Positions 1 to 53,862 of a stretch of DNA of 53,862 nt are shown piece after piece. The first letter of the stretch is position 1. The number at the start of each line of letters is the position of its first letter. Where the stretch lies: positions 1-53,862 of the forward strand of contig CALXUG010000015.1 in NCBI GenBank assembly GCA_944391625.1, written 5' to 3'. The notes under the pieces are model-generated. The model was not told where the DNA came from. It worked only from the letters and a program-made list of their open reading frames with translations, and searched no databases. Made by a program: the position numbers and the translations under genes. This stretch comes from an uncultured Clostridia bacterium. Its GTDB lineage: Bacteria > Bacillota > Peptococcia > Peptococcales > Peptococcaceae.

Positions 1-275
1 ACGATTTAGACAGGCTGCAAAAATGACCGCCGCAATTCAGAATTTTGGCAAAGGATAGGCCAGCCTTATGTGCGCAAGTCAGGGAGATGTTTTGTTGCCG
101 TTGTCGACATTGAAGCATTGCAAAATCAAAATTGTTTCACGTGAAACACACATATTAACCAAATATAATCGCAATGGAGCAACAAATGACAATAGCCCTC
201 ATCGAAAAACCGAAGGCTATTGATGACATATATTAAGTTTCAGAAGAAATCATATTGTCCGTTCTCTTTTACCAA
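1..275. repeat. Dispersed repeat, copy 1 (right part)
   Basis: This stretch is near-identical to 2555-2805, with small indels. It is cut off by the window start, so the left part of this copy lies outside. It contains the 3' arm of the long stem described for copy 2, a perfect parS palindrome, and a hairpin (AATAGCC at 191-197 with GGCTATT at 215-221). Its last bases (about 240-275) match the 3' end of the 69-residue gene found beside copy 2, so the copied unit extends into that gene. No open reading frame was seen inside. Confidence 0.85.
133..148. promoter_or_regulatory. parS: parS centromere site (ParB-binding), copy 1
   Basis: Perfect 16-bp palindrome TGTTTCACGTGAAACA, matching the widely conserved chromosomal parS consensus bound by ParB/Spo0J. 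It sits inside dispersed repeat copy 1, in non-coding DNA. Chance occurrence of a perfect 16-mer is very unlikely, and a second identical site lies at 2684-2699. ParB binding is inferred from the consensus only. Confidence 0.85.
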
Positions 276-289
276 AACGATACGGATAC

Positions 290-640
290 TCATTTGCTGC
301 GTTTCAAGCCATACAAGCCCCACAGATTGCAAAGCAAGGCTATGCATGCCTCTACCAATACAACAATAACAAATTTCATTTTGTTTTCTATGATACTGAA
401 TGAAGCAATATCATAGAAAAAGAGCAGCGTAGACAGACTGTAATAAATGCCCAACATATAAAGCATCGCTTTTTCTTTTTGATCCAGCGTGGTGCAGATA
501 AAGGCCACTCCTGCTGCGCACAATGCCAAAAAGATACACAGCTCAAAGGAAACCAGGCTCCAGGCTGTTTCTGTTTTAGCCCAAGGCACCAATAGAATAG
601 GAACCGCAATACAACCCAGATAAATAAGTACTCTCTGCAT
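290..640 (-). CDS. Small four-helix membrane protein, unknown function
   Basis: A 116-residue protein with four hydrophobic segments (about 3-21, 29-50, 57-77 and 88-110) and a short basic tail ending GLKRSK. No family is recognised. The ATG at 640 follows a GAGGTGG ribosome site, and the gene starts 15 bp after the stop of the lipoprotein gene at 656-1546, so the two should be co-transcribed from the LytTR-type promoter near 1640-1710. A decayed second copy of its 3' third lies at 1821-1934, which shows the gene was once duplicated. Membrane location is inferred from hydrophobicity; function could be immunity, export or sensing, but nothing in the sequence decides. Confidence 0.7.
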   Translation of the reverse strand: MQRVLIYLGCIAVPILLVPWAKTETAWSLVSFELCIFLALCAAGVAFICTTLDQKEKAMLYMLGIYYSLSTLLFFYDIASFSIIENKMKFVIVVLVEACIALLCNLWGLYGLKRSK

Positions 641-655
641 ACGTCCACCTCATTT

Positions 656-1546
656 TTATGCAAGCGCATGATCCGATTTTTCCGGCACCAAAACAATGGT
701 TTCTGCCAAATCGCCAACAGTAATGGTCACTTTCAGCTGCAAGTCTCCTTCATAGTTGTCACCAACAAATTCTTTTTTAGGACCTAACTGCACGTTCAAA
801 GATTCAGAATCTACTCCGATGGAAAAGCTTGCATCGGCAATGGCATACGGACCATCAATAACAACCGATAACGATTCTCCCTTATATTGCTGTAACACTT
901 TTTCTGATAATTTTAATTGTAATTGATACTCTCTATATTGTTCATAAAAAGTAGCATCCTTGGCTGCAAGCGGAGTTTGATAGTGGGCAGACATCAAGCG
1001 CAGTTCAAAGTTTTCACTTTGCCCCCAAAATGATGTATGCTGCAAACCATTGATATCGTACAAAAATACATCTGTCATCTTTCTTAGCAATGCCATTGAA
1101 GCTTTTCCTGTTTCATCTGTGGTGCCCCAATAGGGAATATAGTACGCTAACAAATTTTTAGCGCTGCACGCTTGGGCAATGCCGTAATGTTCAGAGTCTA
1201 TGCCATAATCAGCAATCGCTTTTTCAACTACAGGCGAAGTAAACCCGGCAGAAGGACTCCAACCAATTTTTTGTGCGGTATTGTTTCTATTTAAATAATC
1301 AGTTCCAAAATCCCGCACCAGAAGTAAATGTTCATCATTGATTTGATATACATCAATATCATGATCCAGTGTACCTTCTTTTACTACCTTAAAGTCTTTG
1401 GATTCTAACAATGTTATCATCTCATCAATGGTCAGTTGTTCTTTTGCTGACAGATCCGTTGTTAAATTCTCATTACTACTGCCACAACCGCAACAAATAA
1501 GTGCCATCATCAACACCAACACGAAATTTAACCCATGTTTTTTCAT
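656..1546 (-). CDS. Putative lipoprotein, unknown function
   Basis: About 296 residues from ATG 1546. The reading frame stays open to 1600, but no ribosome site precedes that codon, whereas AGGAGAGG lies 10 nt before 1546. From there the protein begins MKKHGLNFVLVLMMALICCGC, a short basic start, hydrophobic core and lipobox-like end, so Cys21 is the likely lipidated residue; the mature part begins Gly-Ser-Ser. The rest is a soluble extracytoplasmic domain with no family I recognise. It is the first gene of a two-gene unit with the 116-residue membrane protein. A promoter (TTGCTA-N17-TATGGT) with upstream LytTR-like direct repeats lies 90-160 bp before the start, which suggests control by the kinase/regulator pair at 3154-5219. 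Confidence 0.75.
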   Translation of the reverse strand: MKKHGLNFVLVLMMALICCGCGSSNENLTTDLSAKEQLTIDEMITLLESKDFKVVKEGTLDHDIDVYQINDEHLLLVRDFGTDYLNRNNTAQKIGWSPSAGFTSPVVEKAIADYGIDSEHYGIAQACSAKNLLAYYIPYWGTTDETGKASMALLRKMTDVFLYDINGLQHTSFWGQSENFELRLMSAHYQTPLAAKDATFYEQYREYQLQLKLSEKVLQQYKGESLSVVIDGPYAIADASFSIGVDSESLNVQLGPKKEFVGDNYEGDLQLKVTITVGDLAETIVLVPEKSDHALA

Positions 1547-1638
1547 GAAACCCCATCCTCTCCTAATACCGTTTTTATCATAACCGTTACTTTTATCCAT
1601 TTCGCTTTATACATTTCGCAAAAATGGTTCTTATCTTT

Positions 1639-1710
1639 ACCATAACAAATTATATGACTTTTAGCAATCTTTTTGGCACAATTAGACGGTCAGCGTCAAA
1701 ATTAGACTAT
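1639..1710 (-). promoter_or_regulatory. LytTR-type operator and promoter, copy 1
   Basis: On the minus strand: ATAGTCTAA (1702-1710) and ACCGTCTAA (1682-1690), two direct repeats 20 bp apart, then -35 TTGCTA (1662-1667), a 17-bp spacer and -10 TATGGT (1639-1644). The same arrangement, with the -10 the same 38 bp from the proximal repeat, occurs at 2292-2363 and 5247-5318. Repeat units resemble the ACAGTTAAG-like half-sites of AgrA-type LytTR regulators. It would drive the lipoprotein and the 116-residue membrane protein. Confidence 0.6.
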
Positions 1711-1750
1711 TTTTGGAATAAAACGGAAGTAATTTCATATCAAACACAGC

Positions 1751-1799
1751 AAAAAGAGAATCGCCCCTCTACCCCCTTTTAAGCAGAAGTTCGATTCTC
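1751..1799 (-). terminator. Rho-independent terminator after the 62-residue gene
   Basis: On the minus strand an 8-bp perfect stem, GAGAATCG (1792-1799) pairing with CGATTCTC (1756-1763), is followed by a run of T (1751-1755). It lies about 200 bp downstream of the 62-residue gene, beyond the decayed gene copy at 1821-1934. The loop is long (28 nt), so efficiency is uncertain. Confidence 0.6.
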
Positions 1800-1820
1800 A
1801 TTTATCAAGCAATATTGATA

Positions 1821-1934
1821 CGCATTTGTTATGTTTCAAGCCATACAATCTCCACAGATTGTAAAGCAACGCTATGCATGCCTCTATCAATACAACAATA
1901 ACAAATTTCATTTTGTTTTCTGTGATACTGAATG
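1821..1934 (-). pseudogene. Relic of the 116-residue membrane protein gene
   Basis: About 114 bp closely match 287-401, the 3' end of the four-helix membrane protein gene. Translated in the same frame it still reads ENKMKFVIVVLIEACIAL, then LYNLWRLYGLKHNK, with few changes, so the decay is recent. The 5' two thirds are missing and there is no start codon or ribosome site. It sits between the terminator at 1751-1799 and the 62-residue gene. It is direct evidence that this locus was duplicated and then partly deleted. Confidence 0.75.
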
Positions 1935-2001
1935 TTTAAAACAATCCTATATCTTTCTGCCTAATAAAGAATCAATTTGATCTAACAACTTATATACGTA
2001 A

Positions 2002-2190
2002 TTATCTTCTCACCTTCCATTCCCAAATCATCAAAAATGCAACAAATACCAACGTAAACTTCCTTAAAATTGAAATTGCACTATGCGGAATATCCACAAC
2101 AAATGCCAATGCCGCTATTACAAGATTAACGGTTAATACAAAAATCAAAAGAAACCGTATCAATTTTAATTGCTTGTTTGGCTGGGTCAT
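2002..2190 (-). CDS. Small two-helix membrane protein, unknown function
   Basis: A 62-residue protein from ATG 2190, chosen because AAGGAG ends 8 nt upstream; the frame is open to 2220 but that codon has no ribosome site. Two hydrophobic segments span about residues 10-30 and 38-57, with a basic end (EWKVRR). No family is recognised. It stands alone behind a LytTR-type promoter (2292-2363) and ahead of a terminator (1751-1799), so it is probably its own transcription unit in the same regulon as the lipoprotein gene. Small two-helix proteins in such loci can be immunity or export helpers, but that is a guess. Confidence 0.65.
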   Translation of the reverse strand: MTQPNKQLKLIRFLLIFVLTVNLVIAALAFVVDIPHSAISILRKFTLVFVAFLMIWEWKVRR

Positions 2191-2291
2191 TGCAATCATC
2201 TCCTTTTCATAAATAAACATATGTATTGGAAGCCCTACTGCAAAATGTAACAGGGACCACGTAGATTTTTTTTAAAGATTTTCTCATCCAT

Positions 2292-2363
2292 ACCATAACA
2301 AATTGTATCATTCTCGACAATCATTTTGGCATAATTAGACGGTTGGCGTCAAAATTAGGCTGT
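2292..2363 (-). promoter_or_regulatory. LytTR-type operator and promoter, copy 2
   Basis: Minus strand: direct repeats ACAGCCTAA (2355-2363) and ACCGTCTAA (2335-2343), 20 bp apart, then TTGTCG (2315-2320), 17 bp, and -10 TATGGT (2292-2297). Flanking similarity to the 1639-1710 copy continues on both sides, so those two are recent duplicates; the copy at 5247-5318 is more diverged and is the informative comparison. It would drive the 62-residue gene. Confidence 0.6.
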
Positions 2364-2393
2364 TTTTGGAATAAAACGGAATTGATTGGTATG

Positions 2394-2805
2394 AAACATT
2401 GTGCGGTCAGTTTGTCCTATCTTTGCATATCTCTTGTTTAAGCAAGTGTGCGGTCGGCTGCCTATCTTTGCCTATCCTTCAGTTTACCCGACCAGAAAAG
2501 CGTCGGGCAGCGGACATTTTATTGCCTGTCTATCTTAGCCAGACTTCGTCTGTCACGATTTAGACAGGCTACAAAAATGACCGCCGCAATTCAGAATTTT
2601 GGCAAAGGATAGGCCAGCCTTATGCACACAACCAGGGAGATGTTTTGTTGCCATTGTCGACATTGAAGCATTACAAACAAAATTGTTTCACGTGAAACAC
2701 AAAAATTAACCAAATATAATCACAATAGGACGCAAATATGACAATAGCCTCTGGCTAAAACCAAAGGCTATTATGACATATATTAAGTTTCAGAAGATGA
2801 TTCTA
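2394..2805. repeat. Dispersed structured repeat with parS, copy 2 (complete)
   Basis: The only complete copy in the window. Left part: two imperfect tandem units (from about 2402 and 2450) sharing GCGGTC and CTATCTTTGC. Then a long stem, 5' arm 2456-2472 with 3' arm 2601-2619 (17 pairs, two bulges), enclosing CCCGAC/GTCGGG (2487-2492 with 2502-2507) and GCCTGTCTA/TAGACAGGC (2524-2532 with 2561-2569), the latter enclosing CAGAC-TTC-GTCTG (2540-2552). Right part: a perfect parS (2684-2699) and a hairpin at 2743-2772. The right part recurs at 1-275 and the left at 53727-53846. It fills the otherwise gene-free stretch 2394-2789, and its last bases run into the 69-residue gene. Confidence 0.8.
2684..2699. 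promoter_or_regulatory. parS: parS centromere site (ParB-binding), copy 2
   Basis: Perfect palindrome TGTTTCACGTGAAACA, identical to 133-148. Flanking bases on both sides are also conserved between the two because both lie within the same dispersed repeat. Two parS sites 2.5 kb apart would nucleate a ParB partition complex here and would suggest the origin-proximal part of a chromosome, or that the repeat spreads parS. Confidence 0.85.
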
Positions 2806-2999
2806 TATGTTCGTTCTTTCTTTTTTCCTTTTTTTCTTTTTCTCTTTTCCTTATCACAGAATAAACATACACTTAAAATATCCCCCACTGTATAGGAAAT
2901 ATATCGTACAATATCCCGATTAAATAAAAATATAACAGTAGATGTAATGAAACTTACAAAATCTAATACAACATCCTTAAAGAAAGATTTGCTGCGCAT
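2790..2999 (-). CDS. Small membrane protein with basic tail, unknown function
   Basis: 69 residues; ATG 2999 has AGGAGAT 6 nt upstream. A hydrophobic segment covers about residues 10-26 and a weaker one about 34-47; the C-terminal third is extremely basic (KEKRKRKKGKKKE). The gene lies 155 bp downstream of the histidine kinase in the same direction. It does not look like an AgrD-type autoinducer precursor, because it lacks the short acidic recognition tail. The 3' end of this gene is part of the repeat, since the equivalent bases exist at about 240-275 without the gene. Translation is plausible but unproven. Confidence 0.5.
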   Translation of the reverse strand: MRSKSFFKDVVLDFVSFITSTVIFLFNRDIVRYISYTVGDILSVCLFCDKEKRKRKKGKKKERTYRIIF

Positions 3000-3153
3000 A
3001 GAATCATCTCCTGTCTTTTTGCTGTTTCGATCATAGTAATCATATAGCTACCATCACAGCACATGTTTTCTCATATCCATTAGATTGAAAAATGTAATGA
3101 TACATTTATTTATGAAACAACACGCTTGTTTTGTAAGATACTTTCTTCAAATT

Positions 3154-4482
3154 CTAAATCTTGCATGATTTGATATTGTCCAATAATAACATGATTTTTA
3201 AGGTAAATACATTATGCTGACAGCTAAACTGATAGCTGCCGTCATATTTTTCGGTTACCCGTTTGATAATGCCCATGCCAAACCCATGCAGTTTTTTGTC
3301 TGCCTTGGTGGTGGCAATGATATTGCCCGCAATCACCACCGGCCGGGCAACAGTGTTGCGCACAGTAATGTGCAGATAGCTGCCGTCCTGCACCAGCCGG
3401 CACCAAATTTTGCGGCGCCGGGGATCTTCTATGTTCTGCACCGCCTCCAGGGCGTTATCCAGCCCGTTGGTCAGCAGCGACGCCAAGTCGTCCAGCGCTA
3501 TGTTTTCCGGCTGCAGCTGCACCGAAACATAGCTTTCAAACTGAACACCGGCCTGCTGCGCCTGCTCTGCTTTTAAGGTTAAAATGGTGTCCAGCAGCGG
3601 CACCCCAGTTTGCACAACGGCGGTCAGCGCCAGTTTGCCGCTCTGCTGCTGGGCATAGGCCAGCGCATCATCGGTGTGACCGTTTTTCAGCAGTCCGGCC
3701 ACTGTTTCAAAATGCTTGCGGCTGTCGTGGCGCAGCTCCTGCAGCTGCTGGTGCTTGTTCAGCAATATGGCATGATATTCCTGCTCCTGCGCCAGCTGCT
3801 TGCGCAGCAAGTCCATCTGCTGCCGATTGTAAATAGCCTGCAGCATGGCGTCAAACAAAAAGAAAAAGGCAATGGCAATCACGGTCAGCAGCAGCACCAC
3901 CCAAACGGTCTGCCAGCCAAGCGCACCGGCTTGGGCCGACAATAAAGAAAACTGGTCGATAATATACAAAATCATCAGCGGAAAGAAAAACAACACCACA
4001 AAATACAAGGGAAAGGAAATATTCTGTCTGCGCAAAAACAGGTAGCCCTGATAACTGGTCAACAACCGCAAAATTAACAGAATGGTTAAATTGGATAATA
4101 CAATACCGACAAAATATTCAAATTGCTGTAACTCGGTACCATAACTTTGCAAAGCAATCCGCACAGGTGTTAAAATTAAATAACAACAACGTTCTACCAT
4201 CATGCCAATGGCCTGAAATAAAAATGGAATAAATAACTTGATAATCAATTGCCCCGGATAACACAATGCCAATCCAAGGATAATAACAAAATAACAGGCA
4301 GTATGTATATCATCGGATAAATTCATTTGTGATACGCCCAGCGATATGCTTCCCACTGCCCCATAAACCAGCACCATCACCGCTTTGGAAAACCGCGGCT
4401 TGCCAAAAAAGTGATGAAAGAAAAACTGATAAATCAACAACTCAAAAATAACAGACAATGCATCCAGCCCAAAGCCTATCAT
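3154..4482 (-). CDS. GHKL-domain sensor histidine kinase (AgrC/ComD type)
   Basis: A 442-residue sensor kinase. Residues 1-212 form six or seven membrane helices; a linker rich in Gln follows (about 213-248). The phospho-acceptor motif LRHDSRKH places the histidine at 252. The ATPase core has the N-box N339 in LTNGLDNALEAV and a glycine box HGFGMG at 399-404. This is the AgrC/ComD class (HATPase_c_5), which usually detects secreted peptides. Its ATG overlaps the stop of the LytTR regulator (ATGA), so the two are translationally coupled. No AgrB-like processing protease or AgrD-like peptide was found nearby, so the signal is unknown. The genes around it with shared promoters are candidate targets. 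Confidence 0.92.
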   Translation of the reverse strand: MIGFGLDALSVIFELLIYQFFFHHFFGKPRFSKAVMVLVYGAVGSISLGVSQMNLSDDIHTACYFVIILGLALCYPGQLIIKLFIPFLFQAIGMMVERCCYLILTPVRIALQSYGTELQQFEYFVGIVLSNLTILLILRLLTSYQGYLFLRRQNISFPLYFVVLFFFPLMILYIIDQFSLLSAQAGALGWQTVWVVLLLTVIAIAFFFLFDAMLQAIYNRQQMDLLRKQLAQEQEYHAILLNKHQQLQELRHDSRKHFETVAGLLKNGHTDDALAYAQQQSGKLALTAVVQTGVPLLDTILTLKAEQAQQAGVQFESYVSVQLQPENIALDDLASLLTNGLDNALEAVQNIEDPRRRKIWCRLVQDGSYLHITVRNTVARPVVIAGNIIATTKADKKLHGFGMGIIKRVTEKYDGSYQFSCQHNVFTLKIMLLLDNIKSCKI

Positions 4483-5219
4483 AGCGATTCCTCCTGCTGC
4501 ATGCGCCAGTTATAGTAAAGCGCTCTGGTTTGCTGGGCGCGGTTTTTGCTCACCGGCAGTTCTTCCGCTGCGCCGTTTACAGGATTGCGCAAAAATATGG
4601 TATAGTTGCGTATTTCCTTGATATAACGGGGATTTACCAGATAACTCTGGTGGCAGCGGATAAAGCCCAATTGCTGCAGCCGTTTTTCTTCGCTGCTCAG
4701 CTGCCCCCGTTTTTTGTGAGCGCCGGCAATGTGATGCACCACCAACTGGTGCATGGAGGATGAAATATACATCACTTCCATCACTGGAAACTGAAAAACG
4801 CCTTCTTTGTTTTCTAAGGTATACAGCAGCTGGTTTTGATAGCAGCGGTAAAAAAAGCGATCCAGTTCTTCAAAAAATATCATTTGGTCCAAAGGCTTGG
4901 TCAAAAACTGAAAGACCCCCAAACGGGTGGTGTGAATAAAATATTTGGTGTGCGAAGAAACAAAAATGATGGTGATGCCCGGAAATTTTTCTTTCATCAC
5001 CGGCACCAGTTCCACACCCGACGCCCCGCCCAGCTCAATATCCAAAAACAGCAGATTTATCTGTTCCTCGTTGGCTAATAATTCCTGCGCCGAATAAAAT
5101 TGATATACCACGCTCTGATTCTCGGGATATAGTTGTTCATAGTACTGTATCAGCTGCAGCGTCTGTTGATTGGCCTTGGCATCATCATCGCAAATTGCAA
5201 TAGCAGGTAATCTGGCCAT
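4479..5219 (-). CDS. LytTR-family response regulator
   Basis: A 246-residue two-domain regulator. The receiver domain (about 5-125) has acidic residues 11-13, phospho-acceptor D60 in LFLDIEL and K108 in FLTKPL. The C-terminal LytTR DNA-binding domain (about 140-240) carries the typical IRCHQSYLVNPRYI stretch. LytTR proteins bind pairs of direct repeats about two helical turns apart upstream of target promoters. Just such repeats (ACAGTCTAA and ACCGTCTAA) stand before this gene and before two others in the first 2.4 kb, so autoregulation plus a small regulon is inferred. The ATG at 5219 follows an AAGGGGGG ribosome site. Partner kinase is the overlapping downstream gene. Confidence 0.93.
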   Translation of the reverse strand: MARLPAIAICDDDAKANQQTLQLIQYYEQLYPENQSVVYQFYSAQELLANEEQINLLFLDIELGGASGVELVPVMKEKFPGITIIFVSSHTKYFIHTTRLGVFQFLTKPLDQMIFFEELDRFFYRCYQNQLLYTLENKEGVFQFPVMEVMYISSSMHQLVVHHIAGAHKKRGQLSSEEKRLQQLGFIRCHQSYLVNPRYIKEIRNYTIFLRNPVNGAAEELPVSKNRAQQTRALYYNWRMQQEESL

Positions 5220-5246
5220 ACCATCCCCCCTTAAAAGTTTCCTAAT

Positions 5247-5318
5247 ATTATACCTGACCTGGTTGTTAAAAACAATCCAAATGGCATAATTAGACGGTTG
5301 GTGTCAAAATTAGACTGT
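5247..5318 (-). promoter_or_regulatory. LytTR-type operator and promoter of the regulator gene
   Basis: Minus strand: ACAGTCTAA (5310-5318) and ACCGTCTAA (5290-5298), direct repeats 20 bp apart; weak -35 TTGTTT (5270-5275); 17-bp spacer; perfect -10 TATAAT (5247-5252). A weak -35 beneath an upstream operator is what an activator-dependent promoter looks like. Conserved bases continue between and around the repeats relative to the other two copies. The site is also in the divergent gap to the hydrolase gene at 5464, so it might act in both directions. Confidence 0.65.
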
Positions 5319-5463
5319 TTTTGGAGAAATTTTACAGCTATACCCCAATCCGGCTCGGTCTACAGATTGGTTCGGTATCATACAGGGTATTTCACACAGC
5401 GGTTCTCCACGGTATGATAAGCAGGAACCCACTTAACAACCACAAGAAAGGAAGGCGGCTATA

Positions 5464-6168
5464 ATGTGTACCAGATTTGTTTGTTGCGGCGAGAACGTCC
5501 TCACCGGCTTTAATTTTGACATCGACCTTGCTGTTTGGAATCATAAAGTAATCACAGAAACGGATGGTTTCTATATCGGCATTTTACAGCCCGATGGAGT
5601 CTACCATTCCTACCACGGAGTCAACCAAAATGGAAATGCGGGAACGTTGTTATATGTACATGGCAATTCTGCCGGCGCATACCGCAGCGATCCCAACTGC
5701 ATCACTATTGCAGACCTGACGGAACAGTTTATCAAAGGGCAGCTGTCCTTTGCGGAGGCGCTCTATCTGGTCAGGAGAAAGCATATCACCTATGCGCCCG
5801 ATGCTACCATGCAGGCCATGTTGTCAGACAAGCAGGGGCAGGTGCTGATTATCGAGCCGGGCATTGGCTATCGGCAAGTAGAAGATCCCTACGCTTTAAT
5901 CACCAATTATTCGTTGCTCAAACCGGAGAGCACCAAGGCTTTTATCGTGCCGGGCGATGACCGCTACCAACGGGCCTTACGGCAATTAGAACAAGCACCC
6001 GGTCTTTCTGTTGTAGATGCCTTTGCCCTGCTGCGCTCTGTGCGGCAGGAGGGACCGTGGGCTACCAGAGTTTCCTTTGTTTACACAGCCAAAGAACAGG
6101 CGGTGTATTATGCAGAAAATAACGACTTTGCCCATATCAAAAAATTTGTCTTTCCGGCAGCCAAATAA
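5464..6168 (+). CDS. Ntn-hydrolase, choloylglycine-hydrolase-like amidase
   Basis: A 234-residue protein starting Met-Cys-Thr-Arg, the hallmark of Ntn-hydrolases that expose Cys2 as nucleophile after methionine removal (penicillin V acylase and bile salt hydrolase clan). GFNFDID near residue 16-22 matches the usual substrate-loop position, an asparagine lies in LITNYSLL, and ATRVSFVY near 200 resembles the C-terminal arginine motif. It is shorter than a typical bile salt hydrolase (about 320), so the substrate is better left open: a linear amide, N-acyl amino acid or acyl-homoserine lactone are all possible. The ATG follows GAAAGGAAGG. It stands alone, divergent from the LytTR regulator, with a terminator at 6207-6247. 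Cytoplasmic, as no signal peptide is seen. Confidence 0.75.
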   Translation: MCTRFVCCGENVLTGFNFDIDLAVWNHKVITETDGFYIGILQPDGVYHSYHGVNQNGNAGTLLYVHGNSAGAYRSDPNCITIADLTEQFIKGQLSFAEALYLVRRKHITYAPDATMQAMLSDKQGQVLIIEPGIGYRQVEDPYALITNYSLLKPESTKAFIVPGDDRYQRALRQLEQAPGLSVVDAFALLRSVRQEGPWATRVSFVYTAKEQAVYYAENNDFAHIKKFVFPAAK

Positions 6169-6206
6169 GCAACATCGTATTTTGGCACATAATTTTTGGC
6201 ATACAA

Positions 6207-6247
6207 AAACAGCCGCGTCTACAGATATGTGGTAACCGCGGCTGTTT
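6207..6247. terminator. Rho-independent terminator
   Basis: An 11-bp stem, AAACAGCCGCG (6207-6217) with CGCGGCTGTTT (6237-6247), preceded by an A-run and ending in T, placed 38 bp after the hydrolase stop and just before the end of the convergent truncated gene. Probably works in both directions. Confidence 0.8.
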
Positions 6248-6265
6248 GGTAATCAGGTATTGGGG

Positions 6266-6811
6266 TTAGGGGTGGGTTTGCCATAAACTTTCCTCAATCA
6301 AAAACATCCAATACCCTTTATGACTGCTGCCTACTCTCTTAATAATTTGCTGTTTTTTCATCTTATTCAAATAATATTTTACCCTGTCAACTGTCCAACC
6401 AAGTTCCATTGCCAATTCTTTCTGCGTAAATGCAGGGTTATCATGTACAAGAGCAAGAATATGTTTATCTTCCTCTGTAAACTTTAAAATATTCTCTTGG
6501 GTAGTTTGGGTAGTACTTTGGGTAGTTTGGGTAGTACTTTGGGTAGTTTGGGTAGTACTTTGGGTAGCATCATTAGTTTCAATTTTGGTATCATTGGTTT
6601 CATTTTTGGTATCATGTCCTTTCGGATCAACGACACCATTTTGGTCAACGACAGCAGCTTTTCGATAAAGATTTACACGAAAATCGCTGCCCATATCAAT
6701 GAGCTCCGGCTCCGCAAGCCCATATTCTTCGGCCTCACGAAACATTTTGGGAATCCCGCTGCCCCATGCTTCCACCACATTCATATAAGAGAATGCCGCT
6801 GCAATCCCTTA
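6266..6811 (-). pseudogene. 3' remnant of an AlbA_2/RecG-like ATP-binding transcriptional regulator
   Basis: The readable frame begins abruptly at a stop codon near 6812 and continues as GIAAAFSYMNVVEAWGSGIP, which resembles the C-terminal part of the ATP-binding module of AlbA_2 (Schlafen-type) regulators; a WGSGIP motif there is characteristic. The N-terminal DNA-binding/ATP part (several hundred residues) is absent. After it come a Thr/Gln/Ser linker encoded by a 21-bp tandem repeat (6497-6567) and an intact winged-helix domain (about the last 75 residues). An internal ATG at 6784 could produce a 172-residue protein, but no good ribosome site precedes it. A truncated gene is the likelier reading. 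Confidence 0.65.
6497..6567. repeat. 21-bp minisatellite inside the truncated regulator
   Basis: Three exact tandem units of 21 bp (6497-6517, 6518-6538, 6539-6559) plus 8 bases of a fourth. In the minus-strand frame each encodes seven residues built from T, Q and S, so repeat number can change without a frameshift. Each unit itself contains GGGTAGT twice. Confidence 0.9.
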
Positions 6812-6857
6812 ATAGTTTAACCAATCTTTCATTATAATTACATCACCCAAAGAAGAT

Positions 6858-7814
6858 TCAGTTAGCCGCGTTGTTTTTTTTGCGTTCATTGGCCTTTTCT
6901 AACCGCAGGCTGCTGGCGCTGTTAAATTTAAAAATACGGGCGCGGTCTAAAATCCGATCCGATGTTCTGCTGGTATAAAAGGCCTGGATACTGTTCAAAT
7001 CCAAATTGGAATTGATAATCCATGGTTTGTTCTGATAATTGCGGTCTTCTAAAATGGTAACTAATTGTTCCACCACAAAATCGGTGGTGCGTTCTGCCCC
7101 CAAATCGTCAATCACCAGCAGGTCGCAGCTGCGCAGCTGCTCCAGCATTTCACCGCACCGTTTATGGCTTTCTTCATATTTATACTGCCGAATCAGGTCA
7201 AACAAATCGGCCGCCCGTTTGTAAATCACAGTATTGCCATGGGCCATCACTTCATTGGCAATGGCGGCGGACAAGTGGGTTTTTCCTCGGCCCACATCTC
7301 CGGTCAGAAACAGGCACTGTTCACACTGCCCCTGCTCAATCTGCCAGGCAAATTGCTTGCACCAGCGAATTTTTTTCTCCATATCGGCAGGGTCCAGATA
7401 TTTATCGGCATAAAAATTATCAAAGGTATATTGCCGCATGGCCGCGGGCATACCGCTGCGGGAAAACAGTTCCTGCAGCCGTTCCTGCTGATAGCAGGAG
7501 CAAAGCTCGCCCGGTTTTATGTAGCCGCGATCCTGACACTTGGGGCAATCCCACTGCGGTTCATACACAGATTCGTCCAGACCATACTCCTGTAATAACT
7601 GATGCCGCTTTGCCAAAAGCTGTTCGATCTGCTGCTGCAAAGTCTGCTGCTCTTTTTTATTTTTTTGCAAAATTCCTACGCGAATCATGGCAATATTTTT
7701 TTGTCCAATGGTCTGGTCAATCTCCCGCAGCAGTGGAATCTGCCCATACAGCGCCTCGATTCTTTCATCACACTGCCGTTGTTTTTCCAGCCGCAGCTGA
7801 TCCCGGTTTATCAT
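6858..7814 (-). CDS. dnaI: DnaI/DnaC-type replicative helicase loader
   Basis: A 318-residue AAA+ protein. The N-terminal half carries a Cys-rich zinc element (CPKCQDRG and CSC near residues 93-112); the C-terminal ATPase has Walker A GDVGRGKTH and Walker B LLVIDDLGAE. This is the DnaI/DnaC class that loads DnaB/DnaC helicase onto replication origins. The upstream gene is a DnaD-like primosome protein, as expected for a replication-restart or initiation pair. ATG 7814 is chosen over GTG 7817; AGGTG lies 7 nt before it. The spacing to the upstream gene (30 bp) supports one operon. Confidence 0.9.
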   Translation of the reverse strand: MINRDQLRLEKQRQCDERIEALYGQIPLLREIDQTIGQKNIAMIRVGILQKNKKEQQTLQQQIEQLLAKRHQLLQEYGLDESVYEPQWDCPKCQDRGYIKPGELCSCYQQERLQELFSRSGMPAAMRQYTFDNFYADKYLDPADMEKKIRWCKQFAWQIEQGQCEQCLFLTGDVGRGKTHLSAAIANEVMAHGNTVIYKRAADLFDLIRQYKYEESHKRCGEMLEQLRSCDLLVIDDLGAERTTDFVVEQLVTILEDRNYQNKPWIINSNLDLNSIQAFYTSRTSDRILDRARIFKFNSASSLRLEKANERKKNNAAN

Positions 7815-7844
7815 CACAATACACCTGCTCTCTTATGTGTCTGG

Positions 7845-8783
7845 TTATTCCTCCAAAAAGCTTAAATCCACATCTTCCGATTTAAACTTTTGTGTAATGG
7901 CCGGCTTTTGCTTAACAGCTTTGGCCGCCTGATAGTCTTTTTCATTTTTTTGTTTTTCCTGTGCCAGTGCTTCCGGTGTAAAAATACCTTTTTTCTGCCA
8001 ATCCTCCAGCACCTTGTTGATATATTTCAGCGACGGATTGTCGGCTCCTGTGGTTTCCTCCACCGCCAGCATGACCATTTCATGGGTAAATTTCCATTGG
8101 GCGGTCCATTTTAGATACAGTTCCTTCTGTGGTTCGCTGGGATGATTTTTTTTGCCTAACTTGCGCAAAACCTCTGTGGTTTTATAGGTGGTGCTGTTTA
8201 AACTTTCTGCAAATTTCTGAAAACTTTGGCCATCCTTTACCTGAGCGCCGTAAGCCATCTGACAGAAAAAACGAAAATCATAATATTTGCGGTACTGCTG
8301 ATAATAAATTTTGTAAATTTCATATACCAGCGTATAGGACCAATTATACCGCTGCACCACTTCCTGAATATTCTGTTTATCCCGCAATGTCAAAAACAAG
8401 CCCAGTGTCTGCTCCAGTTTTTTTATCAGCTGGGCATAGTTAAACTCCGATGATGTATAACTGTCGTTTTCTTCAGACAAATACTGCGGCTGCTCGCCCA
8501 AATTCATGCTGATTTTATCAAACATAGGCGAAAAATCCACCGTCTGCGTATCGGTAAACCAGTGAATCAGCCCTTTGGCATGCAGTGTGCGGGCGGCTTC
8601 CAGCGCATAATGATCATTACTTTTAATCTGGTCTGTTCCGCAATAAAGCAAATACAATATTTTCCCCAAGTCTTCAAAGTTTAAGCCCAGCGGTTCCATC
8701 AGTCCCAACAGACGGCTGGGAATGCTTACCGTACCGCCTTCAAAAAACCAGGCGGTGATATTTTGTTTACTCACCTGCTCCAC
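7845..8783 (-). CDS. DnaD-domain primosome protein
   Basis: 312 residues with the two-part architecture of DnaD/DnaB primosomal proteins: an N-terminal winged-helix part (roughly 10-110, with IPSRLLGLMEPLGL and the ALEAARTLHAKGLI helix) and a C-terminal DnaB_2/DnaD domain (about 140-230, TLGLFLTLRD to YYDFRFFCQMAYG), then a charged tail. It should remodel DNA at the origin or at stalled forks together with the DnaI-type loader that follows. The start is GTG at 8783, or GTG at 8774 preceded by GAGGTGGA; both fit. It begins one base after the stop of the Asp23 fusion gene, so the two are translationally linked. Confidence 0.85.
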   Translation of the reverse strand: MEQVSKQNITAWFFEGGTVSIPSRLLGLMEPLGLNFEDLGKILYLLYCGTDQIKSNDHYALEAARTLHAKGLIHWFTDTQTVDFSPMFDKISMNLGEQPQYLSEENDSYTSSEFNYAQLIKKLEQTLGLFLTLRDKQNIQEVVQRYNWSYTLVYEIYKIYYQQYRKYYDFRFFCQMAYGAQVKDGQSFQKFAESLNSTTYKTTEVLRKLGKKNHPSEPQKELYLKWTAQWKFTHEMVMLAVEETTGADNPSLKYINKVLEDWQKKGIFTPEALAQEKQKNEKDYQAAKAVKQKPAITQKFKSEDVDLSFLEE

Positions 8784-8784
8784 C

Positions 8785-9600
8785 TCATCCTACCGTGATG
8801 CCGGTAATCCGCACATCAATTTTCAATACTGTCAGATTGGTCATCTCATCCAGAGCGTCAATGGTGTTTATCTGAAACTGCTCAATAGCTGCCTGAATGG
8901 GAATGCCAAACCGTATTTTCATTTCACAATAGATGCTGACGCCAAAATCGTTCATATCCACCTGAATTTTAGCACCCCGGTCAAATTCCTCCTGCCGGTT
9001 CAGGTTATGCCGTACAATCTGCTCAATGGCATTTTCCGAGATAGTCAGTCTGCCCAGCTGCGAAAACCGCGGACGCACAATACATTTATCCTCTGCTGTT
9101 TTTCCTGTCTTGTCCTTTTTCTTGGTCATAAAGCCAAAGATAGAATCAATCCAGTAATTGGGCAGATCTTTTTTTACCTCAATGCTTGGCAGCGGAATAA
9201 CATGCTTGCCTTCCCGCCGCATGCGCTGCGCTTCTTCAATCTGCTCGGCAGTGGCAATATCCTGAATGAAGATTTTGTATTTTACCGCAGGCAGATGCAG
9301 CGCCGCTGTAATGCGGTCTATCATCTTTTCTGACGTGCCCAGAATCAGTATCTTTTTGGGCTGCAGCTGTTGGATGCGCTCCCGCACATGAGCCGCATGG
9401 ATAGGGTCATGAAAAATTGCCCGTTTCACTGCAGCTACAGTGGTTTCCTCTGCTTTTGCCGAACTTCCGGCCATTTTTTTGCCATCTTTAATCAGCAAAC
9501 CGTCATCAATCATTAATTCAATGCCATAATCCTCCATAACCGAATTGGCGTTATGACTTTTTCCGGTGCCGCTGGCTCCAATTAACGCATAGATTTCCAT
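8785..9600 (-). CDS. P-loop ATPase fused to an Asp23/Gls24-like domain
   Basis: 271 residues in two parts. The N-terminal part begins MEIYALIGASGTGKS, a Walker A within the first 15 residues, with an Asp-Asp pair (MIDDGLLI) and KILILGTS further on, so it is a small P-loop NTPase. The C-terminal part (about 180-271, from RLTISENAIEQIVRH to KIDVRITG) matches Asp23/Gls24 envelope-stress proteins. The fusion is unusual, since Asp23 proteins are normally stand-alone (one is at 48015-48449). It sits between sfsA (overlapping by 19 bp) and the DnaD gene, tied to the replication loaders by tight spacing. Ribosome site GGGAGGA precedes ATG 9600. The biological role is unknown. Confidence 0.8.
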   Translation of the reverse strand: MEIYALIGASGTGKSHNANSVMEDYGIELMIDDGLLIKDGKKMAGSSAKAEETTVAAVKRAIFHDPIHAAHVRERIQQLQPKKILILGTSEKMIDRITAALHLPAVKYKIFIQDIATAEQIEEAQRMRREGKHVIPLPSIEVKKDLPNYWIDSIFGFMTKKKDKTGKTAEDKCIVRPRFSQLGRLTISENAIEQIVRHNLNRQEEFDRGAKIQVDMNDFGVSIYCEMKIRFGIPIQAAIEQFQINTIDALDEMTNLTVLKIDVRITGITVG

Positions 9601-10307
9601 TCTTGTTCCTCCCGCATAGGAATGGTTCCTGTATATCGAATCCCCTGCAAATCAATCTGGCAGGTGTATATATAAATTTCTACCCCGGCTTGCCGGGCCA
9701 GCTGCAGCTGCTGCCCGAACGCGGGGTCTGTTTCCCAGTTGACGGCAAACCGGCTGGCCTGGTTGCCCATCACCAGAAAAATAACCGCGCTGTCCAAGCC
9801 GTCCTGTTTACATTGCATCAGTTCCTGTAAATGCTTACTGCCTCTGGCCGTGGGCGCATCGGGAAATCGGGCAGTGTCACCGTCCAGCAAATTAACCGAT
9901 TTCACCTCGGCATAACAGCGTTTTCCCCCTCGCTGCAGCTGAAAGTCAAAACGGCTTTTCCCATAGGTTTTTTCCCGCATAATTTGAGTAACATCGGCAA
10001 AGGCTGTCAAAATTCCCTGTTGCAGCCAAAAATGCACAATGTCATTGGCCAGATGGGCATTTAAACACACATAGCCTTCCCCCTGCTGCACCAACAGCAG
10101 GGTATAAGCAGTTTTGCGATTGGCACCAGATGCAGGCTGCACCCATACCGCCGCGCCCGGTATCAATAATTCCCGCATACGGCCGGAGTTTGGCACATGC
10201 ACCTTAACCCGCTGACCATCCAGCTCTACCTCAGCCCGAAACCGATTGTCCCGCTGTACAAAGATCGCTTTCTGCAGCGGCCCTAATGGAAACACTGGCT
10301 GGTTCAT
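9582..10307 (-). CDS. sfsA: SfsA family protein (sugar fermentation stimulation)
   Basis: 241 residues, the usual SfsA length. Characteristic stretches are HVPNSGRM (about 37-44), AEVKSVNLLDG and FPDAPTARGSKHLQEL; AEVKS is the PD-(D/E)XK-like nuclease motif of this family. SfsA is described as a nucleic-acid-binding protein; its exact role is unclear. ATG 10307 follows AGGAAGCG and overlaps the stop of the upstream peptidase gene (10304), and its own 3' end overlaps the Asp23 fusion gene, so the run peptidase-sfsA-ATPase-dnaD-dnaI is one coupled operon. Confidence 0.93.
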   Translation of the reverse strand: MNQPVFPLGPLQKAIFVQRDNRFRAEVELDGQRVKVHVPNSGRMRELLIPGAAVWVQPASGANRKTAYTLLLVQQGEGYVCLNAHLANDIVHFWLQQGILTAFADVTQIMREKTYGKSRFDFQLQRGGKRCYAEVKSVNLLDGDTARFPDAPTARGSKHLQELMQCKQDGLDSAVIFLVMGNQASRFAVNWETDPAFGQQLQLARQAGVEIYIYTCQIDLQGIRYTGTIPMREEQEWKSMR

Positions 10308-11422
10308 ACCATCGCTTCCTCCATTACCGCCACAATAAACCGCGCTGCCGCTTCCATCTCGGCAATATTCAAATATTCCTCTGTGCTATGCACTTTGGTC
10401 ATTCCCACACCTACATTGGCTGCCGGAATCCCTTTTCCGCAAAATACATTGGCATCGCTGCCGCCGCCGCTTTTTACCAGCTGCGGCTCCATGCCCAATT
10501 TACGCAGCGCGGCACAAGCCAGCTGCACAGTGGTGCTGTCCGGACTTAAATCAATGGCTGCATAACATTCTTCTACCTTCACTTCGGCCTGTCCGCCCAG
10601 CTGTTCTGCCGCTTCGCGGCAACATTGAATCATATGGGCAATCTGGCTGTCTACCTTACTCTTATTTAAGCTGCGTGCTTCGCCATAAATCACCGTTTCG
10701 TCAGTCACAATATTTGTTGCCCGTCCGCCCTGAATGATACCGATATTGGCAGTGCTTTCCTCATCCAGCCGTCCCAACCGCATAGCAGCAATGGCTTTGG
10801 CTGCCATCTGAATGGCGCTGATACCTTTTTCCGGCGCTACACCGGCGTGGGCAGCTCTGCCCCGAAACGTAACAGTCAAATCAATATGATATGGCGATGC
10901 CACACATATTTCGCTGGGCATACCGTCGCTGTCAAAAAAATATGCCGCATCAATAGCAGGCAGCTGTTCGCTGTCCAAATATTTGGCGCCCAGCAAACCG
11001 ATTTCTTCCGCCACTGTAAAGATAATCTGCACCGGTCCATGCTGCAAACCGCTTTCTTCCATAGCCGCAGCCGCTTCCAAAATAGCCGCGATCCCGGCCT
11101 TATCATCTCCGCCCAGTATGGTAGTGCCATCACTGCGGATGATACCCTGCTCCACAATTGGCTTTACACCGTTCCCCGGTTTCACCGTATCCATATGAGC
11201 GCAGAACAATAAGCACTTTCCTGCACCTGTCCCCGCTTTATAAGCAATCACATTGCCAGCATTGCCGCCAAAACTTTCACCGGCGTTATCTTCCCTCACT
11301 GTATAACCCAGCGCAGTCAGCCGCGCTGTCACATAATCAGCCACAGCCCGTTCCTGCTTGCTCTCCGAATCCAGCTGCACCAAATCCAAAACTGTCTGCA
11401 CCAGTCGTTCCTGTTGTATCAT
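10304..11422 (-). CDS. M20-family metallopeptidase (PepT-like)
   Basis: About 372 residues. Metal ligands are visible: HMDT with the following Asp (AHMDTVKPGNGV), GGDDKAG, the EE pair in TVAEEIGLLGAKYLD, D in YFFDSDG, and H near the C-terminus in TKVHSTEEY. The dimerisation domain is in the middle. This fits PepT-like tripeptidases or related M20 aminopeptidases; exact substrate unknown. Cytoplasmic. The frame is open from ATG 11461, but no ribosome site precedes it; ATG 11422 (MIQQERLVQTVL) matches where family members begin and has AAAGGAC/GAGG upstream. It heads the operon running through dnaI. Confidence 0.85.
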   Translation of the reverse strand: MIQQERLVQTVLDLVQLDSESKQERAVADYVTARLTALGYTVREDNAGESFGGNAGNVIAYKAGTGAGKCLLFCAHMDTVKPGNGVKPIVEQGIIRSDGTTILGGDDKAGIAAILEAAAAMEESGLQHGPVQIIFTVAEEIGLLGAKYLDSEQLPAIDAAYFFDSDGMPSEICVASPYHIDLTVTFRGRAAHAGVAPEKGISAIQMAAKAIAAMRLGRLDEESTANIGIIQGGRATNIVTDETVIYGEARSLNKSKVDSQIAHMIQCCREAAEQLGGQAEVKVEECYAAIDLSPDSTTVQLACAALRKLGMEPQLVKSGGGSDANVFCGKGIPAANVGVGMTKVHSTEEYLNIAEMEAAARFIVAVMEEAMV

Positions 11423-11612
11423 CTTCCTCACCAGTCCTTTTCCCATCGTTTTTATATCCATTATTATAATACTTTTTTCTCAAAAATTGCATGCAATCAA
11501 TAAAAAAACAAAACAGATCTTACCTGTTTCACACACTGCATGACGCACAGCTATTTTATCATAAATCTGCCTGAAAGCCAATCTTCCCTTGTTTAAGCCA
11601 AACCAAAACAAT

Positions 11613-11673
11613 TAAAAAATAAAGACAGCACACCCATTTTTCTTATCATAAAGATAAAAATGACTATGCTGTC
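11613..11673 (-). terminator. Terminator after the phenylacetate-CoA-ligase-like gene
   Basis: Minus strand: TGACAGCA-type arms (11624-11630 with 11667-11673) extended inward by CATTTTT/AAAAATG pairing, followed by TTTATTTTTTA. It lies 5 bp past the gene end, in a strand-specific orientation, so it ends the aromatic-sulfate cluster. Confidence 0.8.
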
Positions 11674-11677
11674 CTAT

Positions 11678-12979
11678 TCAAATATTTCGCAAATCTATTA
11701 CATGTTTCGCTTTTCCTTGAAACCGTTCCAGAGATTTCGGTGCTACAAGTGTTACCTTTACCCGCAACCCTAAAAGAGAACGCAACTTCGTATACAACAT
11801 TGTTTCCAATCGATGCTTTTCTTCACAACCCATAAATTGTGGATTTTGTTTTAACTCCAACTTTACTTCTAATGAATCCATTATACCATCCCGCTGTACT
11901 ACAAGCATATAGTGCGGGCTGAGTGCTGTAATACCTGCAATTGCATTTTCTACTTGCGATGGAAATACATTCACCCCTTTTACAATAATCATATCATCCA
12001 CTCGTCCTTTAATTTTATCAATACGAGCATGGGTACGTCCGCACGCACAGGGTTCGTAATTGATGCAAGTGATATCCCCGGTCCTATAACGAATAATTGG
12101 CATGGCTTCTTTTGTAAGAGAAGTCATTACTAATTCTCCCACTTTTCCTTCCCCTAAGATTTCTTGGTTTTCTATACTAATAATCTCTGGCAGAAAGTGA
12201 TCCTCCGCCACATGTAAGCCTTGCCGTAATTGGCATTCTCCTGCTACACCTGGACCTATCAACTCACTCATACCATAATTATCTGTCACAAAAATACCAG
12301 CGTTCCGCTCAATCATCCTTCTTGCTTCAGTGGAACAACTTTCACTACCGAACAAACCAATTCGCAAATTTAATTTATCCTTTAGTCCACGTTCTGCAAT
12401 TAACTCTGATAAATATAATCCATAAGACGGCGTTGCCACCAACACCGAAGTCTGTAAATCTTCCATCATCAATAATTGTCGCTCTGTATTTCCTGATGAT
12501 AGCGGCACTACCATGGCGCCAACTCGTTCTAGCCCCTGATGCAATCCCAACGCACCTGTAAATAATCCGTAGCCAAAAGAAATCTGAGCTATGTCTTCAC
12601 AGGTAACACCTGCTGCCACAGCGATCCGTGCAACCAAATCAGACCAGTTATTCAAATCATTTCGTGTATAACCCACCAAGGTAGGTTTTCCTGTAGTACC
12701 GGACGATCCCTGCAGTCGCACTAAGTTTTTGCATGGTTGTGCAAAAGCTCCAAAGGGATAGCATTGTCGCAAATCTTCTTTTGTTGTATATGGTAAATAT
12801 TGCAGATCTGATAAATTTTTGATATCTGTTGGTTTTATACCGTTTTCGTCCATTTTAGCTCTATAAAAGGGAACATTTTGGTAGCTATACTGCACACTCC
12901 ATTTCAACCGCTCCAATTGTAGCGCTTCTAACGACTTACGCGGCATCATTTCTATCTCTTGTTGCCACATTGTTGCCAT
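11678..12979 (-). CDS. paaK: Phenylacetate-CoA-ligase-like adenylating enzyme
   Basis: About 433 residues, the usual PaaK length. Adenylation motifs: GSSGTTGKPT (A3 loop) near 98-107, GLFGSESCSTE, the GMSELIGPG turn and YRTGDIT (about 310), then a C-terminal lid beginning KGRVDDMIIVKGVNVFPSQVE. It activates an aromatic acid to its CoA thioester with ATP; phenylacetate is the name-giving substrate but indoleacetate and other arylacetates are accepted by relatives. The chosen ATG 12979 stands 9 nt after AAGGG; ATG 12988 is a longer alternative. It is the last gene of the unit arylsulfotransferase-like, SLC13 transporter, ligase. Clearly more AT-rich than the neighbours at 7-11 kb. Confidence 0.88.
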   Translation of the reverse strand: MATMWQQEIEMMPRKSLEALQLERLKWSVQYSYQNVPFYRAKMDENGIKPTDIKNLSDLQYLPYTTKEDLRQCYPFGAFAQPCKNLVRLQGSSGTTGKPTLVGYTRNDLNNWSDLVARIAVAAGVTCEDIAQISFGYGLFTGALGLHQGLERVGAMVVPLSSGNTERQLLMMEDLQTSVLVATPSYGLYLSELIAERGLKDKLNLRIGLFGSESCSTEARRMIERNAGIFVTDNYGMSELIGPGVAGECQLRQGLHVAEDHFLPEIISIENQEILGEGKVGELVMTSLTKEAMPIIRYRTGDITCINYEPCACGRTHARIDKIKGRVDDMIIVKGVNVFPSQVENAIAGITALSPHYMLVVQRDGIMDSLEVKLELKQNPQFMGCEEKHRLETMLYTKLRSLLGLRVKVTLVAPKSLERFQGKAKHVIDLRNI

Positions 12980-13034
12980 ATTCATCATCCCTTATTGAAA
13001 ATTAGCCGGAAGAAAAACCTTCCGGCTAATTGCT

Positions 13035-14492
13035 CTATCCAAAAATCATTTGTACAATCGGAATCCCTAAGCAGCAAAGCACCATTGCAACTACAATAAA
13101 GCACCCTGCATATTTATAGATATCCTTTGTTCGAATCCATTCACTATTACCGAACATAACCGCAGCCATTGGTGAAGCGGATGGAAATAAAAATGCCAAG
13201 AAGCAAGAGTATACAATTAATACCATTAATGCCACAGGTGAAATACCTAATGCTAATCCTATTGGATAAAATGCTGGAAATAAAATAGTTGGCACTGTTA
13301 CATTAATCATAAAGTTTGTCAATATTAATGCACTTGCAGATACTAATACCAAAAATACAATTGGAGATTTCCCTTCTACAAGTGGGCTTAATACCTGCAC
13401 CAAAAAAGCATTAATTCCTGCTTTTTCCGATGAAAACACTCGTAACGCCAATGGTAGTACCGCTGCACCTAAAAACATTACATCAAAGGAAACGCCTTCA
13501 CGGATGATGGAACGAGGCTCCATTAAAGGTTCTCCATCTACATGAATGATACACATCAGTAAACATATTAAAGCCGCAACACCTGTTGCAGAAATTTTAC
13601 TAAAGATAATATTGAATATCCAATTTACAGGCGTAATACTCGGTGCCAACATCATGATAACCAACGCCAACATCAAAGCTAACATTATTTTCTGACCTTT
13701 ATTCAAAGATAAATCTTTTGCCGCAAAATATTCTTCATCCAATGCTTTCAAATTTTCTGTGGATATACGAAATACAAATTTACCAAGTAAAATATAACTC
13801 GCTAGTAAAATACTACACATCATAAATGACCACACAGTAAAAATAAAACTATTAAGAACCATACCACTGATCTCTTCTAGCATTACAAAAGCTACCGCAC
13901 CAACAGTACGGAACGGAAACAGCCCATCACCTAAACAGGCAGCAATCACGATACCAATTAACATATAACTAGTATACGGCATATTTTTTTCTAGTTTCAC
14001 TTCTTCTACGATATCATAAAAAATAACCCATCCTAAAAATATCATTGCTGTTGAACTTGTCATGGAAGAAATTAAAGAAATAGCAATTAAAAAGCTATAA
14101 GAAAATAGCCATGGGCGACCTAATACAACTTTTCTTGAAATGAACCATAAGGCTATCAGTTTACTGATTCCTGCCTTTTCTAAACTTTTGGCTACCATCA
14201 TCATGAAAAAAATCAGCAACATAACAGGACTGCCCCAGCCATTGGCAAATACTTCACCCAACGGTAATACACCTAACAATGGCATGGCCAATATACCCAC
14301 AATACTCGGCCAAATCATACCTAGCGTGCACCAACCAAATAATAAACCAAAAAAGATACCTATCGTTTTCATTCCATAGGAAGTTAACGGTTCTGGAGCT
14401 GGTAAATAACCAAATCCAAATATCAATAAGAAAAAAATCGCTATTTTTATCCAAAATTTTATTTGACTGTCTTTTGTGCTTGCTGTATCCAT
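13035..14492 (-). CDS. SLC13/DASS-type sodium:anion symporter
   Basis: About 485 residues with roughly eleven to twelve hydrophobic helices. It has the DASS-family features, including repeated Ser/Asn-Thr-rich re-entrant loops: SSMTSSTAMIFLGW near 150 and NFMINVTVPTILFPAF near 410. Members import dicarboxylates, sulfate or other small anions with Na+. In this context (arylsulfotransferase and aryl-CoA ligase neighbours) an aromatic acid or sulfate ester is a reasonable but unproven cargo. ATG 14492 was preferred to ATG 14510 because GGGAG lies 11 nt ahead of it. A terminator-like hairpin (14511-14568) stands in front of the gene. Confidence 0.88.
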   Translation of the reverse strand: MDTASTKDSQIKFWIKIAIFFLLIFGFGYLPAPEPLTSYGMKTIGIFFGLLFGWCTLGMIWPSIVGILAMPLLGVLPLGEVFANGWGSPVMLLIFFMMMVAKSLEKAGISKLIALWFISRKVVLGRPWLFSYSFLIAISLISSMTSSTAMIFLGWVIFYDIVEEVKLEKNMPYTSYMLIGIVIAACLGDGLFPFRTVGAVAFVMLEEISGMVLNSFIFTVWSFMMCSILLASYILLGKFVFRISTENLKALDEEYFAAKDLSLNKGQKIMLALMLALVIMMLAPSITPVNWIFNIIFSKISATGVAALICLLMCIIHVDGEPLMEPRSIIREGVSFDVMFLGAAVLPLALRVFSSEKAGINAFLVQVLSPLVEGKSPIVFLVLVSASALILTNFMINVTVPTILFPAFYPIGLALGISPVALMVLIVYSCFLAFLFPSASPMAAVMFGNSEWIRTKDIYKYAGCFIVVAMVLCCLGIPIVQMIFG

Positions 14493-14510
14493 AATAAGTT
14501 CATCTCCCAT

Positions 14511-14568
14511 CTAAAGAAAAAGCAAAGGCACCTCTTAAACCATATATTAGATTCGAGATACCCTTGCT
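14511..14568 (-). terminator. Intercistronic terminator or attenuator
   Basis: Minus strand: a 14-bp stem with no mismatch (some G-T pairs) between 14555-14568 and 14521-14534, then TTTTTCTTT, lying between the first arylsulfotransferase-like gene and the SLC13 gene. The ribosome site and ATG of the transporter follow directly. It should reduce or regulate read-through into the transporter and ligase genes. Confidence 0.75.
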
Positions 14569-14600
14569 GGAAACATTGTTTATCCTTTATTTCTCGGCTA

Positions 14601-15881
14601 TTAACTATTAATTTTATTTGCCCAATACATGGCTTCTGCACCAAATAACTGATTCAACTGTTGTGTTTTTTTCATATCAAAAATTTTACCAGCTAAACCT
14701 GGATAATTTAGTGGATAACGCATAGCTCTAAATACACAGTTGGTTTTACCATGACGAACTCCAGAATTCGTGTAAAATGGAGATAAGTATTCCCAAACAA
14801 TTTCTTTATTTTGTGTTACTTCAAAGAACCGACCGGTAGCACCTTCACAGATAAACGTATTACCATTCGGCAGTCGCTGGCAACTACTAATATAAGTAGA
14901 ATAAAAATCAACTGGAACTTCAGACCGATACTCCCACTCTATTTTGTTGGTTTCTGGATTAATTTCAATTACTCGGCTGAAATCTGGTGGGAAATAGTTT
15001 GTACTACCATCTGGATCAGCAGAGTGGAATCGGCCATTATCAAAGAATAAAATATTACCATTCTCTAATCCATGCGGATCATGTGGGAAGGAAATTTTCT
15101 GTTCTTCCTGCCCAAAACGCCATTTTACTTTTTTGGTTTCTTTATCCCAAATATAAACTTGACTTAAATTGTAGGAAGTGGAAATCAAATTACCATCCGG
15201 TAATTCTTCAATAGAATTTAAACCTGGCCATAAAGAACGCCCTGTTAATGGAGTAATCACATCTAGTTCTGGATCTAATGCTTCAGATAAATCCATTTCC
15301 CACACAACTTCATTCTGTGGATTCAACTCTGTTAATACTAACGTATAAATTTTTCCTTGTGCATCTGCTGTTGGGCGTTCACCTGCTTTATGACTCCATG
15401 CTGGGTTAGAACCGCCTACTTCAGAACCTGGCAGGCCACCTTTAATTTTAGCTTGTAACTCTGGACGAATTTCTTTTACAACATTTACAATGGTATTCCC
15501 ATTTTTCAAACGGCAACGGTCATGGTAATCATGGTTCATATTGTCATATTCCCATACAATATTACTATCCCAGTCCAGTTCCATCACAGTAGTACAATTA
15601 AAACCAACATTAATAAAATTTTCTGGATATCGTTCTTTTATATCTACAGAACACAGAATATGACCATTCGGCAGTAAATCTGCATGCATTTTAATTAAAC
15701 CTGGAACTTCCCAATAGTGAACGAAATTACCATTCATGTCCATTAAATAAACTTTACTGGTTGTATTGCCTTCCATCTGTTTCCATCTTGTTAACAGTGG
15801 ACAAAATAGTGTGTATCCCTCATAAGCCTTATCTACACGATGTGTACTAACCCCATGTTTACCTCTTTTTACTAATGACAT
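14601..15881 (-). CDS. Arylsulfotransferase-family protein (beta-propeller)
   Basis: 426 residues with repeated propeller blades, visible as recurring W-E-Y or W-x-F edges (NIVWEYDNM, VVWEMDL, KVKWRFG, KIEWEYRS, EIVWEYLS) and LPNGN/DGN turns. It matches the ASST (bacterial aryl-sulfate sulfotransferase) family, which moves a sulfuryl group between phenols through a sulfo-histidine. H in FPHDPHGLENGN followed by FFDNG aligns by spacing with the H-x9-x-FDNG element of the second copy (16854-18740), so it is the likely active histidine. No signal peptide, unlike periplasmic E. coli AssT. Ribosome site AGGAGG precedes ATG 15881. First gene of a unit with the SLC13 transporter and the ligase. Confidence 0.8.
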   Translation of the reverse strand: MSLVKRGKHGVSTHRVDKAYEGYTLFCPLLTRWKQMEGNTTSKVYLMDMNGNFVHYWEVPGLIKMHADLLPNGHILCSVDIKERYPENFINVGFNCTTVMELDWDSNIVWEYDNMNHDYHDRCRLKNGNTIVNVVKEIRPELQAKIKGGLPGSEVGGSNPAWSHKAGERPTADAQGKIYTLVLTELNPQNEVVWEMDLSEALDPELDVITPLTGRSLWPGLNSIEELPDGNLISTSYNLSQVYIWDKETKKVKWRFGQEEQKISFPHDPHGLENGNILFFDNGRFHSADPDGSTNYFPPDFSRVIEINPETNKIEWEYRSEVPVDFYSTYISSCQRLPNGNTFICEGATGRFFEVTQNKEIVWEYLSPFYTNSGVRHGKTNCVFRAMRYPLNYPGLAGKIFDMKKTQQLNQLFGAEAMYWANKINS

Positions 15882-16047
15882 ATAAAACTCCTCCTATACT
15901 ATATTTTGTATATGATATATTGCTTTTTGCTTACCGGTTAAGCATTACTTTTGACACATTTAATATATCACAGACTTCCATAGTATACCTGTAGTCTAAA
16001 CTTCACCTTATTAGGTTTATTAGTTTGTCTTATATACCTTATTGTAA

Positions 16048-16083
16048 TTGTAAACAAATCATATCTATGTTATTCTTAACATA
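16048..16083 (+). promoter_or_regulatory. Promoter and Crp/Fnr-like operator of the regulator gene
   Basis: TTGTAA (16048-16053), 17-bp spacer and TATTCT (16071-16076). Over the -10 lies a perfect inverted repeat, TATGTTA-TTCT-TAACATA (16066-16083), with the arm-N4-arm geometry of FNR-type sites. Because it covers the -10, binding should repress the regulator's own gene; it may also reach the divergent arylsulfotransferase promoter. Confidence 0.5.
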
Positions 16084-16132
16084 TGTTTTACCCTAATAAT
16101 ATCTAAATCCTTTTGGTGAAAGGAGCATGCTT

Positions 16133-16798
16133 ATGGAATCCGCAGCAGTTGATTATTTGATAAACTTTCCTAAACAAGCTTTTGATAAAAATGATTTTAT
16201 CGTTCGGCAAGGTCAAGCTGTTGAATATATCTATTTTTTAGCAGAGGGTTGTTGTATTCGTAATATCTTTACCATAAAAGGGGATGAAATTATTTACGAC
16301 GAGCGCATTGCAAATAATTCCGCTTATTGTTTACTCGGTGCTCTCACCTTATATACACCTATTATTATTCATGAAACTAATTTTATTGCTAAAACAAACT
16401 GTATTTGCCATAAAATTTATTATAAAGATTTTTTAGAATTTCTTTCACTTTATCCATCCGTATTGCACGAACTCTTGCAAATGGCATTATCCAGCTATCA
16501 AAATATAAATGCAAACTTTCATGCCAAACAAAAAGGGCAAGCACCTTGCCGTGTATGTAGTTTTCTACTGGAAAATGCCAAATTATCAGGTGAAAATTAT
16601 ATCTTAGACAAACACTTCTCCATATCAGAGATTGCTCGCTACCTAGGTATGCACCGCATCACTGTCAGTAAAATCATTTTGGCTTTATGTGATGAAGGCT
16701 GCTGCACGCACGCAGAAAAAGGATTGCTTCTTCAAAACAGAGAAACACTACAATTATATGCTTCTGGTGACGAAAAACTGAACTATTTGAAACGGTAA
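16133..16798 (+). CDS. Crp/Fnr-family transcriptional regulator
   Basis: About 221 residues. The N-terminal cyclic-nucleotide-binding-like jelly roll spans about 15-110 (VRQGQAVEYIYFLAEGCC), followed by a long dimer helix (about 112-135) and a C-terminal helix-turn-helix FSISEIARYLGMHRITVSKII (about 163-183). No FNR-type N-terminal cysteine cluster is seen; a few cysteines (GQAPCRVC, CCIRN) are scattered. It lies divergent from one arylsulfotransferase gene and convergent with another, so it very likely controls this cluster, as in dehalogenation or aromatic-degradation loci where Crp/Fnr proteins sense the aromatic substrate. ATG 16133 sits 7 nt after AAAGGAG; ATG 16127 is too close. Confidence 0.88.
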   Translation: MESAAVDYLINFPKQAFDKNDFIVRQGQAVEYIYFLAEGCCIRNIFTIKGDEIIYDERIANNSAYCLLGALTLYTPIIIHETNFIAKTNCICHKIYYKDFLEFLSLYPSVLHELLQMALSSYQNINANFHAKQKGQAPCRVCSFLLENAKLSGENYILDKHFSISEIARYLGMHRITVSKIILALCDEGCCTHAEKGLLLQNRETLQLYASGDEKLNYLKR

Positions 16799-16814
16799 GT
16801 CTATTAAATCCATT

Positions 16815-16847
16815 AAAAAAGCTGCTGCAAAATTGCAACAGCTTTTT
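16815..16847. terminator. Bidirectional terminator between the regulator and second arylsulfotransferase
   Basis: Hairpin with arms AAAAAGCTGCTGCAA and TTGCAACAGCTTTTT (one mismatch), an A-run on one side and T-run on the other, lying between two convergent genes. Confidence 0.85.
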
Positions 16848-16853
16848 CTAATT

Positions 16854-18740
16854 TTATCTTTTATTTACAACAATTCCTGTCTCATAAATTTTATCTTCTA
16901 ACAATAATTTTACTGTTTGCGGTCCCTGTAAACCATTTTTATTGACAAATACATCTACATTACGCGGATCAGCTTTCTGAAAGGTTCCTACACACATAGC
17001 AGTAAATGTTTTCACTACTGTATTAATCGGATAGCGACGAATGTTCCCGTTCGCATCCTCCAACAACAATTGTGCCAACTCTCCAGATTCAAATGTAGTA
17101 TTCAATGTAAAACGATCTTCTTCCTCTACAATAGAAACGCCATAGCTTTCCGGCACTAGTTGGCCAGTTTCCGTCGCTCGAACCTTCATTTTTGTTGTTT
17201 TACTTTCAATCAAACTGCCAAGAATTTTTCCCATGCCAAATTCCGCCACTTCCCCAGCATAATACAATGGCAATTTTTCAGCTCGATAACAATTAGCTGG
17301 TACTTGTAATTCATATACTAATTCATCATTCTTCAGTTCACAAGTGATGGTGTTAAATGTATACACTTTATCCCGATGTTTTGGGCTCATTGCACGAGTT
17401 ACCGCAAAACCGTCACAGATTTTTCCATTTTCATAACCAATACCCCCAGAATGTACCATATAATGTCCTTCATTATAATATTCTACATTAGAAATATATG
17501 GTGAAAAGAATTCTGCACCTCGTTCTTTTCCATATTGCCAGATTTGCTGAATTGTCATATCATCTGTATTGATACGATACCGAACGCCACGGGAATAATT
17601 TTGGCTGTTCAAAATATAATTATCCTTTTTCTTTGCTCGATAATGCCCGTTGTCAAATACAAAAATATCTCCATCGGGTAGCACCATACAAGCATGCTGT
17701 TCGTACTGCCACTCGAAATTATCGCCTACCGGAGTAAAGAAATATTGGTCCACCATTTCCTGCGGCCATCCCTCTGGATCTCCAATGATCCAGTTTAACT
17801 TACCAGTTTCATAGTCAATATTAATAATAGCATCTTGGTGTCGCCCAGAAATGGTCAACGAATTAGTCTTTTTATCATACCAAATTGCATTATTATGGAA
17901 CCAGTCCTCTGTAGTCTGACTACCGGAACCAGCTACATTCTGCGGCAAAATGTCTTTGTAATCCCATTTTTTTATGATTCCACCTGTTTTACGGTCCAGC
18001 AACACGCAAACATCTTCAACTGTGCCAGAATAATAATCAAATGTTAATGTCAATATGTTACCATCTTCCATTTCAATTTGGTCATGATGATAGCCACTGG
18101 GTAACTGATATTCTGCAAAAATTTTCCCACTCAATGCCATTTCGTATAAACCGCTAGTAAAATACGGCATTTTTACTAAGCGTTCTGTCCCAACCAAAAT
18201 ATGTCCATTAGAAAGGCGTTTTAAGTCAAACGCAAAATTTCGGTTAGCATACCAACGTACATCGCCAGCATAATCGTACGCTACCGGCATAGCACGCATG
18301 GCGGCTGTTAAAAACATTACGTTCTGCCCCATATATTCCGATGTCGTCTTAATTGAAGTTACCAGCGGTACATCTGGATGCAACGGTTCCGTCTGGATAA
18401 CAATTTTATTACGCTCACCATTAGACAAAATCAACTCCACTTGATTAGCATAGTCAGCATATAGTCCGTAAATAGGTAGAATATGTTCCTGAGTTGCTGA
18501 AAACGTATGACTGATATTCCCTGCAGCTTCTTTCCCATGTACAATTACTGTCACTTCAACAACTACAGGTGTTCTAAATAAAATCATTGCAGTTAATGGA
18601 CAAAGTTCATAAGCATTCAACTTTACCAGCGGCTGCTCCAATGTATAATAACCACCAGCAAATTCTTGCAAAAATGCTTTTTCTGCTTCATATTGCTTGC
18701 TAATAATATGCTTCTCTTTTTTATAAACAATCGTGTCCAT
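16854..18740 (-). CDS. Arylsulfate sulfotransferase (AssT family)
   Basis: About 628 residues, close to E. coli AssT in layout: an N-terminal Ig-like domain (about 1-130) followed by a six-bladed propeller. Catalytic-type histidines are visible in YHHDQIEMEDGN, HNNAIWYDK, SGRHQDAI and the key EQHACMVLPDGD followed by FVFDNG (position of the sulfo-histidine in AssT). It has no signal peptide or Cys pair, so it should work in the cytoplasm, unlike the periplasmic enzymes. ATG 18740 is chosen, since the longer frame's first five codons are the ribosome site itself (GAGGAGGGATAAT). It is monocistronic, with an operator-like inverted repeat upstream (18772-18792). Confidence 0.9.
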   Translation of the reverse strand: MDTIVYKKEKHIISKQYEAEKAFLQEFAGGYYTLEQPLVKLNAYELCPLTAMILFRTPVVVEVTVIVHGKEAAGNISHTFSATQEHILPIYGLYADYANQVELILSNGERNKIVIQTEPLHPDVPLVTSIKTTSEYMGQNVMFLTAAMRAMPVAYDYAGDVRWYANRNFAFDLKRLSNGHILVGTERLVKMPYFTSGLYEMALSGKIFAEYQLPSGYHHDQIEMEDGNILTLTFDYYSGTVEDVCVLLDRKTGGIIKKWDYKDILPQNVAGSGSQTTEDWFHNNAIWYDKKTNSLTISGRHQDAIINIDYETGKLNWIIGDPEGWPQEMVDQYFFTPVGDNFEWQYEQHACMVLPDGDIFVFDNGHYRAKKKDNYILNSQNYSRGVRYRINTDDMTIQQIWQYGKERGAEFFSPYISNVEYYNEGHYMVHSGGIGYENGKICDGFAVTRAMSPKHRDKVYTFNTITCELKNDELVYELQVPANCYRAEKLPLYYAGEVAEFGMGKILGSLIESKTTKMKVRATETGQLVPESYGVSIVEEEDRFTLNTTFESGELAQLLLEDANGNIRRYPINTVVKTFTAMCVGTFQKADPRNVDVFVNKNGLQGPQTVKLLLEDKIYETGIVVNKR

Positions 18741-18771
18741 ATTATCCCTCCTCATAAAATAACATTACATC

Positions 18772-18792
18772 GAAACAATTTTCGTTTGTTTC
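18772..18792. promoter_or_regulatory. Inverted repeat upstream of the arylsulfotransferase gene
   Basis: GAAACAA-N7-TTGTTTC, perfect 7-bp arms with a 7-bp spacer, between a minus-strand TATACT -10 (next to it, about 18796-18801) and the gene start. The position just downstream of the -10 would suit a repressor. Which protein binds is unknown; its sequence differs from the 16066-16083 palindrome. Confidence 0.45.
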
Positions 18793-18946
18793 AGTATACC
18801 GCAATTTTATTTTCAGAACTTGTAGCTTACGCATCAAAATAAAAAAAATTTTGCTATAATAAGATAAATTATTTTTGCAATTTTTTCAGTTTGCTGTAAC
18901 GTTTTTTCTGTTGGCAAGTTAATCCGGTGAAAGGAGGCGAAACAGA

Positions 18947-19459
18947 ATGGATCTCTCGCAAATCTATCAACTATATTTCCATGATGTTTATTTATTTCTC
19001 AAAAGTTTATCCTGTTCAGAACATCTTGCCGAAGAAATTACACAAGAAACATTTCATAAAGCATTGCGTTCACTGCATCAATTTGACGGTCAAAAAGACA
19101 TTCGCGCCTGGCTGTTCACCATTGCCCGCAACACCTATTATACCCAGTACCGCAAACAGCAACGGCTTACCCAACTGTCTGATGATGATGTGGCACAGAA
19201 TACCGGAGTAACCATTCTGGAACAAATCTCCAACGAAGAAGAAGCCTTTTCCATTCATCAATTCCTGCACAATATGGAAGAGCCTTATAAAGAGGTTTTT
19301 ACGCTGCGAGTATTTGGTGAACTGTCCTTTCGGCGAATCGGTCAGCTGTTTGGCAAAAATGACAGCTGGGCCCGCGTTACCTTTTATCGCGCCAAACAAA
19401 AAATCATTGCCCATATGGAGGTGTTACACCATGACAACCAATCCCCATTCTCAAACTGA
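18947..19459 (+). CDS. ECF-type RNA polymerase sigma factor
   Basis: 170 residues with sigma region 2 (about 5-70: YQLYFHDVYLFLKSL, AEEITQETFHKAL and the DIRAWLFTIARN promoter-melting stretch) and region 4 (about 110-160: EPYKEVFTLRVFGELSFRRIGQLFGKNDSWARVTFYRAKQKI, the -35-binding helix-turn-helix). It lacks other sigma regions, so it is an ECF sigma. The anti-sigma gene overlaps its last 29 bases. ATG 18947 follows AAAGGAGG. An upstream TGTAACG (about 18894) may be a self-recognised -35, but no matching -10 is clear. Confidence 0.92.
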   Translation: MDLSQIYQLYFHDVYLFLKSLSCSEHLAEEITQETFHKALRSLHQFDGQKDIRAWLFTIARNTYYTQYRKQQRLTQLSDDDVAQNTGVTILEQISNEEEAFSIHQFLHNMEEPYKEVFTLRVFGELSFRRIGQLFGKNDSWARVTFYRAKQKIIAHMEVLHHDNQSPFSN

Positions 19460-20126
19460 TACGGAAAAAAAACTGCTTCAGCAAGAAGTAACCGCTGCTC
19501 TTTCAGAACAATGCGCCATTGTACAGGATTTACTGCCTTTATATATTGAACAGATCGTCAGCCCTGCCAGCCACTCCTTTGTGGAAACCCATCTGCAGCA
19601 ATGCCCGCTCTGTCAGGAACAGTTAAAACAATTACAGCAAACCTTGGTCATCCCTGCTGAACTGAATACCAAACCGCTGCAGCAGATACAAAAACAACAA
19701 AGCCGCAATATTTTGAAGACTATTTTTTTCACCGCCATTGTCTGTTGTTGTTTTTTAGCAGGCATTTCCTTCCTCTATCTCATAGAATGGCCTTGTGATT
19801 CAAGCAATGTACAGCTAGAAAGCAGCTATGAAGAAATCACGATAAACGGAGAAACAACAACTTATTTTGTTTTAGACTTTCTGCCCGATACGGTAGAAAT
19901 TGAGCGGGATACTTCTACCTACTTTAAAGAAAATAACAGAACTGAAATGCACTGCAACATCATTCAGACTACCCCAGTAAGACAATTTTTAATTAATAAG
20001 AAAACACATTATTATGACATCATGTTATATCCCGACTGGAAAACGGATCCTGATGTTACAAATGTTTTAACACTGCAATTTGCCGACCGCACAGTGACCT
20101 ATGTCAACGGTGTGCTGCAAGAATAG
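19431..20126 (+). CDS. Membrane anti-sigma factor with zinc-finger (zf-HC2)
   Basis: About 231 residues from ATG 19431, preceded by GGAGGTG. An N-terminal HxxxCxxC element (ETHLQQCPLC, about residue 50) marks a zinc-containing anti-sigma domain that holds the ECF sigma inactive. One membrane helix follows at about 92-118 (LKTIFFTAIVCCCFLAGISFLYLI), and the remaining roughly 110 residues face outward with no known family. The outward part would sense the signal and the zinc domain would then release the sigma factor. Overlap with the sigma gene implies translational coupling, fixing the ratio of the two proteins. Confidence 0.85.
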   Translation: MTTNPHSQTDTEKKLLQQEVTAALSEQCAIVQDLLPLYIEQIVSPASHSFVETHLQQCPLCQEQLKQLQQTLVIPAELNTKPLQQIQKQQSRNILKTIFFTAIVCCCFLAGISFLYLIEWPCDSSNVQLESSYEEITINGETTTYFVLDFLPDTVEIERDTSTYFKENNRTEMHCNIIQTTPVRQFLINKKTHYYDIMLYPDWKTDPDVTNVLTLQFADRTVTYVNGVLQE

Positions 20127-20226
20127 GTTTCTTATCAGCACACCACAGTAACGCACCGCTGCTGCTTTTATTGGATAAACATGATATCAAATTTGTCCCA
20201 ACCAATAAAAAACGAACAGACATGAT

Positions 20227-20259
20227 AAAAGCGAGGCCGGAATATCCCGGACCTCGCTT
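20227..20259 (-). terminator. Terminator after cydB
   Basis: Arms AAGCGAGG (20229-20236) and CCTCGCTT (20252-20259) with an internal CCGG pairing, followed on the minus strand by TTTTAT. It also lies downstream of the convergent anti-sigma gene. Confidence 0.8.
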
Positions 20260-20279
20260 GGTTTGTTTATTGGATTTTA

Positions 20280-21287
20280 TTAATAATGTACATCTTCTGC
20301 GGTAATCCGTTTGCGGAACACATAATAGTTCCAGCTCTGATACAACAGCACAATGGGCACCAGAGTCAGTGCAACAATGGTCATTACCTTCAAGGTATAC
20401 GGACTGGAGCTGGCATTATAAATGGTTAAACTCCAGGCTGGATCTAATGTAGAGATCAGCACATTTGGGAACATTCCGGCAAATACACTGGCTGTTACAA
20501 ACAAAATCGCCAGGAACATCGCAATAAAGGAAAATCCTTTTTTATCTTTCAGCTGTAATACTACCGCCGCTACCAAAGCCACTGCAGCGAAAGCCACACA
20601 AGCCAACGCCAACAGACCGCTGTAAATATCGGTCAGGATATACGCCAGCACCACCCAGATAACAACAGCTGCTACCAGCACAAAGCCCAGTTTATCAGCC
20701 AGACTTTTTACCCGCTGCAAAATAACATCAGAACCCACTTTTAATTTTAAGAACAATGCGCCATGGAACGCAAACAACAATACAAAAACAACACCGCCAA
20801 AAATAGTGAACGGAGTCAGCAGGGTAAAGAAATTACCTGCAAACTGCATATTGGCATCAATCGGTACGCCTGTCACCAGATTGGTAACGGCTACCCCCCA
20901 CAAAAATGCAGAAAGGAAACTGCTGATGGCAATCAGCCAATCCCAGGTATTTCTCCATTGCTTGCTTTCTTTTTTACTGCGCACCTCAATGCCCACACAG
21001 CGCACAATCAAGGTCAGCAGCACCAGGAACAGCGCCATATAAAAACCGCTGAACAAAGTAGCATACCAGTTAGGAAAAGCTGCAAAAATTGCACCGCCGG
21101 CAGTCAGCAGCCAAACCTCGTTGCCATCCCAAAACGGACCAAAGGTATTTAATACAATTCTGCGTTCTGTATCGTTTTTGGCCACAATGGGATTCAGCAT
21201 CCCTACGCCATAATCAAAGCCTTCCAAAAAGAAGAATCCGATAAACAGAACGGTCACCAAAATAAACCAGAGAATGTTTAAGTCCAT
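20280..21287 (-). CDS. cydB: Cytochrome bd ubiquinol/menaquinol oxidase subunit II
   Basis: 335 residues, the normal CydB length, with about eight membrane helices. The N-terminal FFFLEGFDYGVGML is diagnostic, and GPFWDGNEVWLLTAGGAIFAAFP follows. CydB pairs with CydA to reduce O2 to water without proton pumping. In an anaerobe this commonly protects from low oxygen. The gene overlaps the end of cydA by 10 bp, so it is translationally coupled; ribosome site GAGGTGTC precedes the ATG. A terminator follows. Confidence 0.97.
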   Translation of the reverse strand: MDLNILWFILVTVLFIGFFFLEGFDYGVGMLNPIVAKNDTERRIVLNTFGPFWDGNEVWLLTAGGAIFAAFPNWYATLFSGFYMALFLVLLTLIVRCVGIEVRSKKESKQWRNTWDWLIAISSFLSAFLWGVAVTNLVTGVPIDANMQFAGNFFTLLTPFTIFGGVVFVLLFAFHGALFLKLKVGSDVILQRVKSLADKLGFVLVAAVVIWVVLAYILTDIYSGLLALACVAFAAVALVAAVVLQLKDKKGFSFIAMFLAILFVTASVFAGMFPNVLISTLDPAWSLTIYNASSSPYTLKVMTIVALTLVPIVLLYQSWNYYVFRKRITAEDVHY

Positions 21288-22657
21288 AAGGACACCTCCT
21301 CACTTGCAGTTGGCGCTTCTTCCAGCGCTTCCGGAGATTTCTTGCCATATTTTACAAGCAGCATCACATCTACAACTGCCAAAATACCATAGACAAGGGT
21401 AAAACCAATCATACTAATCAAAATGTAGCTGGCAGGCACCACAGTGGAAATCCCTTCCGCTGTTTTTTGCAAACCGTATACAATCCATGGCTGACGGCCC
21501 ATTTCCGTAATCAGCCAGCCGGTTGTATTGGCAATGTAAGGCAATGCCATTGCAAACAGCATCACTTTTAAATACAGTTTACTGTTCTGCAGCTTACCTG
21601 TTTTCAGCAATACAACCCCGATCAAAGCCAGCAGCACCATCAATCCACCAGCGCCTACCATGGCTCTAAAGCTCCAGAACAACGGTGTCACCTGCGGCAC
21701 ATAGTTGCCTTCACCATACTTGGCTTCGTACTCAGCCTGCAAATCATGAATCCCTTTTACTTCACCGCTAAAGGAATTATACGTCATAAAACTGAGCATA
21801 TTGGGAATTTCGATAGAGAATGTGTTTTCCCCGGCTTCTTCATCAATGGCAGCAATGGCCACAAAGGATGCCGGATCTTCGGTTTCCCAGTGGGCTTCAG
21901 CAGCAGCCATTTTCATTGGCTGCACATCCATCAAAAACTGCCCTTGGGCATGGCCGATACCGCAAACAGCCAGCACGCCAATCAAACCGTAAATGACAGA
22001 ATATTTGAAGGATTTTTGGAAAAAGTCCACATCATGCTTTTTAGCCAGATGCCAGGCGCTGATCCCCATAACAAAAAATCCTGCTGTTGTAATTCCGGCA
22101 GTTACCACATGGGGGAACTGATGCCATACATAAGGATTGGTAATCAGATCAAAGAAATTGACCATCTCTGCCCGCCCGTTGTTGAGTACAAACCCCTGCG
22201 GATTTTGCATGAACGAGTTGGCTACTAAAATCCAAAATGCTGATAAATTGCTGGCGAATGCTACCAGCCAGATAGAAAGCAGGTGCAGCAGTTTGGGCAG
22301 TTTATCCCAGCCGAAAATCCAGATTCCCAAAAAGGTGGATTCGATAAAGAATGCTGCCAGCGCTTCAATGGCCAGCGGCGCCCCAAAAATATCGCCTACA
22401 AAGCGGGAATATTCAGACCAGTTCATGCCAAACTGAAATTCCTGCACAATACCGGTGGCAACCCCAAGGGCGAAGTTAATTAAAAACAATTTGCCCCAGA
22501 ACTTGGTCATCTTCCGGTATTTCAAATCATTGGTGCGATAATATTTCGTATGCATAATAGCGACCAGAATGGACAGACCAAGTGTCAGTGGAACAAATAA
22601 AAAGTGATAGACAGTTGTAATTGCAAACTGCCATCTCGCAAACAATAGTTGATCCAT
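21278..22657 (-). CDS. cydA: Cytochrome bd oxidase subunit I
   Basis: 459 residues. The heme b595-side histidine sits in RWQFAITTVYHFLFVPLTLG near the N-terminus, a second helix has FPHVVTAGITTAGFF, and the GRQPWIVYGL quinol-loop landmark is near 390. The Q-loop is short, as in Gram-positive CydA. With CydB it forms the quinol oxidase in the cytoplasmic membrane. ATG follows AAAGGAGGAG. No cydCD was seen in the window, so heme/cysteine export or assembly genes lie elsewhere. The 280-bp gap upstream holds AT-rich DNA with a GCAAAATTTTGC palindrome (22753-22764) of unclear meaning. Confidence 0.97.
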   Translation of the reverse strand: MDQLLFARWQFAITTVYHFLFVPLTLGLSILVAIMHTKYYRTNDLKYRKMTKFWGKLFLINFALGVATGIVQEFQFGMNWSEYSRFVGDIFGAPLAIEALAAFFIESTFLGIWIFGWDKLPKLLHLLSIWLVAFASNLSAFWILVANSFMQNPQGFVLNNGRAEMVNFFDLITNPYVWHQFPHVVTAGITTAGFFVMGISAWHLAKKHDVDFFQKSFKYSVIYGLIGVLAVCGIGHAQGQFLMDVQPMKMAAAEAHWETEDPASFVAIAAIDEEAGENTFSIEIPNMLSFMTYNSFSGEVKGIHDLQAEYEAKYGEGNYVPQVTPLFWSFRAMVGAGGLMVLLALIGVVLLKTGKLQNSKLYLKVMLFAMALPYIANTTGWLITEMGRQPWIVYGLQKTAEGISTVVPASYILISMIGFTLVYGILAVVDVMLLVKYGKKSPEALEEAPTASEEVSLWT

Positions 22658-22857
22658 TGTTTCTCCTCCTTTGCAAAATTGAAGTAATCTGTGTTGTACT
22701 TACCATAGACGATAAACTTCTAAACACATTTTTAACGAAATCATAAATTTTTGCAAAATTTTGCTGCTGTTCCGTTGTTCTTTGTTTCTTGATAAAACAT
22801 TGATGAAAGAATTTTGACTTTACTTTTCAGACAACCATCCTGACTTTTGGTCAAACT

Positions 22858-22922
22858 ACAAAAAGGCATTTCCCTGAAAATCAGTTGCTGCACTGAATTT
22901 CTCCTGGAAAACACCTTTTTGT
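22858..22922 (-). terminator. Long imperfect hairpin after the MATE gene
   Basis: ACAAAAAGG (22858-22866) pairs with CCTTTTTGT (22914-22922), with inner TTTCC/GGAAA and CAGT/ACTG pairing, giving a roughly 65-nt hairpin 16 bp past the MATE stop. The CCTTTTTGT arm provides the T-rich end. Likely a terminator. Confidence 0.6.
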
Positions 22923-22937
22923 AAAAACAAGTATCTG

Positions 22938-24266
22938 TTAATACTGATATTCTTTTTGATATTTTTTAATAAAGTAAATCGACAACAGCAGTGTTATCAT
23001 CTCGGATAACGGCACCGAAAGCCATAGCCCGTTGATTTCCCAAAATACCGGCAGAATTATAATCGCAGCAGACAACAAAATAAAGGTGCGGGAAAAAGCA
23101 ATGATTGCCGAGATTTTACCATTGGAAAGGGCGGTAAACAACATGCTGGAAAACGTGTTAAATCCAACAAAAAGCAATGCCAGCGAAAACAGCTGATTGC
23201 CGCTGACCGCCAACAAGTAGGTTTCACTGCCGACTTCAGTAAATGCAGAAACAAGCACCTTGGAGCCCAAAACAGACAAGATGGTTGTGGAGATTGCCAA
23301 TATACCAATAAACGATACACTGATGGTTCTGATTTTTTTCAGCCTGTCATGTTCTCCTGCGCCATACGCATAACTCAAAAGCGGTGAAATTCCCAGCATA
23401 TAGCCCATATAAAGCGCGCTCATCAAACCAAACACATAAAAAGTAATTGTGCTGGCAGCCACACCGCTGGAACCGGCAATGGCAAGCATACGGGCATTAA
23501 ACAGCAGCATCACAACACCGCTGACAAGATTGGAGGCAAACTCGGAACTACCGTTGGTTACTGTTTTCGTCATCACTTTCCAATCAAGTTGCGGTTTGGA
23601 AAAATGCAACAAACTGTCCTTGCTCAAAAATCCTTTCAATAAAATGATACAGGGAACAGCCATGCCCAAACCACTGGCCACCGCCGCCCCGGTCATGCCC
23701 AGATCCCATACCTGAATCATCAAAAAGTCAAACACAATATTGATCCCGCCGCCAATGAAAGCGCTGACCATAGCCAAAGTGGATTTACCGGAACCAATGG
23801 TATAAATCTGAAGTACAGCAAATAAAATTTGCGGAATAATGAAAAAACTATAGGCAAAAAGATATTCCCGACACAGCTCTGTTACAGACGGCACTGCACC
23901 AAAAATGCTGACAAGCGGTTTTGTCCACAACAAAAAGACGCTGCTGAAAATCAATCCCACCCCGGCTGCAACCAGCGTAAGGGCAGTAAAGTTCTGCCGT
24001 GCCTCCTGCTCCTTTCCTTCCCCCATTTTTTTCATGACAACGGCGCTGCCCCCAGAGGCAAACATGGCGCCGATGGCAATAAAAAAATTAAAATACGGCG
24101 ATATCAACGTTAAAGACGACAATGCCTCGTCTCCTAAAATATTGGCAATAAACATACCGTCAATCATAGAGTAAGAAGCCTGCACCAGCGTCATAAAAAT
24201 GGTGGGCAATGTAATCGCCAGAATTCCGGCAAGTGTTATGGATTTTTTGTAGATACTTTCGTTCAT
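22938..24266 (-). CDS. MATE-family multidrug efflux transporter
   Basis: 442 residues, about twelve membrane helices in two six-helix halves. Family stretches are TLPTIFMTLVQASYSMIDGMFIANILGDEALSSLTL (first half) and the equivalent region in the second half; length is typical. It exports cationic drugs or metabolites using Na+ or H+. Start ATG 24266 (with GGAG 8 nt before) is preferred to the adjacent TTG 24269. Its promoter, TTGACA-N19-TATGCT with a palindrome in the spacer, is the MerR-activated type, and the divergent neighbour is a MerR protein, so the substrate is probably the regulator's ligand. Confidence 0.93.
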   Translation of the reverse strand: MNESIYKKSITLAGILAITLPTIFMTLVQASYSMIDGMFIANILGDEALSSLTLISPYFNFFIAIGAMFASGGSAVVMKKMGEGKEQEARQNFTALTLVAAGVGLIFSSVFLLWTKPLVSIFGAVPSVTELCREYLFAYSFFIIPQILFAVLQIYTIGSGKSTLAMVSAFIGGGINIVFDFLMIQVWDLGMTGAAVASGLGMAVPCIILLKGFLSKDSLLHFSKPQLDWKVMTKTVTNGSSEFASNLVSGVVMLLFNARMLAIAGSSGVAASTITFYVFGLMSALYMGYMLGISPLLSYAYGAGEHDRLKKIRTISVSFIGILAISTTILSVLGSKVLVSAFTEVGSETYLLAVSGNQLFSLALLFVGFNTFSSMLFTALSNGKISAIIAFSRTFILLSAAIIILPVFWEINGLWLSVPLSEMITLLLSIYFIKKYQKEYQY

Positions 24267-24308
24267 CAATAGCGCTCCTTTTCATTCACAATGTTCTATG
24301 CTATAATC

Positions 24309-24339
24309 AGCATAAAGGATACAGTAACTGTAATGTCAA
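24309..24339 (-). promoter_or_regulatory. MerR-type 19-bp-spacer promoter for the MATE gene
   Basis: On the minus strand TTGACA (24334-24339), a 19-bp spacer and TATGCT (24309-24314). The spacer holds the palindrome TACAGT-N-ACTGTA. An over-long spacer spanned by a dyad is the signature of a promoter that a MerR protein activates by twisting the DNA. Confidence 0.85.
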
Positions 24340-24351
24340 GAGGTGAATGTT

Positions 24352-25179
24352 ATGAAAAATAAGCATCCTTATCTTACCGCGGGCGAACTGGCCAAGATAC
24401 ACGGCTTAAACAAAAGAACCCTGCATTATTACGATGAAGCCGGCATCTTTTCCCCTGTCTGCAAAGGAGAAAACGGATACCGTTACTATACATTTGAACA
24501 AAGCATGGAATTGGAGCATATTCTTGCCCTGCGGGAACTGAATATGTCTATCGAAGAAATCAAACAGTACATGCAGCGCCCAAACCCGGAGGATTTCTGC
24601 GCCCTTGCCGCAGACAAAATTGCCCAAATTGATCAGACCATCGACCGGCTAAAACAATTGAAATTGCGCTTGCAGCAAAAAAAAGATACCCTGCTGCGTT
24701 GTCAGGATATCTATCATGGAAAAATTGAAATAGCAACATTGCCCAGGCAATATTTGCTGCTGACACCACTGGAAATCAGTTACGATACCCACGACAGTCT
24801 GGTCAGCAATGTAGGCAATATTTTAGAACACTTGAATGCATCGCTGCAAACAGGCGGCTGCCGAAAAAACTGCGGCAGCTATATCTCATTAGAAAAAATT
24901 CAGGCAGGAGCCTTTCAACACTATGACGGCATTTTCACCCAAATGGACGTAAAAAGAAAAAACCTTTTTATCAAACCGGAGGGCAACTATCTGCGGGGCT
25001 TTTGTATCGGTGATTGGGAAAAAATACCCCAGGTTTACCAAACCATGCTGCACTATGCCGCAGAAAATAACCTGCAGCTTACAGGTTACGCCTATGAATG
25101 CGGCCTGAACGAATTTGCGATTGCCAGCGAAGATGAATATATTGCTCAAATTGAAATTCTGATTCAGCAGGTTGCATAA
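24352..25179 (+). CDS. MerR-family regulator with GyrI-like effector domain
   Basis: About 275 residues. The N-terminal winged helix (about 8-75) has LTAGELAKIHGLNKRTLHYYDEAGI and GYRYYT, the MerR DNA-binding signature; a coiled-coil dimer helix follows (about 85-120), and the C-terminal 150 residues resemble the BmrR/GyrI-like drug-binding fold (QAGAFQHYDGIF, GYAYECGLNEF). It should bind small hydrophobic or cationic compounds and activate the divergent MATE exporter. ATG 24352 follows AGAGGTG with 6 nt spacing; the upstream GTG in the same frame is part of that ribosome site. Confidence 0.9.
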   Translation: MKNKHPYLTAGELAKIHGLNKRTLHYYDEAGIFSPVCKGENGYRYYTFEQSMELEHILALRELNMSIEEIKQYMQRPNPEDFCALAADKIAQIDQTIDRLKQLKLRLQQKKDTLLRCQDIYHGKIEIATLPRQYLLLTPLEISYDTHDSLVSNVGNILEHLNASLQTGGCRKNCGSYISLEKIQAGAFQHYDGIFTQMDVKRKNLFIKPEGNYLRGFCIGDWEKIPQVYQTMLHYAAENNLQLTGYAYECGLNEFAIASEDEYIAQIEILIQQVA

Positions 25180-25315
25180 AGGGAGATTGGAAGTATAGTA
25201 TGGATATTATCTCTTTGTAAACCTGATTATCTCCAAATTAACCGAATTTTTCTTAAACAACTTTACTCTCGTAACGATTATGCTTCATTCATGTAATTAC
25301 GTTAGGAAGGATCGT

Positions 25316-25726
25316 ATGAAAAAAATATTAGGAATATGCTTGGCTGTTTTTTTATTATACCTTTATATCTCTTTAAATTACATTTACGTACCCATGTTAA
25401 CAGAAAATACAGCAAAAATAGAAAAAATAGTTCTAATTTCTCATAATAAAAGTAATTGTTACGAAAAAATTTTAACTCCTGATGATAAAAACTTTGAACA
25501 ACTTATTTCCAGAATTAATCACAAGGGGAGAATACAAAATGTAGACGGTGGGTATTACCATGAAAGGGAATATGAAATTATAATCTACTATCTTGATGGT
25601 ACAAAAGATATTCTTGCATTTACAGAAGGATTAAAATTCATTTTTAGAGTTTTGGATTATAAAGAAGATATGTATGTCATTCATAACAAAGGGGAAGAAA
25701 TACTGCAACTCATGAATGAAGTTTAA
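25316..25726 (+). CDS. Small membrane-anchored or secreted protein, unknown
   Basis: 136 residues from ATG 25316, which has AGGAAGG 6 nt upstream. A single N-terminal hydrophobic segment (about 4-21, ILGICLAVFLLYLYIS) could be a signal peptide or anchor; the rest is an outward soluble domain with alternating beta-strand character (EYEIIIYYLDGTKDILAF). No family recognised. It is followed after 94 bp by the lipoprotein-like gene in the same direction. Base composition is markedly AT-rich relative to the MATE/MerR genes just before, suggesting separate origin. Confidence 0.6.
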   Translation: MKKILGICLAVFLLYLYISLNYIYVPMLTENTAKIEKIVLISHNKSNCYEKILTPDDKNFEQLISRINHKGRIQNVDGGYYHEREYEIIIYYLDGTKDILAFTEGLKFIFRVLDYKEDMYVIHNKGEEILQLMNEV

Positions 25727-25820
25727 GTATATTTCTATTAAGACCATACTGAAAAATTATCTACAATATATTTTGAAACAACGTACTTCGTTCAAGAACG
25801 TATTCAACAAGGAGGATATC

Positions 25821-27083
25821 ATGAGAAAAAAATATGGTTATATCTTAGTATGTCTTTTTATTGGACTTTGTTGTATAGCTTGTAATTCTACTGCGAGTGA
25901 GAAAATTAGTTATACATGGGTCCCCTTAGATTTTTCAAATTCAACACAGGACGAATCCGGGAATGGTTGGCAGTGGAATGCAAAAGAAAAAACATTGCTA
26001 TTAGATGGACTGCAATTGAATTGGGACTATGATAAAATGCCCGCAAACGCAGCAATACAATTACCGGCTGACTCCAAGATACACTTAACAGAGAATAGTA
26101 CAAATGAAGTTAGAATAAAAGCAGATGAGTTAGCAAATACGATAGTAGTTTTATGTGAAGAAAATGGAGATCTTTCGATAGAGGGAAACGGAACACTTTC
26201 GATGTCAGGAGATATTGTATATAGCATTTTAGCCAAAGAGGGAAACATCATAATAGAAAACGGAACAATTCAATTGAATCACAAAAAGGGATATGGTATT
26301 CGGGCAGAAAATGGTGTATATATCCAAAACAATGGAAATATTACTGTAAAAGATACGATGGTTGTAGGAGATAATGGCGTGACAATTAATGGAGGTATTC
26401 TATATGTAGAATGTCAAGAAGCCCCCTTATATGCACAAAACGGTAATGTTGTAATCAATGATGGAGTTGTAACCAGTAAGCAATCCGGAGAAGACCCTTT
26501 AGCCATTATTCTGGGGAAAGGGATTGCAGTATGGGAAACAGATGCAGACTCAAACTGGATTATAAACGGAGGAGAATTTTATACAACAGGTATAAAAATA
26601 AATAGTTCTTTCGTGGTAAACAATGGTTACGTGCAAATTGACGGCGTAGGAATTAACTTAGACTATATGGGGCGTTATGAACAAAACGGAGGACAAGTTA
26701 TTGTTCATTCTGAATATGCAGGTATTACAAACACACTATCCAGTTTTTCTGAAAATGTTATACCTAATCGAATTTGTCTGAACGGGGGACAATTGGAAGT
26801 GCATTGCAGCAATCCCAATTATAGTGCAATTGAATTTTGGGTAGAACAGCCAGAAAAACCAAATGTACTAGGTACCAGTATTTTAATAGGGGAGTCTATG
26901 GCATTGCAGCAAGGCGTTTGGGCAACAGAAAATAGCAAGCATTACCCGCTTCTGCAAGAACGTGACCAGCAAGAAGAGTCAATTGAAAATATTGTTCAGT
27001 TTATCACAACAATTCAGCCAGAAACGCCAAATGAAACACAAATGGGGCTGCAGGATATTGTGATTACAGAAAAAACGATATAA
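25821..27083 (+). CDS. Predicted lipoprotein with beta-helix-like repeats
   Basis: About 420 residues from ATG 25821 (AAGGAGGATATC just upstream). It begins with a basic start and hydrophobic segment ending CCIAC, so the cysteine near residue 20 is probably lipidated. From about 85 to 330 the chain is a series of short strands with recurring NGG/NG-V or NG-I turns (IEGNGTLSMSG, IIENGTIQLN, INGGILYVE, INDGVV, INGGEFYTTG, NNGYVQID, QNGGQVIV), as in right-handed parallel beta-helix or carbohydrate-binding surface proteins. No catalytic motif is visible. It may bind a polysaccharide at the cell surface. A strong terminator follows. AT-rich like its upstream neighbour. Confidence 0.6.
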   Translation: MRKKYGYILVCLFIGLCCIACNSTASEKISYTWVPLDFSNSTQDESGNGWQWNAKEKTLLLDGLQLNWDYDKMPANAAIQLPADSKIHLTENSTNEVRIKADELANTIVVLCEENGDLSIEGNGTLSMSGDIVYSILAKEGNIIIENGTIQLNHKKGYGIRAENGVYIQNNGNITVKDTMVVGDNGVTINGGILYVECQEAPLYAQNGNVVINDGVVTSKQSGEDPLAIILGKGIAVWETDADSNWIINGGEFYTTGIKINSSFVVNNGYVQIDGVGINLDYMGRYEQNGGQVIVHSEYAGITNTLSSFSENVIPNRICLNGGQLEVHCSNPNYSAIEFWVEQPEKPNVLGTSILIGESMALQQGVWATENSKHYPLLQERDQQEESIENIVQFITTIQPETPNETQMGLQDIVITEKTI

Positions 27084-27306
27084 TTTAAAGTTAGAAAACA
27101 ATAACATATCTTATAACAGTTTTTTCTATTTACAAAACTTGAAACTCTCTCTATGCTATTTTTTACCCCCTCCTCAGCGTTCCGTTTATCATCCGGTGAC
27201 GGTGTGAAGAGATGCAACGTTTTTTATTCTTATTTTCAATTTATCTTTATTTTAAAAAAAGTTTCCGAAAAACCCTGCATCTATGCACAACCCTATTGGT
27301 TGACAG

Positions 27307-27366
27307 AAACAACCCTTCACCAACTATGCACAAAGAGTGCACTAAAGTTGGTGAAGGGTTGTTTTA
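27307..27366 (+). terminator. Strong rho-independent terminator
   Basis: A 19-bp perfect stem, AAACAACCCTTCACCAACT (27307-27325) with its complement (27346-27364), plus inner GCAC/GTGC, then TTTT. It ends the lipoprotein-type gene; the remainder of the gap 27084-27472 shows no gene or other site. Confidence 0.85.
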
Positions 27367-27472
27367 AAAAATACTAAAGAATTATATTTTCAATTGTATT
27401 CGTTTCATGTTTTAATAGCACATATTTTTGAGTGTTCCAATCATACCTCTGTCATTCCAACAGCAATGCCCA

Positions 27473-27712
27473 TTAAAATGCGTTGTGATCGCCTTCCCGC
27501 TGCCAGACGGCATAGCCGTCCTCCTGGGTAATTTTAGACAGCATTTCATATACATCATCAATGGCTTCTTCTTTTGTATGATAACAATTGCCCATACTGA
27601 TGTGATATAAGTCCATCCAGTCGTTTTCACAGGCTTTTGTCATAAAAGTCCATTTATCTTCCTCATTTTGCTCTACAAACCAATATACTTCCTGCCATTT
27701 GGGACGAAACAT
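27473..27712 (-). CDS. Small soluble protein, unknown function
   Basis: 79 residues; ATG 27712 follows AAAGGAG with 6 nt spacing. The protein is acidic, with aromatic residues clustered near the start (WQEVYWFVEQ) and a mixed alpha/beta pattern. It begins two bases after the stop of the TrmH-type methyltransferase and so belongs to that operon (cca, trmH-like, this gene). No family is recognised. The position at the end of a tRNA/rRNA-modification operon does not by itself imply a related job. Confidence 0.65.
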   Translation of the reverse strand: MFRPKWQEVYWFVEQNEEDKWTFMTKACENDWMDLYHISMGNCYHTKEEAIDDVYEMLSKITQEDGYAVWQREGDHNAF

Positions 27713-27714
27713 GA

Positions 27715-28497
27715 TTACTCCTTTCTGCCGGTGCGGATGGCATATAACAATATGCCTGCGGCCACAGCTACATTCAAAGATTCTGCCTGCTGATATAATG
27801 GAATTTTTACATACAGGTCGCCTTTGGTGAGCAGCTGCGGACCATTGGCCTCGTTGCTGACTACCAGAGCGGTTTTTTCCGGAAATTGCATTTGATGATA
27901 ATACTGCTCGGCCCGGATATCGGATACCAACAGGGTAAATCCCCATTGATGAAGCTGTTCTTCCATTTCTGCCACATCGGCAATCTGATACACCGGCAGC
28001 TGAAACACAGCGCCCATGGTAGAACGCAATACTTTATCATTATACAAATCTACAGTGCCTTTTAAACATAATACCGCCTGGGTGCCGGATGCCCACGCTG
28101 TCCGCAAAATGGTTCCCAGGTTGCCCGGGTCCTGCACACCGTCTATAATTACAATTTGCTGCATATCACCTACAGCCTGCCAGTCCCATTGGGGCTGCCT
28201 GGCAATCACTGCTATGCCTTGCGGATGCATGGTGCAAAGCACTTTATCCAACAGACCGGACTTCACGATATAAACAGCTGTATCTGCGGTTAGCGCTAAC
28301 TGGGCCAATAAATTCTGCTGCTGTTCATCAATCAGAACAACCTCTGCGTTGCCGCAAGCCAGCGCTTCTTGGGCAAACCGCAGCCCTTCTGCCACAAATT
28401 GCTGATATTGCTGCCGATATTTTTTTTGCTGCAATGCTTTACAGCGTTTTAACCATTGGTTTTGTTCCGATTGGATCCATTCTAGTTGTTTTTGCAT
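27715..28497 (-). CDS. TrmH/SpoU-family RNA 2'-O-methyltransferase
   Basis: About 260 residues. An N-terminal substrate-binding domain (about 10-100) and a C-terminal SPOUT fold with the three conserved motifs: DPGNLGTILRTAWASG, LVVSNEANGPQ and VKIPLYQQAESLNVAVAAGILLY. It methylates a ribose in tRNA or rRNA using SAM; target not determinable. ATG 28497 fits AGAGAGGA with 6 nt; a longer ATG two codons earlier lies too close to the ribosome site. It overlaps the 3' end of cca, so coupling is likely. Confidence 0.88.
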   Translation of the reverse strand: MQKQLEWIQSEQNQWLKRCKALQQKKYRQQYQQFVAEGLRFAQEALACGNAEVVLIDEQQQNLLAQLALTADTAVYIVKSGLLDKVLCTMHPQGIAVIARQPQWDWQAVGDMQQIVIIDGVQDPGNLGTILRTAWASGTQAVLCLKGTVDLYNDKVLRSTMGAVFQLPVYQIADVAEMEEQLHQWGFTLLVSDIRAEQYYHQMQFPEKTALVVSNEANGPQLLTKGDLYVKIPLYQQAESLNVAVAAGILLYAIRTGRKE

Positions 28498-29819
28498 GTC
28501 CATTCCTCTCTTGCTTTTTGTAGTAAAAACTCCCTCTCATTTCGCTCCGGCTGCTCCAGCACCATTTGCAGCAGCTGCGCCAGCACTTCCCCCACCTGTT
28601 TGCCTTTAAAGCCCATTGCGGTCAGATCTCGTCCTGATACAGCCAGCTGTTTTAAGGAACAGCAGTCATGATTTTCTATAATCTGCTGTAAAATTTGTTT
28701 TTCGGCATTCAGTTCCTGCAAGGATGCTGCCTGTTCATTGTTATCTGCCGCCAGAATATCTGCCCGCTGCAGTTCTAATAACTGCGCTACGCTGGCAGGT
28801 CCCAAATCGGCCACCGCTTTTCGCATCCATACAACATCAGGCTTTAGCACTCTGGTATGGTTTTCTACTAATAGTTTTACCTGATTGATTGTTTTTTTGT
28901 CATACCGCAGCCGCTCCAAAATAGTTTCAGTCAGTTGTACGCTGACGCTCTCATATCCGGAAAACAGCGGCGCTCCGGCATGGGTCTGCCCAATCACAGG
29001 CTTGCCGATATCATGCAGCAGGGCAGCCAAACGCAGTACGATTGTATCCGGCACCAAGGCCACCGCTTTGGCAGTGTGGGAAAAAACAGTGTGCCCGGAA
29101 GTCTGCTCAAAGATAAAGGCCTGTTCCAACTCCGGCAAAAAATAAGGCAGACAATACAGCCGCGCCAGCGTTTGCAGTCCATAAGCAGCCCAGGAGCTGG
29201 TCAAAATTTTGTCCAGTTCCACCTGAATGCGTTCCCGGGCAATATGCTCCAGCAAATGACTGTACTGGCCAATGGCAGCTTCGGTTTCCTGCTCAAATTG
29301 AAAATTCAGCACACAGGCAAACCGCACCGCCCGCATAATCCGCAGGCCATCTTCCTGATATCGGCTGGCGGCATCTCCTACACAGCGAATGATGCCCTGC
29401 TGCAAATCGGAGATCCCATCAAAATAATCCACAATCCCTGTCTGTGGATGATAGGCCAGAGCATTGATGGTAAAATCTCTGCGGCTTAAGTCCTTTTGTA
29501 AATCAGAGGTAAAAAATACTTCCTTGGGATGACGGTTATCTTCATACTCGCCATCAATCCGAAAGGTAGTAATTTCTACGGCCAGACCGCCCAGCAATAC
29601 GGTAACGGTGCCATGCTGCAATCCGGTCAGAATCACTTTATCCTCTTTAAAAAATTCTACCACCTGCTCCGGTAAAGCTTCGGTGCAAATATCCCAATCC
29701 TTGGGCTGCTTTCCCAACAAGCTGTCCCGCACGCATCCGCCCACTAAATAGGCCTGCAAATGGTGTTGTGAAAACCGTTCTAAAATTTCCCGGCATTGCC
29801 AGGGAATTTGTATTTGCAT
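28482..29819 (-). CDS. cca: CCA-adding/polyA-type tRNA nucleotidyltransferase with HD domain
   Basis: About 445 residues. Motifs: GGCVRDSLLG (about 27-36), DWDICT (metal-binding aspartates), RRDFTINALAYHP, then RAVRFA and, in the C-terminal half, the HD domain (ALLHDIGKP). This is the class II nucleotidyltransferase that adds or repairs the 3' CCA of tRNAs. The HD domain is a common extra in Clostridia. Start ATG 29819 is preferred; AAGG lies 9 nt before. First gene of a three-gene operon. The gap 29829-30081 upstream is AT-rich and holds nothing I recognise beyond the promoter at 30082-30110. Confidence 0.92.
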   Translation of the reverse strand: MQIQIPWQCREILERFSQHHLQAYLVGGCVRDSLLGKQPKDWDICTEALPEQVVEFFKEDKVILTGLQHGTVTVLLGGLAVEITTFRIDGEYEDNRHPKEVFFTSDLQKDLSRRDFTINALAYHPQTGIVDYFDGISDLQQGIIRCVGDAASRYQEDGLRIMRAVRFACVLNFQFEQETEAAIGQYSHLLEHIARERIQVELDKILTSSWAAYGLQTLARLYCLPYFLPELEQAFIFEQTSGHTVFSHTAKAVALVPDTIVLRLAALLHDIGKPVIGQTHAGAPLFSGYESVSVQLTETILERLRYDKKTINQVKLLVENHTRVLKPDVVWMRKAVADLGPASVAQLLELQRADILAADNNEQAASLQELNAEKQILQQIIENHDCCSLKQLAVSGRDLTAMGFKGKQVGEVLAQLLQMVLEQPERNEREFLLQKAREEWTCKNN

Positions 29820-30081
29820 TATCATCATCCTTACTTTCTTTACTCAAATACTATATACATCATCATATCCCAAAAATTTTTACAAAAACGTTATGCTGTT
29901 GTTATCATAACAGGAAACAGATAAAATAACAAATATAAAATCATTTCACCGCAGTATTGCCATGAATTATGGAAAAACTATTTACTTTTGCGGCAAAATC
30001 AGGTAGACTAATATGCAATTAGGCAATGGCACAAAATCATTCAGGCTATTGTGAAAAAATTATTTATTATGAAATGTTTTA

Positions 30082-30110
30082 TTGTAATTATATTAAAATT
30101 TTTATATAAT
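30082..30110 (+). promoter_or_regulatory. Strong promoter of the phosphoribosyltransferase-like gene
   Basis: TTGTAA (30082-30087), 17-bp spacer, perfect TATAAT (30105-30110), set in very AT-rich DNA. The transcript would have a leader of about 80 nt before ATG 30196, which is enough for a regulatory structure, but no clear hairpin was seen. Confidence 0.75.
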
Positions 30111-30195
30111 ATACTTACAAGTAACGTTCTTATATAAATTCCATTCTATATTGGAACAAAAATATTATTACAACTTATAACTGGAGGGCATTATT

Positions 30196-30801
30196 ATGAA
30201 ACTACATCGTTATTTCTATCCAGATGGAAACTTTGAATTACTGTTCTTATGTGACTATTATCCTGTAGACATGTACAAACAGGATTTCTATAATCATAAC
30301 TGCAGCCGTCTGCTGAACTTCCGCCAGAATATCAGCGACTCTTTGGACTACATCCGCGGTTATCTGTACAACGATCCATACTGGCAGAGATTAACACAGG
30401 AATTAGAAGGGGAAGACGTGCACGTTTATGCGTTCCCATCCTGTACCATTGATAACTTTAAGTCCGGTTTATATCCATTGGTAGAGGATTTGTGCCGCGC
30501 CAACGAATCTTTCTTTGATGCTGCAAAATGTCTGGTTCGTACCAGAACTCTGGAAAGCGAAGAAAAAGTATCCGGTCATATGGCAACCATCGAAAAATCC
30601 CGCTGCTGTGAAATCACCGATGAGTCCATCGCAATTTTGTTTGATGATGTAACTACAAACGGCGCTTCTTTAAAGGCTGGTCATGATATTTTAAAAGCTG
30701 CCGGCTACAAAACTATTATTTGTATTGCTATTGCTAAAGTATATCATCCGGAAGAAGAAAGCGAAGAAATTGAAGCACCTGTTTTGAAAAAAGAAGCTTA
30801 A
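30196..30801 (+). CDS. Phosphoribosyltransferase-like protein, stand-alone
   Basis: 201 residues; ATG follows AACTGGAGGG. The C-terminal half holds ILFDDVTTNGASLKAGHDIL, the PRPP-binding loop of type I phosphoribosyltransferases, preceded by VRTRTL and EKSRCCEI and followed by IICIAIAKVY. The first half (MKLHRYFYPDG to HVYAFPSC) has no recognised relative, and the ComF zinc motif is absent. A role in purine or pyrimidine salvage, or a ComF-like DNA function, is possible; substrate unknown. It is alone, with a strong promoter, a terminator (30851-30885), and codon use more GC-balanced than its AT-rich leader. Strong expression is inferred from the promoter only. Confidence 0.7.
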   Translation: MKLHRYFYPDGNFELLFLCDYYPVDMYKQDFYNHNCSRLLNFRQNISDSLDYIRGYLYNDPYWQRLTQELEGEDVHVYAFPSCTIDNFKSGLYPLVEDLCRANESFFDAAKCLVRTRTLESEEKVSGHMATIEKSRCCEITDESIAILFDDVTTNGASLKAGHDILKAAGYKTIICIAIAKVYHPEEESEEIEAPVLKKEA

Positions 30802-30850
30802 ATCTTTTCTTGTGCCAAAGAAATCTTGTTGGCCGTTTTATCAGGTTTAC

Positions 30851-30885
30851 ACACCGCCGTACACACTGTTGTGCGGCGGTTTTTT
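30851..30885 (+). terminator. Terminator of the phosphoribosyltransferase gene
   Basis: ACCGCCG (30851-30857) with CGGCGGT (30872-30878), inner ACACA/TGTTGT pairing, and a run of seven T. Well placed, 50 bp after the stop codon. Confidence 0.88.
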
Positions 30886-30924
30886 TGCATCTGATTTCAC
30901 GTCTGATTTCAGCAAAACAACTGA

Positions 30925-30968
30925 TAAAAAAAGCCGCCGGACATCTTAACGATAGACTCCGGCAGCTT
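30925..30968 (-). terminator. Terminator of the TPR protein gene
   Basis: Minus strand: AAGCTGCCGGA (30958-30968) pairs with TCCGGCGGCTT (30931-30941), one mismatch, followed by TTTTTT. It lies about 105 bp beyond the stop codon at 31075. Confidence 0.8.
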
Positions 30969-31074
30969 CTTAATAAACATAGAAACACTTGCGGCAAAGT
31001 TCTGCGCAAACAGCTTTTTTCTATTAGGCTTTTATTGTTTTTTTATTTTTATTTTTTCATCAGCATAACGTTTT

Positions 31075-33693
31075 TTACCGCAGCTGATATTTGCGGGAAA
31101 CCGAATAAACAGTATTGACTGTACCGCCGTCCTCCTCTAAATCTACGCCCTGTTCCTTGGCATCTTCAATGGCAGAAAAAATAGAGCTGACGGCAATCAA
31201 ACGGCTGTATACCTCGTTTTCCCTGCCGTCGAAGACTCTATACTCCAACCCCCAAAACATGGCCTGCCGCATAATGGTATAACTATGAATCTGCTGACGA
31301 TAGACGGTAAGGATCTCGCCCTCTCTGTCCAATGTCAGCAATTCGGGATAGGTAATGTTATCAAAGGCATGTTCAGCACAAATTTCCGGCAGAAACAAAA
31401 AAAATTCTTCGGCCAAGACATCGTCCTGCACCACTTCCTGCAGCCGTTCCAATACCACATCATAGTCTTCTTCTAAGAAAATTTCGGCAGCCTGCCAGGT
31501 CAGACGGCACAATTGCTGCTGGGTGTAAGGATAAGCCTGCCAGGTGTCGGCCTGCTGCTGTAAGAAAACAACCTGTTTTTGCACCACAAAGCCTTTGGCA
31601 TCCCATTCCTGCACCAAATCTTCAATCTGTTGGCTGATTTCTGTACACTCTACATGATTCAGCCGACACACACCTGTTTTTATTTCCTCTGTTTTTGCAC
31701 CGTAAAACTCAATATAACAAACTTTCTGATTTCCCAGACGTTTTATGATGTCATCCTGAAACAGGCTCCAGTAATCTAACGCCTCCTTCATCGACGTATG
31801 GGAACGCCCCGAATAGCAATTCCAAACATGCTCTTTCCCTGCAAATTCTGACCGCACAGTGCTTTCTTCCGGCATACCAAGCAAATGAAAAAAAATCGGA
31901 GCCGTCATTTCCAAAAAACTTTCTGCCGCCATCTTTAACGCATCCTGCGGCACTGCGCCCAATCCGGTCGCCTGCTCAATAAGTATCCGATCCCATTGGG
32001 GATGGAACAATAAAAAATCCACCGACGCAGTGGTTCTTTTCATTTCTGTCACAAAAGGCGTAATGGTTAACTGCAATTGGGGCAGATGCAAATGCTCCCC
32101 TTCAACAATTGTTTCCACCATAAAGTTCTTGTGCAATTCATGCTGCAGCAGATATTGCTGCGCTCCCCAAGGTGTCAGCAAAGTTTCTTCTTCCTCTTGT
32201 TTTCTTGCAAAAACAGCTGGCTGCGGCAGATCATCGCACAACGAAAAATAACGGCCATTTTTACGGAATTCGCAGATACCAGCTTCTTTTAACTGATACA
32301 AACCGATATAATTTGCCATCACCTGTTTGGTCAGCTGAATAAACTGCTCCAAATTGTAACACACACAATCCAGGTAACAATAGCGATAACCGGAAGCGCC
32401 GCCAACACACTCCCCTACAGCAAATCCTGTTGCACTTAATTTCTGACTCAACTCTTTTTCGATCTCACCCCGTACATTGATCCATTCTTCCCGGTCAATG
32501 GTTTCACAGGAATAAAAAATAAACGCCCAGACAATGCCATCCAGTGCCGCATCTTCAAAGAGAAAGGTATCATTGATATAGTAGCTGTTTAATACCGGAA
32601 GGGCTGCTGCCGATATGCTTCCGGCAAATACGTCTTCCCGCAGCCCCCAGTCTTCATATTCAGAATGCATATCATAGGTTGTAAACAACCCCAGCGGATC
32701 ATTTTGCGGTGATAAGGTTCCATCTGCCTGCAGTTCGGCCAGAAAATCTTTCAGGGCGTCCAGTGTCATCGAAAAATCACTCTCAGGCAGTTCCAATATC
32801 TGCACATAGCCCAAATTGGCAATTACAGAAAGTTCTCCGATACATTGGTTTAATAGCTGATACAAAAAAGTATAAGCATCACTTTGCTCCACCAGCAAAA
32901 GCGCCTCATGATAGCAGGTGATTCCCACTCTGCCGTCTTGCAGCAGCTGAGGCCAAACCTGTATTTGCGTCGGAGACAGCAGATATTCTCCGATAGCCGC
33001 TTTTATTTGCTCCGATTCTTCCGCCGGAAGCTGTCCCACGATAAAATCCCAAAATTCCATAAGCGATTCCGGCGCCCGCATCTGCCAGCAAACCATTCCA
33101 TAAAGAGTGGTGCGATTGCCGTCGGGCGATAAAATAAGCTGATAGCGCCCTTCCCATTGTTCTAAATAAAAAACAGGCGTGCGGAATACGTTTTTCAGAA
33201 GTTCATTTACATACTGCCGCACTGCAGCAGGATCAGCCTGTTGTTCCATCATGTCACGCACAATGGCTTCCTGCTCCACAAACAAATCCCAAAAATCATC
33301 GACACGCTGCTGAAAGGGCAAATCCATTTGCTGCCACAGCATATGTTCCTGGCATTGCAGCAGCAGTTCTCTGGCCGCTGTATCCTCCGGTGTTAACTGC
33401 AATAACAGATCCACGGCAGTCAAGGCTTCTGCATACCGCTGCAAGCCATATAAAACACGACTGTATATAGAATACCACTTTGCCTGTTTACGCGCTTTTG
33501 GCGCAATTTGTTTTAATGCCCGCAGCGCCTCCTTGTCCATTTTTTTTGCATGCAAAGCCTCTGCCAGCAAACACAATACTTCGGCATCTCTTTCAGCTTC
33601 TGACAGATGTATAATCTTCTGTATGGTTTTTTCATACTCACCTTGCTGATTCCAATGTTCTAATTGCTTTAGAAACATCTCGTTATCCTTCAT
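31075..33693 (-). CDS. Large TPR-containing protein, unknown function
   Basis: About 872 residues. The first about 130 are helical TPR-like repeats (AEVLCLLAEALHAKKMDKEALRALKQIAPKAR, YSRVLYGLQRYAEALTAVDLLLQL). The remainder holds several repeated alpha/beta modules, each with WRIL/ALDYWSLFQDD-type elements; they look like duplicated small domains of a kind seen beside DUF4026/DUF4261 genes, but I cannot name them. No signal peptide or transmembrane segment. Start at ATG 33693 (AGGA upstream) rather than the longer TTG. It is followed by a terminator and preceded, 97 bp away, by the DUF4261 gene in the same direction, suggesting one unit. Confidence 0.65.
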   Translation of the reverse strand: MKDNEMFLKQLEHWNQQGEYEKTIQKIIHLSEAERDAEVLCLLAEALHAKKMDKEALRALKQIAPKARKQAKWYSIYSRVLYGLQRYAEALTAVDLLLQLTPEDTAARELLLQCQEHMLWQQMDLPFQQRVDDFWDLFVEQEAIVRDMMEQQADPAAVRQYVNELLKNVFRTPVFYLEQWEGRYQLILSPDGNRTTLYGMVCWQMRAPESLMEFWDFIVGQLPAEESEQIKAAIGEYLLSPTQIQVWPQLLQDGRVGITCYHEALLLVEQSDAYTFLYQLLNQCIGELSVIANLGYVQILELPESDFSMTLDALKDFLAELQADGTLSPQNDPLGLFTTYDMHSEYEDWGLREDVFAGSISAAALPVLNSYYINDTFLFEDAALDGIVWAFIFYSCETIDREEWINVRGEIEKELSQKLSATGFAVGECVGGASGYRYCYLDCVCYNLEQFIQLTKQVMANYIGLYQLKEAGICEFRKNGRYFSLCDDLPQPAVFARKQEEEETLLTPWGAQQYLLQHELHKNFMVETIVEGEHLHLPQLQLTITPFVTEMKRTTASVDFLLFHPQWDRILIEQATGLGAVPQDALKMAAESFLEMTAPIFFHLLGMPEESTVRSEFAGKEHVWNCYSGRSHTSMKEALDYWSLFQDDIIKRLGNQKVCYIEFYGAKTEEIKTGVCRLNHVECTEISQQIEDLVQEWDAKGFVVQKQVVFLQQQADTWQAYPYTQQQLCRLTWQAAEIFLEEDYDVVLERLQEVVQDDVLAEEFFLFLPEICAEHAFDNITYPELLTLDREGEILTVYRQQIHSYTIMRQAMFWGLEYRVFDGRENEVYSRLIAVSSIFSAIEDAKEQGVDLEEDGGTVNTVYSVSRKYQLR

Positions 33694-33789
33694 TGTTTCC
33701 TGCATCCTGAAAAAACTCTCTCCCAATAAAATAAATATGCGCAACAACAGAAAAAGGCAGTGCTGCCTATACAGACCTGCCTTTTAGAC

Positions 33790-34680
33790 TTAATAAGCAA
33801 TCTGAATGCTGTGTCCTTCCACCGCAACGCCGTCTCCCCGCTTCATTTGCAGCTTCTGTTCTGCATGAAATCCAATGGTATCTCCATGACGCAAAGTGCG
33901 GTCCCCCTCCAGCACGTAATAGGCTGCATTATACAGAAATTCTCTGATATCTTCCAGACTTTGCTTACTATTTAATATTTCCAGCTCATCTTTACCAAAG
34001 GCATCCATGCCGATGGTATAACCATGATTTCCTGCCTCATTCTGATATAGGCCAAAGTAAATCCAGTTTTGTACAGGAAGTTCGCCCTGTTCCATCTCTG
34101 CGGTAACTTCCCGGTAAGCTGCCGGTTCCAGCACTGTACCGGAAGTATATACCCCAATGGCATTTGCAGCATCCAAACAGGAGGAAATGATTTTTACATA
34201 AGTTTTCCCTGCCTCCGTCGGTGTCATCACATGAGGCAGCACAGCAACCATTAAATGGGCGACATGCTGTTTTGTCACTTCTACTGCATCTTTCCACAAA
34301 TAATTGCTGGCAGCAAAACGCTCAGCCTCTCCATCAGGCACCGGTGTCGGTGTATAACCGATTACAACCATAGCGCCCGGTATATCAAATACCAAATTTC
34401 CATCCTGAATCTCAGGCTCTGTCAATACATCTACAGATTCTTCCGCCAATAACTGATCAAACCAATCGCCGGTTTCTCCGCCTTCTACGATAATCTCATC
34501 TGTTTGGGCGGCAACCGGTTCAATGCCCCATCGCTGCTTTAACCGCTGTTTTAACGCCAACAAGTCATATTCGACATGATTCAGCAAAACAAAACCGCAA
34601 AAACTTCCTGTATAATTTCTTTTTTCTGCGGCACTGTGTTCTTCTGTCAAAACGGCCGCTGCCTCGTCCAATCGTTTCAT
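33790..34680 (-). CDS. DUF4261-family protein
   Basis: About 296 residues from ATG 34680, preceded by AGGAAAAGGGG. GAMVVIGYTPTPVPDGEAERFAASNYLWKDAVEVTKQHVAHLMVAVLP is the conserved core pattern of DUF4261 proteins (two strands, P-x-P, then an Asn-Tyr-Leu-Trp helix and an AHL strand). Function of the family is not established; members often occur with TPR and other DUF proteins, sometimes near toxin-immunity islands, without proof. Soluble, cytoplasmic. Likely co-transcribed with the TPR protein. Confidence 0.7.
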   Translation of the reverse strand: MKRLDEAAAVLTEEHSAAEKRNYTGSFCGFVLLNHVEYDLLALKQRLKQRWGIEPVAAQTDEIIVEGGETGDWFDQLLAEESVDVLTEPEIQDGNLVFDIPGAMVVIGYTPTPVPDGEAERFAASNYLWKDAVEVTKQHVAHLMVAVLPHVMTPTEAGKTYVKIISSCLDAANAIGVYTSGTVLEPAAYREVTAEMEQGELPVQNWIYFGLYQNEAGNHGYTIGMDAFGKDELEILNSKQSLEDIREFLYNAAYYVLEGDRTLRHGDTIGFHAEQKLQMKRGDGVAVEGHSIQIAY

Positions 34681-34831
34681 ACTGATTCCCCTTTTCCTGT
34701 AGTTCTTACAAAAACCCAACGGTTCATCGCTATTTTTACAGCGCGCCACTTAGCGCCCTGATAATTCATCAAGTAACAATATGCTCATGTTAGCACACTG
34801 TTCCCATCTTTGCAATAATAACCTGCACAAA

Positions 34832-34863
34832 ATAAAAACGGCCCTGCAAAAGCCTGACCGTTT
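34832..34863 (-). terminator. Terminator after the GDPD-like gene
   Basis: Minus strand: AAACGG (34858-34863) with CCGTTT (34836-34841), inner AGGC/GCAGGG partial pairing, then TTTATTTTG. About 90 bp past the stop codon at 34954. Confidence 0.6.
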
Positions 34864-34953
34864 GGCGCAATACAAGACTGTGCAAAGCAGAGTACGCTGC
34901 CGCAATTCAGCTTGTCATTGCCGATATTCTTGCTGATATTTTTATTGATAGTC

Positions 34954-36618
34954 TTATTGATATAACTGTTTTGCAATTTCCAGCAAAGCCTGAGCCTGTG
35001 CTTCTGTAACAGAAGTGCCTATTGGCAGTAAAATCAGATATCCATCCTGCTGAACATACTGACGACCGGTTAATTCCTGATACAACGGACCGTTGGCCAT
35101 GGCTCTGTTGCGGTATAATTGCACCTTTGTTTTCAATACAGGAATATTTTTCTTGTAGCTTTTGGTCACATCGGTAATGCCTGCCTGATACGTTTTGTTC
35201 TTGTATTTGATTTCCATGGCTTTGGTTGTATTGTTCATTTGGGTGGAGGAACAACCCAGCGCCAGCAAGGTATCGTACATGGATGTATATACATTACCCT
35301 GGCTGTCAGCTGCAATGGCCGGCAACAAAACATTACCGCTGACGTATAATCCTGTTTCTCCGCTGTTATAATAAACAGCACTGCCCCTTTTAGCAAAAAA
35401 ACTATTCCGGGCAATCTGCTGCAACGCATCACCCTGTCCCTGTAAAGCGGCAGAAAAATCACTTAAAGATGAAAATTGTTCCAAAATATACTGGCATTGG
35501 GGCGCTAACAACAGCATACAGCTTTGATCCTTCCACAACAGATAATTTTTGGCTGCAATTTGCTGGTTTTCTCCATTATAAATTTTGGCGGTGATGGTAT
35601 GCTGACCAGTTGCAATGTTATCCACATCGGCCTTTAAGACCTGATTCACAGGACCCTTTACCAACAAAGTGTCACCAATATAATAAGCAACGCTTCCTTT
35701 TTTGTTGCTGCTGCGCATGTTTAATTGCAATCCATTTTGCTGCAATTCAATGGATAGCTGTTGCCTGGAATTTTTGCTGGGTGCTAAATAATACTGCCAG
35801 CCGGGATAGGTAACCTCCTGCGGCAGCAATGTATCGGTATAAATACCGTAAGCACCGGCATTCAAGGCATTTACTGTCTGCTGCAGCGTATTGATGGTAT
35901 GCATGTAAACAGCAATTCCGTAGCTTTGCAAGGTTTTGGCCAATCCTGTATCAGCCAGTTCATACGCCATGGTAACTGCAAAAATGTCATTTTCCTGCAC
36001 AAACTTAGCAATTCGGGCGCCATTTCTTTCATTTGTCATTTTATACAGTGTCAAAATGATATCTTCGTATCCCAATGCCTTAATCGGTTCATATTCCTCA
36101 TATTGATAAATCTGCGGAATAATTTGCTTCAACAGCTGCGGATATTGTTTTTGAATGGCTGTTAAGATGGCAACATTATCTTCTTTGGTGTCGGTTATAA
36201 TATGTATCTGCGGATTTTTTTGCAAAATTTCTGCCAACTGATCCATGGTCAGCGGCGTAAATTTATTCATCACGCTGCATTGCTGATATTGGGCAAACGA
36301 AACGGCTTTGTTTTGCCCCAAACCTAAATAATAACCGGCAGAACTTTCCCAATCATGAATCATGGCAATTTTGCCGTCGGTGGTAAATGCCATGTCCACT
36401 TCGATATACTGATAGCCCGAATCAATGGCCTGTTCCAGCGCTTCTCTGGAATTGGTGACTGTATTTCCCTGTATGGCGCCGCATCCGTGGGCAATGGCTC
36501 TTGGATATGCGCCGGCCTGTGCCGGTGCGGCTGATAACAGCCAAAAGAAACAACTGATTGACAACATGGTCAGCAGCAAATAAATCGCTTGTTTTTGTTT
36601 TGCAACTACTATATTCAT
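34954..36618 (-). CDS. Secreted glycerophosphodiester phosphodiesterase-like protein
   Basis: 554 residues. A signal peptide (about 1-35) ends AAPAQAG. The catalytic domain follows (about 38-270), with RAIAHGCGAIQGNTVTNSREAL, IEVDMAFTTDGKIAMIHD and the later QYEEYEPIKALGY/YGIYTDTLLP; these are the GDPD motifs HGxxxxxxENT-like and E-x-D-x-x-x-T-x-D-G. The Asn-Ser in place of the usual GNT variant may alter activity. The C-terminal 250 residues include a domain resembling the copper-amine-oxidase N-terminal stalk (LYVSGNVLLPAIAADSQGNVYTSMYDTLLALG), common in surface proteins of Clostridia. Releases glycerol-3-phosphate or related alcohol from lipids or wall polymers. Ribosome site GGGAAGGA. An inverted repeat (36646-36661) stands upstream. 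Confidence 0.82.
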   Translation of the reverse strand: MNIVVAKQKQAIYLLLTMLSISCFFWLLSAAPAQAGAYPRAIAHGCGAIQGNTVTNSREALEQAIDSGYQYIEVDMAFTTDGKIAMIHDWESSAGYYLGLGQNKAVSFAQYQQCSVMNKFTPLTMDQLAEILQKNPQIHIITDTKEDNVAILTAIQKQYPQLLKQIIPQIYQYEEYEPIKALGYEDIILTLYKMTNERNGARIAKFVQENDIFAVTMAYELADTGLAKTLQSYGIAVYMHTINTLQQTVNALNAGAYGIYTDTLLPQEVTYPGWQYYLAPSKNSRQQLSIELQQNGLQLNMRSSNKKGSVAYYIGDTLLVKGPVNQVLKADVDNIATGQHTITAKIYNGENQQIAAKNYLLWKDQSCMLLLAPQCQYILEQFSSLSDFSAALQGQGDALQQIARNSFFAKRGSAVYYNSGETGLYVSGNVLLPAIAADSQGNVYTSMYDTLLALGCSSTQMNNTTKAMEIKYKNKTYQAGITDVTKSYKKNIPVLKTKVQLYRNRAMANGPLYQELTGRQYVQQDGYLILLPIGTSVTEAQAQALLEIAKQLYQ

Positions 36619-36645
36619 TGTCTGTCCTTCCCTGATGTGAAAATT

Positions 36646-36661
36646 TTTGAATCAATTCAAA
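36646..36661. promoter_or_regulatory. Inverted repeat upstream of the GDPD-like gene
   Basis: Perfect TTTGAATCAATTCAAA palindrome (7-bp arms, 2-bp spacer), 28 bp before the ATG. It might be an operator. The rest of the 340-bp gap to the spoIVB start is AT-rich with no other recognisable site. Confidence 0.35.
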
Positions 36662-36958
36662 TTTGAGCTTTCTTAGTCTATCACTTTTGCAAATGAAAAA
36701 CAATCATCTTTACAATATCTTATAATTTCCTTTTACAAAAAATAATCCACTTTTTTCTAGCACATACCATCGGTAAAAAATTTTATTCCGCACTGCACAG
36801 TTCCTCATAAAAGCAAACCTGACGCTGATTTCATTTTCTATCCCGCCAATTCCTGTTTATATTGGGTAAATCTTTGACGATTCATTTGATGCTTTTTCGG
36901 ACAGATTATAGATGGGCAAGAAGATGGAAGGGTGAGTGTTGTCAGCGAGGTGACAATT

Positions 36959-38152
36959 TTGAACAAAATCTTCAAGACCACATTATGTACGCTGCTGATT
37001 GCAGGATTAGGCGGCAGCGTTTTTTTTGCACAGCGGGATACCGCCGGAGAAGCAGCAGCGCTGTCATTTCCATACTCGCCGGCTTTGCTGGAGCAACTGG
37101 ACACCAAGCTCAGCATGCGGCTATTGGAAATGATTCCTGACCATGAAGCCGACAGCCAGCAGTATCCAGAAAAAATGCTTTACCCCGGCGGGCAACCGGT
37201 GGGCATTTTATTGCGAACCGATGGTATTCTGGTAGTGGGACAATCACCGGTAACCGTTGACGGTGTGTCGGTGAATCCGGCTGAAGAAGCAGGCATCCAA
37301 GCCGGTGATGTAATAACCAGCGTAAACGGAGCCACCATAACCCACGACGACCAGCTGGCGTTATTGGTCAATCAATTAGGGAAACAAAACCAAAAAGTCA
37401 CGCTGCAAATTCAGCGGGAAAACAAGAACATGAGCAAAGAAATCACGCCTGTTTATTGCCAGGACACCAAGAGCTACCGCATTGGATTATTAATCCGTGA
37501 TAATGCCGGCGGTGTAGGCACCTTAACCTTTGTTGACCAAACTACAATGGAATACGGCGCTCTGGGGCACATGATTTCTAACAATGAGAACCAAAGCAAG
37601 ATTAATATTTTAAAGGGGAAATTGGTCTCTGCCGATATTCAGGGCATTAAAAAAGGATTGCAAGGATACCCCGGTGAAAAAATAGGCCGTTTTGTCAGCA
37701 ATACTTCCCTGGGCACCATAGAAAAAAATACTTCAGCTGGTATTTTTGGGGAAGCCGCAAACATGGATATTTTAGCAGGCAGCGCTTACAATCAGGCTAT
37801 TCCGACTGCTGCGCCGGACCAAATTGTATTAGGACCGGCCCAAATTTTAACAGCCATTGACGGCAACAAGGTAGAATCTTTTACAGTGGAAATTGAAAAA
37901 GTAATGCCCTCCCATCGCGACGGAAAAGGATTGGTGTTGAAAGTAACCGACCCTGTTCTGTTGGAAAAGACAGGCGGTATTGTGCAGGGTATGAGCGGCT
38001 CGCCTATCATTCAGAATGGTAAAATCATCGGCGCAGTGACCCATGTGTTTATCAATGATCCCACCAAAGGATACGGTATTCTCATCCATGATATGCTGCA
38101 GCAAACCAGTATTTTAGAACAAACGCAGACAACCAAACAGGCTGCTGCTTAA
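36959..38152 (+). CDS. spoIVB: SpoIVB serine peptidase (sporulation signal, S55)
   Basis: About 397 residues. An N-terminal membrane anchor (about 5-23), then a PDZ domain (about 95-165; VDGVSVNPAEEAGIQAGDVITSVNGA), then the S55 peptidase core with H in GALGHMISNN and catalytic Ser in GMSGSPII. SpoIVB is secreted from the forespore into the intermembrane space and cleaves SpoIVFA to start sigma-K activation. Start: TTG 36959 follows GAGGTGA with 6 nt; the longer frame from GTG 36932 lacks spacing to a ribosome site. In many relatives spoIVB lies directly downstream of recN in the same direction; here it is inverted and convergent with recN. Confidence 0.93.
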   Translation: MNKIFKTTLCTLLIAGLGGSVFFAQRDTAGEAAALSFPYSPALLEQLDTKLSMRLLEMIPDHEADSQQYPEKMLYPGGQPVGILLRTDGILVVGQSPVTVDGVSVNPAEEAGIQAGDVITSVNGATITHDDQLALLVNQLGKQNQKVTLQIQRENKNMSKEITPVYCQDTKSYRIGLLIRDNAGGVGTLTFVDQTTMEYGALGHMISNNENQSKINILKGKLVSADIQGIKKGLQGYPGEKIGRFVSNTSLGTIEKNTSAGIFGEAANMDILAGSAYNQAIPTAAPDQIVLGPAQILTAIDGNKVESFTVEIEKVMPSHRDGKGLVLKVTDPVLLEKTGGIVQGMSGSPIIQNGKIIGAVTHVFINDPTKGYGILIHDMLQQTSILEQTQTTKQAAA

Positions 38153-38239
38153 AGAAACAGAGAGCCTATCTATAGATTCTGCAATTTTTTATGGAAACAT
38201 ACAAACAACTTTGCTTTTCGTGACGACAAACAATCCGTA

Positions 38240-38287
38240 AAAAAAACCGATTCTCCAAAGTGTATTCTTAGAGAATCGGTTCATTTT
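38240..38287. terminator. Bidirectional terminator between spoIVB and recN
   Basis: AACCGATTCTC (38245-38255) with GAGAATCGGTT (38271-38281), perfect 11-bp stem, A-rich on the left and T-rich on the right. Serves both convergent genes. Confidence 0.88.
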
Positions 38288-38302
38288 TATGATATTATTA
38301 TT

Positions 38303-39991
38303 CTATTCTGACAATGATTTATGCTGACCGGCAGTTTTACGCAGCGCTCTGGCATGCTGCAGCTGAAATGCCTCTTCACCGCCCAGCATTCTTGCCAGTT
38401 CGGCAATTGCTTCTTCTTCCTTCAAAACAAGTACATTGGTCAATGTCTGTTCATCGGCAATTTGTTTCTGAATTTGAAAATGCCGATCGGCCAAAGCCGC
38501 AATCTGCGGTGAATGGGTGACACAGATCACCTGTCCATGAGCGCTGACAGCTGCCAGCTTTTCCGCTACCTTCACTACAATATTGCCGCCGATTCCGGTA
38601 TCAATTTCATCAAAAATCAATGTACCGATTTGTTCATGCTGAGCCAAAACTGTTTTAAACGCCAGCATAATGCGGGACATTTCCCCGCCGGAAGCAATCT
38701 CGCTCAGTGCGCGCAATGGCTGCCCCGGATTGGCAGACATGAAGAACTCTATCTGATCCAGTCCCTGTGCGCTGGCAGACCGTTCTGTAAACTGCACAGA
38801 AAAACGAGTTGTACCCATCGCCAGCTGAGAAAGCTGAGCAAGCAGTCCTTCTGTCAGTTGCTGCGCCAGCTGCTGCCGCTTGTCCCGCACTTTTAAAGCA
38901 ATCTGTTCAAACTCCTGTCGTTTTTCCAAGCAAAGCTGCTGCAAATCCTCCAGCTCTGTATCCCCATGCTCCAGCTGCAAAACTTCCTGCTGCAGACGTT
39001 CCCGCTCTGCAATTAATTCTTCAATAGAAAGATTATATTTCCGCTTGGCTTTGTCCAATGTATATTTCCGCTCGTTTAAGCGATCGCGCCGCTGGGCATC
39101 ATAATCAATTTTACCGCTGTAACCGGAAAGGGTCAGACCATAATCCTCCGCCAGATAAAGCATGTCCTGCAGATTCTTTGCCATCTCATCCAAGCTGGTG
39201 TCGTACTGGCGCACTGTGTTCAAGCTGTCTACAGTAGCTGTCAGCAAGGCATATACAGACCGTCTGTCGCCATATAATGCCTGATAGGATTTTTCTGTAA
39301 CAGTGGCTATTTTTTCGTAATTATCCAAAACAGATAATTCCCGCTCCAGCTGCGCTTCTTCCCCTTCCTGCAGCTGCAATTCCTCTAATTCCTGCAATTT
39401 AAACCGCAAAAAATCCAAACGTTCATTGCGTTCCCGCAACGCACGCTGTAAATGATCTCTTTGCTGTTCAGCGCGGGCCAGGTCCTGATAAGCTTTGGCC
39501 ATGTTTGCTTTTTCCTGAACAAATCCTTTATCACCAAGGCTGTCCAACAGCTCCAAATGATGCTCTTCATCGGAAATCGCCTGAAAATCATGCTGGCCAT
39601 AAATATTAATCAGTAATTTTCCAACCTGACGGAAACTGGCTAATGTAACAGTACGGTCGTTAATGCGGCAAATATTTTTGCCACTGGCTGTTAACTCCCG
39701 ATACAGTATCAGCTGTTCATCCGCTTCTAATTCATATCCCAGTGCCTGCAGCAGTCCTTTTACTTCGGACTGCCTATCATCCAGCAAAAACGTACCTTCC
39801 ACCATCGCTTTGCTGCAGCCAAACCGAATATCCTTACTGTTGGCGCGAGCGCCCAGTAAAAGAGATACTGCATCAATAATAATTGATTTCCCTGCACCGG
39901 TTTCCCCGGTCAAAACATTGAATCTGCTGTCAAATTCCAGTTCAATCCGATGAATCAAAGCAAAATCCTTTACCATCAACCGCATAAGCAT
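38303..39991 (-). CDS. recN: DNA repair protein RecN
   Basis: 562 residues with Walker A GETGAGKSIIIDAV near 30-43, a long coiled-coil middle (about 150-380), signature SGGEMSRIML (about 435) and Walker B LIFDEIDTGIGG. RecN is an SMC-like protein that acts early at double-strand breaks. The ATG at 39991 has GGTGAAG upstream, and the gene begins 16 bp after argR, as in other Bacillota. Family length is typical. Confidence 0.97.
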   Translation of the reverse strand: MLMRLMVKDFALIHRIELEFDSRFNVLTGETGAGKSIIIDAVSLLLGARANSKDIRFGCSKAMVEGTFLLDDRQSEVKGLLQALGYELEADEQLILYRELTASGKNICRINDRTVTLASFRQVGKLLINIYGQHDFQAISDEEHHLELLDSLGDKGFVQEKANMAKAYQDLARAEQQRDHLQRALRERNERLDFLRFKLQELEELQLQEGEEAQLERELSVLDNYEKIATVTEKSYQALYGDRRSVYALLTATVDSLNTVRQYDTSLDEMAKNLQDMLYLAEDYGLTLSGYSGKIDYDAQRRDRLNERKYTLDKAKRKYNLSIEELIAERERLQQEVLQLEHGDTELEDLQQLCLEKRQEFEQIALKVRDKRQQLAQQLTEGLLAQLSQLAMGTTRFSVQFTERSASAQGLDQIEFFMSANPGQPLRALSEIASGGEMSRIMLAFKTVLAQHEQIGTLIFDEIDTGIGGNIVVKVAEKLAAVSAHGQVICVTHSPQIAALADRHFQIQKQIADEQTLTNVLVLKEEEAIAELARMLGGEEAFQLQHARALRKTAGQHKSLSE

Positions 39992-40007
39992 GCTACTTCA
40001 CCGCCGT

Positions 40008-40454
40008 TCAATCCAGATAGGACTCCAGTTTTTCAATAATATTGGGGATTTCCTCCATCTTACGAGCTACAACCAGGATGGTATCGTCACCAGCAACAGA
40101 ACCCAAAATTTCCGCCCACTGGGCATTGTCCAGCGCAGAAGCAACTGCATTGGCATTTCCCGGCGCTGTACGTATTACAAGGATATTTTCACTGGAAGCA
40201 TAATTTAATACAAATTCTTTCAACATAAAACGCAGCCGTGTTTCTGACACAGTAATTTCTGTAGGCAGGGAATATCGATATTGGTCATTGCCGGCAGTAA
40301 TTTTTATCAGCGCCAGTTCTTTGATATCCCGCGAAACAGTAGCCTGTGTTACGTTAAATCCTTCTTTTTTCAACAGATCGGCCAATTCTTCCTGCGTTCC
40401 TACAATATTTTCCTTGATTAACTCCAATATCTTCCTATGCCGTTTTGTTTTCAT
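40008..40454 (-). CDS. argR: Arginine repressor ArgR
   Basis: About 148 residues. The N-terminal winged helix (about 1-70) includes TQEELADLLKKEGFNVTQATVSRDIKEL, and the C-terminal arginine-binding domain has VIRTAPGNANAVASALDNA and GSVAGDDTILVV. ArgR represses arginine biosynthesis and activates catabolism in response to L-arginine; in Bacillota it is often found next to recN. Start ATG 40454 preferred (GGTGAT 4 nt upstream). ARG-box targets were not seen in the window. Confidence 0.95.
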   Translation of the reverse strand: MKTKRHRKILELIKENIVGTQEELADLLKKEGFNVTQATVSRDIKELALIKITAGNDQYRYSLPTEITVSETRLRFMLKEFVLNYASSENILVIRTAPGNANAVASALDNAQWAEILGSVAGDDTILVVARKMEEIPNIIEKLESYLD

Positions 40455-40472
40455 TGCTATCACCATCCTGTT

Positions 40473-41333
40473 TTATTCCTGAACACCTTTTAATTTTTCC
40501 CGCAATACAGCAAAAAAATTCCGTTTTTTAAGTACAACCAGACAAGTATCGTGCTGCGCCTTGCTGATTTGAATGTAATCTCCCTTTTTTAGTTCTACAC
40601 CATTTTGTCCATCTACCGTCAGCATCGCCGGCGCATTGTTGGCATCCAGGCAAACGGTCAATGTATGCTCCGGTGAAAAAATCAATGGCCGGGCAATTAA
40701 ACTATGGGGGCAAATGGGCGCAACAATGCACAAGTCAATGGCCGGATATACAATGGGCCCTCCGGCAGACAAGGAATATCCGGTAGAACCGGTGGGCGTC
40801 GAAAAAATCAGACCATCGCCATGATACCGTTCTACCAGCTGCTCACCCATACGGAGATCCAGCTTAATAATCCGTGATAAAGCCCCTTTCGTTACCACCA
40901 GATCATTTAATGCGCTCACATCAGCAATACACTGCTGTTCCCGATATACTTTGGCTGTCAGCATCATGCGGCGCTCAATCTCATACTCTCCCGCCAGAAG
41001 CTGCTGCAAACTTTCAGACAGCTGTTCTACTTCAATTTCTGTCAAAAAGCCCAAATACCCTTGGTTAATGCCCAGTATAGGGATTTCTCTTCCGTATACA
41101 GTACGGGCTGCACGAAGCATGGTGCCGTCTCCGCCAATCACCAATACCAGCTGTACCTCCTGCTGAAAAGCTTCTTCTGTACAGGCAGGAATCTGCAGCA
41201 CCTCAGCTTCCTGTCCAATGGCAAGTACACGCACATCCTGCTGTTCCAACAGCACAATCAGCTGTTTTCCAATTTGTATAATATGTTCTTTATAACTGTT
41301 AATAATAAGTCCTACTGTTTTTATCGCTTTCAT
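40473..41333 (-). CDS. nadK: NAD kinase
   Basis: 286 residues with GGDGTMLRAAR (ATP/metal motif), NQGYLGFLTEIE, NDLVVTKGALSRII and TPTGSTGYSLSAGGPIVYP, the four landmark motifs. It phosphorylates NAD to NADP, giving the cell its NADPH-precursor pool. Ribosome site AGGAGAAG. The gene is 6-18 bp upstream of argR, in an argR-recN-type operon with tlyA and dxs upstream. Confidence 0.97.
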   Translation of the reverse strand: MKAIKTVGLIINSYKEHIIQIGKQLIVLLEQQDVRVLAIGQEAEVLQIPACTEEAFQQEVQLVLVIGGDGTMLRAARTVYGREIPILGINQGYLGFLTEIEVEQLSESLQQLLAGEYEIERRMMLTAKVYREQQCIADVSALNDLVVTKGALSRIIKLDLRMGEQLVERYHGDGLIFSTPTGSTGYSLSAGGPIVYPAIDLCIVAPICPHSLIARPLIFSPEHTLTVCLDANNAPAMLTVDGQNGVELKKGDYIQISKAQHDTCLVVLKKRNFFAVLREKLKGVQE

Positions 41334-41342
41334 TGTCTTCTC

Positions 41343-41864
41343 CTAAAAAACAGGAAGTATGCTGTAAATCCCTAAACCCAGCAACAGAAAAAATAAACTG
41401 TAATACACCAGTCTATACCGTTTTTTATCTGGATAAGAAAAACGTATCTCCTGTAATGTATGGTGTTCCATGTCTAAAAGCAAAATACCATCTGGCTGAT
41501 AAACCAGTTTATATTCCAGTAATTGCCGTCTTACATTGGGCAATCGTATCGACCCCTGCTGACCGCTTTTTACTTCTACAATATAGGTTTTCCATCCTCT
41601 GCGCACCAGAAAATCGGCACGCACCGTAATTTTTTCCGGCTGCCCGTCCACATAAACAACAATGGTTTCCCGCAATTGGGCAGCCAAAATTCGATATCCC
41701 CGATGCCGCAAAAACCGAATGGCGTTTTTTTCCGCCTGCAATCCGCGCCGAAATCGTCTGTTGACTTTCCATTTACGGCAAAGCCCCCAAAGGCAACGAT
41801 ATAAAACACCTCCGGCAACCATGCAGAGTATGACTATCCAAATAGTCTGTACAGACTGTGTCAT
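41343..41864 (-). CDS. Membrane protein with PD-(D/E)XK nuclease-like core
   Basis: 173 residues. An N-terminal membrane helix (about 6-26) and a C-terminal one (about 154-172) flank a soluble core with ADFLVRRGWKTYIVEVKSGQ, which matches the D-x(n)-E-x-K pattern of restriction-endonuclease-like folds (as in NERD-domain or Holliday-junction-resolvase-like proteins). RNAs or DNA as substrate is only suggested by the fold. Lies between tlyA (overlapping by 4 bp) and nadK, so it is in the housekeeping operon. Two membrane helices around a nuclease-like core is an unusual layout. Confidence 0.6.
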   Translation of the reverse strand: MTQSVQTIWIVILCMVAGGVLYRCLWGLCRKWKVNRRFRRGLQAEKNAIRFLRHRGYRILAAQLRETIVVYVDGQPEKITVRADFLVRRGWKTYIVEVKSGQQGSIRLPNVRRQLLEYKLVYQPDGILLLDMEHHTLQEIRFSYPDKKRYRLVYYSLFFLLLGLGIYSILPVF

Positions 41865-42661
41865 CCATCCAACCTGTCGTGGGCAGCAGCCACAATAGCC
41901 GCCGCATCAGGAACAAAGGATGTGTCACTGTTTTTGCAGCCCCACAGCAAATATTCGATATTTCCTTCAGGCCCTTTGACAGGAGAATAATCCAGGCCCC
42001 ATACAGTTAAACCGATTTCCTGACAAACCTGCAGAATTTTTTCAATTACTTCCTGATGCACTGCCGGGTCACGCACAACGCCTTTCTTTCCTACTTTTTC
42101 CCTTCCTGCTTCAAACTGAGGCTTAATCAACGCCAGAACATGTCCGTTTTCTTTTAAAAATGTCATAGCCGGAGGTAAAATTTTGTCCAACGAAATAAAA
42201 GACACATCTGTCGTTACCACATCAACCGGTTCGCCTAAACTATCTGCTTCCAGGTAGCGGGCATTGGTTTTTTCCATATTGATGACACGGTCATCGGTGC
42301 GCAGCTTCCAGTCTAATTGATTATATCCTACGTCAACGGCAAATACCTTTACTGCACCATTTTGCAGCGCACAGTCCACAAACCCGCCTGTAGAGGCGCC
42401 AATATCGGCCACAACCTTATCATGCAAATCCACAGGAAACACCTGCAAGGCCTTTTCCAGCTTCAGGCCGCCGCGGCTTACATAGGGAATATCCTGCCCC
42501 AACAGTCGAATTGGCAATTCGGGATTAATTTCTGTTCCGGCTTTGTCTATTTTTTTATTGTCCACCAACACTTTACCGGCCATAATTAACGCTTTGGCTT
42601 TTTCTCGGCTGGCTGCCATACCTTTTTCTACTAATACAACATCTAATCTTTGTTTTGCCAT
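41861..42661 (-). CDS. tlyA: TlyA-family rRNA methyltransferase (S4 + FtsJ)
   Basis: 266 residues. An N-terminal S4 RNA-binding domain (about 1-60; QRLDVVLVEKGMAASREKAKALIMAGKV) and a C-terminal Rossmann FtsJ-like methyltransferase with VADIGASTGGFVDCAL (SAM loop) and VTTDVSFISL. TlyA proteins 2'-O-methylate rRNA riboses, though some are called hemolysins by name only. Follows dxs by 8 bp, in the order dxs-tlyA-(nuclease-like)-nadK-argR-recN usual for Bacillota. Confidence 0.95.
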   Translation of the reverse strand: MAKQRLDVVLVEKGMAASREKAKALIMAGKVLVDNKKIDKAGTEINPELPIRLLGQDIPYVSRGGLKLEKALQVFPVDLHDKVVADIGASTGGFVDCALQNGAVKVFAVDVGYNQLDWKLRTDDRVINMEKTNARYLEADSLGEPVDVVTTDVSFISLDKILPPAMTFLKENGHVLALIKPQFEAGREKVGKKGVVRDPAVHQEVIEKILQVCQEIGLTVWGLDYSPVKGPEGNIEYLLWGCKNSDTSFVPDAAAIVAAAHDRLDG

Positions 42662-42669
42662 ATCACTTT

Positions 42670-44553
42670 TTACACCTGCTCTTTTTCCATATGCTGCCGA
42701 ATGGCTTCGACAATATGCGCTGCATCCAGTCCGGATAATTGCTTCAGCAATTCGGTTTTTCCATGGGGAACAAAGTCATCGCCAATCCCAATGCGCAATA
42801 ATTTGCTGCTATCCATACCGCAATGATTGGCCAGCTCCAATACCGCCGAGCCAAATCCGCCTGCCAGCGCATGTTCTTCCATGGTTACAACAACCTGACT
42901 TTGCTCCAGACAGGAAATAATCAATTCCTCATCCAACGGCTTTATAAATCGGGCATTAACAATGGTTGCTGCAATCCCCATAGTTTGCTGCAACAGCTCC
43001 GCCACCTGTCCGGCCACTTCCACCATACTGCCCAATGCCAGCAGCGTAACCTGAGACCCCTGCTGCAAAATTTCTGCTTTTCCCACAGGCAAAATTTCCA
43101 ATGTTTCATCCAACGGCACACCCAAACCAGCGCCCCGCGGATAGCGGATTGACACCGGACATTGATAGGACAGCGCAGAGTACAGCATATGCCGCAACTC
43201 ATTTTCATCTTTCGGCGCCATGCAAATCAAACCGGGAATATGACGCAAATACGCAATATCAAAAATACCGTGATGGGTTGGACCGTCATCACCTACAATA
43301 CCGGCGCGGTCCAGGCAAAATACCACCGGCGCTTTCTGCAAAGCAACATCATGCAAAATCTGATCATAAGCCCGCTGTAAAAAGGTAGAATAAATAGCTA
43401 CCACCGGCTTAAAGCCTTCTAACGCCATAGCAGCTGCCATAGTCACTGCATGTTCTTCTGCAATCCCCACATCAATGGTGCGCTCCGGAAATTGTTTCTG
43501 AAAAATATTGATTCCTGTCCCTTTTCCCATAGCTGCTGTAATACCGACAATTCGATTATCCTGCTCCCCTAACGCAGCCAATGTTTTTCCAAATACCGAT
43601 GTATAACTGGGGGCAGACGCTTTTTGCTTCAGCTGCCCGGTTTGAACATCAAATGCACCTACACCATGGAACAAATCCGGATTTTTTTCAGCAGGGCCAT
43701 ACCCTTTCCCCTTTTGGGTAACTACATGCACCAATACCGGATGACTGGTATCTTTTACATTATCTAATACCGTCAGCAAAGCGGACAAATCATGTCCGTT
43801 GACTGGACCGTAATATTTGAATCCAAATTCCTCAAATAAAACACCGGGCACCAATAAATATTTAAAAGAATCCTTAAGCTTATCGGCAGCTTTGAACATT
43901 TTATCGCCAATGGCCGGAATTTTTTTCAGTAACTCTTCTACATCCTCCTTACTTTTTGTATAAGAAGGATTGCTGCGGACGCGGCTTAAATATTCAGCCA
44001 TAGCACCCACATTGGGATCTATGGACATCTCATTATCGTTCAGAATTACAATCAAATTGCTGTTCATATGCCCGGCATTTTCCAATGCTTCAAAAGCCAT
44101 ACCGCCGGTCATGGCGCCATCGCCGATCACCGCAATCACATTATGCTTTTCATTACGCAAATCCCGCGCTTTGGCCAGCCCTGCCGCAGCCGAAATGGAA
44201 GTGCTGCTGTGCCCTGCGCCAAAGGCATCATGCACACTTTCACTGCGTTTCGGAAAACCAGACAACCCGCCGTAAGTACGAATGGTAGAAAATTGCTCAT
44301 AACGCCCCGTCAACAATTTATGCACATAAGCCTGATGGCCCACATCCCAAACAATCTTATCCTTCGGTGTATGAAACACAACATGCAGCGCAATTGTCAA
44401 CTCTACCACACCCAGATTGGGAGCCAAATGTCCCCCGTTCTGAGAAACAACCTCAATAATTTCGTTACGAATTTCCTGTGCCAGATTTTTTAACTCCGCA
44501 ACCTTCATTTTTTTTATGCTGTCTGGATTTTTTATATGTTGTAAATACTGCAT
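42670..44553 (-). CDS. dxs: 1-deoxy-D-xylulose-5-phosphate synthase
   Basis: About 627 residues, the standard length. HLAPNLGVVELTIALH, GDGAMTGGMAFEALENAG (ThDP-binding GDG...N motif), KGKGYGPAEK, GIAEEHAVTMAAAMA and DRAGIVGDDGPTHHG are all present. Catalyses the first step of the MEP isoprenoid pathway (pyruvate + glyceraldehyde-3-P). ATG 44553 is preferred because AAGGTG is 6 nt upstream; the GTG nine bases earlier is weaker. In the operon with the YuiD-like gene and, further upstream, ispA. Confidence 0.98.
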   Translation of the reverse strand: MQYLQHIKNPDSIKKMKVAELKNLAQEIRNEIIEVVSQNGGHLAPNLGVVELTIALHVVFHTPKDKIVWDVGHQAYVHKLLTGRYEQFSTIRTYGGLSGFPKRSESVHDAFGAGHSSTSISAAAGLAKARDLRNEKHNVIAVIGDGAMTGGMAFEALENAGHMNSNLIVILNDNEMSIDPNVGAMAEYLSRVRSNPSYTKSKEDVEELLKKIPAIGDKMFKAADKLKDSFKYLLVPGVLFEEFGFKYYGPVNGHDLSALLTVLDNVKDTSHPVLVHVVTQKGKGYGPAEKNPDLFHGVGAFDVQTGQLKQKASAPSYTSVFGKTLAALGEQDNRIVGITAAMGKGTGINIFQKQFPERTIDVGIAEEHAVTMAAAMALEGFKPVVAIYSTFLQRAYDQILHDVALQKAPVVFCLDRAGIVGDDGPTHHGIFDIAYLRHIPGLICMAPKDENELRHMLYSALSYQCPVSIRYPRGAGLGVPLDETLEILPVGKAEILQQGSQVTLLALGSMVEVAGQVAELLQQTMGIAATIVNARFIKPLDEELIISCLEQSQVVVTMEEHALAGGFGSAVLELANHCGMDSSKLLRIGIGDDFVPHGKTELLKQLSGLDAAHIVEAIRQHMEKEQV

Positions 44554-44576
44554 ATGACTCACCTTCTCTATCTCGC

Positions 44577-45014
44577 CTATACAAATACGCCAACTGCAAT
44601 GCCCAAGACCATGCCTGCCGCGACTTCTACGGGCGTATGTCCTAAAAGTTCTTTCAGTTTTTCCTGATCCAAATGGTTATCCCGATAAAGATCCAATACA
44701 ATTTTGTTCAGCAGTTCTGCCTGCCGGCCAGCTTCCCGGCGCACATTGGCTGCATCATACATTACGATCATGGCAACTGTGGCTGCAATGGCAAATAAGA
44801 CAGAATCCAGTCCTGCATACTTGCCAACAGAAGCCGCCATAGCCGTTATCAACGCAGAATGAGAACTGGGCATCCCGCCGGAACCTACCATTCTGCTAAA
44901 ATCAATTCTTTTTTCTTTCCAGAAAACAAGTACCACTTTTAAAACCTGAGCAATGAACCAAGCCAACACTGCGGCGATTAAAACACGGTTTTCCAATACA
45001 GCCAGCAACTGCAT
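44577..45014 (-). CDS. YuiD/DUF212 divergent PAP2-like membrane protein
   Basis: 145 residues with three to four hydrophobic segments and a GGMPSSHSALITAMAASVG motif of the divergent PAP2 (acid phosphatase/vanadium haloperoxidase-like) group, plus the LLGHTPVEVAAGMVLG element. Family members are membrane phosphatase-like proteins of unclear substrate; here sits between dxs and ispA, so an isoprenoid-diphosphate substrate is tempting but unproven. Ribosome site AAAGGAAG. Confidence 0.8.
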   Translation of the reverse strand: MQLLAVLENRVLIAAVLAWFIAQVLKVVLVFWKEKRIDFSRMVGSGGMPSSHSALITAMAASVGKYAGLDSVLFAIAATVAMIVMYDAANVRREAGRQAELLNKIVLDLYRDNHLDQEKLKELLGHTPVEVAAGMVLGIAVGVFV

Positions 45015-45104
45015 TTGTATGACTTCCTTTCACCAGAAAATGATATGATTTACTGTCTATTATGCTTCTAACTATTCTATTTTATCATTAGGATCAATCG
45101 GATA

Positions 45105-45989
45105 TTAAGCTTCACGCCCCAGGAGATATCGGGCCAGCTGCACAAGGGTTTCTCCCCGTTCACCAAAAATTTCTAAGGCCTGAACGGCTGCTTCCACTGC
45201 GTCCATAGCCATTTGCTGCGACTGCTCAATACCAAACAAAGCAGGAAACGTTACTTTTTGATTTTTTTCATCGCTTCCCACCGGTTTCCCAATTTTATTT
45301 TCATCGCCAACCACATCCAAAATATCGTCAGTAATCTGAAAAGCCAGTCCCAGCTGCTGGGCATATCTGGTTAATGCCTCCAACTGTCGTTCATCGGCAC
45401 CGCCCAAAATGGCGCCAACCCGCGCCGATGCTACAATCAAAGCCCCTGTTTTATGATGATGGATATACTGCAGCAATTCTTTGCTGGGCTCAGCCTGTTC
45501 CGACAAAATGTCTACCACTTGTCCGCCAATCATACCATCTGTTCCGCTGGCTTTGCTGACCTCGCGCATCACCTGTACCACTTTTTTACTGTCATGAACC
45601 CGTTCCAGACCGGCTAACAGCTCAAAGGCATAGGTCAGCAAGGCATCACCGGCTAAAATGGCAATACCCTCTCCATAAACTTTATGATTTGTCAGTTTTC
45701 CCCGTCGGTAATCGTCATCATCCATACCAGGAAGATCATCATGAATCAGCGAATAGGTATGAATACACTCCAAAGCACAGGCGCCGTCCAACGCAGGCTC
45801 CCGGCTTCCGCACACTGCCTGACAGGCAGCCAGACACACCACCGGACGGAATCGTTTACCGCCCGCAAAAACACTGTATGCCATCGCCTGATGAATCAAC
45901 TCCGGATAAGTTTGTTCCGAAGGCAGCAGTTCCAGCAGTCTGGCATCTGTCAATTGCTTTACCTCTGCCATATATTCTTTTATGGTCAT
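45105..45989 (-). CDS. ispA: Polyprenyl/farnesyl diphosphate synthase
   Basis: About 294 residues, the family length, from ATG 45989; a longer GTG at 46019 has no ribosome site. Both aspartate-rich motifs are visible: LIHDDLPGMDDDDYRRG (first) and QITDDILDVVGDENKIGKPVGSDE (second), plus GGKRFRP near the start. Makes geranyl/farnesyl diphosphate from DMAPP and IPP. Follows xseB and is 90 bp upstream of the YuiD-like gene, in the nusB-xseAB-ispA-dxs order common in Bacillota. Confidence 0.96.
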   Translation of the reverse strand: MTIKEYMAEVKQLTDARLLELLPSEQTYPELIHQAMAYSVFAGGKRFRPVVCLAACQAVCGSREPALDGACALECIHTYSLIHDDLPGMDDDDYRRGKLTNHKVYGEGIAILAGDALLTYAFELLAGLERVHDSKKVVQVMREVSKASGTDGMIGGQVVDILSEQAEPSKELLQYIHHHKTGALIVASARVGAILGGADERQLEALTRYAQQLGLAFQITDDILDVVGDENKIGKPVGSDEKNQKVTFPALFGIEQSQQMAMDAVEAAVQALEIFGERGETLVQLARYLLGREA

Positions 45990-46025
45990 CCATACCACAC
46001 CCTTTCCAGTTTCCACCACGCTGTA

Positions 46026-46244
46026 TTATATTGATTGCTGTAAATCAATAAATTCTTCACCTTTCAACAGCTTCAGTTTTCCTTCTGCGACTGTTAATTT
46101 TGTTTGACAAATTTTTATATATTCCATTCCATCCTGAAAACAACTGATAGCCTCTTCCAACGGAAGATCGCCTGCATCCAATCTGCGCAGGATTTGTTCC
46201 AGCTGCTCCATAGATTGTTCATAAGTTAATTCCTGCTCTTTCAT
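46026..46244 (-). CDS. xseB: Exodeoxyribonuclease VII small subunit
   Basis: 72 residues: TYEQSMEQLEQILRRLDAGDLPLEEAISCFQDGMEYIKICQTKL is the typical XseB helical hairpin. It joins XseA in exonuclease VII, which degrades single-stranded DNA in both directions. Its ATG overlaps the xseA stop, so the subunits are coupled; GGAGGAAA precedes the ATG. Confidence 0.95.
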   Translation of the reverse strand: MKEQELTYEQSMEQLEQILRRLDAGDLPLEEAISCFQDGMEYIKICQTKLTVAEGKLKLLKGEEFIDLQQSI

Positions 46245-47452
46245 ACAGTTTCCTCCTTGCCGCTCACAATTGCAGATAGTTGTCCCTGTTCCAATACAAT
46301 GTTTACAGTTTGTCCGATTTCCACCTGTTCTGCACTGCGGATAATCTGCTGCTGCTCATTTTGACACAGAGCATAACCGCGGCTTAAAACCTGCAATGGA
46401 CTTAACGCATTCAAATGCTGCGCCGCCGCTGCTATTTGCTGCTGTTTTTGCTGCAATATGGTCTGCATACCCTTTTGCAGCCCTTCCGCTATGTCATCCA
46501 AACACTGCCGCTGTTCCTGTAGCAAAACTTCCGGCTTTTGCATCACTCTATGCTGCATCATATGTTCCAACTGCATCCGTTTGTATTGCAAATAGGTTTC
46601 ATACCGTTGCAGCAAAGTACGCTGCCTCAGCAGTAAACCCTGCTGTAATTGGCTTTGTACCGGAACTGCCAGTTCGGCAGCCATAGAAGGTGTTGCAGCC
46701 CGCACATCGGCAGCAAAATCAGCCAGGGTAACATCGGTTTCATGGCCAACTGCACTGATAATGGGCACCGGACTTTCGCCAATTTTACGCACCACTGCTT
46801 CCTCATTAAAGCACCATAATTCTTCCAGCGAACCGCCGCCGCGCCCGGTAATAATCACATCCATATCCTGCTGATACAGAATATCCAGCGACTGACAGAT
46901 AGACGCAATTCCTTCTTTCCCCTGCACAATAGCCGGTACAATATAAACAGACACAGCCGGATTTCGGCGTTGTATAATGGATACCATGTCCCGAATGGCT
47001 GCCCCTGTAGGAGACGTAACAATCCCTACCTTGGCCGGCAAAAAAGGGAGCGGGCGCTTTCGTTCCGCCGCAAACAACCCTTCAGCCTCCAGTTTCTGTT
47101 TCAGCCGTTCATAAGCCTGATGCAGCGCACCGGCCCCGGCCGGCATCATCTGTTCTGCATAAAGCTGATACACACCATCCCGCTCATATACAGCTACATA
47201 ACCGGCAACAATCACTTCCATCCCGTGAGCCGGCTGAAACTGCAAACGCTGCGCATTGCTGCGAAACATGACACACTTGATACTTCCCGATTTATCCTTC
47301 AAAGAAAAATACAAATGTCCGGAACTATGGGACGTATAGTTGGAAATTTCACCCCGCACCAACAAACGCTGTAACTGCAAATCTTGCTGCAGCAATGCTT
47401 TCACATAGCGGTTCACTTCACCGACTGTAAAAATTTCCTTCTGCATCTGCAT
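46241..47452 (-). CDS. xseA: Exodeoxyribonuclease VII large subunit
   Basis: 403 residues. An N-terminal OB-fold (VGEVNRYVKALLQQDLQLQRLLVRGEISNYTSHSSGHLYFSLKDKSGSIKCVMF) and the central catalytic core with SPTGAAIRDM, RGGGSLEELWCFNEE and ISAVGHETDVTLADFAADVRAATPSMAAEL. Works with XseB in DNA repair. The coiled-coil region (about 250-340) and a C-terminal strand domain complete the family length. ATG preceded by AGGTG. Confidence 0.97.
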   Translation of the reverse strand: MQMQKEIFTVGEVNRYVKALLQQDLQLQRLLVRGEISNYTSHSSGHLYFSLKDKSGSIKCVMFRSNAQRLQFQPAHGMEVIVAGYVAVYERDGVYQLYAEQMMPAGAGALHQAYERLKQKLEAEGLFAAERKRPLPFLPAKVGIVTSPTGAAIRDMVSIIQRRNPAVSVYIVPAIVQGKEGIASICQSLDILYQQDMDVIITGRGGGSLEELWCFNEEAVVRKIGESPVPIISAVGHETDVTLADFAADVRAATPSMAAELAVPVQSQLQQGLLLRQRTLLQRYETYLQYKRMQLEHMMQHRVMQKPEVLLQEQRQCLDDIAEGLQKGMQTILQQKQQQIAAAAQHLNALSPLQVLSRGYALCQNEQQQIIRSAEQVEIGQTVNIVLEQGQLSAIVSGKEETV

Positions 47453-47463
47453 CGTTTCACCTG

Positions 47464-48018
47464 CTATTCTATCTCATTTCTATTGGCGTGCATAAGGCGC
47501 TCCGCTTCTTCTTCCGAAATTTCATGCATGATTACCACCGGCTCTGCCGGTGCTGCGTCAGTTTCCTGCGCTGTTGTTTCTTCTGCATCTTCCGCTGCTT
47601 CTACTATATTTCCGCTTCTTTTTTCTTCATTTTTCATAACTTTATCCAAAATACTGTTCACAAACGCGGAGGACCGTTTTTGCCCATAAACTTTGGCAAG
47701 CTCAACCGCTTCATTAATGGCTCCCTCCGGAGTGATATGACCGCCGTAAACAATTTCATATACAGCCAGACGCAGCAAGTTGCGATCCACACTCATCATA
47801 CGATCAATGGTCCAGCCGGTGGTATTGCGCTGAATCATCTGATCGATCTCGTCTAACTGTTCTTCCACTGCCAGCACCAGCTGACGGCAAAATAACTGTT
47901 CCTTCTGGTTCAGGCCGTCGTTGTCCATTGTGATCTGCAGCGCTGTTTCCATATCATTCTTACCCATATCGATCTGATAAATTACTTTAAATGCTGTTTC
48001 TCTACTTTGACGTTTCAA
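47464..48018 (-). CDS. nusB: Transcription antitermination protein NusB
   Basis: 184 residues. The NusB fold covers about 1-130 (KRQSRETAFKVIYQIDMGKN, ILRLAVYEI and AINEAVELAKVYGQKRSSAFVNSILDKV). A roughly 50-residue acidic tail (AAEDAEETTAQETDAAPAEP) is unusual for NusB. The start codon is TTG at 48018, with GAGGTG 8 nt upstream; it overlaps the stop of the asp23 gene. NusB binds boxA RNA with NusE in rRNA antitermination. Followed by xseA-xseB-ispA. Confidence 0.93.
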   Translation of the reverse strand: MKRQSRETAFKVIYQIDMGKNDMETALQITMDNDGLNQKEQLFCRQLVLAVEEQLDEIDQMIQRNTTGWTIDRMMSVDRNLLRLAVYEIVYGGHITPEGAINEAVELAKVYGQKRSSAFVNSILDKVMKNEEKRSGNIVEAAEDAEETTAQETDAAPAEPVVIMHEISEEEAERLMHANRNEIE

Positions 48019-48449
48019 TTTGATGACACCTCTGTTTCTTCATTTTCTGCAACTTCTTCTACTACTTCACTATGTTCAAAGGAAATGCCCTGTACATAAA
48101 TATTGACCTCTTTTACTTTTAAGCCTGTCATTGTCTGCACAGTGTCTCTGACTTCATTTTGAATATCCATTGCCAGCTTGGGAATTTTTATGCCGTACTC
48201 CACAAAGATATTCAAAGCAATCTTTACTTCCTGCTGATCAATTTCTACCTTGACCCCTTTGGTCAGATTCTTCTTTCCCAGTTTTTCCGTCAAGCCGGAA
48301 GCCATACTGCCTGACATAGCCGCCACACCTTTGATTTGCGCCGCCGCTAAACTGACAATACTGGCCACTGCTTCTTCTGCAATTTTAATGCTTCCATAAG
48401 CAGTGGCGGTTTCTCCAGTATTATGTTCCTGATTTTTGCTTTCAGGCAT
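48015..48449 (-). CDS. Asp23/Gls24 family envelope stress protein
   Basis: About 144 residues from ATG 48449 (GAGGTG 7 nt upstream). Pattern IAEEAVASIVSLAAAQIKGVAAMSG, VEIDQQEVKIALNIFVEYGIKIPKLAMDIQNEVRDTVQTMTGLKVKEVNIYVQGI is the Asp23 domain. Asp23 proteins attach to the inner membrane face with AmaP-like partners and respond to wall stress. No anchor partner is adjacent here, but a second, fused Asp23-like protein is at 8785-9600. Overlaps the nusB start, so it is the first gene of that operon; a terminator lies between it and spoIIIAH. Confidence 0.93.
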   Translation of the reverse strand: MPESKNQEHNTGETATAYGSIKIAEEAVASIVSLAAAQIKGVAAMSGSMASGLTEKLGKKNLTKGVKVEIDQQEVKIALNIFVEYGIKIPKLAMDIQNEVRDTVQTMTGLKVKEVNIYVQGISFEHSEVVEEVAENEETEVSSN

Positions 48450-48544
48450 GTTCACTCACCTCAACTTATAAGGTTATACTTTATTTAGTATAACAGTATT
48501 TCAATAAAATTCAAACTGATTTTGCATAATTTCTGTATAAAATC

Positions 48545-48603
48545 AAAAAAAGTTCAAAAACCAAATCGCTGCTCATTATCGCTGCCACTGGGTTTTGAAC
48601 TTT
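48545..48603 (-). terminator. Terminator after spoIIIAH
   Basis: Minus strand: AAAGTTCAAAA-type arms (48593-48603 with 48549-48559) closed by CC/GG and followed by TTTTTTTGATTTT. Separates the sporulation operon from the asp23-nusB operon, 90 bp past the spoIIIAH stop. Confidence 0.82.
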
Positions 48604-48694
48604 ATTTCAGTCTTTTCTTACAATTATTTTTTCTTTTGCATCTTATAATTGCAGAGTATATATGCAGGTTTCATCTTATATTTATGCGTCATCA

Positions 48695-49315
48695 TTATGC
48701 CATGGTCATATCGTTTGTTAATGGCACTATCACAATTTGTTCCGGCAAATAATCGGTGTTGCGCTGCACCAGATCAAATATTTTTTCATACTGCTGTTCC
48801 AATGCCGCACCATCGGCAATAATATTGGCCTGCTGTTCCTCTAACAGCACCAGACAGTCAGAAATTCCCTTTGCCTGCAGCAGCACTTCCAAACGCTGCT
48901 CTTTATATTGTAATTCCTCATATTGTTTTAAACACTGCTGCTTTTGTTCAAATTCTAATGATTCTAACTGATTCTTTAATTGCTGCCAACTACTGTCCCG
49001 CTTCATCCGCAATGCTGCAATCTGATTTTCTACGCTGTCTTGCTCATCCTCAGCAGCCTTTGGCACTTCTTCATCAGAAAAAATAGCTGCTTCTTCTGCC
49101 TGCGGCGCCATCGCATCCACTGTTTTCATCTTTTCTGCCGTATACTGTTCTTCCCAGTCCGCTTCTGTTTCCGCAACCGCCTCTCCTATAACCGGCTGCT
49201 CCGTTGTATCAGTGGGTAACGTCCCGTAAAACAGATTCCATATAATTCCTACTGCAAACAATGCAACACAAATGGCAACAATTAAAATCTTTACCGATTT
49301 TCCAAACTCATCCAT
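48695..49315 (-). CDS. spoIIIAH: Stage III sporulation protein AH
   Basis: About 206 residues from ATG 49315; GGAGG sits 8 nt before it. One N-terminal membrane helix (about 8-30), an acidic low-complexity linker (about 40-90) and a C-terminal YscJ/FliF-like ring domain (about 100-200). SpoIIIAH from the mother cell binds forespore SpoIIQ across the intermembrane space in the feeding-tube channel. Last gene of the spoIIIA operon. Confidence 0.92.
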   Translation of the reverse strand: MDEFGKSVKILIVAICVALFAVGIIWNLFYGTLPTDTTEQPVIGEAVAETEADWEEQYTAEKMKTVDAMAPQAEEAAIFSDEEVPKAAEDEQDSVENQIAALRMKRDSSWQQLKNQLESLEFEQKQQCLKQYEELQYKEQRLEVLLQAKGISDCLVLLEEQQANIIADGAALEQQYEKIFDLVQRNTDYLPEQIVIVPLTNDMTMA

Positions 49316-49898
49316 GTTCATTTCCTCCCTGTCCCGGCAATACCATAATTTTATCGGTAGAAAGCTGCAGCACTGTAGTCGCCGCCTGCAGCAGTTGTTC
49401 CTGCACCAAAGGCTGCCGGGCGCCGGTGGCCACAATTAACACGCCGCGGATCTCCGGCATGGTTTCCTCCACCAACAATGCACCGCTGCCGCTCTGTGTA
49501 CCGGACTGCTGCACAACGGTCTGGTTTTCCTGCAGCTCTGTTGTTTGCTGTTTACTTTCACCATTTTCTTCACTGGTTGTCCGCTCTGTTTTTTGTGTAT
49601 CTTTGGCGTACTCTTTACGTCCAAGATCATTCACTGTAATCTGCACCGTTACCTGACCGGCCCCCTGCACACAGGATAGCGTCTGCGCCAGCTGCTGCTC
49701 CATGTTTGCTACACTGCCGCCATCTTCCCTTCCAACTGCAGCACTGCCGCTCTGCACTGCGGCCGATTGTTGCTGTTGGGTAATTTCTGCCGGCTGACCC
49801 CGGCCGCCGGCCAATAATAATCCCACACCCAATATGGCCAGTAACCCCAGCCGAATCAAATTTTGCTGCTGCTTTTTATTCATGCTCTTCCAATCCAT
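49308..49898 (-). CDS. spoIIIAG: Stage III sporulation protein AG
   Basis: About 196 residues; ATG 49898 follows GAGAGGGG with 8 nt. One membrane helix near the N-terminus (about 14-33, LIRLGLLAILGVGLLLAGG); the soluble part is Gln/Ser-rich, then a ring-building domain ending LLQAATTVLQLSTDKIMVLPGQGG, typical of SpoIIIAG. Forms a large ring in the engulfment channel. Overlaps spoIIIAH and spoIIIAF. Confidence 0.93.
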   Translation of the reverse strand: MDWKSMNKKQQQNLIRLGLLAILGVGLLLAGGRGQPAEITQQQQSAAVQSGSAAVGREDGGSVANMEQQLAQTLSCVQGAGQVTVQITVNDLGRKEYAKDTQKTERTTSEENGESKQQTTELQENQTVVQQSGTQSGSGALLVEETMPEIRGVLIVATGARQPLVQEQLLQAATTVLQLSTDKIMVLPGQGGNEHG

Positions 49899-50403
49899 CT
49901 GATGCGCCCCTCTCCCTTGCAATGATAATCTGATCTGTATTCAACCCGTAATATCCGCTCAATGCCTGCTGTATGCGGGAGCAATCCAGTTTTTCTGTAT
50001 CAGGCACCCAAATCTGAATCTGCTGCAAACATTGATCTGAAACAGAACAATCTACGCGAAAATTTTCCAGTTCTGTTGTCAATAACAACAGTGAATACAC
50101 CTGTCCATTCAGTTTTTCTGTATATAGCTGCTCCAGCTCCTTTTGCTGCTGTTCATAAACAGGGCTCTGCACCGCCAAACTGTTCTCCCCAACAGAAGCA
50201 GGAACGGACAGCTGCCATTGCTGCAAAATAGCTTCCGGCGCAGCCATCTGCACAATGGGCTGCAAAATTGTCAGCACCACAAAAAAGCCCATTGTCATTT
50301 TAATATATCCGCGCATAGAACTTTCCGGCAGCAGCAAATCCAATATGGTGGTCAGGAATACAATCACCAAAATGTTGAGCATAACAGTATGTATGGTTTC
50401 CAT
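49876..50403 (-). CDS. spoIIIAF: Stage III sporulation protein AF
   Basis: About 175 residues. Two N-terminal membrane helices (about 8-26 and 33-53), then a soluble domain with FRVDCSVSDQCLQQIQIWV and the ALSGYYGLNTDQIII ending typical of SpoIIIAF. ATG 50403 is 6 nt after AGGGGGTG. Part of the mother-cell channel complex. It overlaps spoIIIAG by about 23 bp. Confidence 0.9.
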   Translation of the reverse strand: METIHTVMLNILVIVFLTTILDLLLPESSMRGYIKMTMGFFVVLTILQPIVQMAAPEAILQQWQLSVPASVGENSLAVQSPVYEQQQKELEQLYTEKLNGQVYSLLLLTTELENFRVDCSVSDQCLQQIQIWVPDTEKLDCSRIQQALSGYYGLNTDQIIIARERGASDGLEEHE

Positions 50404-50415
50404 CCCTTCCACCCC

Positions 50416-51474
50416 CTAAAGCACCGATCCGCTGGCAGCCAGCACAATCAAAATCATAAAGAAAAAAAGAATCCCTGTCAGCGCCACCACTGCAAATGCC
50501 AGCATAAAGGTTCCCGCCGTCTGCTCCAGCAGCGTTATCATGCGGCTGTCGCCCAGCGGTTGCAGTAATGCCGCCGCAAAACTATACATAAAATACAAAA
50601 TTAAAATTTTTAACGCAGGCAACACCGTCAGCAGTAAAATTACCAGCAGACCTGCAAAGCCCACTGCGTTGCGGATCATCATACCGCCGCTGAGCAAAGT
50701 ATCCAATAAACCCGAAAACATACCGCCCACCACAGGAACTGCTGCATTTGTCACATATTTGACTGCACGCAGAGATAGTCGATCCAGCGCATGTCCACTG
50801 ATTCCCTGAATGCTTAATATCGCCAAAAACAACATGGTGCTGAAGCTGATTCCCGTTAAAATCAATTTTTTCAAAAACGCAGCCAAACTGCTGAGTTTAT
50901 ACGTATCACTGAAACTGTTTACCAATTTTAATAACAGTTCTAAGGTAATCAACGGCATTAAAAAATGTTTAAAACAAAAGGCTGTAATCTGCACAACCAA
51001 CAACAAGGAAGGCTGCAGCAAACCAGCAGTTTTTACGTTTCCCAATCCAGCCATCAGTAACATCTGTATGGGCAGCAGCATTTCCATCATCCCGGTCATT
51101 CGGTTAATGGCATCCTGGCATTCCTGCAAAATCAGCTGACTGCTTTGCAGAATCAACAATACCGCAATCGACTGTATCACCAAACCAGTGACCTTCTGTA
51201 TATTTCCGCCGGAAAAACTGCTCTCCAGCTGGCGAAGCACGGCAAACGCGATGGCCAGTAAAATCAACTGCCCCAAAAAGTCCATCTGTACAGTTGCCGC
51301 AGACCAAACAGCATGCCCCAGCTGCTGCAGCAATTGCCCCAAATCCAACTGCAAATCACCGTTTAACAGCTGTTCAAACAATTGCCGCACCGAAAATGCC
51401 GGCAAATCAGGTTGCAGCTGCTGTTCCATTGCCTGCAGCAGCGCATCGGTTTCCAAGCCCTCCAGCCATTCCAT
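50416..51474 (-). CDS. spoIIIAE: Stage III sporulation protein AE
   Basis: About 352 residues; the first 48 codons of the longer frame are not used, since AGGAGGG precedes ATG 51474. Seven to nine membrane helices with the long conserved block TGISFSTMLFLAILSIQGISGHALDRLSLRAVKYVTNAAVPVVGGMFSGLLDTLLSG. SpoIIIAE is the main multi-pass membrane component of the channel. Confidence 0.95.
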   Translation of the reverse strand: MEWLEGLETDALLQAMEQQLQPDLPAFSVRQLFEQLLNGDLQLDLGQLLQQLGHAVWSAATVQMDFLGQLILLAIAFAVLRQLESSFSGGNIQKVTGLVIQSIAVLLILQSSQLILQECQDAINRMTGMMEMLLPIQMLLMAGLGNVKTAGLLQPSLLLVVQITAFCFKHFLMPLITLELLLKLVNSFSDTYKLSSLAAFLKKLILTGISFSTMLFLAILSIQGISGHALDRLSLRAVKYVTNAAVPVVGGMFSGLLDTLLSGGMMIRNAVGFAGLLVILLLTVLPALKILILYFMYSFAAALLQPLGDSRMITLLEQTAGTFMLAFAVVALTGILFFFMILIVLAASGSVL

Positions 51475-51485
51475 GCTGTTCCCTC

Positions 51486-51869
51486 CTATAGAATTGTTAA
51501 GATACTTTCTAATACCGCTGTCAAAATAGGGAACGCCATCATCAAAATTGCCATCTTCGCCGCAAATTCCAATTTTACCGACAACGCGCTGCTGCCCGCA
51601 TCCCTGCACACCTGACAAATAAATTCCGCAAGCCAGGCAATTCCGATTATTTTAAAAATCGTGGTCAGATAAATCACATTCACGCCGGCCTGCTCACTGA
51701 GCTTCAGCAGCGTTTCCAGCAGCGTCCGCAATTGATCGGCCACACTGAGAAAAATACCCGCGCCAAAGGCAATGACAACAAAGATGCTGATATTACTTTT
51801 GTACTGCTGTAATACCAGCCACATGACAAGCACAAGGAAACCGCAGCCCAACACCTGAAAAATTCCCAT
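51486..51869 (-). CDS. spoIIIAD: Stage III sporulation protein AD
   Basis: 127 residues, three to four helices (about 2-18, 25-45, 64-88, 101-125), with LLKLSEQAGVNVIYLTTIFKIIGIAWLAEFICQVCRDAGSSALSVKLEFAAKM, the family core. ATG preceded by GGAGGTTT. Lies 12 bp from spoIIIAC and spoIIIAE. Confidence 0.95.
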   Translation of the reverse strand: MGIFQVLGCGFLVLVMWLVLQQYKSNISIFVVIAFGAGIFLSVADQLRTLLETLLKLSEQAGVNVIYLTTIFKIIGIAWLAEFICQVCRDAGSSALSVKLEFAAKMAILMMAFPILTAVLESILTIL

Positions 51870-51881
51870 GGAAACCTCCGG

Positions 51882-52079
51882 TTAATATAGCAAAAATACT
51901 GTTTTTACATATGTGAACAGTTCCGCCAGCAAATCAATCACCATAAATAACACAATGGCCAATCCTGCCAATGCCGCCAAATTGGCCTGGTCCTCTTTGC
52001 CCATGGACTTTAAAACGCTGTGCAGCACTGCTGTTAAGATACCGATTCCGGCAATTTTAAAAATAATATCAATTTCCAT
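51882..52079 (-). CDS. spoIIIAC: Stage III sporulation protein AC
   Basis: 65 residues, two helices: FKIAGIGILTAVLHSVLKSMGKEDQANLAALAGLAIVLFMVIDLLAELF matches SpoIIIAC, one of the most conserved small channel proteins. GGGAGG precedes the ATG. Confidence 0.95.
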   Translation of the reverse strand: MEIDIIFKIAGIGILTAVLHSVLKSMGKEDQANLAALAGLAIVLFMVIDLLAELFTYVKTVFLLY

Positions 52080-52091
52080 CTGTAATCCTCC

Positions 52092-52604
52092 CTAACACAA
52101 AATAATTGCAACAACCATGCTGACACAGACGCCCATATACTGCCAGACCTTTCCTTGCTGCAGCCGCTGCTGCTCGGCTTCTTCCAGCGCATAATTCAAT
52201 CTTTGCTGCAATAACTGAAAATTTTTCTGCTGCGCCTGCAAATCTCCTTCTCCCAGGCTCAAGCCAAAGCTGCGCACCGCTCCCAATTCCTCTGCCCCGC
52301 AAAAGGTAGCCCGTTCCAAAAACAACATGCCCTGCTCCCAGGCGCGAAACACCGGCTGCTGCTCCTGCTCCATGGCAATCCAGACACCATGAAAAAACTG
52401 CTGTAATGCATCAGGAATTTTTGGCTCCAATGCGGCCATCGCCACCGGAACCGGCGTTAACGTATAAAATATTTCTGTTTCCAACAATCGAAAGGCATTT
52501 TGCAGCATAATGATATCGGTAATCCGCTTGCGGTAACCATAGGCTTTGTAAAAGCCAAACAAGGTTCCGGAACCAACCAGTAATAAAATGCCCCACATTC
52601 TCAT
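52092..52604 (-). CDS. spoIIIAB: Stage III sporulation protein AB
   Basis: About 170 residues. A membrane helix at the N-terminus (about 4-20), then a long helical domain (RITDIIMLQNAFRLLETEIFYTLTPVPVAMAAL and LGEGDLQAQQKNFQLLQQRLNYALEEAEQQRLQQGKVWQYMGVCVSMVVAIIL) typical of SpoIIIAB, and a closing helix. ATG 52604 (AAGGGGTG upstream) overlaps the spoIIIAA stop. Confidence 0.93.
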   Translation of the reverse strand: MRMWGILLLVGSGTLFGFYKAYGYRKRITDIIMLQNAFRLLETEIFYTLTPVPVAMAALEPKIPDALQQFFHGVWIAMEQEQQPVFRAWEQGMLFLERATFCGAEELGAVRSFGLSLGEGDLQAQQKNFQLLQQRLNYALEEAEQQRLQQGKVWQYMGVCVSMVVAIILC

Positions 52605-53515
52605 AATACGCACCCCTTTTCATAATGCAGCTGAACCTGTCCATCCTGCCAATGCAGCGACAGAATCACCGGAAAGAATCCTTTTTTTATCAACGGTCCC
52701 AAGGCCGGATGACGGAGCAAATCTGCACCCCCGCTTCCATGGGCAGTGGTTATCACAGCAACTCCGCTCTGCAATGCTTCTTCCACTGCTAAAACATCGG
52801 CCGCTGTGCCAATTTCATCGGCAGCCACCACCTGCGGCGCCATAGACCGAATCATCATACGAATGCCTTCACTTTTCGGGCAGCCATCCAGCACATCGGT
52901 GCGGCAGCCCACATCCAATTGGGGAACTCCATTGACACTGCCGGCCAGTTCGGAGCGCTCGTCCACCACACTGACCGAGACACCGGGAAACTGCATCTGC
53001 GGCACGCCATCGCTAAGCTGCCGCACCAAATCACGCAGCAAGGTAGTTTTGCCGCAGCCCGGCGGTGATACCAGTATGGTATTTTGGACCCTGCCCTCTG
53101 TGATTACGTGCTGTAACAATCCATCGGCTGCGCCGGTTACCGCTCTTGCGATACGGAAATTTAAAGCGCTGATATATTTCATCGTGCGAATCTGCCCATG
53201 TTCTAAAACGCCCTTGCCTGCCAAACCCACCCGATGACCGCCGGGCAACGTGAGATATCCTCTCCGAAATTCTTCTTCCCAGGCATAGGCGGAACCCTGG
53301 CTGATTCGGCTGACCAAATGCTGCAGCTGCGCAGCCGTCAAACACTCTGCCGCAATGACTTCTTGTCCCCGCTGCAGACGCAAAATAACCGGCCGATCAA
53401 TCCGGCAGCGAATTTCCTGCACAACCGGAAACAATTCCCTGTGCTGCAATAACCGCTGCTGCAGCTCCGGCGGGAAATACTGCTGCACAATTTGTCCAAT
53501 CTGATCTTCTGCCAT
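52601..53515 (-). CDS. spoIIIAA: Stage III sporulation protein AA (secretion-type ATPase)
   Basis: 304 residues with Walker A SPPGCGKTTLLRDLV (about 145-160), VVDERSELAG, VVAADEIGTAADVLAVEEAL and ITTAHG, the features of a type II/IV-secretion ATPase. It should power the SpoIIIA/SpoIIQ channel from the mother-cell side. ATG follows GGGAGGACAAACAG. First gene of an eight-gene operon AA-AB-AC-AD-AE-AF-AG-AH. Confidence 0.97.
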   Translation of the reverse strand: MAEDQIGQIVQQYFPPELQQRLLQHRELFPVVQEIRCRIDRPVILRLQRGQEVIAAECLTAAQLQHLVSRISQGSAYAWEEEFRRGYLTLPGGHRVGLAGKGVLEHGQIRTMKYISALNFRIARAVTGAADGLLQHVITEGRVQNTILVSPPGCGKTTLLRDLVRQLSDGVPQMQFPGVSVSVVDERSELAGSVNGVPQLDVGCRTDVLDGCPKSEGIRMMIRSMAPQVVAADEIGTAADVLAVEEALQSGVAVITTAHGSGGADLLRHPALGPLIKKGFFPVILSLHWQDGQVQLHYEKGCVL

Positions 53516-53631
53516 CTGTTTGTCCTCCCAACATGTTATCCCTTTGTATCATAACTATATGCGGACAGGCAGAGCCATAGAACCGGCAAATTGATTTTAT
53601 AAAAACCCAAGGCAAGCTTCAATTTCCGCTA

Positions 53632-53671
53632 AAAAACAAAAAAGAGCCGGACCGGTTCCCCAGTCTGACTC
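53632..53671 (-). terminator. Terminator upstream of spoIIIA
   Basis: Minus strand: GAGTCAGACTGG (53660-53671) with CCGGTCCGGCTC (53644-53655), 11 of 12 positions paired, then TTTTTTG. It should end a transcript from a gene beyond the window's right edge, so the spoIIIA promoter must lie between 53516 and 53631. Confidence 0.8.
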
Positions 53672-53726
53672 TCCATATCGGTTCTGTTGTTTTATACGCT
53701 AACAGCAATTCCTTTCATGTGAAAGA

Positions 53727-53846
53727 TTGCATGGTCGGCTGTCCTGGCTTTGCCGATTCTTCGTTCAAGGAGTGAGCGGTCGGCTTGTCCTATCTTTGCC
53801 TATCCTTCAGTTTACCCGACCAGAAAAGCGTCGGGCATCTGGACAT
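53727..53846. repeat. Dispersed repeat, copy 3 (left part)
   Basis: About 90 bases (from around 53770) match 2446-2510 of copy 2 closely, including the tandem GCGGTCGGC/CTATCTTTGCC arm and the CCCGAC/GTCGGG hairpin (53815-53820 with 53830-53835); the preceding 45 bases match the first tandem unit more loosely. After about 53846 the similarity stops or the copy diverges. Whether a parS follows cannot be seen, because the window ends. Confidence 0.75.
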
Positions 53847-53862
53847 CAACTTGATTGTTTTC

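Follow-up and report, generated by a model that had tools for sequence, protein, structure and literature searches.

Cytoplasmic arylsulfotransferase modules linked to anion transport, thioredoxin and sulfite reductase suggest how sulfated aromatics may yield hydrogen sulfide

Genes for arylsulfotransferases (ASSTs) are linked in many bacterial genomes to genes for transporters and thioredoxin systems and, at some loci, to genes for sulfite reductase. This wider association is the finding of interest here, and the linked gene sets suggest that sulfated aromatics are turned into hydrogen sulfide by a route not described before. The locus examined lies in the window, a contig of 53,862 nucleotides from an uncultured Clostridia bacterium of the Peptococcaceae. 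We see an even chance that it is one among several cytoplasmic modules with which a sulfite-reducing gut bacterium of Peptococcaceae type uses sulfate esters, working by a route from ASST through thioredoxin to Dsr. The broader proposal is that cluster II aryl sulfotransferases (ASTs) start a widespread ATP-independent pathway from sulfate ester to sulfide (ASST, thioredoxin, then Asr or Dsr), of which the window carries a PaaK-linked variant; the case for it seems to us evenly balanced.

Gene layout and the two arylsulfotransferases

The locus consists of five genes, all with intact reading frames, and one candidate regulatory site:

11678..12988, minus strand: PaaK-like aryl-acid CoA ligase, final gene of the ASST'-DASS-PaaK unit (TIGR02155 and PDB matches)
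13035..14510, minus strand: DASS/CitMHS-type anion transporter (PF03600, TIGR00785, VcINDY/NadC-type structures)
14601..15881, minus strand: small ASST paralog (ASST'), diverged, 426 aa, opening the ASST'-DASS-PaaK unit (PF05935)
16066..16083, no strand: perfect inverted repeat TATGTTA-TTCT-TAACATA, candidate regulator site
16127..16798, plus strand: Crp/Fnr-family regulator (PF13545, Crp HTH; PF00027, cNMP-binding)
16854..18755, minus strand: large ASST, cluster II type, 633 aa, separate transcription unit (PF05935 and PF17425)

Minus-strand genes follow the order large ASST, small ASST, transporter and ligase. The Crp/Fnr gene sits between the two ASST genes, convergent with the large one and divergent from the small one. 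ASST'-DASS-PaaK is a probable operon because its intergenic gaps are 90 and 46 nt, and the opposite-strand Crp gene separates it from the large ASST. An earlier note on this DNA observed the same five genes, although its end coordinate of 18740 falls slightly short of the large ASST start at 18755. It rightly described them as more AT-rich than their neighbours: GC3 is 0.25-0.34, versus about 0.43-0.56 in nearby genes. This composition is not unique in the window, where positions 656-1600 and 25716-27083 are similarly AT-rich. The second of these regions (plus strand) encodes a putative lipoprotein of 455 aa with repeat-like sequence, strongly AT-rich and in composition like the ASST island. 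On the other side of the locus, an ECF sigma factor gene and an overlapping downstream ORF (18947-20126, plus strand) diverge from the large ASST and are followed by cydAB-like genes at 20280-22657.

Both ASST proteins match PF05935, and neither has a hydrophobic N-terminal stretch, which agrees with the earlier description of two family members without signal peptides. The maximum 12-residue Kyte-Doolittle mean within the first 50 residues is 0.32 for the large protein and 0.81 for the small one; the LamB signal peptide scores 2.3 on this test.

The large ASST matches PF05935 over its full length (363.5 bits, profile positions 2-367 of 374) and carries a PF17425 Ig-like N domain. When it is aligned to AssT from uropathogenic E. 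coli (UPEC; EcAST, 3elq), the equivalents of H252, H356, N358, R374 and H436 are all kept. The sole sulfuryl-binding residue that differs is T501, which is replaced by Ile here and nearly throughout the clade (Ile in 104 of 105 relatives, Leu in one); the other EcAST sulfuryl-binding residues are kept in 104/105 members. One Cys is invariant in the family (window residue 588, 104/104). The protein is a canonical cluster II enzyme, and sulfuryl transfer is its predicted activity.

The best identity of the large ASST, 72%, is to Desulfosporosinus ASSTs, including the copy at locus L102 of Desulfosporosinus HMP52. A tree places it among Desulfosporosinus copies (SH-aLRT 92), away from those of its own genus, and the Desulfosporosinus loci on this branch mostly read DASS-ASST-Trx-TrxR (Trx, thioredoxin; TrxR, thioredoxin reductase). 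The HMP52 enzyme DsAST, which is likely the product of the L102 gene, is biochemically active (PMC11468790), and 4-nitrophenyl sulfate is used by the cluster II enzymes of Desulfitobacterium, Desulfosporosinus sp. HMP52 and Hungatella effluvii. The earlier designation 'cytoplasmic ASST' therefore holds, though it describes nothing new: such enzymes were already known to be active. Some relatives are degenerate. One large ASST paralog (L086:4029-5876, G001:C15) lies on a very long branch and has lost most catalytic residues (H252N, N358S, R374T, H436G). Another gene (L095/L117, G009:C77), adjoining DASS and Crp genes, has an in-frame stop, which seems to reflect either recent loss of the gene's function or an error in assembly.

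The small ASST matches PF05935 with 65.7 bits and belongs, in diverged and shortened form, to a second ASST type of ~480 aa, which is common in the family of the window bacterium and its relatives. Proteins of that type keep the motifs DWMHIN (H356), DAREAN (R374) and QHH (H436). In the 426-aa protein, LWPGLN replaces the first and STSYNL the second, so that the H356 and R374 equivalents are lost, and the His of the H436 region is retained. Its AlphaFold model (pLDDT 60) is a propeller that scores Z 29 to Cpz4 and Z 23 to EcAST. Among 398 genomes of the phylum no ortholog was found; the partial matches have 44-54% identity to the 480-aa type over the C-terminal half. Sulfotransferase activity of this protein is doubtful because two sulfate-coordinating residues are lost. 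Import of an aromatic sulfate followed by intracellular sulfuryl transfer, as proposed in the earlier note, is the best reading for the large enzyme.

Transporter, ligase and regulator at this and other loci

The transporter exceeds the PF03600 cut-off (47 bits) and misses that of the DASS model TIGR00785 (80.9 bits against 198.6). It is therefore a CitMHS/DASS-type transporter whose DASS membership is not certain; VcINDY/NadC-type structures match it with E 3e-6. DASS proteins usually carry di- and tricarboxylates. Genes of this type number 37 in the window genome, and 33 and 25 in two other genomes of the set (G008 and G003), all three being 2-3 Mb in size. Some of them adjoin flavoprotein genes with weak matches to the AprA model (for example, G003:C70 and G008:C97).

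The PaaK-like ligase matches TIGR02155 along its full length at 495.9 bits, below the equivalog cut-off of 646.3 bits. It also has an AMP-binding_C_2 match, and the phenylacetate-CoA ligases 2y27 and 4r1l match it in the PDB with E<=1e-106. The gene is the only close copy in its genome. Several of its relatives in the order adjoin an ACT-domain gene, two of them also IorAB-like genes (identified by eye). A PaaK homolog is absent from all other ASST loci compared, and the ligase is accordingly rejected as a conserved member of the module. The four genes grouped in the earlier note are rarely together in other genomes; the set is not conserved because PaaK is unique to the window locus.

These results bear on another explanation, which covers the ASST'-DASS-PaaK operon alone and is compatible with our reading of the large enzyme. 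The operon might serve uptake and CoA activation of a carboxylate or aryl acid, with the small ASST acting as a non-catalytic sensor or binding propeller, or else catalysing a new reaction. We hold this to be possible, if somewhat short of probable. It accommodates the missing H356 and R374 equivalents and the lack of an ortholog, the usual cargo of DASS proteins together with the many such genes in the genome, and the restriction of PaaK to this locus. It fits less well with the retained fold and H436-region His of the 426-aa protein, with the intact ASST next door, and with the relatives, in which the transporter adjacent to the small ASST accompanies an enzyme with catalytic residues.

Without the ligase, the set of ASST, transporter and regulator recurs widely, as a gene-cluster search of the kind recommended in the earlier note shows. 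Among 73 ASST loci in named genomes, DASS genes occur within 5 kb at 49 and Crp or LysR genes at 41. Many loci of Bacillota and Desulfobacterota carry the combination, and in the genomes of the window family most ASST genes have as neighbours a transporter, of the DASS or another type, and a regulator of the Crp or LysR family. The window genome itself has several ASST genes, most of which have a transporter or regulator gene of their own. A DASS gene adjoins four of its five ASST loci (chance about 0.002), which is weak to moderately informative evidence because there are 37 CitMHS/DASS genes in that genome.

The regulator (PF13545 and PF00027) diverges from ASST'-DASS-PaaK, in line with the earlier description of a divergent Crp/Fnr protein. 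A CprK-like identity was considered and set aside, as a PDB search returned just weak DNR/CAP matches. The inverted repeat lies upstream of the Crp gene, between it and the divergent operon, and the window has no other exact TGTTA-N4-TAACA. A related sequence, TGTTA-N6-TAACA, precedes 10/43 ASST-linked Crp genes versus 11/1717 other genes, where shuffles expect 0.02; the ten are related loci rather than independent ones, and some of the eleven sites may belong to divergent partners. The window repeat may tentatively be taken as equivalent to these candidate sites, with caution because its spacer is shorter (4 versus 6 nt).

Chance could in principle have brought unrelated genes together in an AT-rich island. 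DASS genes are very common in the window genome, PaaK is not among the conserved genes of the module, and the island may, from the tree, be horizontally acquired. We nonetheless judge such clustering very improbable, given the recurrence of ASST with DASS and Crp or LysR genes across two phyla and of palindrome-like half-sites upstream of linked Crp genes.

Thioredoxin, sulfite reductase and the fate of the sulfuryl group

Clustering of the neighbours of ASST genes yields a thioredoxin-reductase cluster present at 49 loci and two thioredoxin clusters present at 32 and 12. One or both genes of this system are near the ASST at 48 of the 73 named-genome loci; counting genes no more than 5 kb from the large ASST, thioredoxin reductase occurs at 43 and thioredoxin at 39. 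The ASST-linked thioredoxins have the motif CGPC in 32 cases, and most of the second group have CHVC. AsrA, AsrB and AsrC are near the ASST at 13, 13 and 12 of the 73 loci. In Hungatella and relatives these components form one operon, DASS-TrxR-Trx-ASST-ASST-AsrA-AsrB-AsrC, followed by the siroheme genes HemA, Met8 and HemC. About a dozen loci, all of them from Firmicutes, have this arrangement; its AsrA, AsrB and AsrC exceed NCBIfam cut-offs, and its thioredoxin reductase and thioredoxin fall close below theirs. AsrA/AsrB-like genes beside the ASST at locus L112 were rejected as Asr, since on inspection they appear to be an Hdr/Flox-like set. There, HdrA-like, MvhD-like and Fe-S/flavin genes (L112:about 2900-8300, G012:C7) directly precede the large ASST and are a possible electron supply for sulfite reduction.

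Of 49 ASST-bearing genomes tested, 47 have a gene of the NIR_SIR family, which includes nitrite reductases too. ATP sulfurylase is absent in 34 of the 49, and 32 of those 34 have NIR_SIR. As background, 71/150 genomes in the family of one Hungatella-type ASST carrier have NIR_SIR genes, few of which resemble the AsrC type in match range and length.

The window genome (G000), which is 96% complete, encodes DsrA, DsrB and DsrC above cut-off (G000:C55), the gene set by which we recognise a sulfite reducer. The pair used to define a canonical sulfate reducer went undetected: among the window genome and 19 relatives, ATP sulfurylase (PF01747) was detected in 0/20 and AprA above cut-off in 0/20, the window genome having no AprA match at all. 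It has two PF01507 matches, of 579 and 365 aa. With DsrABC present and ATP sulfurylase and AprA undetected, the bacterium probably obtains sulfite from organic sources, for which the ASST modules are candidates. Neither thioredoxin nor its reductase is encoded in the window module or beside the other ASST copies seen in this genome, and presumably a thioredoxin encoded elsewhere in the genome serves the module.

In APS and PAPS reductases, a Cys-S-sulfonate is resolved to sulfite and a disulfide. Similar chemistry is central to the reading we favour. The DASS transporter, controlled by the Crp/Fnr regulator, would import an aromatic sulfate or some other organic anion, and the large ASST would transfer the sulfuryl group to its active-site histidine, releasing the phenol. 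A thioredoxin cysteine would then be the sulfuryl acceptor: its thiolate would attack the sulfo-histidine to give a Cys-S-sulfonate, from which sulfite would be released with disulfide formation, as in the PAPS/APS enzymes. DsrAB and DsrC, encoded elsewhere in the genome, would reduce the sulfite to sulfide without ATP activation. At the window locus, PaaK may couple the freed aryl acid to CoA. From gene content, catalytic residues, the wider Trx/TrxR/Asr linkage, DsrABC and the undetected ATP sulfurylase and AprA, we infer the substrate, the role of transport, thioredoxin as acceptor, sulfite as product and the PaaK substrate. The likely passage of the sulfate group to sulfite and sulfide did not figure in the earlier note; the evidence for it lies outside the window.

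ASST acts as a ping-pong transferase; the enzyme of Eubacterium A-44 did not hydrolyse its donor (PMC13426309). An acceptor is therefore needed, yet according to a 2026 review neither the natural acceptor nor the physiological role is known for most aryl sulfotransferases of bacteria (PMC13426309). Acceptors shown for ASTs in vitro are phenols and alcohols (PMC13426309, PMC11576661), which counts against thioredoxin, as do the lack of Trx and TrxR genes beside the ASSTs of the window genome and the confinement of the Asr operon to its dozen or so Firmicutes loci. The same in vitro work favours transfer without reduction, in which imported aryl sulfates would sulfate other phenols for detoxification or exchange. 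The thioredoxin system would merely keep ASST cysteines reduced, and the invariant Cys could be its target. We consider this unlikely, as it leaves unexplained both the AsrABC and siroheme genes inside an ASST operon and the frequency of NIR_SIR in ASST-bearing genomes that often lack ATP sulfurylase.

Comparison with known systems

A search of open-access papers found no description of ASST-Trx-Asr or ASST-DASS linkage. The linkage proposes a concrete role for ASTs, with thioredoxin as acceptor and sulfite as product, that is testable in cultured strains such as Hungatella hathewayi DSM 13479. If the proposal is true, aryl sulfates could support respiration in gut bacteria that lack sulfate activation, and host or dietary phenol sulfates such as p-cresol or indoxyl sulfate would join the known gut sources of hydrogen sulfide.

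The large ASST shares its catalytic residues and lack of a signal peptide with the cluster II enzymes DhAST, DsAST and Hungatella effluvii ASST. Those have been studied as in vitro tools, in papers that report neither gene neighbourhood nor physiological acceptor. In structure the 426-aa protein is closest to Cpz4, the Streptomyces caprazamycin sulfotransferase (9kf4), at 18% identity; the 426-aa protein lacks the sulfate-coordinating His and Arg.

The UPEC AssT-DsbL-DsbI system has the same catalytic propeller, the same sulfo-histidine residues and likewise a pairing with a thiol redox system. It is periplasmic and forms disulfides, whereas the window relatives are cytoplasmic and paired with reducing thioredoxin and thioredoxin reductase, neither of which is at the window locus. 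In organosulfonate respiration by Bilophila, sulfite from taurine or isethionate feeds Dsr, so that organic sulfur likewise bypasses sulfate activation. The window bacterium would differ in drawing on a sulfate ester, which needs a two-electron reduction, proposed here to proceed via thioredoxin.
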